From assembly GCA_001910725.1 (NCBI GenBank), contig MJGA01000010.1, positions 806,001 through 870,000 of the forward strand: a DNA stretch of 64,000 bases, written 5' to 3'. Both the position numbers and the translations under genes were made by a program. The DNA is from Phanerodontia chrysosporium. Its lineage: Eukaryota; Basidiomycota; Agaricomycetes; Polyporales; Phanerochaetaceae. The notes below the pieces were generated by a model, which did not search any database, was not told the origin of the DNA, and worked only from the letters and a program-made list of their open reading frames with translations. This document shows positions 1 to 64,000 of this stretch, piece after piece. Within the stretch, counting starts at the first letter, position 1, and every line of letters starts with the position of its first letter.

Positions 1-890
1 TGAGATACTGACACGCACGGTCTTGGAATCTGAGGAGAAGTAGGCATTTATTACGACATCTCGGTGTCCGGCAAACGTTTTTGGTCGGAAACCTTCGACA
101 GGATCCAGAGTGAATAGTCGTGCTGTCATATCCCGCGAGGAGGTCAAGAAGGACCTAGATACCGTTAGTTTTTCAGAGGTTAGACAGACTATTCACGACG
201 CACTTAGAGTCCGGTGCCCATTCTATGCTAGTAATCTCGTCGTGGTGGCCGGTATACGTCCGATGCAAGTTGAAGGGAGCAAATTCTCGAATGAGATGAT
301 TGGGTGTTCTCCAGACCTGGACTTGAGAGTCGTGTGAGACGGCAATATATCTGAGGATACGCGTTTATCAGATTCGTGGAACACTGGAGGGACTTCTGGC
401 AGAGCACGCACTTGCCGTCTGGCGAGAACTTGATAGCCTTGACAGCCTTTTTGAAGTTATGGTGGTGTAGCACTACGGACCTGCGGACGTTTACGAGCAG
501 AGCACGACCATCTGCGCTAGATGAGCATCGCGCTCGAGAGGCGAAAGCGTTTGTACGCACCTTCGTCCACACTGATTAAGACATTGGAGTCAGGGCTCAG
601 AGCTATCGCGGCGATATTTTTGCGGTTCTCAAATGGGAACGTCCAAGACTTGTTGCTGTGTATCATTAACACCGTCCAATGATACAGAACACGAGGGACT
701 CACTTTACGAGGTCGAATGCAGATACCCGGTTCCCTACCGGGCTGAAGACGGTGTTGCCGTCAGAGGTAAAGACAATATTCCCTTGCCTATACACTGTCC
801 CGCAGAGATTCGAGAACTGGATGAGGAGAGAGGTCAGTACCGTTTCTCGGCAGGGACCTCGGAGGGACACACTTTGTAGTTCGCCTTCAT
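1..890 (-). CDS. PWP2: PWP2 (periodic tryptophan protein 2), 5' part; runs off the left edge
   Basis: WD40 protein of the U3 snoRNP/90S pre-ribosome (UTP-B), needed for 18S rRNA processing in the nucleolus. Six spliced exons join in frame: 873-890 (start MKANYK), 704-816, 561-655, 412-511, 204-350 and 19-154. The spliced product reads GTVYRQGNIVF, SPVGNRVSAFDLVNNKS, NFKKAVKAIKFSPDGK and TLDPVEGFRPKTFAGHRD, all near-diagnostic for PWP2 N-terminal WD repeats. Introns are 49-61 nt with GT...AG ends; the last donor seen is at 13-18, so the rest lies left of the window. The tiny 18-nt first exon matches the very short N-terminus of yeast Pwp2. No frame break is seen. Confidence 0.93.
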
Positions 891-1064
891 CTTGCACTAG
901 AGAAACCGACCCACACTCGAGACCCTCTGACACCGAGAAAGGGGTGTGCAAAAAATATGAAAATGAGCAAGAGAGCGGTGAGGTGGAAGGGGACAGATAT
1001 CCAGGACAAAGTCGCTGAAGTTCCCTCGTGAGCGGCAAAAGCTCTGGACGCAAAACTGCGAGCC

Positions 1065-1080
1065 CACGTGAGCCCACGTG
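1065..1080. promoter_or_regulatory. Two tandem CACGTG E-boxes upstream of PWP2
   Basis: CACGTG occurs at 1065-1070 and 1075-1080 inside a directly repeated decamer, 175-190 bp upstream of the PWP2 start and on the far side from the tRNA gene. CACGTG is the core site of bHLH factors such as Cbf1/Pho4. Their use here is inferred from position only. Confidence 0.35.
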
Positions 1081-1269
1081 GGCAGCTCGAGAAAGGAAAG
1101 CGAGGGCTTGGGATCCTAACAAGGACAAACAATCTGCCTTACGCTGCAGTGCAAACTTCTCGTGGCTCCCACAGGTGAATGAGCACAAACACATCCGCGA
1201 TAGACACACCTCTGGCGTCGACAACTCGCACAATGATGCGGACGCTCAGGTGCTATGACGAAACAAAAT

Positions 1270-1339
1270 GCATTAAGGGGGAATCGAACCCCCGGCGGGT
1301 CGATGGCAACGACCCAGGTTACCACTACCCCATTAATGC
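1270..1339 (-). tRNA. tRNA-Gly (GCC), no intron
   Basis: A 70-nt cloverleaf on the minus strand. The 7-bp acceptor stem is perfect (GCATTAA/TTAATGC), the anticodon stem GGTCG/CGACC closes the loop TTGCCAT (anticodon GCC, 34-36), and the T arm is a 5-bp G/C stem around TTCGATT. No intron and no encoded CCA. It reads towards PWP2. Confidence 0.93.
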
Positions 1340-2198
1340 GTGGGAAAGCTTTTTTCTGTATGATGTAACCCAACACAGCATCCGAATGTGCTCGGCGAAT
1401 TTCGACGAAACCTGCTCGGTTTACGACGTCGGAGCAGTCGTGCCTGAGTGTTCCTGATCCGGCCTGCTGAGACGGCGATCGGAGGCTTTATGTCAGAGAA
1501 TGGCCGGGCTCGTGCGCGCACCGAACCGTGCGATGGGCCTGGGCCACAATGCTCCAACCCGTGTGCCCTCGTAGCGCTTCGAGCGAGGCATGGGAAACGG
1601 TCAGGTGTGCTGCGACTCAGGTGTCCCCTCCTCGCAGCAAAGGTGATCCCTCCGCCTACATACTTCGCGTCGGTCCTGGCAACATGCAACAATGTAACCA
1701 AATGTGCCGGCAAAAATCGCAACGGGCATGCGAGAAGGGTATAGACGATTCTGCCCGTTGAGCAGACGTCAACTACACGTCATGACTGAGGTTTCAACAC
1801 TGGCGGAAGTCAAGCCTCGTAAAGACCGAGACACGACGAGACCTAGCCTGTATGTACCGCCGCGATTGACGCAAGGCATAGCGTCGCCTGTAACAACTCG
1901 CAGAGTTATCATCACCACGGTCGATTACCTGGGGCCCCACAAGGCCGTGATCCATGGGACGTCTGGGTCTGCGTTTCATGCTCACCGCACGTTAACGAGG
2001 CGGAGTGCCGCATGTTCTATGGGTACCCACCTCACTACAAATTCCAAGCGTGCATGTTTGTCATGAACAGCCCCTAGGCCGTCGACGGCAGCGAGCTCGT
2101 CGTCACCGAGGAAAGTAATTGATATTTTTTGCGTCCGCGGCCCTGGCTGGATAAGTCCGGAATTGGAAAGGTACAGCGATGAGCTCAGGGTAAAAATA
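1340..2198. other. Intergenic, no supported gene
   Basis: Open frames on both strands overlap each other. I found no recognisable protein segment or convincing exon/intron chain. It contains the upstream region of the phosphatase gene. Confidence 0.5.
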
Positions 2199-2206
2199 TG
2201 ACGTCA
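2199..2206. promoter_or_regulatory. Palindromic CRE/ATF site (TGACGTCA)
   Basis: A perfect 8-bp CRE lies 49 bp upstream of the first ATG of the MAPK-phosphatase-like gene. It is the consensus for ATF/CREB bZIP factors (Atf1 in S. pombe). The family precedent, pyp2 induced through Sty1-Atf1, makes a feedback site plausible, but binding is inferred. Confidence 0.4.
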
Positions 2207-2254
2207 CCGGGATCTGGACCATAACGCGGGCGTCTGTTGACGAAGGTGGGGAAA

Positions 2255-5200
2255 ATGACGGAAAATAGCGAATTTAACTCTTTGACCGCGATGGACTTTT
2301 TCACAGCGACGAGGGAGCACACCGTCGCCGCCGCGCCCGTCGTCGCCGCCGCTGCAGGACACGGCGGGCGCGAGCCGACGACGACGATCGACACTGCGGC
2401 CCCCGAGGGCGTCGACGCCTTCGCAGAGGCCATCAACGCAAGGTACTCGCGTGCGGGGACATCGCTCATACCACTTTCCCCGAATCAACACGGCTCCACC
2501 TCTCCTAACCTGCAGCTGCCTCCAGCCCCGCCGGGTCCCAGTCGTCCTCAACCTTTCACGCTCACCATGCCTCCCAGGGCTGCTGCTCCGTCCCCCGCGC
2601 CTCTCTTATCGCTACACCCGCCCCCGCCGCCCCACCGTTCGTCGCCGTTGGCAACCACCACCTCCCCGCTCTCAGCCCCGGTCCCGTCAGACGTCCGACC
2701 ATCCATCATCAGCCCCCCGCCGCGGCCCATGACGTCCTCCTCGTCCCAGCCGCTCCCACCCAGTGCCTTCCCGGCCCTCTCCCCCGACGCCCTCCAGCCC
2801 GTCCTCGGAGAGCCATCGATCCTCATCCTCGACATTCGCCCTCACAATGCATACGCAATCGCCCGCCTACCTTCAGCCCTCTCCTTGAGTGTGCCGTCCA
2901 CCCTGCTCAAGCGGCCGCTCTTCTCGCTGGATCGTCTCGCCCAGATGCTGTCTCCGTCGACGCGGACAAGATTTTCCACCTGGCCCTCTGCCTCCAAAAT
3001 CCTCGTCTATGACGCCGACTCCGTGAGCTTGACCGAGGGTGGGAACATTCTCGGCCTCTTGAGGAAGCTCAGGAAGGAAGGCTACACCGGCCAGCTTTTC
3101 TGGATCAAAGGTGGATTCAAGGCCGTCTGGAGGGACAAGTTCGATCTCGTTGATCAGAGTGCCCCGGCGGAGGAGGAAGAGGAGGAAGGAGAACTTGCAC
3201 CACACGCACCGTCAGGTGCAGTAACAGCCGAGAGTGCTCCAGGACAGACACAGCAGCCGCCTACCAGCATGTTCGGCGTCGAGATGTCCAAGACCATGTC
3301 TGCACCCCCCGTCCCTACCGGCTTCGCCCAGAGTATACCGCCGTCGACACTCCTCCGCACGAAGAACCTCCCCATGTCAGCGTTCACGTCATCGACCACG
3401 ACCACTTCACGACCATATCGACCTGGTGAGCCTACAAAACCTCCACCCCCGAGCGTAGAGCCCACTCACCGCGGACAACTTCCAGGGATCGGCACGACTG
3501 CTGTGCCTGCGACACCGCTACCAACCCAGGGCAATCCATTTGCATCGATGTCCATCCCTGGACCCATGGCGTCCTCTACATCTCTGCCTGGTACTGCGAT
3601 GCGGCCCACCACTGCTGTAACATCGTTCTCACTTCGCCTTCCGCCAGGTCCTGCACGATCATCATCATCATTAGCTTCCACAACAACGATACCGGAGGGC
3701 GAGACGTTACATGCATTCCCTCAACGACTGAGCGCGATATCCGGACAGGCAGCTAGAGGCGCGGAGACGTCGAGTAGTCTACCGACACAAGGCGCAGGCG
3801 CCGCGTATGGTTTGGCACCTCGCGAGCGCCAGCATGTCAAGAGCTTCCCTGGTGTTGGTGCAAGCCAACAGAGCGTATGTGTTGTGGACCACGTAGTCGG
3901 TCTTCGCTCACATGATGTATCGCAGGTCGCATTCAACCCTTTCTTTGACACGATTCGTCAAAATCTCGAGCTAGGCGGAGGTCGTGGGGCAGGAGAAGGC
4001 ATTCCGCTCAAGCTGTCGCGGCGTGTGCGTCGTAGAGTGGGTGACCTGCCGTTCGAGTGGTTGCGCGAGATAGCCAGGCGGAGCGGCCAGGTGAGCGACG
4101 ACAGCGCAAGCCCAGACAAGGTCGAGTATACTGTGGCTATACCACTAGTGGTCAGCCTCACTGACATGATGCAGTCCGAGAGCGACAGCGACGACGACAA
4201 CACGGCTTCCGCACGGCGCTCACGTGCGCAATCGAAGGTCGCCGGTCTGAACACGCGAGACGACTCACCTGCTACATCGGCTTCCCCCGCATTATCATCC
4301 GATGGAGAAGAGCTCGCAAAGTCGCTCGCGATGCAATTCTACAAGATCGAGCTTGGCGAGCAGCGACGCTTGATGGGCGTGATGGAACACCACAGTATGG
4401 AGAGTGGACGGGTTGAAGACTCGAGCTGCCCGCCGCCCATGGTGAAGGCTGCGACGGTCGGTGGCTACGCGACGAACGGGCATGGCGTGCCTTCAGGAGG
4501 GTTGTGCGGCCCAGTGCCTGCACAGCCTGCCAGTGGCTCTTTGGCAACGAGCGGCGATACGAACGCGGCGGACCGCGAAGGGCAGACGTACACCGGCACG
4601 ACCGCGGCGCGCATGCTGCGTGGAGTGGCGAGTGAAGGTGGAGTGCATGTGCGAAGAAGTGCGAAGGACCGCGCAAAGGCCTTCCCGTTCAGCATAACGG
4701 CAGGCGTCGAGAAGGGCGACAAGAATAGGTGCGTTGCTCCCCGTTATATGCGCAGCGTCGATTGATGTCGGTGTATGCGCGCAGATATCGGAACATATGG
4801 CCCTTCGAGCACGCTCGCGTGCGCCTGCGCAAGTCACGTCCGGAAGACGACGACTACATGAACGCGAGCTATGTGCAGCCGCTGGGGACGAAGAAGAGAT
4901 ACATCGCTACCCAAGGGCCTTTGCCTGCTACGTTCACAGACTTCTGGACGTGAGTAGTCTCTTTCCGGTCAGAGGCTAGTACTGATCTGACGAACTATGC
5001 GTAACAGGCTATGTTGGCAAGAGAATGTTCACGTCATCGTTATGCTCACCCGTGAAGTCGAGTCGGCGCTCGTCAAGTGCGGGAATTACTGGAAGGAGGG
5101 TGAATACGGGCCTTTGCGCCTCAAGCTCATCTCCACCAGCGACACTCCGGAGCGCGAGCGCAGACGTCGCGAAAGCGAGATGTCGTCTGGTTTCTTCAAC

Positions 5201-7230
5201 GTTCCGCAGGCCCGTGCAGCGTCTACGGACAATCAGGAGGAGCAGACCATCCGCCGCGTTTTCGAACTCACCCACACCGGCTATCCGGAGATACCGCCGC
5301 GGAGGATCACGCAGCTGCAGTACCTCGATTGGCCCGATCTCGACGTCCCCAAAGACCCGCGCGGTCTTCTCCAGCTCATGCAGGAGGTGGACGATGTCGT
5401 CGAAAGCAGTAGAAGAAGCCATGAGCGGGTTTGGGGAGAGGGTCCACTTCGCCGCAAGACCGCTTCCAAGCCAGTGACGACACCTGAGGACGTGAAGCCG
5501 CTGCCCTCTTCACAAGATGCCGAGGGAAATCAGATGGAGGACTGCACAGACGAAGTCGACCCCAAGACTGGCATCGCAAAGCACGCGATCGAGAATCCGC
5601 CAGTACTTCTGCACTGCTCCGCGGGTGTTGGTCGCACTGGTGGCTTTATCGCCGTTGATGCGATCCTCGATGGTGTCAGGCGGGAGATGCGCAAGCGACG
5701 TGAGGAGAAGGAGGCGCTTGACAAGATGTCGTCCGGCACGGGCAGCCCGGTCCCCTCCACCGGTCGCGGCAGCTCGAGCCCTGTCTCTGGAGATGGCGAC
5801 GAGGCGATGGATGTCGATACCGGATCGTTGGCGAGCACCTCTCCTCCGCGGAAGGACGTTTCGTTGCCGGATGCAAACGACCGCCGGAGTATGTCTGTGG
5901 CTGCAACAGGCAGCGTGCCGCCTGCTGCTGGCTCCAACAGCAACGAGGCTATGGATGTCGATGTCGTGGCTCCCGCAAAGAGGGTCCAGAACTCCGCGGA
6001 GAATCGCCACGTGCTCCAACCTTCCACAGATCTCATTGATGAAGTGCGGCGCGTGCACCTCCAGCGATTGTCGTCTGCGCAGGCCATTCAGGAACGCGAC
6101 TTCGTTGGCTCGCCGTCCCCGAATGCCCGATCGCCTGCACCGCATATCCTATCGCCTCGTGCCAATGGCTCCGATACCGGCAGCAGCGGCAGCTTGACAT
6201 CCTCAGGGCGGCAGTCGACCTCGACCTCGGGTCTCACTCTGGACTCGGGAGCGGGTACAAGCCCAGTGTCGACGTCTGTCACGGGGAGCACCACCAGTCT
6301 GCATGCAAAGGCGGAAGAGCTCGCCAGCAGCAAGAGCACTTCTCATCGAGCATGTCGACGGCAGCTACGGTGGGCTCGACCCAGGCGTCTGAGCAGGCTG
6401 TTCGTTCTGTCGAGCAGCGCGAGGATGGGAATGCGCGTCGTGTCTTGGAGCATGCGCGACTCGACTCCTGGCGGTCGAATGTCTCGGATTCTGGTGCGCA
6501 CCATACCACCGATTCCCGGCCCCGCATGCAGAAGCTCGACGACGACACGACACCTCCAACCCCTCGCACAATGGCCTTCGACTACGCCTCACCGCGTCCC
6601 CTGCACGATGACACATCTCCACCGCTCCTGTCGACCTACGACGAACCCATTCGTCGTGTCATCGAGGACATGCGCGAGCAGCGGATGAGCCTCTGCCAGA
6701 GCCTGCGGCAGTACGTCTTCGTGCATCGGGCGATCATCGAGGGTGCGTTGATGATTGTGGACGAGGAGAAGAAGAGGGAGGAGGAAGACCGGCAGGCCGC
6801 AGAGCAGGAGGCTGCCGTTAAAGCCCCCGGCGCAAACGCGGCTCCTGAGGCGCCTTTCGCGCAGCCGTCCAACGCCCTGGCCCCCAAGGTCCAGAGCCCC
6901 ACCGCGCGGCGGGCGTCGTTTGCGTTTGCACTCGAGCGGCCCAAGGATCAAGCGTTTGCATTGCACCAGCCCGTCCCCCGCCCCGCGCCCGCCGCGGACG
7001 TGCACATGGACGACGACACCCTCCTCCAGCCGCCCCCGGCGCTTCCGTCCCCGCGCTCGAAACGGCAGGCGAGCCCGACTGAGCTCGTGCAGGAGACCCT
7101 CAAGGGAGAGGCCCGTCTCAACAAGAGGCCGAGCGTGAAACGCAGGCCGCGGTCGTCTGACGAAGGCGACGGCGGTCTCACGCTTGGGTCGATGGTCCTG
7201 TCTTCACCGCCGCCGCCCGATAAGCCGTAG
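2255..7230 (+). CDS. Rhodanese + protein tyrosine phosphatase (Pyp1/Pyp2, Ptp2/Ptp3 type)
   Basis: Probable dual-domain phosphatase of the group that inactivates stress MAP kinases. Exons 2255-4728, 4785-4949, 5008-6254 and 6311-7230 give about 1,601 aa. After a Pro/Ser-rich N-terminus, residues ~180-290 form a Cdc25-like rhodanese (ILILDIRPHNAYAIARLPSA; WIKGGF) with no Cys at the active position, so likely a kinase-binding module. The PTP domain shows NRYRNIWPFEHARVRL, DDYMNASYV, the P-loop HCSAGVGRTG (~5608-5640) and a late helix near 6660-6740 (SLRQYVFVHRAIIEGAL). A long Ser/Pro insert separates P-loop and last helix. The frame changes between 6250 and 6352; I modelled a 56-nt intron (6255-6310), but loss of one base would explain it equally. 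The first ATG is 2255; M at 2291 is an alternative. Confidence 0.85.
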
Positions 7231-7937
7231 TTCGACCCCTTGTGCCTCGCGTTGCATTCCTCAATGCTTTCGTCGTGACTCTTTGTTTACGTTCCGTTCC
7301 TCGATATGCCCCCACTATCGCCTCTGTGTCCTCCTTACTCCTATTGCTCACAACTCGCAATCGCTTTCCTCTCTGCTGGACATTGGAGCATCTTCCTCAG
7401 CGCCGATCATCTTATTTTCCGCATGTAACATATTTTGGATCCTTTTTGCGTAGTTCGCTTCTTCTGTGTTTTGTGTATCGTTCTGTCCCCTCTCGTCATC
7501 CCGTCCCGTCCTAACTCATATAGCACTAGGCATCGTACTCCACTCATCATCCATTGCAGCATGGCGGGTCCGGGTACCTCCACCCAATCATCATTATCGT
7601 CCTCGCCCTTGAATCTATACAGACCGTATACACATATACACCTCATATCCCCCATGCACTGTCATTATCTGTTTGTAGTTTGCTAATCACTAGTTTGTTC
7701 CAGAATGGAATATCAGGCTATTTTCTCGCTGTTTACCATTGCAATGTAAAGTTCGCGACCCCTGGGCTCAGGTGCAGCAATGAGAGGTCATGGTCAGGTG
7801 GTAGATATGCCATTTGTCCGACTCTACAAGCATGCTCGATGTGTATTCCCAGAAAATTGATGTGCTCCGCCCATTCCTCATCGATGGGCACCCTACGGCC
7901 GAGGGCCCGGGCAAAGCGTTTCCAGACGGCTACTCAC
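7231..7937. other. Intergenic, pyrimidine-rich 3' region
   Basis: The first ~450 bases after the phosphatase stop are T/C-rich and look like a 3' UTR. No supported gene was found. Confidence 0.5.
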
Positions 7938-8631
7938 ATGCTGCCTATCGCGTGGACCTGCGTGACAGTATACGATGCACTGGCATCGCGATGCCTGCGG
8001 CGTAGCACGGACTGGTCCAGGAATGCCGAGCCGCGCATGACATATCCCCGCCCGCACCTGCGCCGCGCCACAACGCAGGCAATTGCCTTATCCGACTGCG
8101 ATCGCTATTCGAGCGTACGCGCTTGGATCCTGCGACCCTACGCTGCGACAAGCGAAGGTTCTACCCATTTCGATGTTGGGCTGCGATTTATCTGCGGTCC
8201 CAAGGAAGAGTGTTCAGGACCGGGTTCCACTTTGGGGCCCCTGCTGCGAACACAGCGTCGGTCCTGTCGAGGAAGTCGATGTAGCCTCGGCGGCCCCAGC
8301 CAGGGACGCTGCATGGTGATCGTCAATTGTGATGCGCTATCGCGTGGTGCGACGGAACGATATGCTCACTGGCCTGCCCAACTCTTGATCGCAGAAGTGT
8401 AGAACGGTGCGCCGCCTGCTGCGCTGGCGACTTTGTAGGTGCCACCCACGTGAATCTTGGCTAGGAGCGAGGGGTCTGCGTCTCTTCGGCCGCTGATGAG
8501 CATATCATCGGAAAGCATGACTTAGGAACCTGCCTGTATTCCAAGATCGCTACAGGTACGTAGACCGGCATCGAGAAGACATGCCGCACGAGGGTAAGGA
8601 CACCTAAGACTAGCACGAAAACTAATTGCAT
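7938..8631 (-). CDS. Unrecognised gene or gene remnant
   Basis: I do not recognise it. On the minus strand an ATG at 8631 opens a hydrophobic leader-like stretch (MQLVFVLVLGVLTLV). Near 8519-8370 is a coding-looking segment (GGTYKVASAAGGAPFY), and after a plausible intron (donor near 8369, acceptor near 8313) another (RRGYIDFLDRTDAVFAAGAP). Amino-acid composition favours these frames, but the segments do not join into one uninterrupted frame and stops follow. A secreted or membrane protein gene, possibly decayed, is the best description. Boundaries are approximate. Confidence 0.3.
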
Positions 8632-9134
8632 GCTTCGATCTCGTAAGGTGTTCTGTAGGCGTCAGCCAACCCTGCCCACCTCGGATGCCCATGTCGGTGC
8701 TCACCAAAGTTGTGCAGAGACCAGCTCCTGCTGGAACCTTCCATGAGCATATGACTGCGATCTTATATATACCTACTTCTAGCGCACGTTACAGAACCGA
8801 AGCCTATCAGCATCAAGAGCGGGAAGACTGTTCTGCTTGCCTTTTGGCGAAACACGACATGGCCGGGCTCTACATCAGGCGTAGATGGATATTCCCGACC
8901 GCGCAGAGTAACCAGGATGATATGCCCATAGAACTGATGAATGTGTAGCGCGTATACGTACCTGAAACGCTGCAGATTACAGCTGAGAGCAAAATATCAC
9001 CCGATATTGCTGGTTTTGGTACATGTATATTACAACAAGAACAAGGATGACCTTACACAGGAATCGAGTTTAAAGGTATTATACACTGAAGCAATGCATC
9101 AGTACGTCCCAGTTTACATGTAGACAACAAAGAC

Positions 9135-10032
9135 TTACTCGTCATCTGTGACATAAGAGACCATCATTGAATGCATCTCGTTAGGCGTCGCTTTGTTGGA
9201 GTCGATCGGCACGTACCGTGGAAATCCCATCGAGTCTTGAAGGCATGTCAGCTTACATGAACAGAGTTGGAGAAAATAACCCACCTTTCGAGGATCCAAA
9301 GGGGCATGTCTAACATAGCGGTCATTATCGGGCGGCCTAAGCAGCAGTGGTCAAGGCATGACGGTATGTGAGAAGGATGTGATGCTTTACCGTTCCTTCG
9401 ACTAGATCACGACCAGTGAGTCAAGTATCTCGTGCGAGCCACAGCATACACTCACTCTGCAGGATGCGAGCATGCTTTGCAGCGTGATACATACCGCGCT
9501 GACAGTCAGCACAGGCGACCATTCGTTTCCGAGGATGGATGCGCAAATCTATTGTGTAACGATAAGCCGGTCCGAGCAATAGAGTAGAATAGGTTGCATA
9601 CGTGTCCGTTGGAGTATACGTGCTACAGACAGAGATCAGTTGAGATGCTGCGGTGTAGAATACGACGAGGCCACGCACTGGATGTATGGGTGCCTGGTAC
9701 TGGTCATCTACAAGGAACGTGACCGCAGGCGGTGTAATTGGGTATGAAGAGTCGAATACGAATCGTAGAGCAAACTTCTCGCCCTACAGCATGTCAGATG
9801 TAACATAGGAACGTACCGATATGCGCGACGTACCGTGTAAAGTGTATCGCCTAGGACTTCTAGAGACAGAATCCACGACTGGAAATCATCTGCCTGGAGC
9901 AGCGAGATCCCTGGAGGAGTGGCGTCATTCGCGGGATACAACATACAAGAGCACCTGCGCCTTCACACCTGTTGGGCACCCTGTAACCTGAAGATCCCTC
10001 AGCTCCTTCTGCAGCCGCCTCGAGGTGGTCAT
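9135..10032 (-). CDS. Ubiquitin-conjugating enzyme E2 W (UBE2W-like)
   Basis: E2 enzyme of the UBE2W class, which in animals attaches ubiquitin to protein N-termini. Nine exons (9969-10032, 9834-9910, 9679-9783, 9602-9622, 9456-9548, 9391-9401, 9285-9336, 9217-9235, 9135-9145) join perfectly to 150 aa; human UBE2W has 151. Visible motifs: RRLQKELRDLQ at the start, GDTLYTGEKFALRF, SYPITPPAVTF, HVYSNGHICASIL with the catalytic Cys, WSPVLTV, and the class-specific tail RPPDNDRYVRH ... KTRWDFHDDE. Two exons are only 11 nt and one 19 nt. The start is 198 bp from that of NFU1, so the pair probably shares a divergent promoter. Confidence 0.93.
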
Positions 10033-10230
10033 GGGAGAGCGAGCAAGACAAGTACGAGCACGAGCGCCAAACCTGGAATCGCGATGTGGGCACGTGTGGG
10101 TGCTTCGGCTGAGCGCCTGCTGTGCCCCTAGAGTGGGGTTTGTGTGTAAGCCCGACAAGCCGACTCGCTGCGGCTCGTTCTGTACTCTCTCCTCGTCCAC
10201 TCTCTTCCCCACATTTCGCACTTGAAAATC

Positions 10231-11192
10231 ATGTCTGGAGCAAGACTTGCTTCAAGGACGACCTCGGCAGTGAGGCATGCGCTAAAGGCTCGTGCGGTGC
10301 CCGCTACAGCGCGGCACTTCTCTGCAACTGCTTCTGCATATGCCGGACTGCTGCATGGGCACACTCTTGTAACGGCCTCAGCGCGGCGGACACAACTAAC
10401 ACCATGCCCAGAGCGTCCCATGCAATGTATGTGTGCTGTCTTGAGTGTGTGACGCGTCGAAGCTGAACATAACGTTAGATAGATCCATGTTCATTCAGAC
10501 GGAGACCACACCGAACGAAGACTCTCTGAAGTTCATTCCCGGAGTGCCTGTCATGGAAGGTGGTAGCGCAGAGTTCTTGGACACTCGCTCGGCACTCAAG
10601 TCACCACTTGCCATTCGCCTTATGGGCATCGAGGGCGTAACAGCCGTCTTCTACGGTCCCGACTTCGTCACGGTGTCTAAAGACCCAGAGACGAATTGGG
10701 CAGTGATCAAGCCGGAGGTCTACTCCATCCTCATGGAGTTCTTCTCGTCTGGTCAGCCGCTCTTCCGCTCGGAAGAAGACCGGGAGGCCGCGGGTCCGCA
10801 AGACACGCGGATATTAGACACGGACTCTGAGACCGTTGCGATGATCAAGGAGCTGCTGGACACCCGGGTACGGCCTGCCATTCAGGAGGACGGTGGTGAT
10901 ATCGAGTACCGCGGCTTTACGGATGATGGTATCGTCCAGGTCAAGCTGAAGGGCAGCTGCCGCGGCTGCGACTCGAGTACGGTGACGCTGAAGAGCGGCA
11001 TTGAGCGGATGTTGATGCACTATATACCCGAAGTTAAGGGCGTCGAGCAGGTACGTCTCTCTACAGTTCTTCAAAAAGGCGACGCTTACTCCAAGTCCGC
11101 AGATCCTCGACCAGGAGGAACAGATTGCTCTGGAAGAATTTCAAAAACTAGAGAAGAAGCTCGGTCATGAACCAGAGAAGGAACCTAGGTAG
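10231..11192 (+). CDS. NFU1: NFU1-type mitochondrial iron-sulfur cluster scaffold/carrier
   Basis: Delivers [4Fe-4S] clusters to mitochondrial enzymes such as lipoyl synthase. Exons 10231-10426, 10479-11050 and 11103-11192 give 285 aa. The first ~35 residues are Arg/Ala/Ser-rich with no acidic residue (mitochondrial presequence). Then comes the Nfu N-terminal domain (MFIQTETTPNEDSLKFIPG ... VTAVFYGPDFVTVSKD) and the C-terminal NifU-like domain (MIKELLDTRVRPAIQEDGGD, then CRGCDSS with the cluster-binding CxxC). The tail after 11103 is a charged helix. All junctions are in frame. It converges with HEM3. Confidence 0.94.
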
Positions 11193-11551
11193 TGTGCTGC
11201 TACTTGGATGCCGACAACTGTATTGGCTCACGGCGTGTCCAGTCCTTTGGCTCAGTACATGTCTGTGTGATGCTTGCTGCTACACATGTCGCCGTTGTAT
11301 CTATAGCCACTCCCTACTCTATCGTGCACTGCTTGGACCACGAACTATCATGCCAGACTTATCACACCAATTGCGTATGCACACATGCCGTGAGTATCGT
11401 ACCCTAGGCGAATATGTGCGCGGTGTCCGTGTGTCAATATGGTTGTTGCCATGAATGAGACGTTCGTGAACAATATTTCTATGCTACAGCAGTACATTCC
11501 TTCCAGCAAGGTCTACATAGCATGACAACGAACATAGCACTGAGCAATTCA
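11193..11551. other. Convergent 3' intergenic region (NFU1/HEM3)
   Basis: This 359-bp stretch separates the stop codons of NFU1 and HEM3. It presumably holds both 3' UTRs; no gene or repeat is seen. Confidence 0.6.
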
Positions 11552-12705
11552 TCATGCAGCAATGGCAGCCTCAATCTTCTGCTTCTCTTCCTCCGTCTTT
11601 GCCTCATCGATGCGCTTCTCCCTGTCCGCCGTGATCTCGTCCAGGATCTCCCGTGCGCCGGTCTCGATGAGGATCTTCGCAAGGCGGGCGCCGACAGCCT
11701 CGGCGTCCTCAACGCTCGCGACAGCTTCTTCGAGCGAGTGCTGCACATGGTGGTCGCCGTTGAGCGATGTGACGCAGCCCGTGATCGCGAGGGTGCCGCG
11801 CTGGGCGGTGGCGTCCTGGATGAGCGTCGTGCTGACGCCGACGGGCACGCTACACCCGCCCTCGAGCACGCGGAGGCACGCCCGCTCGGCCGCGCACCGC
11901 CACTCGGTCGGCCAGTGCGTGATCGCGCGGCACAGCGCGCGTGCAGCGTCGTCGTCCGCGCGAATCTCGATGCCGAGCGCGCCCTGGCTCACGGCGTGGA
12001 AGAGTGTCGGCGGCGCGATGTCCGACGAGATGCGGCTCTGCCAGCCCATGCGTACGACGCCGGCTTTTGCAAGGATGAGCGCGGTGTAGGGGCTGTCCTC
12101 GGCGTCGAGCTTTGAGAGGCGGGTGTTCCTGTACAGAGCTCAGGACGGAATCAGGGAAAGAGTGTGACTATATGCGTACAGATTGCCGCGCTTTGGATTG
12201 TCATTGAGCCTGTGACTCTAGGACAGTGCGTATAGGCACTCACCACATCCTTGAAGACGAGCTTTGGGAAGTTCCTCTTCAGCTGCGCCACCCGCCTGAC
12301 ACTACTCGTCCCAACGACCGATCCCTCCGGCAGCTCCTCGATGGTCTTGTACGGGAGATCCTTCTTAACGATCAGCGAGTCTACCGGGTCCTCTCGCTCA
12401 AGGACACCGGCGATCTCGCAGCCTTCGGGCAGGACGGTCGGCACGTCCTTGTAGCTGTGCACGAGCATGTCGACGACGCCCTCCTTCAGTGCGACCTCGA
12501 GCTCCTTCGTCCAGAGGGACTTGCCGCCGAGTAGGTACAGGGCCTGCGACTGGTTGTGGTCGCCGCCCGTGGTCATGAACGACGTCTCGAGCTGCGCGGT
12601 CGGGAACGCGGCCTTGAGCGCATCCTGGACCATGTATGTCTGGATCTTGGCAAGCTGCGACGCGCGCGACGCGAGCACGAACTTGCGGGCGGGCTCTTGG
12701 GACAT
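11552..12705 (-). CDS. HEM3: Porphobilinogen deaminase (hydroxymethylbilane synthase)
   Basis: Third heme-pathway enzyme: condenses four porphobilinogens to hydroxymethylbilane in the cytosol. Exons 12244-12705, 12180-12190 and 11552-12128 give 349 aa, normal for the family. Visible: FVLASRASQLAKIQT, the substrate-binding HSYKDVPT, VGTSSVRRVAQL, RGNLNTRLSKLD, and LEGGCSVPVGV with the dipyrromethane-cofactor Cys. The middle exon is only 11 nt and supplies RGN plus two bases of the next codon; without it the conserved RGNLNTR motif is lost. The ATG at 12705 fits the usual cytosolic start; the in-frame ATG at 12825 would add an unlikely Pro/Arg leader. Divergent from ALG1, ~960 bp apart. Confidence 0.94.
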
Positions 12706-13665
12706 GGTGTGGAGGGTGTGAGGGCCCGTGCAGGCTAGCTGGGCTTTTGACCTTGCTGGGCAGACGAAGAGAACATTATCGCGCGGAAAAGCAGACGGTC
12801 GGCCTCTCGAAAATTCATCCGGCACCTGCCGCGTGCACTATTGCCGTTGTGCACACTCTCAAGACCGTGAGAGGGCGTCGTGGCGAAACGTATACCGGTA
12901 TGGTTCGCTCATGAACGTCAAAAGCACGCGTAGTCTTGTTCACTTCTCAGTTTCATAGCCACCGCGGTCAAGATTTCTCGTGCGATGTAGGCGCCCGATG
13001 CAAGGGTGGACTGTAGACGCATCTTTTCACGATGCACTGAGGGCAGCCTTAACTTTCGCAGAATCCAAGCAGTCATATATGTCGATACCACAAGTCATTG
13101 AGAGCAAAAGAATCGTATATTGGAAGGAAGTGTTCCTTGCTAAACCACGTTGAAGGGCGGTCGAGTAGCTACACCACTCAACGAAAGATTAACGCAAGAA
13201 TCCCGTAAAGGATCTCTCTACATCCCCACGAGCGCCTGCTTCTTCCATCTACAAGATTCACGGAAGGCAAGTGACTCTAAAGCAGAGATGAAGAATAAAG
13301 ACATTGTGGAAGAACAAGGACGCGAGGTCATCGAAATTTATACCTCGGACGTATTTGGTGATGTTTGGTTATACGGCTTGACGCCCGTGCAGCACGCTTT
13401 GCGGAATCTGGGACTTCTGCCTCCGTCCTCGCAGAGATAATGCTCATTCCAGCAACCTGATAAACTCGCAGCTTTATCTGACCAGTTCCCCGTCTACACT
13501 GACGCGAATCGAATCTTCGCTCGCTCTCAGAGCCCACCTTACCCATCCCAGCAAGAACGCCTAGCGCTCGTGCCACACGCGTCTGCACCAACGTCTCTGC
13601 ACACCACCACGACCAGCACATATTCACCACACTCCGAAGTTGAATGCGTCTGAGACGCGATAGTC
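12706..13665. other. Divergent promoter region (HEM3/ALG1)
   Basis: This 960-bp stretch lies between two divergent starts. An open frame at ~13150-13440 has no ATG at its beginning and no recognisable similarity, so I do not call it. Confidence 0.5.
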
Positions 13666-15657
13666 ATGCCTGCCTCATACTCAACCCAGGCTCTGGTGCT
13701 TCTGGGCTTGAGTCTACTTGCCTTCTGGGTATGGCTCAGGACGCGCGAGAAGCCGTCGCTGCGGTCTGTGGCCATCCTCGTGCTTGGTGACATAGGGAGG
13801 AGTCCACGCATGATGTACCATGCCGAGAGCTTCGCTCATCTTGGGTTCAAGACGTACATGATAGGAAACAAAGGTGTGTCCTATAGTCTGTCATAGAGAC
13901 TCCGAAGGCATGACGGATCCCAGGAGCGACGCCCATACCTTCTCTCTTGTCCGCCCCGAACGTCCGCTTCTTGTATCTACCTGACCCACCAAAAACAATG
14001 CCTGGCGTGCCATTCGTGCTATATGCACCACGCAAAATTGTCATGCAGGTGTTCCACATACTGGATGCTCTGCTGAATAGGATCCCTCACCCGCCAGAGT
14101 TCATCCTCGTGCAGGTCCGTTCTCAGCTACAGATGATGAGTGCATATGTTGATGCGGATACTCTCGAAAGTAAGAACCCACCAAGCATCCCCACTCTGGC
14201 GCTAGTGTGGTTTGTCGGCCGTGTTCGAGGAAGCAAGGTCATCATCGACTGGCACAACCTGGGTTACAGCATTCTGGCCTTGAAGCTTGGAAATGGGCAT
14301 CCATTTGTTAAGATTGCTCGATGGTACGTGCCGCTCTTTCATGCAAGGTAGTCATAAGTCAACCTTCGTGGCAGGTTCGAGTCCTACTTCGGCAGGTCTG
14401 CATACGCCCACCTGTTCGTCACAAAGGCAATGCGTGACTACCTAGTGGAGAACTGGACTCTTGAAGGAAAGAAGGTAGTGTTGCACGACAGACCGCCAGC
14501 ACACTTTCATCGTGCAACTCCCGCGGAGGTGCATCAGGTGCGCATCGAGCACGCAGCCTATCGAGGGCGAAGGGAAGCTAACACCATTGAACAGCTCTTC
14601 GTCAAGCTAAACTCCGACCTCAACGTGCCCAGCCTGACATCCTTCCTCCCGTCCTACACACCGCCCAAGTCGACGCCATTTACCGCGCTAGCCGCAGACG
14701 CGTCGACCGACGTGCTTTCCATCGTCTCTGCCGCAGACGGGACCTTCGACGGCACGCTGATGCCGCAGCTGCGCCAGGACCGTCCTGCGCTCCTCGTCTC
14801 GAGCACTTCCTGGACGCCGGACGAGGACTTCGGCATGCTCCTGCGTGCGCTCGCCGTCTACGAGCGCAGGGCCCGCGCCGCGGATGGCCGCCTGCCGAAG
14901 GTGTTCATGGTTGTCACCGGCAAGGGCCCGGACCGTGCGCGGTACATGCAGGAGGTGGCGAAGTTGCAGGAAGGCGCGGACGGAGAGGAGGGGTGGAAGT
15001 ATGTGAGATGCGTCAGCGTGTGGCTCGAGGCGGCCGACTACCCGATCATGCTAGGTATCTTCCTCTTCGTTGAACGGGCCTCTAGGGTTTGTGTTGACGA
15101 TTGGACAGGCTCCGCCGACATCGGGATCTCGCTGCACTCCAGCTCCTCGGCACTCGATCTCCCAATGAAAGTAGTCGACATGTTCGGCTGCGGGTTGCCT
15201 GTTTGCGCCCTTGACTTTGCATGGTGAGCATAGCTCTACTTCATCGTCTTCCTCCCCATACTAAGGCATATACAGCTTGGATGAGCTCGTCAAAGATGGA
15301 GTGAACGGACTAGTATTCCGTGACGCAGAACAACTAGCTTCGGAGCTCGAGGTAACACTGATATCTGCTCGGTTGCGCGACAGTCATTAATCTTTGGTAA
15401 CAGAGCTTGCTCACGGGCTTTCCCAACTGCCCTACCCTTGACACGCTGCGTCGTTCGCTACTCCGGAATACACCCATCGAGCCAGGCGCACCGAGCGTAT
15501 CGGCTTGCGTTCACCCGACTCACCGAGTGCACAAGCGGACGCCGCCGACTGGCCTGGACGTACCAGCGAATCCGGTGCAGCTGATGAGTGGGAATGGAGC
15601 TCGTGGTCGCAAAATTGGGATAGGATGATGAAGCCGGTCATATTATCGGACGTGTAG
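13666..15657 (+). CDS. ALG1: Chitobiosyldiphosphodolichol beta-mannosyltransferase
   Basis: ER enzyme that adds the first mannose to dolichol-PP-chitobiose. Exons 13666-13873, 13924-14114, 14175-14323, 14375-14537, 14595-15054, 15109-15223, 15276-15351 and 15404-~15657. The N-terminal membrane anchor (residues ~8-24) is followed by VAILVLGDIGRSPRMMYHA, IDWHNLGYS, a GT33-type C-terminal fold (GKGPDRARY; LHSSSSALDLPMKVVDMFGCGLPVCA) and a typical tail (EWEWSSWSQNWDRMM) at 15590-15640. That tail lies one frame away from the start of exon 8: either a base is missing between ~15450 and 15540, or an 86-nt intron (15450-15535) is used. I favour the missing base. Confidence 0.9.
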
Positions 15658-15725
15658 TGGAATGATCTAGGGATACAAGTGCAGGTTGATATACAATGTT
15701 CAGCCAATGCAGCCTTGGAGCGCGT

Positions 15726-16689
15726 TTAGCTGCCTGCCGTCGCAGTGAACGTGAGTGTCTCGATGCGACCCTTGCCCTTGCATTCTTTCTGGAGCAGCTC
15801 GTTCATAACACGGAACTGGCCCGGGTCGATGAGCATGATCTACGTCGTGTGTTAGTCGCATGAGAATGCTGAACACAGTGAGGTAACCTACCGCTTCCCA
15901 CTCCTCCTGGCCCATCTCATCCTCCTCAACCTTCTCCGCACCCTCGATGATTTGCTCTCTGAGACGCTTGCCATCCTTCGTAGGCATCGTCACACGGACG
16001 CGCATGCGGGCGCGCTGTATGGGGAGCTTGGACTCTGTCTGGAGAAGGCGAATGACTTCTGAGACCTGGCTCTTCGCGGTCTTGCCCTGCTTGACGCTGA
16101 AGCCGGCCTCTGTCATGGCCTTGTCGATGACGCCGACCGGGTACGGCCGCTGCGTAGCGGGGTCGACACACTTCTCGGCCACGAGGGTCGCGATCTCCTT
16201 GCGGAGTGCTGAGAGATCATGTTCACGCTCCTTCTCTCCGACCTGCAGCTCGCCCTTCTTCAAAATCTGTTCTGGCACGATAAGTCGAAAGTATGCGGGC
16301 TCATGGTGAAGCACGCACCTCTTTCACAATCTCATCGGTGTCTGTGGTGCCAAAGGCCTTCTGCAGATCTTGGTGCTTCGCAAGCTCTCCTTGGAGACGT
16401 TCACGAATACATTTGCGATTTGCAGGACGTCATCGAGGTTCGTCTCGACTCCGTTCCGCCATTCTTGGACTTTATTCTTGTAGCATGCAATCTACTCGGG
16501 ATCCGGGCTCAGCAACGAGGCTCACAGCGTGACGGCATAGTACTCACCTCAAATCGCTTCCCTCCCTTTTTAGGCGGACGATAGAGACGTTGGTGAGTCT
16601 GGGAGTGTCGAGGGCATTCGTAAAGATCTGCACAATCAGAGTAAACAGGTTGCGCACTTAATTTGACCTGAGGGCTGTTGGATGGGCAT
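15726..16689 (-). CDS. SDO1: SBDS/Sdo1 ribosome maturation factor (two frame breaks)
   Basis: Couples release of eIF6 from 60S subunits to GTP hydrolysis by Efl1. Exons 16658-16689, 16548-16598, 16319-16491, 15892-16266 and 15726-15839. Visible: [86 protein letters not shown]. Two conserved stretches are each one base short: an A-run at ~16566-16570 (LKKGGKRF) and a G-run near 16390-16393 (SKGELAK). As written the frame is lost twice. Because the gene is essential in fungi and everything else is conserved, base-calling error is more likely than a pseudogene. Confidence 0.9.
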
Positions 16690-17034
16690 TCTGGCGAAGA
16701 GTTCTCACCGTACGTATGTGGTCCCGAGGGCGGTAGTGGTAGTTATATAGGTCGTGTAGTATCCGGAGCCGCGGTAGGCGAGTCGAGTGAAGTCAGCGAT
16801 CCGCGCTCTGTTCGGGAGAGATCATTTCATTTCTGGTGGGATATAGTAAGCCCCCGATACGGAGGTTAGAATGTCGAAAATAACTCGGAAACTAACCCTG
16901 CCGCACCGGTCGCGCAGCGCAGCTGATACCAAGCCATCCCGAGTTTCGACACTTGCTCACGCAGCTCTCTCCCACCAAGCCTCCAACGCCGCTAGAGAGC
17001 GCATACTTACTACTCTAATTCTAATACCGCGAAG
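16690..17034. other. Intergenic, divergent promoter region (SBDS/BAR-SH3)
   Basis: 345 bp between divergent starts. No gene seen. Confidence 0.5.
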
Positions 17035-18746
17035 ATGAAAGGCATCAGTAAAGCGTTCGCACGGTGAGTAGCACATCGTTCGTCTGCTCTGAAGCTGTTA
17101 CGAATCGCACTGGGATATAGGACGCCGCACTTGATAACGACCAAGGTCGGCCTGGCGAAGAGTACGTCCCATGCCCTGCAGGCCGTGTGGCGGCGGATGC
17201 GCATCCATACCTACCTCTCTTGCTTGTAACTTGCAGAGTCGACGGATCCCGAGTTCGATGACTATGCCCGCAGGTTCTCCACGCTCGAGACCGCTGCCGA
17301 GAAGCTCCTGAAGGACACGAAGGCGTTCGACGAGGCGGTGACGAACTTGTTCTCGTCTGGCGCTGGATTCGCGAAGCACTTTGGCACGCTCTTCCATCCC
17401 CTCACTGGAGAGTACGATATCTTGCGCAAGTACCCCGAGGCGGAGCACACCGTCAAGAATGTCGACCAGTATGAGAATCTAATGGAGGAGCTGAAGAGCG
17501 CTGTGGTTCCCGAGCTAGAGCTCATCCAGAGTCGCGTCATGGGACCGGTGAAGGAGCTGCAGAGCATCATGAAGTTGATTCGGAAGAGCATCACCAAGCG
17601 CGATCATAAGGTGCGTGGCGTCCTCATGGAGGCCACGACGACCACCTAATGCTTCGAACGTCAGCTAACAGATTATGATCGCTTCAACAACTCCCTGACG
17701 AAGCTGAGGGACAAGAAGGAGAAGTCGTTGAACGATGAGAAACACCTGTTCAAGGTCAGCTCTGTCTCTTTGCCTCCAGCGATCTAGCCTAAAGTGTTAC
17801 GTTGCAGCTGGAACAAGACTTCGAGATCGCATCGAATGAGTATGACTACATCAATACCGCCCTCAAAACCGATTTGCCAAGATTCATGCAGATGGCCACT
17901 CAGTTCATCGACCCGCTGTTCCATTCCTTCTTCTACATGCAGTAAGCACGATCTTGATCGGTGGCACCTAGAGCATAACTCACGTAGACTATTATAGGCT
18001 TAACATCTTCTATTTGCTGTTGGAGAAGCTCAATGCGTATGCCGAGAGCGCGCAGTACGACGTTTCCGTCCCCCCTGCACAGGTTGCTCTGGATTACGAG
18101 GCAAAGCGTACTGACGCTTGGTCGCGCATTGAAGAGCTCAATATCACCAAGCGGCTCATCAGCACTTGTAAGCCATGCTCGCTCGCCCATTCTAGCCAAG
18201 TGCTAACCGCTACGCACGCACATAGCGAAACTCGTCCAGCAGCGCCGCATCGAAGGTGGTACCGGCACGCCGAGTCTCAACCGGGCAGCCTCCTCAGCCA
18301 CCTCCTCTTCGACTGGGTCGCGCATGCCGCCTCCAATGCGCAGTCCCTCTGCTACATACGAGAAGAAGTCGCCTCCACCCCCGCCATCTGCCGTTCCCTC
18401 CGTCGCGCCGCCACCCTATACTCCTAGTCCCTCCGGCGCGAGCTTCACGGCCGCCAAGAAGGCGCCTCCTCCGCCTCCACCACTCAAGCCTAAGCCCAAG
18501 CCTGCCGAACCCGAGAAGCAATACGTCGTCGCGCTGTACGACTTCGAGGCGCAAGCTGATGGTGATCTTGACTTCAAGGCTGGTGACCGGATTGAGGTTG
18601 TCGAACGGACCCAGAGCACGGAGGACTGGTGGACTGGTCGTATCAACGGGCGGCAAGGTGTCTTCCCTGGTGCGTATGCTTTCTCTTTTCCGGTGAATGA
18701 CTGTTTTCTCACTGTAGCTACAGGCAACTATGTCCAGGAAGCGTAG
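17035..18746 (+). CDS. BAR-SH3 amphiphysin-like protein (Rvs167/Hob1 type)
   Basis: Membrane-curvature protein acting with cortical actin in endocytosis. Exons 17035-17063, 17121-17161, 17237-17610, 17665-17754, 17808-17941, 17998-18167, 18226-18669 and 18724-18746 give 434 aa with no frame break. The BAR domain spans residues ~15-235 (TTKVGLAKKSTDPEFDDYARRF; helical segments to LNIFYLLLEKLNAYAES). A Pro-rich linker (PPPPPSAVPSVAPPPYTP) leads to a C-terminal SH3 (VVALYDFEAQADGDLDFKAGDRIEVVERT ... DWWTGRINGRQGVFPGNYV). The last intron is placed so that the SH3 ends in the canonical PxNYV. Length and order match fungal Rvs167/Hob1. Confidence 0.93.
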
Positions 18747-19767
18747 AGTCGCGTTCATCTCTAAGTATAGCCAAACTCCGGATGGACATTTGTATCTTAG
18801 GTTACATATGGAATTGGTACCCTGCTTCATAATTAGCTTTGGGTAGTAGTACGATTGGTAAGGCTGTCTCGGATCCATGCGGGGCTGCCGTGCGTCTAGC
18901 AGAGAGTCATACGGAGGTCGGTTCTTGACGTCTGTATTGGGCTAGCGACGCACATTGACTTTGACAGGTCCACAGGATGCAGCGAGGTGTGTGGCCATTA
19001 TACATTTATACTTACATCCTGACGCGCCGGCAGAGACACATGCAGCGTGCTGTCACCTCGTGCGTACGCTTCACATTTCTGTCGTCAGAGGGGTGGGGTT
19101 TCGTTGGTGAGACGTCTGGCTTCCATAGATCATCGTCTTCCGGGATCTCCATCCTCGCCTCTGAGCCGCTGACTGTTCGGTCGTGACTATGGCGCTGCAG
19201 CATCAGCTACAAAGCGTCAGAATGCCCTGCAATGCTTCATGCCGCGGCGCAGCTCATGTTTGCGCCGCGGGGCTTGCCTCCGTGAGCACCGCATGCGTGC
19301 GTAACTTAAAATCCAGGATCCTGACGATTGATCCTTGACTGCGATCCGCCTTCGGTCGTGTTGCTAGGCGGTGCTCGGGCGATCGCAGGGCCAGGCCGAA
19401 TCAGGCCCGGTGCACATTTTTAGCCCAGGTTCCACGATCACACGGCGCGCAGCATGCACTTGCGCGCGAGACTCCTCGACCGCTGCGCTGCACGCTGATA
19501 GCTCAAGTGCGTACCAGCGTCCGTACCGCTCTTGCGCTCCGGAGAAGGCGATCCTCAAAGCGCTTCCAGTGGCCTCGTGTCGCATCGTGCGACCAGGCGT
19601 CCATTCTCTGCAGTATCATACCCCGCGGAGACAAGCGCAGATGATCCAATGTACAGGTTTGATATTTGGAAGATTGCTATCCGGCGCCAAGCGCCCCCAT
19701 GTCGTGCCTCAGACCTAGTGGCCCATATAACGTCCAGCCCTGGGCTGGTCCCCGGCCCCGACGGCAA
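18747..19767. other. Intergenic, no supported gene
   Basis: About 1 kb without a recognisable exon chain; several overlapping ORFs on both strands look like chance frames. Confidence 0.5.
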
Positions 19768-21320
19768 ATGGCCACCATCCTGCCCACTGCAGCAGAGCTG
19801 CTCGGACTGATCCTGCAGACTCTTCTTTATGGTAAGCAGCGATGTATTTTCCTGTCTCGGCATTCGAGTTCTGACTGTGTCGCAGGCGTGTTTCTCGTCC
19901 TATACGTCGCGTCGCTGTACTTCTTGTACGGCGGAAACTTCAACACAAGGCGTCGCGGGCGACAGTCACCAAGACCAAACAAAGCAGTCCTGCTTGGCGG
20001 CATCGCCCTCTTTCTCACTGTCACTCCAGTACGTCTCGCTTAGTCTCGCGATAGCTTGGCGATTGACTCTGCATGACAGCAATGGATCATACAGGTCGTC
20101 CGTGTATGGCAGGCCTTCATCCACCATTCGAATATGCCCAATGGGCCGCTACTCTACCTGTCTGATCTCAGGGCACCGCTAAGTATCGCGAGACTGTCGC
20201 TTTACGTAGTAGAGGTCTTTGTGTCAGACCTGATCCTTGTATGTCGACTGGCCTGCTGTTGAAGGCGACATTGCTGATTGATGGCCCCAGATAGTTCGGC
20301 TCTGGGTGGTATGGGGCCGTGACAGGCGTATCGCCGCTGCACCGGCCCTGACGTGGATGAGCTTAGTCGGTGAGTCTCACCTTACCACATGTCTGCGCTC
20401 ACTCAAAGCTTCTAGTGTGCGGATGCATGTATACTTATGAGATCAGCCGCCTGCCAGCAGGCGTTAATTTCTTCCAATCGAGTTCCGGTACGTCGCTACT
20501 GCCAGTGCTGCCACTCGTGGCTCGTCGTTGACCGGCGTCGATTCCAGCTGACTGGGTTGCTGCGGGCCTTGCCTTAACGTTATTGTGAGGTCTTAGCACG
20601 AACTCGCCCAGTCGCATGTCTGACTGTTCATCAGTACCAATATTTACTGCACAGGTGAGCTGTCCGCCGCACGGCAATGCCTGTCACTGACTCTGATGGT
20701 GTGGTGACCAGGGCTCCTTTCTTGGAAGATATGGTCAAGTCACAATGCATTGCGCCGTGCGATGACACACTATCGACCATCTACTGCTAGGGTGAGGCAC
20801 TCGATGGTTACGGTAGTTCTTTTGTATTCACCCCAACGCCATTTTCGTCAGCGTATCGTGGCCACTCTCATAGAGAGTGCAGCCCTTTACACGTGAGGAC
20901 CACTGATTCCTTGTCATCGAATGTTCGCGACACTGACGTACACTAGCATATCGAGTCTCATCATCGTCATCACCTACTTCAGCCAATCCTTCGGCAGTTT
21001 CACGTGCATCGGCTTGGTGCGTCTCTCTGCTTCGTCCGTGATTTCGGCCCTTGATGAACAGTCCCCTTCAGATGGCACCCCTGGTTGGGATAGCCTACTG
21101 CCTTATAATCGTCCGTTACGGTATCGATGGTGCTCTCAAACCTACTGCGCCCTTCTCGTCTGTCCGTTTCCTTCCTCAAATCAATGATTCTGGGAACAGC
21201 ACAGGGTTGGAGGACCTTGCGACCAAGTCAATGCCAGCAACTACGGCTTTGGAGCAGGTCCACGGCGGGGAGGGACCTAGTCTCACGCGGAAGCCTGACG
21301 ACGAGCAAAGTGTGGTGTAA
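19768..21320 (+). CDS. Polytopic (about 7-TM) membrane protein of an Agaricomycete-expanded family
   Basis: Uncharacterised receptor-like membrane protein common in mushroom genomes; ligand unknown. Supported exons: 19768-19831, 19886-20028, 20080-20238, 20291-20369 and 20416 onward, then shorter exons to a stop at 21318-21320. Hydrophobic segments in order include GLILQTLLYGVFLVLYVASLYFL, GGIALFLTVTPQWIIQV, LSLYVVEVFVSDLILIV followed by RLWVVWGRD, LVVCGCMYTY, WVAAGLALTLL, and later LIESAALYTSISSLIIVITYF and PLVGIAYCLIIVR, then a hydrophilic Ser/Thr/Glu tail. Exact splice sites after 20490 are tentative. A related but damaged copy follows at 22525. Confidence 0.7.
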
Positions 21321-22524
21321 GTCCTACTATCTTCAGCGATAAGAAATGTACAACATATACCGGCGAGTCCGTGGGGTGTGATGGCGCTCGGGAACTGAAG
21401 GCGGGGCCGATATGGCTATGAAATGCACATGGCCCCCGTTGATCAGGTGCGCACCGCAGCAGTGGTTCTCCTCTTGGACACTGCAGCAGAGCGCCAGCTG
21501 ACTTGATCAACATAGACCTCTAGATCTGTGCTCGATCCGGGAAAGTCGGACTGCACATGCCCCGCGAGGTGGCTGCTCGCCTCATGCGTCTCTTGCCATA
21601 GGCTGTGACCTACGAAGGGAGAATACTATCCCGGTTATGGCCTCATGAGGTCATGTAATGGCCATGGACCAAGACCTTCTAGTGAGACGCTACCACAGGC
21701 GTGGCGGACGTTGCGCGCACAAGTTAGCAAGCTTACGGTCACCATTATGCTCGTGTCAAGCGTATGCAGTCTGTGGGCTCATTCACTACAGCCCTGACCT
21801 CACACAAAATAATTGCAGACACTGTGCGATACCGCTTTGCTAATCTTTGACAGCTTTTTCTCTGTCCATCTAAAGCGATCCGCTCGTTCCGTGCGTGTTA
21901 TCTGTATCGCCTCGTGCTGAGGGCGAGATCGACTCACGACTTGCTCCTAACAGGTTGTGTAGCATAGCGGCATTAATCACCTCGGCATCACGAAAAATCC
22001 CTCCGTATATTTTGCATGTATGACAGTCGTGCGTCCGCAAAGTTTATCCTTGTCCTAGACTTATTCATTGAGCGGCAGACTGCGCCTCTCACGGGCATAG
22101 CCTTCTACCTCATGCGAAAAGCTCGGATGCTGAGCGGTGGCCAGAGACTTATGAGAATAATAGCCCCGAGTGCTCATTACGACGAGCGGGACGTGCTGCA
22201 GTCATGTCCCTGTCGAGTATTCCTACCCCCGGGCATACAGGTCCGGGACGAGTCGTCTGAGGATGCTGGCGACAGAAGTTACATTCGTTCCTCGCAAGTT
22301 CCTCGCCGGACCGAACCTACACTTGATCAGTATTAGCTGATTAATATTCAATGCGCTCACCGTTGGCATATGAACGAAGACTGACATCGCGGGAAGATTG
22401 AGAATCTCAGACAAAGGGTAATAGTCCCGAAGTGATCTCGGCGCCATGGTATTTGCTCACTATAACCATATCAGGCGGAGATGTGGATTCCCAGGGTGGA
22501 CTCTACACGCTCTTGTCTCCGACC
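21321..22524. other. Intergenic, no supported gene
   Basis: 1.2 kb between the two related membrane-protein genes. Only short overlapping frames. Confidence 0.5.
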
Positions 22525-23670
22525 ATGGATGAATGCTGCCTGCCTCCGGCGGCCGCTGCATACTCTGGGCTGGTGCTAGGCACGCTATTTTACGGTGCGT
22601 GGCGCTACTTCTTTAGAGTGCTTGGGCTTATGGTGTGGTGTCTGCAGGCGTGTATGCGGTGCTGTTTGTCTTGTATATCCTGGTGGGTCCAAGCCGCAGG
22701 CGGGCGCCGACGAACAAGGTGTTCTCCGGGCATCTGATGACGATTTGCAACATTACGTTGTTCTCCACTATCACCATGGTACGTGGCTGTCTGCCGAGGT
22801 ACATTAGCGAGTGTTATAACAAGACACGACTCAGTAGCAATGGATTATTGGGTTGTGCCAATATTCCAACTACTTCGACGCTCGCGGCAGAGACACTCCC
22901 GTACCATCGGCAGACGGGCTCGGTATCATGTATTTGATGCTCTACTTCGCTGCGACTACGGTGGCGAACTTTGGGATGGTACGTGACGTTTCTCGGTCCC
23001 CGAAAAAGTGTAAAATCTGTGATCACGTGCGGTACACACGCAGATATATAGACTCCGGCTGGTTTCGAGCCTAAAGTTGGTGGTTCTGCCTATTTTTACT
23101 TGTCTATTTGGCCTAGGTACGTCCATGACCGACATTGCTTCCCGACCATGAGCCCACCAGTACTCCAGCTACTGGCGCAACCTCTGCCTCTTACCTTGAA
23201 ATGGCCCCCAACTATCTCGAATCTCCTGGCAGTGAGCAGTTGACCATGAAGACCATCGGGTCTAGGGTATACTCAGTTGCACATAGTGGCGTGGATGACT
23301 TCGGCGTTGGCGATGACAGCCTGGTGCGTCACTATAGATTGCAGTGGAATTTGGGCTAACTCGCCTTGTAGTACGGCCGTTTATTGCTCAGGTATGTCCG
23401 TCTTCAAGCCCTAAACAGCCCGCAGTGTGTCAACTGCGCTCGAGCTCTACTTTCTTACAGGATCTGGGTTACACGTCGTGCGGTGCAACACGCTCAGTCC
23501 GACAGTGTCGGACTGCGAGTCGGCTGCCTCCACGGTCTGTACCAGGCGTTCATCTCACTCTAGATTCTCGCAACTTAGTAGGCTTCCCAAACCAGGCCCG
23601 GATAATTGGTGCTATTGGCCTCGAGAGCACATGGCTTTTCACGTTCGTCCTTAGCATCATTCGTAAGAAA
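22525..23670 (+). pseudogene. Second copy of the polytopic membrane protein, apparently decaying
   Basis: The start (LVLGTLFYGVYAVLFVLYILV), the second segment (LMTICNITLFSTITMQWIIG) and the third (GIMYLMLYFAATTVANFGM then IYRLRLVSSLKLVVLP) align in order and intron position with the gene at 19768. After ~23120 the reading becomes broken: short frames in changing phase, an in-frame stop near 23562, and no clean final helix pair. It is either a pseudogene or a gene hit by the same one-base losses seen elsewhere. The 3' boundary is a guess. Confidence 0.45.
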
Positions 23671-24916
23671 TGCGGACTTACAATTGCGAGGATTCATAGG
23701 GCATGCACTATAGTAGTGATTATCGTTCATCTGACACGGCGTAATGCAACTTTTGCATGCATGAGCATTGTGCGTTCGATCCTTTGATTCTCCCTACCTT
23801 GTGCAAACTCATCCGCAGAATAGGTCTCTCCGCTCATCGGGAGCGCATTCTGCATTATGAGACTCGCCGGCTCTAAGGCACGGAGGGCGCTGAGTAGAGA
23901 GCAAGTGGGTGCAGATGCGATAGCATTGCGGCTCTCACCAGTGCGCTTCGCAGCCAAGCCGCGAGTCGTATCGAGCAACGAGACGCTTGGTCTAGAATTC
24001 TGCGCGATAGATAATGTGGACTCTGGCATGAGAACTCCAGTGCAAAGTATCGTGTCCTCCCCATGCACATGTATCATATCGAAGGCAGCTAATGTGGTTG
24101 ATATCGCTCTGCGAATGAAATATCGGCGCACACTAACCGTCACTCGAGAAGCTATATGCTGTACACATTCCGATACTCACGAAGCATTACAACCAGGTAA
24201 TCACCTTGAATTGTGCCGACATAGTCGCACATGCATAACTCTGGTGCGTTGTTCGAGTTCCAAAATACAACTTATCATCTAACTGTGCTCGCGCAGATGC
24301 ACGCAATGCAGCGCGCAATATTGTCTCACTGTGCATGAAGATTGTCGGACTGCCTGCGATACACGTCTGACTTGGTCTGCGAATATTGACGACGCCTGAG
24401 ACTGCGTGCTGTGCGCTTTGCGCATTCGGCGAGTTACTTCGGTAAGGCAAATAAGGCGAGGTTCATCCTCACGCAGACCAGACGATTCAGTTTACCCTTG
24501 ATGTGATCACGATGCGAATGGAATAATGCCCTGTACATGACACGAATACTTGTCGCTCGAGTCTCCCTGACACTGGGCATCTAGTAGACATGCCGATGCC
24601 GTTCAAAATCGTGTCAATGATAACTTCTGCACATAGAGTTTGGATGTAGAACCTCATTTATCGCGCTGACAATGATGGTGGATCCACTCTGGATGAATCA
24701 TCCACAAAATCAGTACAAGGACCAGCGGCAAACCAGAGGCGATATCAGTCCCTTACTTCGAAGAGGGCAACAGCATGGTCAAGCAGCTCAACCATTTCTG
24801 CCAGCACCGCTCCATTGTTTCTCGGTCTACCCGGCGATAATTTAAGCAGCTTAAACACCACATTTTCGCGCCCGATTTCTAGCCTCAGTGTGCGTTCTAG
24901 AAGTTGCGCCAGGACG
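23671..24916. other. Intergenic, scattered short frames
   Basis: No segment could be tied to a family. A 141-codon frame at 23857-24282 has no recognisable motif and no support from composition. Confidence 0.4.
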
Positions 24917-25346
24917 CTACAGCTCCAACATTGTCAATGCGGACACCTGGTTTACGCACGGCCCATACCCAAGTAAACTCATTACAGCCTGGTTGACTCT
25001 TTCGTGGGACTCAATCATCTCAACGTAGGATTTGAGCAGAGACGGATCGCCCTTGGCAGACGTCCGCACTGCAGACCGCGTCTGTCCGGCCATCGCTGTG
25101 ATTATCCAGCGCAACTGCTGAGCGCTCTCAAGAGCGCGGTTTCAATGTAGCAAGGTTACAGGGAGATTCTGCCAATTGCAGATCGTTAGAGCACGCGTAT
25201 GTGATGTTCGAACATGTACTCACCGAGACTCTCTCGCGGATATTATACGCTGCATCAATCATCGACGGCAAGTGCGGAATAACGTCGCCTCTGTAGGAAG
25301 CAGGTACCCCGAAGTGTAGCATGCGACTGAGTATGTGCTCTGCCAT
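24917..25346 (-). CDS. Hypothetical protein (helical), partial model
   Basis: Unrecognised. An ATG at 25346 opens about 40 codons (PHLPSMIDAAYNIRERVS), then a GTGAGT...GCAG intron, then a second helical stretch to ~24960 (DPSLLKSYVEMIESHERVNQ). The frame between ~25140 and 25080 is interrupted. Composition suggests an alpha-helical cytosolic domain. Confidence 0.3.
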
Positions 25347-25569
25347 TGAAGTGTGTTCGAAGACTGTTGTGCTCGAGTGCTTGTGGCAGGATGAGGATAA
25401 GTAAACCTAACCCTAATCGTTGGCTCATGACTCACGTGATTTCATAACACGCGGCCAGCTCGCGGCGTCGTGACTCTTGACTTGGTCGCTCACCCTCGAT
25501 CCACCAGCGTACCCTCGCGCACTTCTTAGGAAATGTTTTGTTTAATCCTCGTTCCTATCCACGGAGAAT

Positions 25570-25872
25570 GCCTATGAAACCGCGACTCGCCCGCAACGGC
25601 TGCGCATGGGGCCGCGTGTCGCTACCTCGCCGAGCGTGCCATCTACCGAATTCCGGAACTTCCTCATGCGCTCCCCGCGTCGGACGATGACGACGAGGTG
25701 GTTGTGCGCACGTACGACTTCTACGGGTATAGCATCAGAGAGTCGCGCTGTTGGGTCGAGCTTGTGGAGAGTGAGAACAGCGTCGACGACCTCTACCCGT
25801 CCTCAGATTCGGACCCGAGTCTGGCACTTTTACAGAGGAGAGCGTGGAAACTGACCGTTGCGACTACGACAT
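25570..25872 (+). CDS. Hypothetical short acidic ORF
   Basis: One frame reads about 85 codons with protein-like composition (RYLAERAIYRIPELPHALPA ... DDDDEVVVRTYDFYGYSI) to a stop near 25872. The start is unclear and no family is recognised. Confidence 0.25.
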
Positions 25873-26263
25873 AGACGAGGATAAGTATTATATAGAGAAG
25901 AAAGACAGCAAATGACCCGATTCAGATTTCCAGTGGTGATTCGACGTCGCCGTCAGAAGGTAACGACGAGGATCGGACAGATGAATCGGACGAGGACGTC
26001 ACAGAACAGGAGGCTTTACAAATACTACAAGATAGCGCGGACACTTGCTGGAGCCGGAGGGTGAAGATTGCACTCGTACCACGCGGAGATCACGGGTTAA
26101 TGGGATGGTATACAGATAGCAACAATTACATACAACAAAAGAGTTCGTAACCGCGAATAGTCGTAATGTAAGACAGTCCATGAATCATCGAGAGTTCGTG
26201 CAAAACGTGTCGATGGGTAGAATCGTGAACAGTTTCCGCAACGAATCCTGGTGCGAATTTTCC

Positions 26264-26362
26264 TTAGAACAAGGTCATGACACCGCCGACGACAACGCCG
26301 GCAACGGCTGCAGCCATGCCAAGAAGGTTCTGAGAGTTGAAGCCAAGCGCAACGGCGCCGTT
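26264..26362 (-). pseudogene. Displaced GPI-anchor tail of the FAS1 gene
   Basis: On the minus strand this reads a hydrophobic C-terminus ending LLGMAAAVAGVVVGGVMTLF and a stop at 26264-26266, typical of a GPI-attachment signal. It begins exactly where the inverted-repeat element ends and is in the orientation and order needed to be the original end of the FAS1 gene. I infer that insertion of the element cut it off. Confidence 0.6.
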
Positions 26363-26414
26363 AGGGCCTGATCGGTAACCGAAGCCACGACGCGGCGTCG
26401 TCAACGCCATGGCT
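26363..26414 (+). repeat. Left terminal inverted repeat
   Basis: 52 bp, inverse of 27215-27266 with one mismatch (A/G near 26403). The two Gs next to TTA start the element end GGGCC. Confidence 0.8.
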
Positions 26415-27214
26415 TCCGGGGCACCGGCACGAGTTGTGAGCGGGCGTCCCGGTGTGACTTCCTGTGACTAGTTGCGCGTGCACGGTGCGGGCTTAGGCGC
26501 TAAAGTCTTGAATATCCTCTGCCTTCCTGTACCCACTCATATGCACTGCTACACACATAGGAAAAACATGGAATAAATTGAAACGTGTTAGAGGTATCCT
26601 GAGAAATTTTAACAAGGCTTGTAATAGTCTATATTGCCTTGTGTCATTACCACCTGTCATGATCTTCTAGACTGCTCACTACGACCGCTACTGTCCCTTT
26701 ATGACCTCTGTGAGGCCACCATTAGCTCTGAAAAGACCCCGTAATGCATCACCAATCACTGCTGCTCCAATATTAGCTATTTTGCGGCATATTCCTTGCT
26801 GATTACCTCCGCAGAGCTCAGACATAGCAAACCTTGCATTTGTAGACTGTACACTCGTTTACTCATACAAAACGTAGCATGTGGGTCATATAACATACAA
26901 TGCATGCTATTAAGTACTTTTTAACACTTTACTGCATTCGCCGCATGCACTCAGAAACGGCAAGTTCATTGATGCCCTTATTATGAGAATATGTCTCCAA
27001 AAATTCGTAGCTCCCACATTTAAATCCAAAAAAAATCAGAGTACAATATAATGCAATCTAATGCGCAGGTGTAGTGCACGAAAGTGTAATATAGAGCTAA
27101 GGGCGGGAGGACGCAGTATAGATGTCGAAGTGCATAGCTTATCGGCGAGTTACCGTATTTGGCTGTCACGCTTCTTATCTGCCCGCGCTGCTAGCGCTGG
27201 CGACGCCGGCGCTC

Positions 27215-27266
27215 AGCCATGGCGTCGACGACGCCGCGTCGTGGCTTCGGTTACCGATCAGGCCCT
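27215..27266 (-). repeat. Right terminal inverted repeat
   Basis: 52 bp, inverse of 26363-26414. The current FAS1 reading frame runs into it and stops at 27258-27260 or, in the other frame, at about 27175. Confidence 0.8.
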
Positions 27267-28586
27267 TAGAGCCGGAGCCGCCGCTGCTACCCCGGAGGCT
27301 GCGCTGCTGGCGGCCGCAGCAATCGAAGACGTGATGCTGAATCCGATAGGAGCGGTCTGAGAGCTCTGGGAAGCGGTCGCAGCGGAAGTCGCGGAAGAGA
27401 GGCTGATAGATTCGAGTCAGCACTATGCTTTTCACTAATATTTAAGTATGGCTTACGCGGAGGATGCAGCGCTCGGATTGGAGTCGGTGTCGAAGAGGAC
27501 GCGGTCAATGATATGAACGACACCGTTGGGAAGCAGAACGTCCGGCTGCGTGATCTGCGCGGTGATGTTGCCAAGCGTCACGTATTGACCAGTAGCGTTC
27601 AGACTGAACGAAAGGTCTTCACCCGCAGCCGAGGTGTAGTTCTGCGAGCCTGCAAGGAGTGGAGAGTAGAGAGTTGTGCCGTTGATGAGCTATATGATCA
27701 ACTTTAGTATGTCGAAGTCATCGAATCTGCGTCACAGGAACTCACGTGATTGAAGAGTACGTTGTTCAGAGCGGTGCGGTTGCCAGCGACACTCGCAAGG
27801 GAGCTGTTCGCAGCACTAATAGCGGCGTCGTTGGGGGAGAAGAGAGTGAAGCCGTGGAAGCCGGTATTGAACGCGTCGTAGAAGGTTATGTCACCCGTAG
27901 AGTTCGTCGAGCTGTTGTAGAAGCTGAGCGTCGCACTCTTCAGCACGGTCGAGAACGCGTTCAAAGAAAGGTTGTTCGTAGGAATCGTGTCCTGCAGGTT
28001 CTCAGGCACCTGGAGAACGCTGTCCACGATGAAGATAGTCAGGTTTCCAAACGTCGTCGTGTTCACAACAGTCGTGTCGTTCTTCTGGTTCAGGACATGG
28101 GTCTGGTTGTCGCCACGGATAGACCAAGCAACGACTTGTGGTTTCCCGCCCTCGAGGTGAACGGTGCGGGATCGTCATACAGGGTCTGGCCGAGGGTGAC
28201 GTTGGGGTAGTGGGTTTGCACATCGGAGAAGTTGCCGGGCACGACGTGATACGCGAATACGTCCGCGAGAGTTGTGGAGTCGCTGGTGAAATTGCTAGGC
28301 GCATTCGACCCTGCAAAGCGTTAGAACCCAACCCACGTGACGATCAAGGCTATGTATACTCACAAGCCTGATTGTTAGGTGCGAACAGCACGTACGGATT
28401 GCCGCTCGAGATATTGGCCAGAACAGACTGCCCAGTGGCGGTACCGTTGACCGTGGACGCGATGTTGATCAGCGACGTAAGCCCCTGGCTCTGGAGTGAG
28501 CCTAGAAGGCCGGTGAGGAATGTGATATTCTGCGCGAGCGCTGCCGAAGGGGCGAGCGCAATGCCGTATAGGGCGGAGTATCTCAT
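27258..28586 (-). CDS. FAS1 (fasciclin) domain surface protein, C-terminus disrupted
   Basis: Secreted or cell-wall adhesion-type protein with two FAS1 domains. Exons 28364-28586, 27746-28310, 27457-27689 and 27258-27402. It starts with a signal peptide (ALYGIALAPSAALAQ), then FAS1-1 (NPYVLFAPNNQA ... VFAYHVVPGNFSD) and FAS1-2 (GFTLFSPNDAAISAANSSL ... NNVLFNHLINGTTLYSPLL ... PNGVVHIIDRVLFDTDS), many N-glycosylation sites, and a Ser/Ala linker. One base appears missing at ~28163 (switch to VHLEGGKPQVVAW) and one in a G-run at ~27291. The gene originally continued into the GPI tail at 26264-26362 but now ends in the inverted-repeat element, so the present product would be released instead of anchored. 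Confidence 0.82.
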
Positions 28587-29965
28587 GTCGTTACAGGCGT
28601 TTGCGGGTCGTGAGAGGCGGAGGGCGTGGGCGGGCGAGAAGAGACTCGAGGAAGGGAGGAAGGCCGTGGGCAAGTAGGTATATATAGGCGAGGGTGGGGC
28701 GACGCCTGTCACCCGCCAGGCGATGCGTTCATCGAGGCCCGCGGGGCCGCCTAGGGTCTCCATCATCGCCATGCCTCCTGCACACAAGCCCATTCCGCCA
28801 CCGCCACGAGGCAGGGAAGAGGTGCCCTCGATCCTTTACGTCAATATGAAATGCACCCGCCGCGGCGTCGCGTGAGCATGGGCGGGCAGCGTCCGCTGGG
28901 CGTGCGTTCCGCCACTTCAGCATTGTAACGTCCTCAGCAGGTGCATCCGCCGCTCACCCCTTTCGCCCCAAAGCCCTCGTATCCGCAGTCCGCAGGCGAG
29001 AAGACGAGGATTCTTGGCCTCATCCGAAGGCGACTCCTGTCTTGCACCTCGTTCTTGGTGGAAAGCGTGCGCAGAGCCGGCCCCGCTGTACCTGGGCGCT
29101 ATGACGTTAGTTGGCGCCCGCACTCGGACATACCCTGCCAGATCTCCCACTTCGATCTCTTTCCGCTCCTTTCTGCTGCTCCGCGAATGTTCTGCCATAG
29201 GGGCTCCTTGTCGAAGCTGCGCAGTGGGTCTGCCGCAGAACACGCACAGCCCGCCTCGAGCTTGGGCCTGCTGAGCAGCAGCACGCCCACGCTCGGAGAG
29301 CTGAAGCCTGGAAGATGTCCCCTATGACGCGCGCGGTCGATAGTTTGAGTTGATTTCACACCATCTGGGTTGCCCATCATCGCCAGTGCATGAACATGTT
29401 GAACGGAAGACGATGCGCTAGCGAGTCCGCCAATGGGGGAATTGCACGCACCTCGAGCATGACCTCATGCAGCAATGGCGACACCAGCGCGCTCCACTCC
29501 GTGGCTCTGTACTGATGCGAATCAACTAATTCCAGGAACGAAAGGCGAACGTGAGCTACAGGTAGGCACAATGTTTGTCTGGAAAGAGAGACGCAATGAG
29601 TACAACGAACGGCGACATGGATGGTGGGCTGCGGCACTTAAGGTTCAACAGCTGCCGAGGAGATGTAGCGTTTCGCAATGGCCTGATGGAAACGGAGGTG
29701 AGAGCACCTGGAACGCGTAGATGAGCATTTCCGGTCCCAATGCCTTGTCTCGGAGACAGCGAGCAAGACGTCCTGTCAACAAGCATTCAGCTAGGAAGAT
29801 AATCAGAGCATAAACTGCGCGACGGCAAACCCCGCCTAGCGTCTGCGATCGCGTAGTTTCCACTCTGTCCATCTTCATCCAATCGTGTGAACAGATGTGT
29901 AAATCACGCCGGTATACTAACGAATCTATATGAGCCCCGGCCGTACCTGCAGCGTCGTTCTTCGG
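28587..29965. other. Intergenic, no supported gene
   Basis: Contains the FAS1 promoter side. Frames at 28941-29327 (plus) and 28917-29243 (minus) overlap and neither resembles a protein family. 29330-29965 likewise shows nothing. Confidence 0.45.
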
Positions 29966-31521
29966 CTACTTTGACACACGCCGCAGCTCGCGCTCGATAG
30001 CGTAGCGCACAGCCTCTTCGACGTCGAACGCGATATGTGTGGGTTGATGGGGCGGGAGACCGTTGGCGGGGTCGTAAACGCCTGTCTGCACGAGGACAGA
30101 GTTCCAGCCCGCAGCGTTAGCTCCTGCGATATCGGACTCTGGGTTGTCTATAGCAGTATTTGAGCATGCCAGGATTTCTGGCGCGATGGCCACTACGCAC
30201 CGCCAATCATATATCTAACGGCAGCTTCAATGGGAGTGTTGGGACTAGTACGAGTTAAGGACTCACACTTGAGGCATCTCGCTCACATGTCCTCCCTGTA
30301 TCTCCGCTAGCCGGTCGCGTAGAACCTGCTCTGCGAACTTGTACGTCGCAGTCGTCGGCTTGCCGAATTGCGTGTATGGGTAGGGTTTTCCTGTCAGCGC
30401 ACGGAAGACAGCCTGGAACGCCTCGCGGAATGCGCCCTGGCCGAGGCGCGGTCTGTCGAAGTCCGAGCGCCAGATGAGATCGGGGTTGCAGAAGACGAGC
30501 TCGACAGGCACTTCGGCCTCTTTGTAGGGACCACCGATGGCACCTCCTGAGAGGATGATGTCGCAGAGCACCTGCACGTCCAGAGCCCAGTTACGCGGGT
30601 CGTGGAAGACGAAGACAGCGTGGATGGGAGTCTTGGAGAAGTCTACTGGCTGCGCGACAGTTAGCTAGTAAAGACGCGAGTGTAACAGACTTGCCTTTGC
30701 ACAAGCACGTTCGTCTGGCGTGAGGTCGTAGAATGGCCAGACGCTACGCTCTCATTCCTATCAGCGCAGCGGACACGCATATATGCACCACAACGTACGC
30801 TGGATTCCACGCTTTGACATCCAGGGTAGTGTAGGCATGCTTGAAGCCGTATCTAGCGACGCGTCAGGCTTCAAAAAAACACCGATGGTTCGAGAGACTC
30901 ACCCTTCTGCGACCTTTCTCACGTCGTCATTCAGGCCTCCAAGGACCAGCACCGGTTTGTCAGCGTACTTCTCCACTACCGTCTTCAAGATTGTATGCGC
31001 TTGTATATATTGGGTAGGTTTGATCTGTAGCTGAATTAAAAAAAAAAAAAACCTAGAGATAGATAGAGCGTGCACACCTCGAAATCTAGTTCCTTGCTCA
31101 GTCTTCTACAACGTTCGGCCTCATCTACTCCGCCGCCATTCGTTAACTAGACGTCTCGTCAGGACATGCCCTAGCATCAAGGGTGAACAGGGTACCAAGA
31201 TGTACGGAATCTTTCTGAAAGAGGCTTGAGAGAAGGTAGAGGACGGGCGCAGGACTTGCTCACGTTTTAAGAGGATTGTCGCCTTCTAACATTGTGAGAG
31301 CCCGCTTTGCTGACGGAATAGCGCGGTTGCCTCGGATCAAGACGCCATCCTGAGAGGGGCTCCAGAGGTCTTCATTTGCAAAATAGTTTGGTTGCTCACT
31401 ATGTCAAAGGCAAACGCCAAAGGTACACTTCCAGACTTGCTCGCGTTACCTGTCTCGAATGCTCATTAGCCGTTTCAGAGCTAGAAGTTGCGCAAGCGGC
31501 GTACTTGGGAGCTGAATCCAT
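29966..31521 (-). CDS. HAD-superfamily class IIA hydrolase (CECR5/YKR070W-like)
   Basis: Predicted mitochondrial HAD phosphatase of unknown substrate. Motifs in order: AFAFDIDGVLIRGNRAIPSA (motif I Asp), YILLTNGGGVDEAERCRR (motif II), VLVLGGLNDDVRKVAEGYGF, AWNPAVWPFYDLTPDER, LCDIILSGGAIGG, FGKPTTATYKFAEQVL, VYMIGDNPESDIAGANAAGW (motif IV) and the C-terminal TGVYDP. Key junctions: exon end 31400, exons ~31264-31349 and several short ones, a GC-AG intron at 30651-30694 (donor GCAAGT), and a stop at 29966-29968. The 5' end is uncertain: the ATG at 31521 would need one extra base near 31430 to reach the DIDGVL frame. Confidence 0.85.
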
Positions 31522-31865
31522 CTCTTCAAGAATAGTGAGGCTGCATTTGCGCGTCCTGATTGTGTCAAGATACGAGGAGATAGGCAGCGGCGTCCTGGGG
31601 CTAAGAGAGACATGGCTGTCGGCCTGAGGCCTGAGGGCGAGACACGGGTGCCAGAATAGGAAACGATGGGCTTTGGATCCTAACAACGCCAAACAAATCG
31701 TGGCCAGAGACCTCCGAGTTGGGTACCACCTCTTGCCCGCAACCATCACCTTGTGGACTATACAAGAGCATAGGACAGTTACTTCTTTGTATGTCTGCCT
31801 TCTTAATACCGCTAGAGCTGACAAAGACTTGGCTATACCGTCCAGTTTCCTGCTTTACCAGAGCT

Positions 31866-33031
31866 ATGATGTCCACAAGCCAACCCTCGCCAGCTTCTGT
31901 TCAGCTTGCGTTCCATAGATCCCTGCGGCGACACTCGGAGCTCTACTTTAGCACTGGCGACATCATTCTATCTGCAGGCTTTGGCGACGCGAGGACTCTT
32001 TTTTGCGTGCATCGCGTCGTACTCTCTCATCACTCGCCCATCTTTGAGGACATGTTTGCCATCCCGTTGCAACCTGATGCGAACGAGCTATATGACGGAC
32101 TTCCTGTGGTCTGCCTGTACGATGAGTTAGAAGACGTCGAAGCGTTTCTGGGGTTCCTGTACAACTTTGGGTACGCGGCGTGTCGTGTACACGCTACGAC
32201 GTCCAGACCTCATGTTACCTCAACAGCATATCACTCAGGAGACTGGATCCAGACACGCCTCTTCGTGTTCGCGGCATTCTGAAGCTCGCTGCCAAATATC
32301 AAGTTGACTCCGTACGGGCTCGCATCATCCAGCGCCTTGAAGAAGACTGGCCGACGTCTGCTCTCTCTTGGCTGCGTTTCTCGAACGACGAAAAGCTCTA
32401 CAGCGAAGACTGCGCGCGCTACCTCGCCCTTGAGGACGGCAAATACCCCGAGGACCACTTCCCCGAGCCAGCGGCCGCGATCCGTCTTGCACGCGACTTC
32501 GACATCCCGAGCATCCTACCGGCGGCGTACCTGCGCCTGTTGTACGCGGACCCAACGCTGAACTGGGACGACCTCCGACAGAAACGCGCAAGCGGCGCGC
32601 CCGGGCGCAGCGTGCGCTCCGCGCGCTGGCACCTGCTCGACCACGTCGACATGCTCCGCGTCGCGCAAGGGCGCCTGCGGCTCGTGCAGAGCCTGCCGCA
32701 CGTGCACCGCGCGTTCCTGCTCGGCGGCCAAGCGTGCCAGAGCGCCGCTGACGCGGATGAAGAAGAAGACGACAGCACGCCGAATTGCCACCAGATCATC
32801 GTACGCAAACATGACGAGTTCAGCGCGACGCGGTACTCGAGCTTCTGGACCGGCGTCGACGAGGCGGGGCGCCCTGACCCCATCGCGGTCCTCCAAAAGC
32901 TGAGGGACGCCGCAGGAGACTGGAAGATGTGCGCGTCCTGCACCGAACTGTTTCGCTCCAGAGTCGCTGGAGAGATCAAGCGGCTCTGGGACGACTTGCC
33001 TAGGGTATTCGGCCTAGTTACGGAGTCTTAA
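31866..33031 (+). CDS. BTB/POZ domain protein (Agaricomycete type) 1
   Basis: Exons 31866-32170 and 32227-33031 give 369 aa with no frame break. An N-terminal BTB fold: GDIILSAGFGDARTLFCVHRVVLSHHSPIFEDMF, then LPVVCLYDELEDVEAFLGFLY, PDTPLRVRGILKLAAKYQVD, RLEEDWP, and FPEPAAAIRLARDFDIPSILPAAY. The C-terminal part carries LLDHVDMLRVAQGR and a CxxC pair (MCASCTELF) with KRLWDDLPRVFGL, the usual tail of this expanded mushroom family. Such proteins often act as Cul3 adaptors, but the partner is unknown. Head-to-head with the HAD gene. Confidence 0.85.
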
Positions 33032-33180
33032 AGCCCCGTCCACTACTTTGTGTACATCCGATGCAGTAATCCAAAAATAAGGCGATGATTATGGATGTAT
33101 GTATTCTCGACGTGCATGCTTAAATGCGCGGCACGTCATTATAGCATGTTGTAAAGTATGGGTCCATTGAACGGTAACTC

Positions 33181-34632
33181 TTAAGACTCCTTGAGCCGCT
33201 TCGGAGAGTCGCCACTCGCGCTCCCCATCAGGGCCTCGACAGCAGCACGCTTGTTCGAAATGATCGGCTCGTCCTCGTCGTCGACAGCGTCGCCTACAGG
33301 TCCGGGGTACGGCCGCGTGCGCACCGGGGCAACCGCCTCGAGCTCCTTTTCCGAGACGGCGAGCAGCTTGCGGAAGTTGACGCCGATGCCGCGCACGCGG
33401 TGCGCGTGCCAGTCCCAGTGCGCAGGATGCACCGTCTGTATGTGATGGAACATGTTGTACTTCCAAAAGACGGGCCGCGTCTTCGTCTGCGGGTCCTTCG
33501 GGCACAGAGGGCAGGGCACGGGTACATTTGTGCACGGCATCACGCTCGAGAAGCGACGCGCCTTGTTCAGTGAGAACGAGTGCGCGTGTGGGCAGTTTGA
33601 GATCGCTGCGGTGTACTTGGACGCGGGCGAGTTCGCCTTGACCAGATTTATCTCGCAGCCGGCACGTCCGCAGAAGCCACAGGGGTTGCCTGGATGGACC
33701 TGCATACAGTTTGAACGCAGTCTTAAGAGAGGACACCGAGACTACGGGCCACATACCGCATACTTCATTTTAGGTCCTTCCGGCGCACCGACCAGCTGTC
33801 GTAGTATATGACTGCCGACATGATTTCGCACGTTCCTCTTCAATATGGTCTCGCCACATTGTAGACAGTCGACAGACTCTCGGTCCTTCTCTACTCTATC
33901 TTCATTCTGGGTGATGACGTTGAAGCTGCTTACGGCAGGTGTTGGCGAACCTTCTGCATAGAACATTGTCAAGATTCCGTGCACAGATGGACCAGGTGGC
34001 GTACCCTCCAAGATCAGAGTATCTGGCAAAGGTTCAGACTGAAACCGCCTATGCGCTTTGCGTGTTCTCTGCAGTGGCACAACCGGAAATTCTGGCAAAA
34101 CGTTGGCCTGAACCCCAATGTCGCAGTACTGTTTGCTCGCGTCTTGTTCCCGTGCTTTGCCCTTGCTGCCGCCAGACGCGATAGGAGCACTCACGCTTTC
34201 GGTCGCCTGTCCACGAGAACCTGGCCCGTGGCTAAACAGCTCCGTCCTGAGCGCAATCGCCTTTGCCTCCTCTTCCTTCATGACCTTGCGCGCCGCCTGC
34301 CGTTTGCACCGCTGGCTCTCTCGGTGCCTGTCCATGTGGTACGTCGTCGCGCTCGAGACCTTGATCACCTGACCGCAGTCGGGACATGGCGTGGCGGTGT
34401 ACTCAATGGACGTATACGGACCTGGTGCTACAGGAAACGCGCTCATGGAGGTTGCTGGCGGGTGCCCGGGAGTGAGACTGGGTGGCGGAGGGTAGCCGTA
34501 CGGCAGCGGTCCAGCCGGAGCAGACAGAGAATAGAACACCGAGCCTGGTTGCCAATACGCGTAAAAGGCATTGCGAGACGTGCTCGGAGCATCGATCTTG
34601 GAGGTTGGCGATGCAGACGACGGTGGGCTCAT
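33181..34632 (-). CDS. Zinc-finger protein with C-terminal Cys/His cluster
   Basis: Exons 33757-34632 and 33181-33699 give 464 aa. After a Pro-rich N-terminus a C2H2-like finger is visible (TPCPDCGQVIKVSSATTYHM then HRESQRC), then a second CxxC ... HxxxH (DCLQCGETILKRNVRNHVGSH), then a Cys-rich block (CGFCGRAGC; PCPLCPKDP; FHHIQTVHPAHW) and a basic tail (SPKRLKES). Similar architecture is common in Agaricomycetes, probably nuclear, function unknown. It is the left neighbour of the inserted element, 350 bp from the tRNA remnant. Confidence 0.7.
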
Positions 34633-34989
34633 CTGAGCATGAGGGGTAGGATCAAGTGCAGAGCGCGCTTGTGGCCTTTAGTTCGGTAATGAGATGGAGA
34701 AAGTTGTACATGCGTGGCAAGCCAGAATTCGTACAGACAAAATGCTTTCGAGAGTGCCTCTCAGTCTTCAAGTAAAGCCTCAACACAGCAGGCAATACAA
34801 AACAGATCGCTGTCGATATCCACGGCTCAAGCTGCGTCGGGCGCTTACGCTGACAGATGGGCGCTTGAGCTCACTCCGCCTCGAGATCGCCACAACAAAC
34901 GCATATTACGGCTTTCTACCTCGTTTTTCTGCGTCTTTCGACCGCCATAAAGATTTTGGATGTCTAAGATGATCAAAAAGCAAAAACCC

Positions 34990-35018
34990 TGCCCCAGTGA
35001 GGCTCGAACTCACGACCT
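34990..35018 (-). pseudogene. Isolated 3' half of tRNA-Asn (attachment-site duplicate)
   Basis: On the minus strand this 29-nt stretch gives variable loop, T arm (GTGAG/CTCAC around TTCGAGC) and the 3' acceptor strand TGGGGCA, then stops: no matching 5' half exists in the next 170 bases. With two flanking bases, 34988-35018 matches 44101-44131 (3' half of the intact tRNA-Asn) at 29 of 31 positions in the same orientation. An 11-bp inverted copy of its T-arm sequence lies at 35035-35045 (arms 34998-35008/35035-35045), on the element side. Confidence 0.75.
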
Positions 35019-35067
35019 GAATCTATACAGCCTATTCGAGCCTCACAGGAGCAGTTCCCACGGGGTT

Positions 35068-35122
35068 TCCGAGCGAGACTGGAGCACTTGTCGCCAGGGT
35101 GTCCGAGCGAGACTGGAGCACT
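35068..35122. repeat. Two direct 21-bp repeats near the left element end
   Basis: An identical 21-mer (TCCGAGCGAGACTGGAGCACT) occurs at 35068-35088 and 35102-35122, period 34 bp, about 50 bp inside the left junction and just upstream of the first TATA box. Position suggests accessory binding sites or promoter elements; no copy was seen at the right end. Confidence 0.7.
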
Positions 35123-35132
35123 ACTCGGGAGG

Positions 35133-35140
35133 CATAAATA
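35133..35140 (+). promoter_or_regulatory. TATA-like box of the first element gene
   Basis: CATAAATA 44 bp upstream of the ATG at 35184, followed by a run of GC-box-like CGCCCC units (~35150-35179). Confidence 0.45.
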
Positions 35141-35183
35141 GGGCGCCCGGCGGGGCCCCGCCCCCGCCCCCGCCCCCGCTGAC

Positions 35184-36512
35184 ATGCCGCTGTTAGACGC
35201 TCAGACAGCCGCGTCGCTTGCGAACGCTTTTGCCAACGTCGCCCACGTTCTTGCCAACGTCGACCCTCTCCCGTCCACTGCCACCGCCGCCTATGCTCAA
35301 CAATGGGCCGACATTGAGAACGCCGCTCTCCAGCTTGTACCGCATATTCGCCGCCTCTGGGGTCAACGTGTCCTGAACGGAGACGCTCCCCCGTCGCCAT
35401 CGCCATCGCCATCGCCGTCGCCGTCGCCGTCGCCGTCTGCCACTCGCAAAAAGACAAAGCTCGGCGATCGCGTCGAGTTCGTCTTGGAAGGATTCTGGGA
35501 CGGGACTGTGCAGCCGGACGAGATTCTCCTCGTCATCTCTCGCAGACCCTGTGGACCTCGGGCTCAGTTTGAAGATTGCGCGCTGCGCTTCCTCTGCCGA
35601 GGCTATCCCCAGTCAGAGACACACCAATGGGCAAGTCGATTTCCTTCTTTTCGTGGTACACTCTCATGCTCAGACGCTGACGCTGCCTCGCAGAAGCAAC
35701 TCCTGCAGCCATATGTCCAACCGCTTCCCGCTCTCGCCGACATACAAGCCACGATTCAACAAGCTGACACGGTCCGCACCCTTGAGGACCGGCTCTTGGT
35801 CCGCCACCAGGTACGGTCAAACCTTGGGGCCTTGTCTGTTCCTCACCTCCCGTCTGCACAGTGTCTGGCTGGCTTGGACGCCGCTCAAGCTCGCCAATGC
35901 TGGCTCGTTCACGTCCTGCAGCAAGTCAACGCACTCAAGTTTGCCATCGATTGGAGCCGCCTTTCTGGCGCAGGCAGTCAGACCGCCAAGACTCGTTTCT
36001 ACCAGAACGCCTTTGCCTCTCACATGCAGGATCAAATCCCGCACGACGTCGACGATCCCATCCGATATGTCAACGACGCTCTCAGCGAAGAGTATCGTGC
36101 ATGGATGCGCTCCCAAGTTGAACCTATCGTCACCGGTCGGAACAGGCTCCTCCTGCTGTACAATACCGTCAGCTTCCTTTCTCTCTCTCTCTCTTGGCCC
36201 CGCGTACTCATATGACCTTGTTTACAGTTTGGTGCAGGCGTCGTCTTTGACCCTCTTTGGGATGTAACCACCCTCGGTTCGCGCGCATCCAAGCAGTTCG
36301 CCGCCCTCGTCGACCGCATTGGCAAGGGCATGCCCAAGGACGTTGAACACGGCGACACACGCAGTCAGCAAGCTACCGTCCGGGAGCTTCACCTGACGGC
36401 TCGCATGACCTTGACATGCATGCTTTCCATCCTCGCGGGCCGGCAGCTGCAAGAATACGTCCTCACCTTCTTTTTTGATAATCCTCCTTCAGGAATGTTG
36501 GTCGCTGTGTAA
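35184..36512 (+). CDS. Unrecognised element-encoded protein, first cargo gene
   Basis: Exons 35184-35630, 35694-36167 and 36228-36512 give 401 aa. The first intron uses a GC-AG pair (donor GCAAGT at 35631); the phase fits only this choice. A Ser-Pro repeat (eight units from a trinucleotide-rich run at ~35390-35440) divides an N-terminal helical part from a mixed alpha/beta C-terminal part. A basic KKTKLGDR stretch follows the repeat. No zinc finger, helicase or nuclease motif is visible. The stop lies 26 bp before the TATA box of the recombinase gene. Its place beside the recombinase suggests a helper or cargo role, which is inference. Confidence 0.6.
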
Positions 36513-36538
36513 CACTAGCACATTGTTGTATAAATACC

Positions 36539-36546
36539 CCCATCTG
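36539..36546 (+). promoter_or_regulatory. TATA box of the recombinase gene
   Basis: TATAAATA starts 35 bp before the ATG at 36574 and 26 bp after the stop of the preceding gene. With a usual TATA-to-start distance the 5' leader would be almost absent. Confidence 0.55.
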
Positions 36547-36573
36547 CGAGACGTGAGCAGCACCTGCCTCGTC

Positions 36574-39500
36574 ATGTCTGGTGGTCGTCCTCCTCCTGCT
36601 CCCAACCCACTCCGGCCTACTCCCAAGGTACCTCGGCACATGCAGCCCACGCATGGTATGCATGTAAGAGGGTTTGAGCTCGTCCAGAGCACTGACACCC
36701 TTGCACAGTCCCTTGGGCGCGGCCGCAGCAGCCGGCGGCCCCACCGCAACCCACCCCGGACGTCCCGGGTGGTTTTGACATGGAAGAACGTATGTTCACG
36801 TCCAGGTGTCCCCTTCCCGCACTGCCTGACAACCCCAAAGCCTCTACCGCCAGCACTGACCTAGCCTTTCGGCAAATCAAGGCCTCACGACCAGGCATGG
36901 CTCAGATCACGCACGCCGCACAGGCTTACAACCCCGCCGTCACCACTGGCGGGTTCGACAAGCGTGCCCAACACAAGAACACGTTCATGGGTGGCGCCAA
37001 TCCCTTCAACGTCCGCGACGGCACCATGGTCCACGAAACACGAGATCATCCCCTGCTCGCACCTGCGCCGGGCCCATCGCAGTCGCGACCGCAGCCGCAG
37101 CCGCAGCCGCATGGCGATGCCGTCCCCCGTGCTCCTACATCGATTCCAGCAGCCTCCCTCAACGACGACTGGCTCAAGAACACGGACAAGGCCAGGTTTG
37201 CCCGACGACTCCAGGCGATGGACGACGAGGATCCCGAGGCCTTCCAAAAGTTGGCCGACGAACAGTACGAGCTCGCCCACCGCATCTTGCAAAGGCACAA
37301 TCCGCACCAAGAAGTCAAAATCAAGACCTGGGTCAGCGTGTGGTACACGCTTCTTAAGCGAAAATACCCTGATCTCTCTCGTGACCGTCTCTTTCACACT
37401 GACGTCGTCCACGACCGCACTCGATGGGCCCTCCGAATGCGCGCAAGTCCCCAGTTTATCACATCGTGAAGATCTTGTCTAATTTTTTTGTTCCAGACAT
37501 TGTTGACCAAGGGAAGATCGGGAGCACAATACGTTACGGCCGTCACCCTCCACAATTGGCTCACGACCATAGTCTACTGCATCGTCGCCTATTGCCACGG
37601 CGACAATGGCGAACCTGACGGCGTGCGCATCCTCGTCAAGTTGAACTTGTTTGATCAGCTTCAGCAAGAAGTGCTCGAGCGCAAGTCCTCTCATGTTCAT
37701 GTTTGGCCTCCATCGGTGCTGATCGCTACTTGATGCCAGTCATCACCGAGCTCGATCTCCAGCGCTATCCGTTTGAAAAGCTCTACTACGGCGAGACGGA
37801 GGTGCTCATGATCATCCGACAGACCCTTCACGACTCCGAGAACGGCACCATAGAAGAACGCATTGTTGCGGCCCAGCACATTACTGTGCTGCTCATCATC
37901 TTCTTTGCCTCGCTTCGTGCCGGCACGGTCGGGACGTCTTGCCAGCTCTTTCTTGACCAAGGCAAGGTAGCGGCCCGAATTTCTGCTCTGTAACAGTGAC
38001 CTGACTCGCATACAACTAGTTCATCAAGCTCAAGGACCTGCGCTTTTACAAGCGAGACAAAATGACGATGGACGCGGACGTCCGCCTAAGCAACTGGAAG
38101 GTGCAGCAGTCCTGTCAAGCCGTCGAGTCCTGTGTCTCACGTACTCCAGGGCTATAACATGGCCCACGCCATCCTCCGATACATCCGTCTTTGTGCAGTC
38201 GTCAAGTCACAAAACGTGCTTCTCTGCGTCTCCATGTGGCTCACCATCCTCGTCACCTGGCGCAGAGGTTTCGAGCAAAAGGTGTGCGACATGTTGGCCT
38301 TGTGAATCGTCCACCGTGGCTGACAACCATGCAGACAATGGAGGAGGTCATGGCTTGCCCGTACGCCGAGCTCAAGGTCCTCCCGGAAAAGGCCGAGGAG
38401 CCTCTGTAAGCGTCATTCGTACCGGGCCACGATTCCGCCGATGGCTCACCCCCGTGCCAGGTTCCTCCCGGTCTCGAAAGGTGGACATCGCCTTGTGGAA
38501 GGAAAGGTGCCTGCCACTGCCTCGGCCATCTCTGCCGCAATCCGACACCGCTGCTTGCGCGCCGGCCTCCCCGTGGGTACAGCTGGAACCTTTCGTCGTG
38601 GCTCCGCCAATGATGTTCGTCTTTGCCAATCATGATGATGAGATGCTCACTTGTATTACAGCTCGGAATCAAGCTTGGCAACCAACAAGCCAAGCTCATC
38701 CTCAACCATGCAGATGCCAACTCGACATTTGAAAAGTTTTACTCTCGCGGCACTCACAACGTCGACCTCGTCAATGTCCGGCTAGCCGAGAATTTCGAGC
38801 TCACGCAAAATCAAAAGGTGACACTTTCCGCCGCTCGTGCATCGACTCCACTGACATTACATAGGCAAGCCTGCGTTTGCACGACTTTACATCGTCGGCG
38901 GTCGTCGCCATGGTCACCCGTCCGCTCGAGAACGATCACATCTCACGCCCACAAGCAGAACGTGCACGCAGACGGCAACCACCTCCTGATCAGAAGGAAG
39001 CCATTGCGGTGGGTCACAAAGTGCAGCGGTAGGTTGCTTCAAGGCTAATTGAATCTCACTCCTAGGAAAACCCTGAATATATCGAGGCCGGCAACTTTAT
39101 GGACGCAACGTACACAGCTGTCCGCAACTGTTTCCAGAAACCTGCGCACCTCCAGGAGCCCAAGAGAACGCGGGCCAACTACAAGGCGGCAGTCAACAAG
39201 ATGATGGCGTCCTGGACCCGCATTGCCGTCAATGAGGACATCCAGAAAGTGAGCTCCCCCAAGTCTCGAGCCGTCGTACTGTGCACTTAACAACTGCTGC
39301 TAGCACATGGCTGATTTCGAGCTTGCGCACAAGCAGTTGGAGACCATCAAACGCAAAGCTACCCGTCAAGTTCGCCAGCAGTCAAATAAGGCGGCCCGCC
39401 AGGAAGGTGCCATGCAGAACCATCCGTTGGATACTAGCCAAAATCGCCTCAAGGCCGTCGAAGCACTCCCAGATCTACCTGGTAACGTTCTCAACGAATA

Positions 39501-41271
39501 CCTTGGGCGGCCTTCGCCTACAGTGGCGCCGTCACCGACCGTGCCGCAATCCAGGCAGTCATCCTCAGCCACCACCTGGATGAAGCGCGCAGAACTTGAG
39601 GCCTGTACGTCCAGCACTTGCATTTTCTTTCCCACTAAAAAATGCCAATGTCTCAACAGTCGCAAACTCCCTCGTGGACGCTGCCATCAACGAGTCTGAT
39701 GTGGTTCTGACCCCCTCAGATTCGTGCAGTGACCACGAGTTTGCCTCCTCCTTGCAGACTCTTGCCTCACGCGACTCTGGCATCTTCATCGACGACACCA
39801 ACATGGATGAAGAGCTCGACTTTGCACGCAACTCCGAGACCAAGAGCATGATCGGGGTCATCGAGCGGAGCGTGCGAAAGGATCACCCACGGGCACCTGA
39901 CTACAACATCTCCAAGATCCTCAACACGGGGACTCAGCACGCTAAACGCTATGAGCAAGAGTCAGAAATCTTCACCGCCGACGTGACGCTCAATCACGAC
40001 GCCGCCCAAGTTCGCTTCTCGGACGCGACCTGGCTTCAAGACGACGACATCTCTACCAGCGAGAACATGGCTCGGATCGAGGCAGGCTTACAACCAAGCA
40101 CCGTGTCCCAAGACGGGACGGTCACCGCGGACGGCGTCCTCGAGTACAGGCTTGATGACAACTCGAGTGGCGTCAAAGACTACCTGGGTCTCTCCCCTGA
40201 CCTGGTTCGTCAGGCTTTGGTCCGGAAGCTGGAGGAGCCTCTGCTTCGGATCAAGAATGCGCACAAGCAATACAAGGTTTATTATTTTTCGCCATCCGCA
40301 TCCTGCTCAGCTGATACGACTACTGTAGGCTGACGGAAACAAGTGGATCTGCCACAAGTGCAAGAACTTGCATGCGGCCGATCCAGACGCAACGAAGCCT
40401 CATCCCCTACAAGACATCTCGAAGCTATTCACCCACCTGTGAGCTTGTCCCTGGCTCTCTCGCATATATCTCAAGCTGACAGTGTTCAAGACGTGACGAA
40501 CACAGCCTTTGGCGTGACTTGCCCTTGGATATGGTGAAGAAGAACGCACCGAGCAACATCTTCTCTTGTCCAAGTGTGTCGTGCGAGTTCAAGTACGTAC
40601 ATACGGTCACTGTCGCTCGCAGCCCATCTGACCCTCTCAAGGTCAAACGCAGTCAGCAAGGTCCGAGCGCATTGCGTCTCGGAAACGTGTCCCGACCATG
40701 TGCTCTTCAGACAGCTCAAGGATCTTCACGACAAGAGGTACCCGAATTACCATCATCACTTCAAGACACAAGGTACGTCTTGAATGCCTGCTATAGATAA
40801 CGACGCGTCATCCGTGCATCTAAACCAGATGACAAGCCGAAAAAGGCACGAGCCGAACGCACAAATCTCGAGGCTTCGCAGGGTACGCCCGTTCCATCTC
40901 TCGAATGTTGTAACTACTCCTTACTCGACGTTGTACAGATGATATCGAGCAGGTGGCCGGTGGAGTTAGCATGCTCACAAACATGGACGCGGACAAGCTT
41001 AGGGAAATTGCACGCAAGGTAATGCTCCCCAGTATGCGACGACGACATGCTGATTCACTCCCACAAGGGCGACTTTGATTCCAGCAGGATCGACTCCCGT
41101 CTGGAGCATGCCAGCGACGCTGCCCGCGACATCTCCCGCTTGATGCTCACGCCAGGGTCTGTCGGCTCCTCGCTCATGGCTGACGTACCGATCGTCTCCT
41201 TTTCACGCAAGGACATGCAAAAGCAGGAAGGAACTGGGCAGTACGCGAAGAAGAAAAGTGGAAATAAGTAG
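36574..41271 (+). CDS. Tyrosine recombinase, DUF3435/Crypton/captain-like, with zinc-finger C-terminus
   Basis: Presumed integrase of the element. Nineteen exons: 36574-36655, 36709-37442, 37497-37680, 37740-37966, 38020-38100, 38150-38281, 38335-38405, 38461-38614, 38662-38817, 38865-39008, 39066-39248, 39304-39604, 39660-40276, 40329-40438, 40491-40592, 40642-40772, 40829-40882, 40939-41018, 41068-41271. They total 3,747 nt and join in one frame: 1,248 aa. Catalytic-type residues appear in order: R393 (FFASLRAGTVG), the NWKGYN turn known from DUF3435 proteins, QNVLLCVSMWLTILVTWRRG, R549/R550 (GTFRRGSAND), H571 (LNHADA) and the candidate nucleophile Y582 (FEKFYSRGT). The C-terminus has a C2H2-like finger (WICHKC ... 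FTHLRDEH) and a second Cys/His cluster. Introns 37443-37496 and 37681-37739 are GC-AG. No damage seen, so activity is possible. Confidence 0.85.
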
Positions 41272-41370
41272 CCTCTGTCAGCTGTTTACATGTATCCGAG
41301 ATCACTCGCAGTTGTATCATATGTACTGGAGACCGAGAGTTTGCAGCGACGGTAGCGAGTGCCTGGGGTC

Positions 41371-41395
41371 TCACATTGGGTGTGACCCAGTGTGA
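41371..41395. promoter_or_regulatory. 25-bp imperfect palindrome upstream of the coiled-coil gene
   Basis: Arms 41371-41381 and 41385-41395 match at 10 of 11 positions with a 3-bp centre. It lies between the recombinase stop and the TATA-like box at 41492-41499. The shape suits a dimeric DNA-binding protein; which one is unknown. Confidence 0.45.
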
Positions 41396-41569
41396 CTGGT
41401 CGTGTCGCACGTCGCCGCCCTCCTCCTGCATACACCCGCCTCTGTCACATTGCTGCTACGATACGGCATTGCGTCATGGCTCCCCAGCACCTATTTAAAG
41501 TCGCTGACCTCTGCAAGAGGCCCTATTTTCTCTCCTCTATCCTCCTCCCATCAACTGCGTCGAACCACC

Positions 41570-42437
41570 ATGCCTCCGAAGCGCAGCAATGACAGTGGCG
41601 ACTACTCTGGTGAAAATAAGCGGGCAAAGAATGAGCTGGACAGTATCACGTATGTTCTCAGCAGTTTCTTCTTGGCACCGAGCTCCAATACAACACCCCA
41701 CAGCCTCAGCAAGCACGGCGCTCACGCTCTCGTGCACCGTCTCGAGTCTGCCGCCGATTTACTCATCAAGGCCGACGATTCTGTCCTGCTCAAGTATTTC
41801 AAAGAGATCGAGCGACTCACAGCGTTGCTTGAGGACGCTGGAGTAACTCGTCTGATGACTACAGAGAACGATGCACTCAAGAATATCATCAAGAGTCTCG
41901 AGGATCAAGTGGAGCGTTTGACTGCGGATGCTCGCCGCCTCGACGAGCAGCTCAACATTTCGCGCATGGAAGTATCTACCTTGAACGCCAAGCTACAGCA
42001 CGTTTTGGCCACCCATTCACCCGATAACAGTACAGTTCACTGCATATATGCGCTCCCGTGCCAAATAACATGTGTCTTGCAGGTGCCTCCGAGTCGTGCC
42101 TCCTTACACCTGAGGTATGATTCTGCCTTTTTACGTTGCAGTGTTCTCATCATCCATGGCTCAGGAGACGTCTCCCGCTGCGTGGAACATGTCCTTGCGT
42201 GGAGGCAACTCAAACGTCAAGGAGTCTTTCGGCAACACCCTACCCGGCCTTCCGACATTTGACATTTCCGAGTACAATCTCTCTGCTTTTGGCGACGCTC
42301 CGGCTGGAAGCTCGATGCCTGAAGTTGAAAATGCTAGCCTCGACATGGCTCTGCCGGCGCCCAACTTTGCCCCCTTCGATGATGGCTTCTCTAACTTGTT
42401 TGCATCTCCGTGGGCTGCATCTGATGGCCAGCTGTAG
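41570..42437 (+). CDS. Element-encoded coiled-coil protein with possible activation tail
   Basis: Exons 41570-41649, 41704-42029, 42083-42114 and 42165-42437 give 236 aa. The N-terminus is basic (PPKRS ... NKRAK, a possible nuclear localisation signal). Residues ~60-150 are heptad-rich (LKYFKEIERLTALLEDAG, LKNIIKSLEDQVERLTADAR) and should form a coiled coil. The C-terminal ~85 residues are acidic and aromatic (LPAPNFAPFDDGFSNLF), like transcription activation domains. No classical bZIP basic region is present. A TATA-like box lies at 41492-41499. It may be a regulator of the element; no homologue is recognised. Confidence 0.6.
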
Positions 42438-42439
42438 CT

Positions 42440-42759
42440 CAACTGCATACTAGTCCTTCTGTTGTGCATGTTGCCTTTGTTGCATACCGCAATAATGACT
42501 CGGTTGAACTCGTCGTCTTTGTGGCTCTCAGGGACAGGCTTTGCAGGCATCAGAATGTCCAGCAGTCGCTCGCGTCCACGCTCGCATTCACGCAAAGCAT
42601 ACACCAGCACCTCACAAAACTGTTGAAGAGCAGGCGTGAGACCGACGCGCGACATGCGCGGGCGGGCAGGCGCGCGCGTGTCAGACCCCTGACACCGCGG
42701 ACCCGGAGGACTCTGCGCCGTGCGCGCAGACCACCCCGCACCTCCTGCTCAGTAGACAT
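42440..42759 (-). CDS. Possible small antisense gene between cargo genes
   Basis: An ATG at 42759 opens an Arg-rich frame, and a second frame from 42655 reads a more protein-like helical stretch (LQQFCEVLVYALRECERGRE). The two could be joined by an intron near 42690, but no good donor fits. Weakly supported; it may be a chance frame. Confidence 0.2.
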
Positions 42760-42868
42760 GTTCTACCGCGCCACCCTTACGTGAGCTCGCTGTACCAGAC
42801 AGCGAGCGAATATTCTAGGTATTATACGTCATTTTCTGTAGCTTTCCTCGACATGTATGTAGCTAGAG

Positions 42869-42876
42869 TATAAATA
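42869..42876 (+). promoter_or_regulatory. TATA box of the last cargo gene
   Basis: TATAAATA, followed by a pyrimidine-rich leader and a well-formed leader intron (GTAAGT at 42958 to CAG at 43017) before the ATG at 43055. Confidence 0.5.
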
Positions 42877-43054
42877 CAGGGTCTCCCCGTCGTCCTCGTC
42901 CGTTCACTCGTCTATACCTGCGCGAACAAGTCTATTAATTCTTCTATTCTACTACAAGTAAGTCTATATAATTTTAACAAAAACTGATCACACGCCTGAT
43001 GCGTGGATGCGCCACAGGACGTGGAGCTTCCAGATCCTGCACGACTTCGCGACT

Positions 43055-43462
43055 ATGAGTGCGACACACAGCACCTCGTCACTCAGCTCGTCGTCCGAGC
43101 TGCCATCCACATTGCGCCCCCACCACTGTGCCACCGGGTTCACGTCAATCACCTCGAAGACCGCGCGGAAGCCGATTCGGCAGGATGAACAACGACGCAC
43201 GTGCGATGATGATATTACAATGTACCTCAACTGTTCCGTGAAGGTGGTGAATGACTGTGGTTGGTGCGTCGACAAGGAGTTGTACAACGCCTATAGCGTC
43301 ACGGTAGACATGAGTCCCCTGGTGACATGCACGAGCATCTACACAGAGTACAAGCACATCAGGCACGACCTGCCGCAAGCAAGACTTGTCCCGACCGACC
43401 GCTCCGACTTCACGTGTGCCGTAGGCAGGGGGAGGGCGGAGAACGAAGATGGGGAAGTGTAA
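43055..43462 (+). CDS. Small element-encoded protein, unrecognised
   Basis: 135 aa from the first ATG after the leader intron. The Ser/Thr-rich N-terminal half is followed by a more ordered Cys-containing part (CDDDITMYLNCSVKVVNDCG, then WCVDKELYNAYSVTV). No signal peptide. An overlapping minus-strand frame (42988-43287) also looks protein-like, so the strand is not fully certain; TATA box and leader intron favour plus. Confidence 0.4.
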   Translation: MSATHSTSSLSSSSELPSTLRPHHCATGFTSITSKTARKPIRQDEQRRTCDDDITMYLNCSVKVVNDCGWCVDKELYNAYSVTVDMSPLVTCTSIYTEYKHIRHDLPQARLVPTDRSDFTCAVGRGRAENEDGEV

Positions 43463-44102
43463 CTCCAAGACTCACATATATGTGCTCGAAAAAACTCAGA
43501 ACAAACTGAGTAGTCGCTGACTGTTGAGGTAGTAATTCCCTCAGGCCCGCTTCTGCAACGAAAGGTACGCTTCCGGGCGTGGGCTCTGAGTCTTTGTCTG
43601 TTTCTATTGGGGAAATGCTTGTTCAGTAATGTATATAGTCGGTAGGTTGAAGCTGGGGTGCACCTCGAAAGGACTCTTGCAAACTCATAGATGGGAATGT
43701 GAAGACAAAGGCATGGTGGAGAGGGTGTATTCCAGATGTGTAACAGCAGCATGCGTTGCAAACCATGACCAGAGTAGTGAGCCACATGCGCGGGCTCAAC
43801 ACAGCCTGCTGGTCATGAATTTGCGCGACAGGGATGTTGACATCGACAGCGGGCAAGGGAGAGTAACACTCAGCTCCGGGTTTGCACGCCGTGAGACTGT
43901 GACGTTCTGTGACATGTCACATCCCTTTTAAGGGAAGGTCTCATCACAATTCTCGGTGAGTTGGTTGAGCGCGTGTTTTGCTGGGAGAGAGTAGTATCAT
44001 GGAGAACAGAAGGTAGCTCCGAGCAAGAATATATGGATAGCCTGACCATGACCGACGTATCCTGCAAAAAGATAGCTTCCAAAGTACCACTACAAAACAA
44101 CC
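43463..44102. other. Right end of the element, non-coding
   Basis: 640 bp up to the tRNA 3' end with only short chance frames. Confidence 0.45.
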
Positions 44103-44203
44103 TGCCCCAGTGAGGATTGAACTCACGACCTTCCGATTACGTAAGCAGATCACATGACCCTAACTTAACAGTCGGACGCTGTAACCAACTCAGCCATGGG
44201 GCA
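44103..44203 (-). tRNA. tRNA-Asn (GTT) with 28-nt intron; integration target
   Basis: 101-nt gene, 73 nt after splicing. Acceptor TGCCCCA/TGGGGCA is perfect, the anticodon stem TCCGA/TCGGA closes the loop CTGTTAA (anticodon GTT), and the T arm is GTGAG/CTCAC around TTCAATC. The intron follows position 37, as in nuclear tRNA genes. Its 3' end faces the element, and its 3' half is duplicated at 34990-35018. Confidence 0.92.
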
Positions 44204-44363
44204 CTGGCATTCAAAGAACAAGTATACCACATGTACGTTGTATTTGCCGAACCAAGTCTGACGCGTCGCGCGTGCGGCGTCCTTCACTCTCCTGGCACTG
44301 ACCTTCGTACACAGACCCTTCATCCCTCCTGTATTGCCTTGTTATTTCGAGCATCTCTCAACA

Positions 44364-44995
44364 ATGGTGCGTTAGTCTCGCTTCATATCATCTCTGCACA
44401 CTGAAGATTGCTCCTAGAACTCCTCCTTACGCCTAGTACCCTCCAGCCAACCCAAGGCTGCCTCGGTCGAAGATACCGCGAACGGCTTTGGCCTTCACGA
44501 CACTCTCTCGCATGGCCCGCGGAGTCTCGCAGCAGAGGTTCAGACCGTGAGCCCAATCAAGGACAGACTTGAGAACGTCCGTAATGTTTGTGCAATTGCG
44601 GTGGTCATATGCTGACCTTGCGGTGCTAGTGGGAAGAGACCCAAGACAACTTCAAGCTCAATATGCAAAGGAACGTCTATGGTTTACACGCACCCGTAAG
44701 ACAGCTCATGGAGCGCAACATTGTTTCATTCGTAAGCAGTGTCCTAGAAAATGAGCGTAGCACAGCGCTGAGTTTGATGTACAGAACCCCCACATGCCGA
44801 CCTACCGCACGACGAATGTGCATTTGGACATTCTTATGGGGAGAGACGAGACGATAGAGCCTGCGGACTTCATGACGCCTGGTGAGTCGTGCTCTGCGGG
44901 CATGAGGACATCAGACTGATCCATGGTGTGCAGCTTCTGCGTTGTCCCAGCCTTTGGATATCCGCGCCGAGATGGAGAGGCGTTACCGGCTCTAA
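44364..44995 (+). CDS. UMP1: Proteasome maturation factor UMP1/POMP
   Basis: Chaperone of 20S proteasome assembly, degraded once the core matures. Exons 44364-44366, 44418-44576, 44630-44731, 44785-44881 and 44934-44995 give 140 aa. The first coding exon is just the ATG. Conserved runs: NGFGLHDTLSHGPRSLA, VSPIKDRLENWEETQDNFKL, RNVYGLHAPVRQLMERNIVSF, NPHMPTYRTTNVHLDILMGR, DETIEPADFM. The donor at 44577 (GTCCGT) is chosen because it restores Trp after ENW. It lies 160 bp from the tRNA, on the host side of the element. Confidence 0.92.
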
Positions 44996-45593
44996 CCTAC
45001 ATGGAATGTATGTTGTAATGGATTATTCTGCGTATGATGATCTTGTACTCTAGAATCTCGTTGCGTTTCGACCCGTCTCCCATGCCCTCGACTACTATCC
45101 GGTTCCTACTAACGGTCGCCAACTGTCTGCTCATGATCATCGTATGTGCAGTTGGGCATCAACGTTTCAACGCCCATCTGTTTCCTTCAAGCATTGTCAG
45201 TGTCCATCGATGTTGTGGCAAGCATAGGTACAGGTAAGGGTGCAACGTTATCGGTTTGGCAGTACATGCCTGTTGTCCGTGCGTGTCATGTAGTCTCATC
45301 CATTCATGACACATTCCAAGCCTCGGAGTGCATCATGTCGCTTGTCTCTGGCAGGCTGGGACTGACGAGCTTCATGCACGTGCGCGGTGTTCAGACTATC
45401 CCCAGTGTCTGATATAGCTGTTCTCAGACCGCTCACCTGCCCTCCATTGCAGTCTTGTTGAAATCACCCATCGAACTTTGTCGCGGATCTGACTCAATCA
45501 GGTACAGGCTGTGACGTTACCCACGTTCTACCCTTGTAATGCCTTTCCACGCTGTGCTCACCTCTTCTCTTCCGCCTCTCGTCACGATACACT
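44996..45593. other. Intergenic, no supported gene
   Basis: 600 bp between UMP1 and the next gene; nothing recognised. Confidence 0.5.
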
Positions 45594-47843
45594 ATGGCTA
45601 GCAATAGACGGAGCTCGATTTCGCCATGGTCTGCCATAGTGGAATCGTCGTCGATCCAAAGCACCTTAGGCGATGGCACGACTACCTCTGATCAGCCTCC
45701 TGGCGCAGCGATCGCCAGCGTTTCGGTCGCAGCGCTGCATTCACTGCAAGATCTTGTGGAAGCCGTCGGCACGCTCCCTTGCATTCAGTATGTGGCGAGC
45801 CTAGCCATCAAGATACTGCAGACGATCGAGGTCAGCGTTCTTCTGCATGGTCATCGGAGCAGACGTTGATGCTTACCTTTAGCAAATGAGGGTGACCGAA
45901 CGAGAACTGCAACTCATAGGTCTGCGGGCGCGCAACATCGCTGTGGCTGTTGCGGATGCTTGCAAAGGAGCAGGAGCAGCTCTCAACGGTCAACTGGAGA
46001 ATGATTTGACTCAGCTCACAAAGCGAGTGACCCCTTCATAACGATGAGTAAACTAATATCCAGTCGACTAGCTCTATGCAGGAAATACTGCGATACGTAG
46101 AAGATCTGTCGTCACGGAGCAAGATCAAGAAGATGTTCTACAAAACTCAAGACGCGACGGCCGTCAGGTCGCTGGATAACGAGCTGGTCCACGCCTTCCA
46201 GATTTTCTCTGTCAGTGTGGCTCCTGTACATGGTGGTCATTCCTAAAAGGCTGTTCTCCAGGTACAGAGCAACGTAAGCCTACGAGTGACACAGAATCAA
46301 ATGCTCGACATGTTGAAAAGTATGTCAGTTGCGGTGAGTAGACTATGCCTCACTGCAGGATCTCCCGCCCATGTCCTGCAACACAGCAAACGCAGCCGCA
46401 GCTTCCGATCCAGGACGTCCGCCTTGATGTGCCCGAGGGCCTGTACCTTATTCGCGCTGGCAGCAACAACAGTGTCATCGAATGCGAACATGTGAAGTCT
46501 AGCCCGACGTTTGTCCATGCTTACGTCGCTCCACCGGGAAAAGGATAAACCCTTACCAATTGTGGACCATATACTCGCGACGCGGGCTTGACTTCCGCTA
46601 CACGATAAGAAACTTTGCGACGGGATCAGTGTTGGACCGCCAGCTCGGAGATGAGGGAGGTAACCAGGTTGTATGTTGGTCCTCGCGCGGAGGCGACACC
46701 CAGACTTGGGAATTCATGGGGAGCAGGCAATCAGAAACGTACGTCACGACTATACTACTCAGTTTGGTATGCTGATTTGGGATATGCAGGACAGACTACT
46801 TTTACATCCGAGGGTGTAACTCGCAGATTGTTCTTGACGCCAAGTGTCCAGGTGGGAGTGACTGCAACTATCTCCACATCGCTGAGGAGTCACCAGAGGG
46901 ACTGGTGAAAGGCAGAGAATGGTGCCTCATACGAATACCTTGGTCGTCGGTCTTGCCGTTCCCCTCGTCGAACCCTTCCGCGCCGGCGCTTCCCTCTGGA
47001 AATGACCTTCCTCGACGACAATACCTCCTGCAAAATGTCGCATCCGGAGGGTATGCCGCAGCCGTTGGGCTAACGACAAGGAGGACAGCCCGAACGTGAT
47101 GATTACCACTTCTACCGCGGAGGCAACTCGGTGGTATGTGCTTCACCAAGGGCAGAGCCCGGGGCACGCGCAACGGCGCCGACAGCCCGCGAAGACCTCT
47201 TTGCACTGGTTGCGAGGAGCGACCGACGGCTGGCAACGCTCGACCACTACCACTCGCGGCACATCCAGGCGGTATACCGGCGCTTTGGGCCGCAGGACCC
47301 GGCACACGCCTGGCGCGTGCTTCCCGCACCCTCGCCGCGGGCCTTCATCTTCGTGAACCGGAAGACGAACGCGCTCCTCTGCCAGACGCCGATGACGAGC
47401 TCGCTGGCAACGGCGACGGCAGACTACGCCGGGCATGAGGCCTGCCAGTGGCGCCTCGTCGACGCGTGAGCATGGAGCCGTGCCGCGTGCTCTACGACTC
47501 CTCGCTCACGATCGTCCCGCCGGACTTTGCGGGGCCGCCACAAGCCGCGATGCCCACCCCGGCGACGAGCGTGCAGAAGTTCCTGCGCACGAAGGTCATA
47601 TCCAGCGACGATCAGCGGCAGTTCATCGAAAGTCTGCGACACGAACATCAGGTTGTACGCGATATGCTTCTGCAGGACGGCTTCACGAGTCTTGTTATGG
47701 CGCCCCAGCTGATCCGCGGGTGGAAGGACGGCAGGGTCCACGAGGTGTCTGTCGTCGTACGGGATGAGGAGGAATTGATGGGTGTCCAGAGATTCCGGGG
47801 CAAAGGGATGTACAGCTTTGACAAATGCGTCGACCGCAGGTGA
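45594..47843 (+). CDS. HeLo/MLKL-like helical bundle + beta-trefoil (ricin-type) protein
   Basis: Exons 45594-45830, 45883-46026, 46064-46210, 46262-46333, then from 46387. Residues ~40-200 resemble the four-helix N-terminal domain of fungal NLR/MLKL-type cell-death proteins (LPCIQYVASLAIKILQTIEQ; ELQLIGLRARNIAVAVADAC; SSRSKIKKMFYKTQDATAVR). The second half shows beta-trefoil repeats with QxW-type motifs (GLYLIRAGSNNSVIE, QLWTIYSRRGLDFRYTI, TQTWEFMG, QYLLQNVASGGYAAAVGL, ACQWRLVDA). Four one-base losses are needed to keep it open (~46540, ~47070, ~47090, ~47466). The last would add the 123-codon frame 47472-47843 as a C-terminal extension; otherwise that frame is a separate ORF 2 nt after the stop. 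The intron 46027-46063 (37 nt) is unusually short. Function is inferred only. Confidence 0.6.
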
Positions 47844-48100
47844 TGTGGACTTTGGAAGCTTTCCTGTCTTCTTGCTTTGTCTGGACACGTCTATTTATTA
47901 CGTCTTCTGACACGGACAGATGTACCACAGGTTGACTCCTCCTATGCTAGCATGTGCACAACTAATTATGTTGGGTATTTATTCAACTAATGCAATTCTG
48001 AGTGTCTTGAATCATCCAATATGGGTATATGAGGGGAACACCGATTCTCAATGGAACGCGCCAGCAAGGGCTCCGCCAAAGGCGTCAAGCACCGACCTCT

Positions 48101-48808
48101 TCATCGCCCGAGGGGCATCCCGCTCTCGTCTTCGAAGTGATCCCCGAGGTCCTTTCTACACTCTAGCATTGTGAGAGCGATGAAGCATGCATCGAGTAGT
48201 CCTGGTGCGATGGACGCATCTGGGAAGGCTTCAAGCTGAAGGTAGCGGTTCTTGGTCTGCCAAACCGCCACCGGGCGATTGCGAGCGTTCTCAGTGGTAA
48301 CCTGGAGGCTGTATGAGCAAGGGGGCCTTCGAGTCCGAGTGCATGCATTCACACGTACGGTATAGACACTCCGATGCTTCGATAGCAGATAGGTCTTGTT
48401 ATCATGAGTAAGTCGCCTAGTCCTAATGAACGTATGCTAAGTACGATGCTACCCACGAACTGATGCCACTTACGAGTCGTCCTCTAGCAGCGGTGCCCAC
48501 ATCCTACACTCGACGCGGCCACCCTCGAGCTTTACCATCGGCACTCGCTTATGCCACTCGAACGTCGCAAGCGTCGCGCCATCCGCCGCGCGCACAAGCC
48601 TTGTCTCTCGCACCCTGCGATCCGTCTGCACGCGATACACCGCCAGCCCCGATCCGTACGAGTCGACTGCGATCGAGTTGAGCACGTACGGCATCGACGG
48701 TGCGTACGGGTCACGGCTCCGGAAGTAGTATGTGATCGTCCGCATGTACGCTGGCGGAGGCGGGGCGCCTGGCGGGGCAGCGTAAGGGGTGTATGGTGGT
48801 GCAGACAT
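48101..48808 (-). CDS. DUF6593-like small protein
   Basis: Starts MSAPPYTPYAAPPGAPP, then a beta-rich core (TITYYFRSRD, LVRAADGATLATFEWHKRVP), a short exon (YLLSKHRSVYT) and a last exon (RNRPVAVWQTKNRYLQLEA ... LLDACFIALTMLECRKD). Pro-rich start, central W and the helical end LLD..xxLTxLExR match a family frequent in Agaricomycetes (DUF6593), function unknown. Introns lie near 48421-48475 and 48300-48355; the phase of the first is not perfect. Confidence 0.6.
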
Positions 48809-49133
48809 CGGGATGGGCTGACAGCGAGGGCTGGGCTTACTGCTAGAATATATAGATGCGAGGTATGTATATTTTCTGTGAGCAAAAGTATGATAGGGGC
48901 TTCGTTACCGGTCGTGCACCGCCAGCGCGCGCAATGTGAAACGATGGCGCACGGTTACCAAGCGTGGCTGTTACGTCGCTCGGGAGGTCATGTGCCCTGG
49001 AGGGACTTGCGCTGACAATGTCAAGGATGACAACGGAGTTGGGCGGTGAATGCGACGGAGGCATATGAGCAGTGGTAGATTAGGTACGTAGATGTGCGAT
49101 AGCTATACACATGGAGCAGCCTCGAGTAACCAA

Positions 49134-51274
49134 TCAATGCTTGAGCTCACGGACCTTGGTCATGACCTCCTTGTCCTTGCTCGCGCCACGACCCTTCGTC
49201 TTCCCGAACACGACGACAGTGCCCCAGCGCCCCGCGCGCCCGGTCCTGCCCGCGCGGTGCAGGAAGTCAATCATGTTCCGCGGCGGCTCCGTAATGAGGA
49301 CGTGCTTGATCTCATGCGAGAAATCGAGCCCACGCGAAAGGAGCGAGGTCGTGATGAGGACATGCGGCGCGTCCTCGCTCTCAGGTGCACGCGCGAGTTC
49401 AGCGTCGACGTCGCTCTTCGCGCCGATAGGGCGTAGGAATGCCTCAAGGTGCCGGTTCGAGCCGCGTGCGCGTGCGTCGGCCGTGCTCGTCAGCGCAATG
49501 TTCGGGATGCCCTTCTCGGTGAGGTACTTTCCGAACTCCTCGACCCGCGTGCTCCTGTTGCAGAAGACGAGCACCTTCGAGCGCCGGCCATTCCCGCTCG
49601 TTGAGTCCTTGTACCAGATCTGCCGGATGTGGGCCTCTACATCCGCAGCCTTGTTGCCGCCAGACCAGGAGGCGTACTCTGTCTTGACCTTTGAGGGAAG
49701 CTTGTGGAGGTTAGGCGAGGCGAGACGAATGAGGTTAGGGTGATGATTATTGATATAGGTAGCGAGCGAGTTGGAATGGTGGCGGAGGTGAGCAGGAGGT
49801 GGAAGGGGTAGTTGTGCACGACAGGCGATGGTGCTTCGCCCTCGGCAGGCTTCTCCTCCGTCGGGACAGGTTGGCCCTTAGCTGCGGCAATATCAGCCAG
49901 CAACATCCTTGTCGATTCCTCGAAGTCAGGGTCTAACGACGATTGTTAGTTTGAGTGTTGGTGAAGCGAAATATGACGCACCAAAAAGGACATCGGCCTC
50001 GTCCACAACGACCCAATCCACACGGCTGAGTCCAGCTTCCGGCTCTCCTACCACGAACCGGCGAGATCGTGGTCGCTGACCATCCTCATCAAGCTCTTCC
50101 TCGACCGGCTTTGCTAGGTCCCAATTCCACCCATGTCCTCTCACCATCTCGAGTACCTTGTTCGGCGTGCCAACAAGCACATCGACATCCTTCCCTTGGA
50201 GCCTGAGGCGTTGGGCGCGGGCTCGTCACTGAGTTGCGTGGATATTTTGGCCGCCGACGCCTGGTGCATTCCATGGTTCGCCTGCGATGCACAGATGACC
50301 CGCAGCTTGACGTTATGCAGAAGAGCTTTTGCAGTCTTCGAGAGTTGCCGCGAAAGCTCGTGCGTTGGAGCCAGAACGATTGCCCGGGGTTTATTATATG
50401 CGCTTTGCCCTTCGATGGGGCTACGTCATGTACGTTGCCGGAAAGCTCCGTAGCTTTCAGATCGTTCAGCATAGGTAACATATATGCGAGCGACTTTCCA
50501 GAGCCTGTCTCTGACGCCAGGAGATACTGTCGCCACTGAGAACCAGCTGGTGGTGGTGCAAACAGGTGCTTGAGAGAAAGTGCCTGTATAGGCGTGGGCT
50601 GAGCGCCAGGTCCAAGGCTGTCGACAACGGACGTCAGCAAACCCTCCATGAGAGGTGGCGATGTAAATTCAGTTGGCAGTGCCGAGGGAGCTTCGGAAGG
50701 TGTAGTTGTATCAAATTCATCGACTAGTGGGTTATCATAGTTTGGCCGTGGAGGTCTCCAAGGGTCGGCACGGCGCACATACGTAGAGGCTTGCAGTATT
50801 GGAGGAGCAGGAGGTCTCTCCCTCCCCGTTTGTGCATCACCCGCGCGAGTTCGCGTCCGTAAGCGTTTTTCACGTTCGCGTTCGCGCTCCTCGCGACTTT
50901 GGCGTCTTTTTGTGCCAGCGACGCGCGATGCCTCGGCTTGAGCGATTCTGTCGACCTCAGCTTCTGGATGCGGCACCGGGTCTCGGACGAAGGTTTCTCT
51001 AAGAGGAGCAACTTCAAGGTTCTTGGGTTTCCTGCCACGGCCGTCTCGCTGAGGCGTCAACTCCTTCGACAACCGTTTTCGAGATGAACCAGGGCTGGCT
51101 GTGTGTGCAGCGAATTACTATATTTTCAGCAGGATAAACCTCAGGTGTAGCCGACGACGTACCATGGTTGTTTCCCTTCCTAAAGGCTAATGACACTGAG
51201 GATGTGTGAAACGAGTTCGCCAACAGCTCAAGCGGAACTGCAGCGCGAGTCCTCTGCAGCACAAGAAGCGACAT
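49134..51274 (-). CDS. MRH4: Mitochondrial DEAD-box RNA helicase MRH4
   Basis: ATP-dependent RNA helicase for mitochondrial large-subunit assembly. Exon 1 (51163-51274) encodes a presequence (MSLLVLQRTRAAVPLELLAN), joined to 51098. Motifs in order: Q-motif region GAQPTPIQALSLKHLF, Walker A ASETGSGKS, APTHELSRQL, VLVGTPNKVLEM, VDEADVLF, TSATI, VLVFCNRSTRVEEF, TTSLLSRGLDF and HRAGRTGRAGR. The last two-thirds need one added base at ~50385, ~50217 and ~49774 to stay open, each at or beside a short homopolymer. Head-to-head (235 bp) with the TOM6-like ORF, so two mitochondrial genes may share a promoter. Confidence 0.88.
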
Positions 51275-51508
51275 CGAGGGTGTCGAGAGTATGCAATGTC
51301 TAGAAACACAATAAATTATTGACAGCAGAAGCCCATGAAAGACGAGGAGGAAGGGAGGGAGGGAGAGGAAGGAAAGTTGTAGGCCGAGAATGAGGAACTT
51401 CGAAAAGCCGTACCGCGCAGGGCGTGGGAACAAACTTCCACATTGGAGTTGGGCATGTTCAAAGCGCACCTCACCGCGCTCCTCGTTCCCGAACACCACG
51501 ACCAAAAA

Positions 51509-51736
51509 ATGGCCCGCCGCTCTGCACCACCGAACTCTGGCCCTGCCTACTACAGCGGCGCTCCGCGCGGTGCGCTCGCCGACCCCAACGAGTCTGCCTT
51601 CTCCGCTTTCCTCCGCGAGGAGATCTTTGCGCCAGAGAAGATTCCGGGCAACCTCAGCATTGTCACCGGCGTCGCGGTGTTCCTCGGAGGCATCGCTGCT
51701 ATCAGGACGTGGGGAGACATGCTTATTCCTGCATGA
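51509..51736 (+). CDS. Small mitochondrial outer-membrane protein, TOM6-like
   Basis: 75 aa with a soluble N-terminal half (ADPNESAFSAFLREEIFAPE) and one C-terminal membrane segment (LSIVTGVAVFLGGIAAI) ending in a short polar tail (RTWGDMLIPA). The pattern, length and last residues resemble fungal Tom6, a stabiliser of the TOM import pore, but the family is short and fast-evolving. ATG 51509 is preferred; ATG 51455 in the same frame is further upstream. Confidence 0.5.
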   Translation: MARRSAPPNSGPAYYSGAPRGALADPNESAFSAFLREEIFAPEKIPGNLSIVTGVAVFLGGIAAIRTWGDMLIPA

Positions 51737-52636
51737 GAGGCCAACGGTCAGACCTATTCCCGTTGGGAATGAACGTGCGTCTGGTACCCTGTTCGATGAT
51801 TCTCTTTTGCTAATCCTCATGCTTCGTAGACGCATGCGTCTAACGCGCAGCTGTGCTACTAGTCCGTCAGTCGATACGCCGAAGAGTCGTAGAGGGCGAG
51901 TCAATTGGGTCTGGCGATGTGCATACTTTCGGGTACCTGCACGACTTCAAAATGTTTGGGCATACATTATGACATCGCTCGCATAACCAATGCATTCACA
52001 ATTCAGCACCACTAGTGCTCGACCCTGCACACGTAGAGCATTATCTTCTCGCTGGGCCGCATATACCCCACCAAGAACTAGGGTCACGAAAGTTACTAAC
52101 CTTTCATGGCTCTGTCTCCAGAAAGCACCGCCCAGCGGGCTCCTCAAGGGACTATTACGAGAGTCGCGACTCAGTCAATCGAACTCTGCAGTTGTACCCT
52201 AGCTGGCTGCATCAGGCTGGCCAATAATCGTGGGAATTGCTCCAGCAAGGCTCGAACGCGTGGTATAAGTGTTCTCATCCGAGGAGGGGTTCGTCACTCG
52301 TCTTTCACTGTCGCGCCTCGAATGCATGCTGATCTCGACTCCCAGCTTACTATTGCGTGCCCTCATTACACGGGACTTGGCCTGCCTGATTTTCGGGTTT
52401 CGCGAATGCCCGGTCGTTTCTTGTGTACTCCGCAGCCAGCCTGAGCGCGCGTCGCTCAGACAAGACCTAGGCATGCGTAAGTTAGCAGAACGTATTGACG
52501 CCGCGCTAACCGTGTGCCTACTTATCCAGTCAGATCAGCACAGTTCACGTTATCGACAGCGAGTGCGACAACAGAAGAATAACGATGATACATGTGCAGC
52601 AATATATGATACACGGTTGAAAGCGTGTAAAATTAT
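51737..52636. other. Intergenic, no supported gene
   Basis: 0.9 kb with no recognisable coding segment. Confidence 0.5.
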
Positions 52637-53994
52637 TCAGACTTGGCTGCTTGTAGTTTGGTAAGTGTTCAGATTCAAGCCAGTCATACGACGCTCACCC
52701 TGGGCGTCGGATTTGCTAGAGGCCGCGGTGGGCAGATCGAAGATGGCAGGAAGGTCGTCCCAGATCTTCTGCATCTCGCGCGCGATGTTTTGACGTACAC
52801 CTTCCGTGCATTTGTAGCACAATCCGTAATCTGGAACACACTCGAAGATGTCCTGGAGCAAGGCCAAGGGATCCGGTCTTATCTTCCGCTCCTGGCTCGT
52901 GAAGTACTTGCCGTCGAACACCAGTTGCCGCATACCCTCCAGCTGGCCAGGTGACCCAAGAGCGACGCCCGAGTCGACGAACCAGTCGTTCATGTCACAC
53001 AGCGTCTTGACGGCCTTGTGGTACTTCAGCTCGCTCTGGCAGTCAAGCGACGGGCCGATGCAGCTACCGGTCGGGACGTTGAACACCACCTCGCGGACCT
53101 TGATGCACCGCGCCTTCAGCTCCTGCTTCCCCCTTCTCAGTCGGGCAAAGTCTTCGTCATCCAGCAACCTCCACCGCGCAGAGCGCTTTTGTGGGGACGG
53201 GCGCACATTGCGGTGCTCGCGCTCGTCCTCGTCCTCGGATTCACTTTCGTCCGACGAGTCGTCGTTCTTCTTCCGCAGCTTGTCCCAGTCGTTCCTACGG
53301 CTGATGCTGACCAGCTCGAGGTACGCCGCAGGGAGGACCGACGGGATGTCGTAGTCCTGCGCGAGCCTTATGACAGACGCGGGCTCGGGAAACATGTTCT
53401 CGGCTGGGACGCCCTGGCTCAGGAACTTGGCCGCCTCGAAGCACGCTTTGCGCATGTTGTGCTTTGCGAACCACTCTGCGGGCGAGCGCGGCCAGTCGGC
53501 CTCGATGTGGCGCACGACGCGATCGCGCACGTCGCGGCAGTCGTACTTGGCGGCGAGCTTCAGGACCTTTATGGCGAACAGCGCCGCGTCGGGGTCGTGG
53601 CGCTTCATGTACAGGTGCCTGCGCGGGGGCACAATCGTGTCAGGAGGACGCTATGTGCAACTGTGGCGCAACTCACTCGTGCCCGTAGACGACCTCCAAG
53701 AACGCCTTCACGTCGACCTGGCTGTCCGACAGGCCAGCACGGGCGCGCCGTCGTATTGGTCTGCGGAATCGGACGCGGAGAGCGATGCGAGCGAGGTGGC
53801 GAGCACGGGCGAGAGGTGCGCGAGCGTCGCGCGGTGCACGCGATAGAGGTACTGCTTGCTCTTGTCCTCGGCGCGCAGCACGACATCGCCGGAGGGATGT
53901 AGAGCGTGCGGTGGCGAAGTGGTCTCTTCTTGGCTTTCGGTTTCACGTCTTCTGGCGGACGCTCCTCCTGAGGTTGCTCCTCTTGCGATGCCAT
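52637..53994 (-). CDS. BTB/POZ domain protein 2 (frame breaks)
   Basis: Starts MASQEEQPQEERPPEDVKPK, then BTB core GDVVLRAEDKSKQYLYRVHR, LAHLSPVLATSLAS, SDSQVDVKAFLEVVYGHE, an intron, IKVLKLAAKYDCRDVRDRVV, HIEADWPRSPAEWF, FPEPASVIRLAQDYDIPSVL, RWRLLDDEDFARLRRGKQEL and a CxxC tail (LCYKCTEGVRQNIAREM). It has an acidic Ser/Asp/Glu insert near 53220-53280. Two single-base losses (~53893 and ~53732) break the first exon. Same subfamily as the gene at 31866. Confidence 0.75.
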
Positions 53995-54407
53995 GGCAGG
54001 TGCGACTTGAAGCTTGTTGCCGGTGGAGGCAGGTACGACAGACCGTAAGCTGCTGGCTTTCCAACTTATTGCAAGAGCGCTGCGGGGAAATGCACGGAGC
54101 GCGAATCGGCGAGTGTGCAGAGGAAGAAGGGACTCCGTTGGGCGGGGGCACTGGCTTCACGCGTGGATTTGTAGGATATTTGGGTTCCCAAGTATGGGTC
54201 GCGTTTGATGTCAAGGCTCGCGGTTGCCTCGTGTTTGCCGTGGTCACGGTATGCACAGCGCTCCGCCGTACTGCCATCTTGTACCGCTTCCGATCGATAA
54301 AGGATGCCATATACTGCACTGATAACGCGGGTCGCAAGCCGGAGCAGCTTATGTGCATGCAAGGATTAAATTTCTTCGTCACGTAGGGACATAGTTGGTA
54401 GTTCGTC

Positions 54408-55456
54408 TCAAATCCTCTGCTTGTGATTTGCAATCCGTGGAAGCACCAAGAATCTACACTCTAGACATATCCTCCATACCATCTCGTTTTTGATGTTTTC
54501 GAGAGCTTCGAGTATGTTAAACAGACTGAGAAAGACGCCGAGCTTGGGTAGTCCCTCCATCTGCCTCTCCTGCATGGCAGACTTTGCCTCGTCGCATTCA
54601 AGGTCGTCGCAGCTTTCAACAGCGGTCCATGTATGTGTGATCCTAAGTGCCGATCCGCATAGCTCTTGCATCCCATGCGTGAAGCGCTGTCAGTCCTCGA
54701 CATTTAGGAGGTTCCACGCTCAGTCGGGGGAGTCAGAATTTCATACACTCTTGACGCTGATGTTTGCGAGTCGATAGAAGGCAGCTGGAAATATAGACGC
54801 GATTCCGAAGTCGAAGGCGAGCCGTATGGTGGCAGCAGGTTCCGGATAGAGTGCTTCAGCGACGCGAGATACCTCGTCGCGGAGCGGTAATTGGCCATTG
54901 TCCCAGCATCTCGGAAGCCGGTTCGCCAACAGCACATTTCTGCGGGAGGCCGTGGCTAATCCGCCTGAATGTGCTAGATTATAAAGGTGCGGACGGTCTC
55001 GACGTCGTATTTGACCGCCGGAGTGTCAATGAGCACGCCTCTGACGTTCAAAGGAGTGTCCGGGTGCAGTGATTCCGTCGAAGCTCGAGGGAGCTGGGAC
55101 AACTCGTTAGCAAAGCAGCGAGCGAAGTCCGCTCTGACTCCCTTCAAATCGTACATAGCTTTGATTATATTCTCGAGGTTTTCTTCCTTGCCATGCAGGC
55201 ATACGAGGGGAATGTCGTTGTAAGTCTCGTTAACAGAGCGTTCGTTGGAACTGACAACATTCTCGCGAAGACCTCGGAGTGGTGCGCGAGGATAGCTCTA
55301 TGCGACATAAAGCCAGAGATTATAGCGCTATCCAAGCTTGAGGGAGAAGCAAGAGCAATGTCGCAGTTTCCGTACGCATCCCAGGAGATTGGACGAGGAG
55401 CCGGAGTTTTGTTCGCGCCGCAGGCTGCGACTACATCTATGGAGACTGTAGGGTGA
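54408..55456 (-). CDS. BTB/POZ domain protein 3 (possibly degraded)
   Basis: Recognisable pieces in order: CDIALASPSSLDSAIISGFM, HRAILAHHSEVFARMLSVP, ETYNDIPLVCLHGKEENLEN, LHPDTPLNVRGVLI, KYDVETVRTFII, YPEPAATIRLAFDFGIASIF and PAAFYRLANISV. They lie in changing frames (one base short at ~55243, others unresolved). The 5' end and the last exons are not certain. A gene with sequence errors or a pseudogene. Confidence 0.5.
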
Positions 55457-55752
55457 AGATCGATTCAGCCTAGCCTGGGATAGGTCAGACTAGAATACGA
55501 GCACATCTTGTACTCTGTCGTGTATAGTCTGGTGATGGTAGCCTTGTGAACGTCACTCGTGTATTTGTTCGTCAGTTTTCGGATAATTACCCGTTTTGGT
55601 AGGAGGTGTAAGTACAACATCCACCGCTCTGTGTGGAATTTGCGAGTGGATACATCCTGACTGTAACGAAGCAGATGTACAGCGCGGGCGACATATAGTA
55701 TAGTTGGTGTTAGGATAGTCGGTGTATAAAGCACTGCCCAGCAGAAGAGCCC

Positions 55753-57813
55753 CTACATGCCCTCGCACACCCAGATCCCCTGCTCGACAACATTCGTTGC
55801 GCTGGTGACACAGCCCTCCAGGAGCGGGATACCACAGCTCGCGTATGAACCGCACAACCACAATCCCGGGACCTTGTCCTCCTTGCCGACCTCGAGGGCG
55901 CCCGCGCCCTGCACGGGCCCGAGGCGGCCAGCACTCTGCGCCTCGCAGCCCCACCGCCACGCGCTCTTCGTGCCGTCGGTCCACAAGGCTGCAGCGCGCG
56001 TTTGCTCTCGCGGGTGACGAGCGCACGCTCGAGGCGGGCGACGCTCAGGATCGATTCCGCGCGCGGTGCCACAATCGGGTTCGTTGTCTGGTACACATTG
56101 TGCACACGAGGGAGGATGTGTGTCGCCATCACGTAGTCTGGGTCCAGCGTCAGGGCTTTCCAGTCGTTGGGCTCCGCCCGCGGTAGTGTCTGGCTGGCCT
56201 CTGGTGATGCCACAACGAGGTTGAGATCGCGTCTGTCGCTCTCTGAGGCGGGCAGGAGCGATGAGTCGGTGTGGTTGATGACGACGGTGCGGCAGTACTT
56301 GAACTTGGACAAACAATGAATTTGTGCTTGGACTAGAGACCGGTGCTGTTCCAGCGTAGGCGTGTGCTTCGGGTCGGCGCGGTCGGGAAGGGACTCAAGG
56401 TATGAAGATAGGAGTGGAATGGCATGATTAGCCTGTGTAGCGCAGATGACGTGCGAAAACCCGTGGAAAGTGCGGTCCCCGACGCAATGGATGTCGACCG
56501 TAGGGCCCATGGAGGTATCAGGGTTATACTGGAGACTCAAGATGGAGCAAGAAGTATGAATGTTGCGAGGCGATATGAGAGCGGTAACCTTCTGCACAAC
56601 ATCTCGCACGCCGTTGACCACGACGTAATGGTGTGCGCCCAAGGTAAGATAGATGTAATCTGGAGAGGAACGTTAGAGGCGTCTGGACAGAACAAATTTT
56701 TACATACCCAAGAGTTCCTCGACAGGGTGTTCCCACATGTCCTCGGCACTAGCCGTGCATACAGCTGAGAACAGAGGCATGACGACGTTGCTAACGAAGT
56801 CCCGCCACTTCGTGTGAAGCCCAAGTAGCCTCGATAATGGGCTGCTGGGTGCGGTTGCGTCCCGCCATTCTCGCAGGGTCATGTCGCTGCGCATTCTATG
56901 TGGTATCGGGAGCCATAGGGGTATAGAGCAGGATAATTTCTGGATATGGACGTGATCGGGTATGTGAAGAGGCAGGGAGTACGCCAGGAGTCGTAGGTAG
57001 AAGAGGGCGAGGAGCAAGGCGCCGAGGGCAAAGGCGAAGTAGGCTTGAATTTGATCCCAAAGCGCGAGGAAGGGTGAAGTTGGGACACGGAGAGACGGTT
57101 TTGAAGACGAAGGCATGCTCACGCCTTTCACTCCGTTCGCGCCATTATAGATCATGGTCGCGGAGATGTCGCTAGACGCAGACTCCGTGAGGTATTTCAG
57201 GCTCGAGAATGAATAGGAAAAGTCCGCGATACGGAAGGTGACACCCAATTCCCTGTACAGCTCAATCATCTGCTTGTAGTAGCCTGCATGCATTCGGGAT
57301 CAATGTGAGCGGAAGCAATAAAGTGATTGTGGACACACCTCCCTGGAACGAGCGCATCGGGACGTCCACTCTTTGTTTCCCACTCCCTGGTACGGCGACC
57401 GAGATAGATTGAGCGTCCATGCCAATTGTCGCAGCCTGCGGCACAATGAAACATGATGAGCATAATGTAGTAAGAGGTTTCGCGTGTGGAGCAGCAGGGT
57501 TGCCCACAGCCTTGGAGGCGCGCCAACGGCTTGGACGTTGGCTTGTAGGGCGGATGATCAACGTTACCAACCCTGCGGTACGACATTCTTGCGGCCACCG
57601 GGTGACGCAGAAGTCCCGCGTGCCGTACAGCTTCGCGCGACGAAACGAGGCGGAGCAGATGGGATGGGACGGGAAACTCACTTTTTCGAACAAGTGCACT
57701 TCAACATGGACGTTTCCGTGGTCAGAGCCTTGTGCTAAACGGTACGCAGCGGTCAGGCCCGCTAAACCACTACCAACGACTGCGACCTTGACTGTTCGCT
57801 TGGTGGACTGCAT
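55753..57813 (-). CDS. FAD-dependent amine-oxidase-like oxidoreductase
   Basis: Exon 1 starts at 57813 with a dinucleotide-binding fold (VKVAVVGSGLAGLTAAYRLA ... VHLFEK). Next come AATIGMDAQSISV and GYYKQMIELYRELGVTFRI, then the long exon 57293-56737 with one transmembrane-like stretch (YFAFALGALLLALFYLRLLAY), a 46-nt-class intron, then GAHHYVVVNGVRDVV, HGFSHVICATQANHAIPLLS and the C-terminal FAD-binding region (PGLWLCGSYASCGIPLLEG, CVTSATNVVEQG). One base is missing near 55988, between KRAL and LWTDGTKSAW. Substrate unknown; the closest general class is fungal NAD(P)-binding/flavin amine oxidases with a membrane anchor. Confidence 0.8.
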
Positions 57814-58719
57814 GCGTGCCAGGTGGAACAGGAGTGGGAGTCTGCTTGAGCGCGTTTGGTGGGCGGCGAGAAAACTGCAATTGCAACGCGCTGGGGTTAT
57901 AAGCTATGCTCGAGTTCAAGACTGGGACGGGTGCGGTCGAGCTGCTTGAAGCGCAGCAAGAGGTAGGAGGAAGCTTGGGAACTAGACGAGGCGAGTGCTG
58001 GGTAGGGGTCGACGTGAATATTCGCAGGGGTTGTTGACCGAGGGTAGCCGGTGTGACCGAGAGAGCGAGGCCGGGGTGATATACCCCAAAATTACACCCA
58101 ACTGAGTCTCGTGCATGGTCCACGCTGTCGGTGCTCGTGCTTTGCTTTGCGACATAAGGTCATGTCCATTTCGGTCCTCTCGACAGTGTGTAGATCGCGG
58201 ATTGTCGAAAGCTGTCCACCGCTGGAACTTCGGTCAGGGAAACGCCGTTCGACAGACAGATCCGACTCGCAAGGCTTTCCGCTGTATGTCGGGATAGTTC
58301 AGGGCGGGATCGACGCTGATGAAAGTGTCATTTCATCGGAACTCCCTAAGCCAGCCAGACTGGATCCACAGCTTGAAGATGGCAAGACGGCAAGGGTTCA
58401 CCGGGCTTCAAACGGACATGCAAGGGCTGATGAACAGTCATTTTATTGTCGTTTGACAGATTGCCATGCCGAAGGCTATGTATGCACACGGCAACCGCGA
58501 GGACAAAGTTATGTGGAGCAGTTGGGAGATGCACGTCGGCGAGGTTGGAGGAGGGACGGAGCGCGTGCTCATGGACGTGATTGAACGGCTCGCTTTGTTA
58601 CCGTGGGAATCCTCCACTGAAGACCAGCCTTACGCAGGTTTCGAAACCTCTGCTTTCACACGGTTTACTTGTGCTATGCTCGCTTAAACTACGTTTATTA
58701 CGATTCTAACCCCACCATC
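57814..58719. other. Intergenic, divergent promoter region
   Basis: 0.9 kb between the divergent FAD oxidoreductase and MFAP1 genes; no supported gene. Confidence 0.5.
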
Positions 58720-60592
58720 ATGTCCACCGTGCTTGCCACCACCGTACCTCGGAAGACGGCAGCTCGCCTTCCGAAGCCCGCTGCACGCTACTGGAAAGGA
58801 AAAGCACCGAAAGGCGCTGGCGAGCTACCATCGGACTCGGACGAAGAGGAAGAGGAGCAGCAGCAGCAGCTCGAGGAAGGCGATGAGGCCATAGAAGACA
58901 TCGAGGAAGAGGGCTTGGAGGTGCGGCAGCAGGCACCCAAAGCTGCTGGAAGAGGTATCAATGTCGCACTGCGGGATGTCAATATCTCAAGGGAAGGAAA
59001 GGTGATCATTGCTGGTAAGGAAGAAGTAGGCCGAACGCAAGCGGAACTGGGTATGTCACCTGTCGTCGTCTTGGATGCATACCTGGTAACAACCGCTATT
59101 TACAGAAGAGGAGTCTGAAGAGGAAGAGGAGGAGGAGGAAGGCAAGCCTGGTGAGGAAGAGGTATGAGTATTGCAGTCTCTCACTCCGGTTTATCCTTGA
59201 ATGACTTCATGGTAGTCTAGCGAATACGAGACCGAATCTGAGTCTGAAGAGGAACCTCCGAAACCTCAATTTAGGCCTGTGTTCATTCCAAAGTATGTCG
59301 ATACGATGTCCGTCACATTGCAGGCAACCTGACCAGAGTTATAGACGCGCCCGCGTAACTGTGGCAGAGAAGGAAGCTCTTGCACAAGATACGGAAGAGG
59401 CCATCAAACGCAAAGAGCAAGAAGCGGAAGAGCGGCGGAAGCAAAGCCACAACATGGTCGCCGAGAGCATCAAGCGGGAGCTACTCGAAAGCAAGTTGGG
59501 CTATTCTCGCTTCTTACCCTGTCTCTCTAACGCAATCGCTTCACAGAGGAGAAGGAGGCCGAGGTTCCTGACGTTGACGATACCGACGGCCTCGATCCTG
59601 AAGGGGAATTCGAGGCATGGCGATTGCGCGAGCTAGCACGCATCAAGCGTGACAAAGAGGAAGCTGTGCGCAGAGAACTCGAGCGTGAAGAGATCGAGCG
59701 TCGCAGAGCCCTACCAGAGGAGCAGAGGCTCAAGGAGGACCTCGAGCACGCCGAGAAGACAAGGAAAGAGAAACCCAAAGGCCAGCAGAAGTTCCTTCAG
59801 AAGTACTGGCACAAGGGTGCTTTCCACCAGGTACGCCTATCATAGCTTTGTTCAGACTCAAAGCTAATCCCAAGATATTCTTAGGACGACGAGGTACTCA
59901 AGAAGCACGACTATACGGAGGCGACGGAATCTACTGTGGATGTCTCATTGCTCCCGAAAGTCATGCAGGTCAAGAACTTCGGAAAGCGTGGGCGTACCAA
60001 GTATACGCACTTGCTGGATCAAGACACAACAGTGAACTCTGGCGGCTTTGGCGGTGTTGGATCCTCGCGACCAGGCGGCAAACCCGATATTGTGTGCTTC
60101 CAGTGCGGGGGTCCGCACCTCAAGAAAGGTAAGCGCCACACACGTCTGGCCGCGACGGCGCACCGCTGATCGTCCGCGCCAGACTGCCCACAGAACTCGG
60201 GCCCGCTCAAAGTTGGCACCGGCGCGAACAGCACCGCACCCGGCGAGCGCAAGTGGGGACCGCGTGACGATCGCGACGACCGCCGCGACTCGTGGCGCGA
60301 CCGCGACGACGGGTACCGCAGGCCACGTGACGACCGCGGCGATGACCGCGACAGGCGGCGAGACGACCGGTATGGAGACCGGTACGACGACCGCGACCGC
60401 GACCGCCGGCGCGACAGGGACGACGAGTACGACCGCCGGCGAGACAAGGGCGACAGGTACGAGTCGCGTCGGCGCAGTCAGTCTCCGCGGAGGGAGAGGT
60501 GGCGAGACGACGAGTCTCGGCGGGATAGGCACCGACCCAGAGAGGGCTCTGTTGAGTATGATCGCGAAGAGAAGCGACGCAGACTGGATTGA
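58720..60592 (+). CDS. MFAP1: MFAP1-type spliceosomal protein with zinc knuckle and RD-rich tail
   Basis: Component of the spliceosomal B complex. Exons 58720-59050, 59106-59161, 59216-59292, 59345-59490, 59547-59830, 59885-60128 and 60183-60592 give 515 aa with all junctions in frame. The N-terminal half is acidic ([27 protein letters not shown]). The MFAP1 core follows: [66 protein letters not shown] and LLDQDTT. Then a CCHC knuckle ([13 protein letters not shown]) and an Arg/Asp-rich tail, an addition seen in fungal forms. The intron at 59491 starts GCAAGT (GC-AG); only this choice keeps KEKEAEVPD in frame. Confidence 0.92.
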
Positions 60593-61544
60593 TATGGGCT
60601 CTGTTACCTTCTCATGTACGTTTACATTGGTGTTCCTGTGGCATTTTGTCTAGTATCTGAGCTTTCCCACTTGAGAATGCCCGAAGATGGTTCACGTAGA
60701 ACTGCTGGCGGCCTACGTGCGATCAGTGAACTAGTTTGCAGCAAACGGAAGTGACTACAGCGAAAGGTGCTAGCACTAGAGGTCGAAAATCTGCGACAGG
60801 CGAGACCAGTCTGTACATTCCCTTGTGTTTCGAGCACATGCCACCCTACTCCGCGTCGACTAAGTCTAGGAAGGTCATAGAGATGCCAACGATGTCAGGC
60901 TGACTTGCCAAGGCAATCCCTCCAGCGAAACCTTGAGCTTGAGACGTAAGCCTGCCAACGCTTGCTGAAAGCGTGGGCCATGCAACGTCCTCGCATGCTA
61001 TGATAAGCTAAGGATTGAGAGCGTGAGAGCGCACGTGATGGCGCATCATGATGCGCCATCAGCTTCGTGGCGTACCTTCGGTGCATGACTTAGTCATCAT
61101 GCAGTTGGCTTCACGCTATATAGCAGTCTCAATTAGTGTTCACTATAGGTCGACAAACATATCACGTAAATGTTGCACCCAAAGGTAGTCGTGATATTGA
61201 TGTGTACTAAGGGCCCAGGTAGGGGTATAAACTTGCAAAAGCCTTGCGGCGATGACTACTACAAGCCGCCAACTCTACCAACAACCATTTTGTCCTTGCC
61301 GTGACCACTCTGCCTAAGTTCAGAAAGCTCGTCCAAATCTTCAAGAAACCAATCATAATAACTGTCACGGATCCTGGGATCGTGGGTCTTCTGTGCAGCC
61401 CAAGGTGGCGCAGCGCCCCCGTGATTGCGACATGGCCACCAGTTGCGTTGTGAAGGTGAGAATGTTTCCTTCGTGTCAACAAATAGGAAACAGAGTTGTT
61501 CAATGGTCGCAGAGCAACCAGAAAAACTGCTTCGTATGTCGGGG
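60593..61544. other. Intergenic / uncertain 3' region of the F-box gene
   Basis: No independent gene. The minus-strand frame from 61683 may extend the F-box gene to about 61210, across a G12 run. Confidence 0.4.
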
Positions 61545-61552
61545 GGGGGGGG
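61541..61552. repeat. G12 homopolymer
   Basis: Twelve consecutive G on the plus strand, inside the downstream extension of the F-box frame (Pro codons on the minus strand). Its length is unreliable in most sequencing methods. Confidence 0.85.
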
Positions 61553-62747
61553 AGGTCTAGCTCGCAGGGTAGATCGCGAGATAGAGACCGAATTGCGACG
61601 TTATGCAACGAGGGCGGCACTGATTGAAGAACGCTGGCTGCAATATCGAAGGCAGATTCCTTATGAAAAGGGTCCGGAATCACAGTGTGAGTAAGCGCAG
61701 GCCTCCCACGACTGAAACCTGACGCACCAACTCGTACATGCGGTTCTCACTCGGAGGGATAATCACGCACAATGTTTGAAGACCGGAAACAGCAGACAGA
61801 CCGCGAAATGGCGCTCGGAGGACATGTCGCGTATCTGTTATGAGGGTTGTCAATGACCAGGGAAACCTCATAGTGAAGCGGATCTCACAACCTTCTAGAT
61901 CTGAGCCAAACAAGAACTCCAAATCGAAGCTCAGATGCTTCATGTAGCGGCCAGTCATGCTCAAGAATATGGCGAGCTCAGGAGCGAAGGCGTCCACGTC
62001 GCTACCGGGATCTGCACCACTAAGAAATCTCCCGTAGCACAGTGACTCGGGCACAACACATCGTTGGAGGACGACCCAGGTTTCGTGGTCCATGACTTCA
62101 AGCGTGAGGTTGTGCACACGTACGTGGGGCCTGTTGGGTAGACACTGCTCGATATGCTCGTAGTCGAGCTCCGGCGGCTCTGGGTCGTGGATGTACAGGT
62201 GCAGCACTTCCGCGAATAGCGAGAGCAACCGGGAGATGGCGTGCGGGTAGCACCGCTGCAGGTGTAGCGTGCCCTCGAACGCCAGCGGTGCGCGTGGCGG
62301 ACGCGTGGCGGGGACCTGGAAGGTCGTGTTGTCGAGTATGTTTAGCTGTTCGAGGTGCGGCAGGAGCGTGAAGAGCTGCGTGAGATCGTCTGCTCCGCAG
62401 TCCGAGTGGATGGTGACCTCCTTCGTGTGTCGCACAAGGCGCGGTGACGAATTCGCTTGCGCAAGGAACGCAGATAGGCCGTGCGGCTCGCGGTCTTCGA
62501 GCTCGCCAGGGTTGTCGTTGAGGCCATTCCTGGTGACGTCGGAGACATCTGTCAAGGAAGGCCTGCCCACGCTGATGTGACGGAACAGGTGCATTGATGT
62601 TCGCGGCAGCCATGCCTTGCATACGAGGCTGCATGACTTGAGATTGAGAATAACGTCACGGGCATCTTCCTTGGCGCAACCCTGCGCGAGAAAGTCAATG
62701 GCCAGGTCACAGAGCTCGTATAGAAGCCTGGAACGTGGTAGCACCAT
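61545..62747 (-). CDS. F-box protein (Agaricomycete type)
   Basis: Uninterrupted frame 61680-62747 (355 aa). An F-box-like start (LLYELCDLAIDFL ... LKSCSLVCKAWLPRTSMHLF, then RHI) and a leucine-rich C-terminal part (LTQLFTLLPHLEQLNILDNT, LLSLFAEVLHLYIHD, VRVHNLTLEVMDHETW, LSAVSGLQTLCVII). F-box proteins recruit substrates to SCF ubiquitin ligases; the substrate is unknown. At 61683 the frame shifts by one base into a continuing frame (ESAFDIAASVLQSVPPSLHN), so the true C-terminus probably extends past 61680. Confidence 0.75.
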
Positions 62748-63236
62748 ACAGGCTCGTGTTGGGTGCTGAAGTAGGACGTGGTTATGGCAAGTTTGGGCGC
62801 TTCGAACACCCGTAAGTTGAACGTTGAGAGATCTTGGAATGTCGCATGGACGTATTGTGATACCGTATAAGGCCTGGCGTAATCCGATGTACAGCTCTTT
62901 ATTGTGGAAGAGTAATTGAGGTCAGAACGAATTTATTCACTGCAAGAAAACTGATACAACGCTTGTACAACACGGCTTGAAGATAGGGCGAGGACTACTA
63001 CTCGCCGTTACAATCGAACGTGAATGAGAGGGTGTTCCATGTTTCATGTAGGGACTTCTTCAACAGACGTATGAATGATGGGCACATACTGCACAATACC
63101 CTGACCAGCGTTGCGGCGTATCTAGGAGGTCATAAACTTCACCTATGAAGTCTGGACGTCTTGTATAATGTGCATCAAAAGTGTGATGTAGGTCGTCCGC
63201 AGTTGAACAGTTACAGATGTGCAGACGTCCCGGGAT
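62748..63236. other. Intergenic
   Basis: Nothing recognised between the F-box and BTB genes. Confidence 0.45.
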
Positions 63237-64000
63237 TTACAAGATGATTCGGGAAGATGAGGGGTATCTGGACGGGAAGCCAATGGGAGCTGTTGTACAA
63301 GCGCTCTTTGCCGATAATGAGGCGCTCCCAGTCATCAGCGCGGAGACATTTCCAATTTGCAGAAAGCTGTTCGGGCTCGGTGAAGTCCTCGCCGAACTTG
63401 AGAAGGGGTCGCTGATCGCAAGCCTGTAGTATATGACCGGAACGATGGCATGGATTTCGAAGTCTATCGCGAGGCGCAAATCTTCCACAGGCTCAGGAAA
63501 GTACTTTTCCGGTAAATCGTCCCAGGGGTCGCGATCCAGGTGGTTGATGGTTTGGATCCTCTGATTCATTGACGCCCGAAAGACAAACCACTCGCTCAAG
63601 GTTCGGGGCCATGCGCGGGTGAGGATTGCAACGGCTTCCTCTCGAATGCTATCTGCTTGATATTTCGAAGCAAGCGACAGAAGGTGTCGGAGCACTGTAC
63701 GAGAGACGATACCATGCATGTCTCGTTTCAGAGACCTACGTAGCCAACAAAGGTCAGTGAAAAAATGACATGAAATTCATGTGGAAACGTACAACGGCTT
63801 GTAAAAGAGGGTAATGAACGTGGCCAGCTCCTCCGCGTCGTCCGGCATTCTGACCACGGGTATACCGTCCAGGGTCTCGTTCACTGAAGGGTCTGTTGGA
63901 AACGCAAACATGTCCTTGAAGACTGGAGAGTGAAGCGATAGTAAGAGTTTGTGGACACGCAAGAGGAAGGTTTTCTTGGCGGAAACAGAGGACGCGCAGA
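63237..64000 (-). CDS. BTB/POZ domain protein 4, 5' end beyond the right edge
   Basis: Pieces in order from the right edge: FLLRVHKLLLSLHSPVFKDM, FAFP, ETLDGIPVVRMPDDAEELAT and FITLFYKPLY; an intron (~63735-63785); then RTVLRHLLSLASKYQADSIR, AILTRAWPRTLSEWF, FPEPVEDLRLAIDFEIHAIV and PVIYYRLAISD. The segment after ~63410 changes frame, and the C-terminus is unclear. Same family as the genes at 31866, 52637 and 54408. Confidence 0.7.

Follow-up and report, generated by a model that had tools for sequence, protein, structure and literature searches.

Introduction

Genomic islands residing at the 3' ends of tRNA genes in bacteria and archaea carry a tyrosine recombinase and are bounded by direct repeats of the tRNA 3' end, with an intact tRNA gene at one end and an orphan half at the other. 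tRNA genes are transcribed by RNA polymerase III from an internal B-box promoter. In fungi, Starships are tyrosine-recombinase elements of Pezizomycotina hosts, whose captain belongs to the DUF3435 family (PF11917). They are described as at least 15 kb long, with the captain leading at the 5' end (PMC12134995), and as flanked by direct repeats of 2-12 bp, some of them using 5S rDNA, likewise a pol III gene (PMC12153272). Cryptons, for which circular movement is proposed, are tyrosine-recombinase DNA elements with terminal direct repeats of 4 or 6 bp, and a GCR1_C domain is ascribed to the fungal ones, CryptonF (PMC3212892). Dada transposons are eukaryotic DNA elements found inside tRNA genes, tRNA-Asn included, but are described as using a DDE enzyme and leaving a short target duplication, without rebuilding the tRNA gene (PMC8869645). 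Among the matches listed in a search of titles and abstract openings of the open-licence PMC literature, none described a tyrosine-recombinase element of a fungus residing at a tRNA gene.

Here, we analysed a window of 64,000 nucleotides from the genome of the basidiomycete Phanerodontia chrysosporium, in which a recombinase-like gene lies between an intact tRNA-Asn gene and an orphan tRNA-Asn 3' half. We consider it likely that this interval is a captain-like recombinase island that uses the tRNA 3' end as its target and leaves the gene whole. Somewhat less confidently, we suggest a separate Basidiomycota lineage of captain-like tyrosine-recombinase elements. Its members would attach at the T-arm and acceptor part of a tRNA gene, bring along an extra 3' half with which the gene is made whole again, and have binding sites resembling the tRNA 3' end.

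Results and discussion

As claimed in an earlier note on this DNA, the intact tRNA-Asn gene (anticodon GTT by reading) and an orphan 3' half in the same orientation, identical at 29 of 31 positions, flank 9.1 kb of DNA, so that a direct repeat of the tRNA 3' end stands at both boundaries. The orphan lies on the side faced by the 3' end of the intact gene, and the two mismatches (35003/44116 and 35005/44118) both fall within the T-loop. In the 39-Mb genome, the tRNA-Asn 3' end was matched five times with up to three mismatches (reversed control pattern: 0) and the 5' half four times, in the window and on C33, C56 and C80; the one unpaired 3' end of the five is the orphan. By comparison, all 17 tRNA-Gly 3' ends of the same genome are paired with 5' halves. 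Two complete tRNA-Gly genes stand 5 kb apart on C55, and close tRNA pairs are thus present in this genome. The 3'-end pattern search revealed no second allele of the locus in the own assembly.

A chance match was ruled out, as the motif has two matches in the window, none in 100 shuffled windows and just five in the genome. By our own arithmetic, the chance that a half placed randomly in 39 Mb has such a distance, orientation and side is about 5e-4. A tRNA-derived dispersed repeat was likewise ruled out: positions 34640-35018 have five genome matches at E <= 10, one being the segment itself, three the other tRNA-Asn genes and the last a 22-base match at E 0.15. All four intact tRNA-Asn genes were recovered with the Rfam model, the one in the window scoring 55.8 bits compared to 56.3, 56.3 and 56.4 for the others. 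ARAGORN in bacterial mode left the intact gene of the window uncalled, likewise those of L003 and L005, and labelled that of L004 (C56) 'tRNA-???'.

Table 1 Features of the interval and its surroundings (window coordinates)
Feature	Position	Strand	Basis
Left host neighbour, zinc-finger-like ORF	33742-34632	-	open frame
Putative native trailer and 3' flank of the host tRNA-Asn	34787-34987	-	aligned to the C56 tRNA-Asn 3' flank
Left junction, attL-like: orphan 3' half, probably of the host tRNA-Asn	34988-35018	-	29/31 vs 44101-44131
Candidate crossover segment, 13 bp (T-stem and variable loop)	35006-35018, repeated at 44119-44131	.	same letters in both copies, element side of the two mismatches
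Inverted copy of tRNA 3' end, putative recombinase binding site	35035-35055	+	18/21 to canonical tRNA 3' end
Two tandem 34-bp repeats, putative arm-type sites	35063-35130	+	direct repeat D6
Gene 1, two exons (35184-36167, 36228-36512), 422 aa	35184-36512	+	stitched model
Probable tyrosine recombinase gene, 20 exons, 1223 aa, intact	36574-41271	+	gene model
Gene 3, predicted coiled-coil protein, four exons, 236 aa	41570-42437	+	stitched model
Nested solo LTR	42621-42979	+	dispersed copies; 5-bp target duplication AAAAC (42616-42620 / 42980-42984)
Dispersed repeat, nested or cargo	43000-44016	.	partial copies elsewhere
Arm-like word TCCGAGCRAGA, right end copy	44018-44028	+	word chosen post hoc
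Right junction, attR-like: intact intron-containing tRNA-Asn	44102-44203	-	Rfam RF00005, 55.8 bits
Proposed origin of the intact gene	3' half (44101-44131) from element; 5' half and intron (44132-44203) from host	-	proposed
Right host neighbour UMP1 (gene start; continues beyond 44800)	44364-44800	+	PF05348, E 1.1e-22

The outer flank of the orphan resembles the sequence 3' of the intact C56 tRNA-Asn gene (BLAST, 34840-35018, 78% over 181 bp, E 2.7e-30), and a 300-bp orphan flank scored 85.5 against C56, compared to 15.9 +/- 3.6 (maximum 29) in 100 shuffles. The 3' flank of the intact gene in the window is without a match to that of C56. Since the C56-homologous flank adjoins the orphan and not the intact gene, it is the orphan that appears to represent the host's original 3' end, with a replacement in the intact gene, as an integrase-type insertion predicts. 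Judged through the paralogue C56 only, the orphan half is embedded in flanking sequence native to the target gene. The T-loop version of the orphan is GAG and that of the intact gene AAT; the orphan shares its version with two of the other three tRNA-Asn genes, C33 and C80, being identical to both over 29 bases. This fits the claim, also made earlier, that the two mismatches separate a host version from an element version.

A competing explanation, which we regard as unlikely, starts from two neighbouring tRNA-Asn genes. A deletion or rearrangement would have removed the 5' half of the left one, and mobile DNA of unrelated origin, with the recombinase-like gene as part of it, would have built up between the two. 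Close tRNA pairs are known here, as on C55, and other mobile DNA is present inside the interval: a solo LTR, 91% identical to its best matches, and a dispersed repeat with partial copies on C72 (three pieces, together nearly all), C44, C109, C98, C58 (two) and C80. The 3' flank of the intact gene is also weakly similar to that of C33 (24.5; maximum of 100 shuffles 20.5) and scored 22.5 against C80 (shuffle maximum 24.5), both alignments being scattered and heavily gapped. This weak likeness counts against an island, as a native 3' flank could show the same. The 5' flank of the intact gene has no match above shuffles to C56, C33 or C80. The 30-bp trailer of C80 is unlike that of C33, and the flanks of the intact gene may likewise just differ from those of its relatives. 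On the other hand, two neighbouring genes account neither for the repeats and the inverted tRNA-like copy that border the broken end on its inner side nor for the position of the recombinase-like gene between the two tRNA copies, and several independent coincidences would be required, orientation among them.

The repeats inside the left end are probably recombinase binding sites. The inverted copy of the tRNA 3' end, matching at 18 of 21 positions, exceeds all 5000 shuffles of 35019-35180 (best 15), and the tandem repeats stand in a 34-bp register with it; exact occurrences of their 20-base core in the genome are confined to the left end. The arms of the inverted repeat (I3) are 26 bp apart and thus more widely spaced than in typical recombinase sites, described with 6-8 bp between inverted arms (PMC3212892). 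At the right end, there is just one 11-base arm-like word, which occurs three times in the window (35068, 35102 and 44018); as an equally good word common to the left end was found in 3 of 100 shuffled right ends, this is statistically modest. Compared as a whole, the two element ends showed no similarity above shuffles (direct 9.0 vs a shuffle mean of 8.4; inverted 7.0 vs 8.0).

Regarding the earlier claim that the 9.1 kb encode a tyrosine recombinase, the gene is intact and the spacing of its motif residues is suggestive, while no family model recognises the protein. Residues 66-1223 of our model are identical to the spliced database protein P0001, and since this copy is spliced, expression of the gene is suggested. 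Recombinase-like residues are R368, K411, R524/R525, H546 and Y557 (model numbering). Their spacing (R-K 43, R-R 156, R-Y 33/32) resembles that of a Starship captain, judging from the values given for the Sanctuary captain (48, 167, 31) and for Cre (28, 119, 32) in PMC12506042. By eye, Cys and His are frequent in the C-terminal part. Hmmscan of the full protein to E 10, in which HMMER filters drop most weak matches, gave no Pfam recombinase match; neither the core nor the Cys/His-rich piece matched Pfam, and the core was without a match to NCBIfam and PHROG models at E up to 10. A six-frame genome search for DUF3435 found none, and its controls gave no match either.

Scoring residues 150-700 against the 7996 candidates sharing most words yielded one identical protein only, and the 411-residue core had no homologue at E <= 10 among 4404 candidates. 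The database holds many mushroom proteins, and UMP1 served as control. A PDB search by sequence with the first 751 residues returned two weak, irrelevant matches, the single-sequence structure model was unreliable (mean pLDDT 36.6), and of 20 stretches in viral contigs that fitted a pattern, none was confirmed. Further copies, at which the association with a tRNA gene could recur, had been envisaged; the genome holds the single copy in the window, flanked by the intact and orphan tRNA pair, with all 17 exon matches falling within this gene and 40 of 74 candidates scored in the underlying repeat-copy search.

It is quite improbable that another tRNA-targeting element, a DDE transposon or a retroelement, made the junctions and that the recombinase-like gene either travels along with it or belongs to the host. 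Dada shows that DDE transposons can enter tRNA-Asn genes, and LTR copies are present, but the short target duplication described for Dada inside the tRNA gene (PMC8869645) contrasts with the 31-bp gene-rebuilding repeat found here, and the three interval proteins have no transposase or integrase family match at E up to 10. Conjugation or phage genes were also absent among these three proteins. That the recombinase relative is domesticated or degenerate and the island an old, immobile relic appears still more far-fetched: the single copy, the nested solo LTR and the spliced database copy would fit, but among the candidates scored in a mushroom-rich database the protein has no relative besides itself, unlike a conserved host gene, and the orphan half has stayed identical to C33 and C80 over 29 bases. 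Such a relic would not conflict with the insertion mechanism, as it bears on present activity only.

Returning to the favoured tRNA-targeting island, we suggest that an element with a gene for a captain-like tyrosine recombinase, its ends joined in a circle or in some other way, would enter the 3' part of the host tRNA-Asn gene by site-specific recombination, bringing its own tRNA 3' half with the AAT version of the T-loop. Through a crossover in the 13-bp identical segment, the host 5' half would acquire this element half, so that an intact tRNA-Asn gene stands at the right end, and the original host 3' half (GAG version) would be displaced, together with its native trailer, to the left end. 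The repeats inside the left end, including the inverted near-copy of the tRNA 3' end, would bind the recombinase; target choice would be explained by the resemblance of these putative binding sites to the T-arm and acceptor. The earlier proposal of the tRNA 3' end as attachment site thus gains from the C56-like orphan flank, the left-end repeats and a rebuilt gene that scores like the others, while the protein matches neither DUF3435 nor GCR1_C.

By analogy, the locus resembles the bacterial and archaeal islands in its putative recombinase gene, the boundary repeats of the tRNA 3' end with an intact gene on one side and an orphan half on the other, and the apparently restored gene, but differs in its fungal host, its intron-rich gene and a core without NCBIfam or PHROG match at E up to 10. 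Starships come close in the spacing of R, K, R and Y; in contrast to them, the interval has no DUF3435 match (hmmscan, E up to 10), measures 9.1 kb with gene 1 preceding the recombinase, carries a 31-bp tRNA repeat and resides in a basidiomycete. From Cryptons, it differs in repeat length and in the absence of a GCR1_C match. If our interpretation is true, a eukaryotic tyrosine-recombinase element shares the safe-site solution of bacterial and archaeal islands, which repair the tRNA gene as they insert into it. Since the fungal element would have to supply the B-box as well as the 3' end, this solution would also have to satisfy pol III transcription. The range of captain-like elements would grow to include hosts other than Pezizomycotina and elements that are not giant, and the attachment pair, defined to about 30 bp, would lend itself to direct testing.

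As to the remaining contents, the gene 1 protein has no Pfam match and a distant relative on C80; 10 kb of that locus, inspected for a second element, contain no significant recombinase match or RNA family hit. Pfam matches of gene 3 are of coiled-coil type, weak and sub-threshold. Of the neighbours named earlier, the left 'zinc-finger gene' has sub-threshold zinc-finger matches only, whereas UMP1 on the right was confirmed and is 92% identical to a Phanerochaete carnosa protein.

Results and discussion

The earlier note had described an intact tRNA-Asn gene facing, across about 9.1 kb, an isolated copy of its own 3' half. This layout turned out to be real and not a product of chance, as indicated by a genome count of five 3' ends against four 5' halves and by the 29/31 repeat. 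In the genome (39.0 Mb, 145 contigs; the window is contig C2, 806001-870000), a pattern search with up to three mismatches returned at least five copies of the tRNA-Asn 3' end and at least four of the 5' half. Complete genes were found in the window and on contigs C33, C56 and C80, four in total, leaving the orphan half as the sole unpaired copy in the genome search. As a yardstick, tRNA-Gly, which has a gene in the same window, yielded at least 17 copies of either half, and 17 of 17 pair by position; pairing was examined in these two families and all counts are lower bounds. The Rfam tRNA model detects all four complete tRNA-Asn genes, those on C33, C56 and C80 being absent from the gathering-mode listing and found with more permissive filters. 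The intact window gene escaped ARAGORN in bacterial mode, which among the other tRNA-Asn genes called C56 alone, with the amino acid unnamed. On contig C55, a distance of 5 kb separates a pair of complete tRNA-Gly genes (L071:539-612 and 5497-5570) that are 97% identical over 74 bp; the second has one changed base per half, and no other similarity was found between their surroundings.

Features of the proposed island and its borders (window coordinates)
Feature	Position	Strand	Details
Orphan tRNA-Asn 3' half	34988-35018		31 positions common with the intact gene, 29 identical
Inverted copy of canonical tRNA 3' end	35035-35055		directly inside orphan half; 18/21 positions
Two tandem repeats	35063, 35097		34-bp register with the inverted copy
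Gene 1		plus	422 aa
Recombinase-like gene		plus	20 exons
Gene 3		plus	236 aa
Solo LTR	42621-42979		target duplication AAAAC
Dispersed repeat	43000-44016		partial copies on C72, C44, C109, C98, C58, C80
Intact tRNA-Asn gene	44102-44203	minus	Rfam model; intron in anticodon loop; anticodon GTT by reading

Both differences between the halves lie in the T-loop (35003/44116 and 35005/44118; GAG in the orphan half, AAT in the intact gene). The supposition that they separate host and element versions fits our data: the orphan version is that of C33 and C80, the one in the intact gene recurs in no other copy, and C56 carries a third. Moreover, the DNA on the outer side of the orphan half resembles the 3' flank of the C56 gene; the alignment, which takes in the half itself, spans 181 bp at 78% identity (E 2.7e-30). 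The 300-bp flanks scored 85.5, where 100 shuffles averaged 15.9 and peaked at 29. The intact gene's own 3' flank, compared with that of C56, scored 13.0 (shuffle mean 13.5). A C56-like flank and a T-loop shared with C33 and C80 at the orphan half are as predicted by an insertion that replaced the 3' half. What speaks against a clean split is a weak resemblance of the intact gene's 3' flank to those of C33 (24.5; shuffle maximum 20.5) and C80 (22.5; shuffle maximum 24.5), in both cases made up of scattered gapped pieces. On its 5' side, the flank of the intact gene gave no match beyond shuffles with C33, C56 or C80, so that the paralogue offers no proof for that end. The protein of the left neighbour, a zinc-finger-like ORF, gave at best an unconvincing match to the C56 stretch (E 0.058). 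The window gene scores 55.8 bits with the tRNA model and the other three 56.3, 56.3 and 56.4, hence the tRNA structure is retained with the half that the element supposedly supplied.

If GAG is the host version and AAT that of the element, the crossover would lie within the 13 identical bases 35006-35018/44119-44131. The putative recombinase would bind the T-arm and acceptor sequence of the tRNA gene and similar sites of the element, and strand exchange there would leave an intact tRNA gene at one end. Alternatively, the crossover may have occurred on the other side of the two mismatches. Integration of an island at the tRNA gene is the best reading of this one locus, and a probable one. Bacterial and archaeal islands offer a parallel for entry into and rebuilding of a tRNA gene.

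The product of the recombinase-like gene is, judged mainly from residues read by eye, probably a tyrosine recombinase. Model residues 66-1223 equal P0001, a database protein from a public contig of 4912 bases, which would most simply be a spliced transcript since introns break the genomic frame. Two of the 19 introns are GC-AG (37443, 37681), both with donor GCAAGT, and P0001 agrees with both junctions. The core presents R303, K346, R459/460, H481 and Y492 (P0001 numbering), with spacings of 43 (R-K), 156 (R-R), 22 (R-H) and 33/32 (R-Y). Excerpts of PMC12506042 give R260, K308, R427 and Y458 for the Sanctuary captain (48, 167, 31) and R173, K201, R292, W315 and Y324 for Cre (28, 119, 23, 32); a real departure from these is G or T three positions before the second arginine, where Cre has histidine and the captain tyrosine. 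The earlier note's assignment is backed at motif level by the R/K/R/H/Y spacing but not by a family match: the core had none in Pfam, NCBIfam or PHROG at E <= 10, and the full protein gave just two noise-level matches to Pfam. Searched against a database with many mushroom proteins, the recombinase region matched itself only, and none of 4404 candidates matched the core at E <= 10. A piece of UMP1, the right host neighbour, gave 143 matches there, the three best of the 120 listed being from Phanerochaete and Phlebiopsis. Its identity is 92% with a protein from P. carnosa and 90% with one from P. sordida, which makes an organism near Phanerochaete probable. As UMP1 is highly conserved, this control shows the presence of mushroom proteins in the database but does not show that a fast-evolving relative would surface.

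Gene 1 is a member of a small family. By tblastn, a gene on C80 (L070:4820-5820, about 959.8-960.8 kb) aligns with it in three pieces at 24-35% identity, the best with E 1e-11, and the 10 kb around this relative gave no significant recombinase match and no RNA family hit.

At the left end, 5000 shuffles of 35019-35180 matched the tRNA end at 15 positions at most, compared to 18/21 for the inverted copy. The core of the tandem repeats matches it at 14/21, equalled or exceeded in 128 of 5000 shuffles, so this likeness is weak alone. Exact copies of the 20-base core occur genome-wide only in these two repeats; with three mismatches there are four other places, versus two for the reversed control. 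The inverted arms are 26 bp apart, wider than the 6-8 bp given for typical recombinase sites in excerpts of PMC3212892. The window contains three copies of the word TCCGAGCRAGA, two of them at the left end and the third, at 44018, close to the right end (mean 0.15, maximum 1 in 40 first-order Markov sequences). It appeared in 1 of 20000 shuffled right ends. The word was picked post hoc: 3 of 100 shuffled right ends had an equally good word in common with the left end. Compared whole, the two ends are not alike.

As far as excerpts of the cited accounts go, Starships have 2-12 bp repeats, some targeting 5S rDNA (PMC12153272), and measure at least 15 kb with a DUF3435 captain as leading gene (PMC12134995); in fungi, Cryptons carry GCR1_C and repeats that are mostly 6 bp long (PMC3212892; also PMC8969392). 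The insertion sites of cryptophyte Polinton-like viruses, many of which have a tyrosine recombinase, showed no tRNA gene nearby (PMC12220804), and Nimaviruses with tyrosine recombinases are linked to telomere repeats and 28S rDNA (PMC10871703). In dictyostelids, tRNA genes are targeted by retrotransposons, and the tyrosine-recombinase element DIRS-1 enters its own copies (PMC5006619); Dada transposons, which insert into tRNA genes, use a DDE enzyme (PMC8869645). In these excerpts, no tyrosine-recombinase element of a eukaryote is described as entering a tRNA gene and restoring it.

Given the nested LTR and dispersed repeat, the element proper may consist chiefly of 35019-42620 and the final 86 bases next to the tRNA. 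Compared with the window and C44, the C72 copy of the dispersed repeat is interrupted at one precise point, matching window 43480, by an additional stretch of about 29 kb (C72:156632-185842), which could be a large mobile element. GC skew per 1-kb window is steadily negative across the island (about -0.06 to -0.2 at 35000-43000) and ranges from about -0.08 to +0.08 outside it within 30000-48999.
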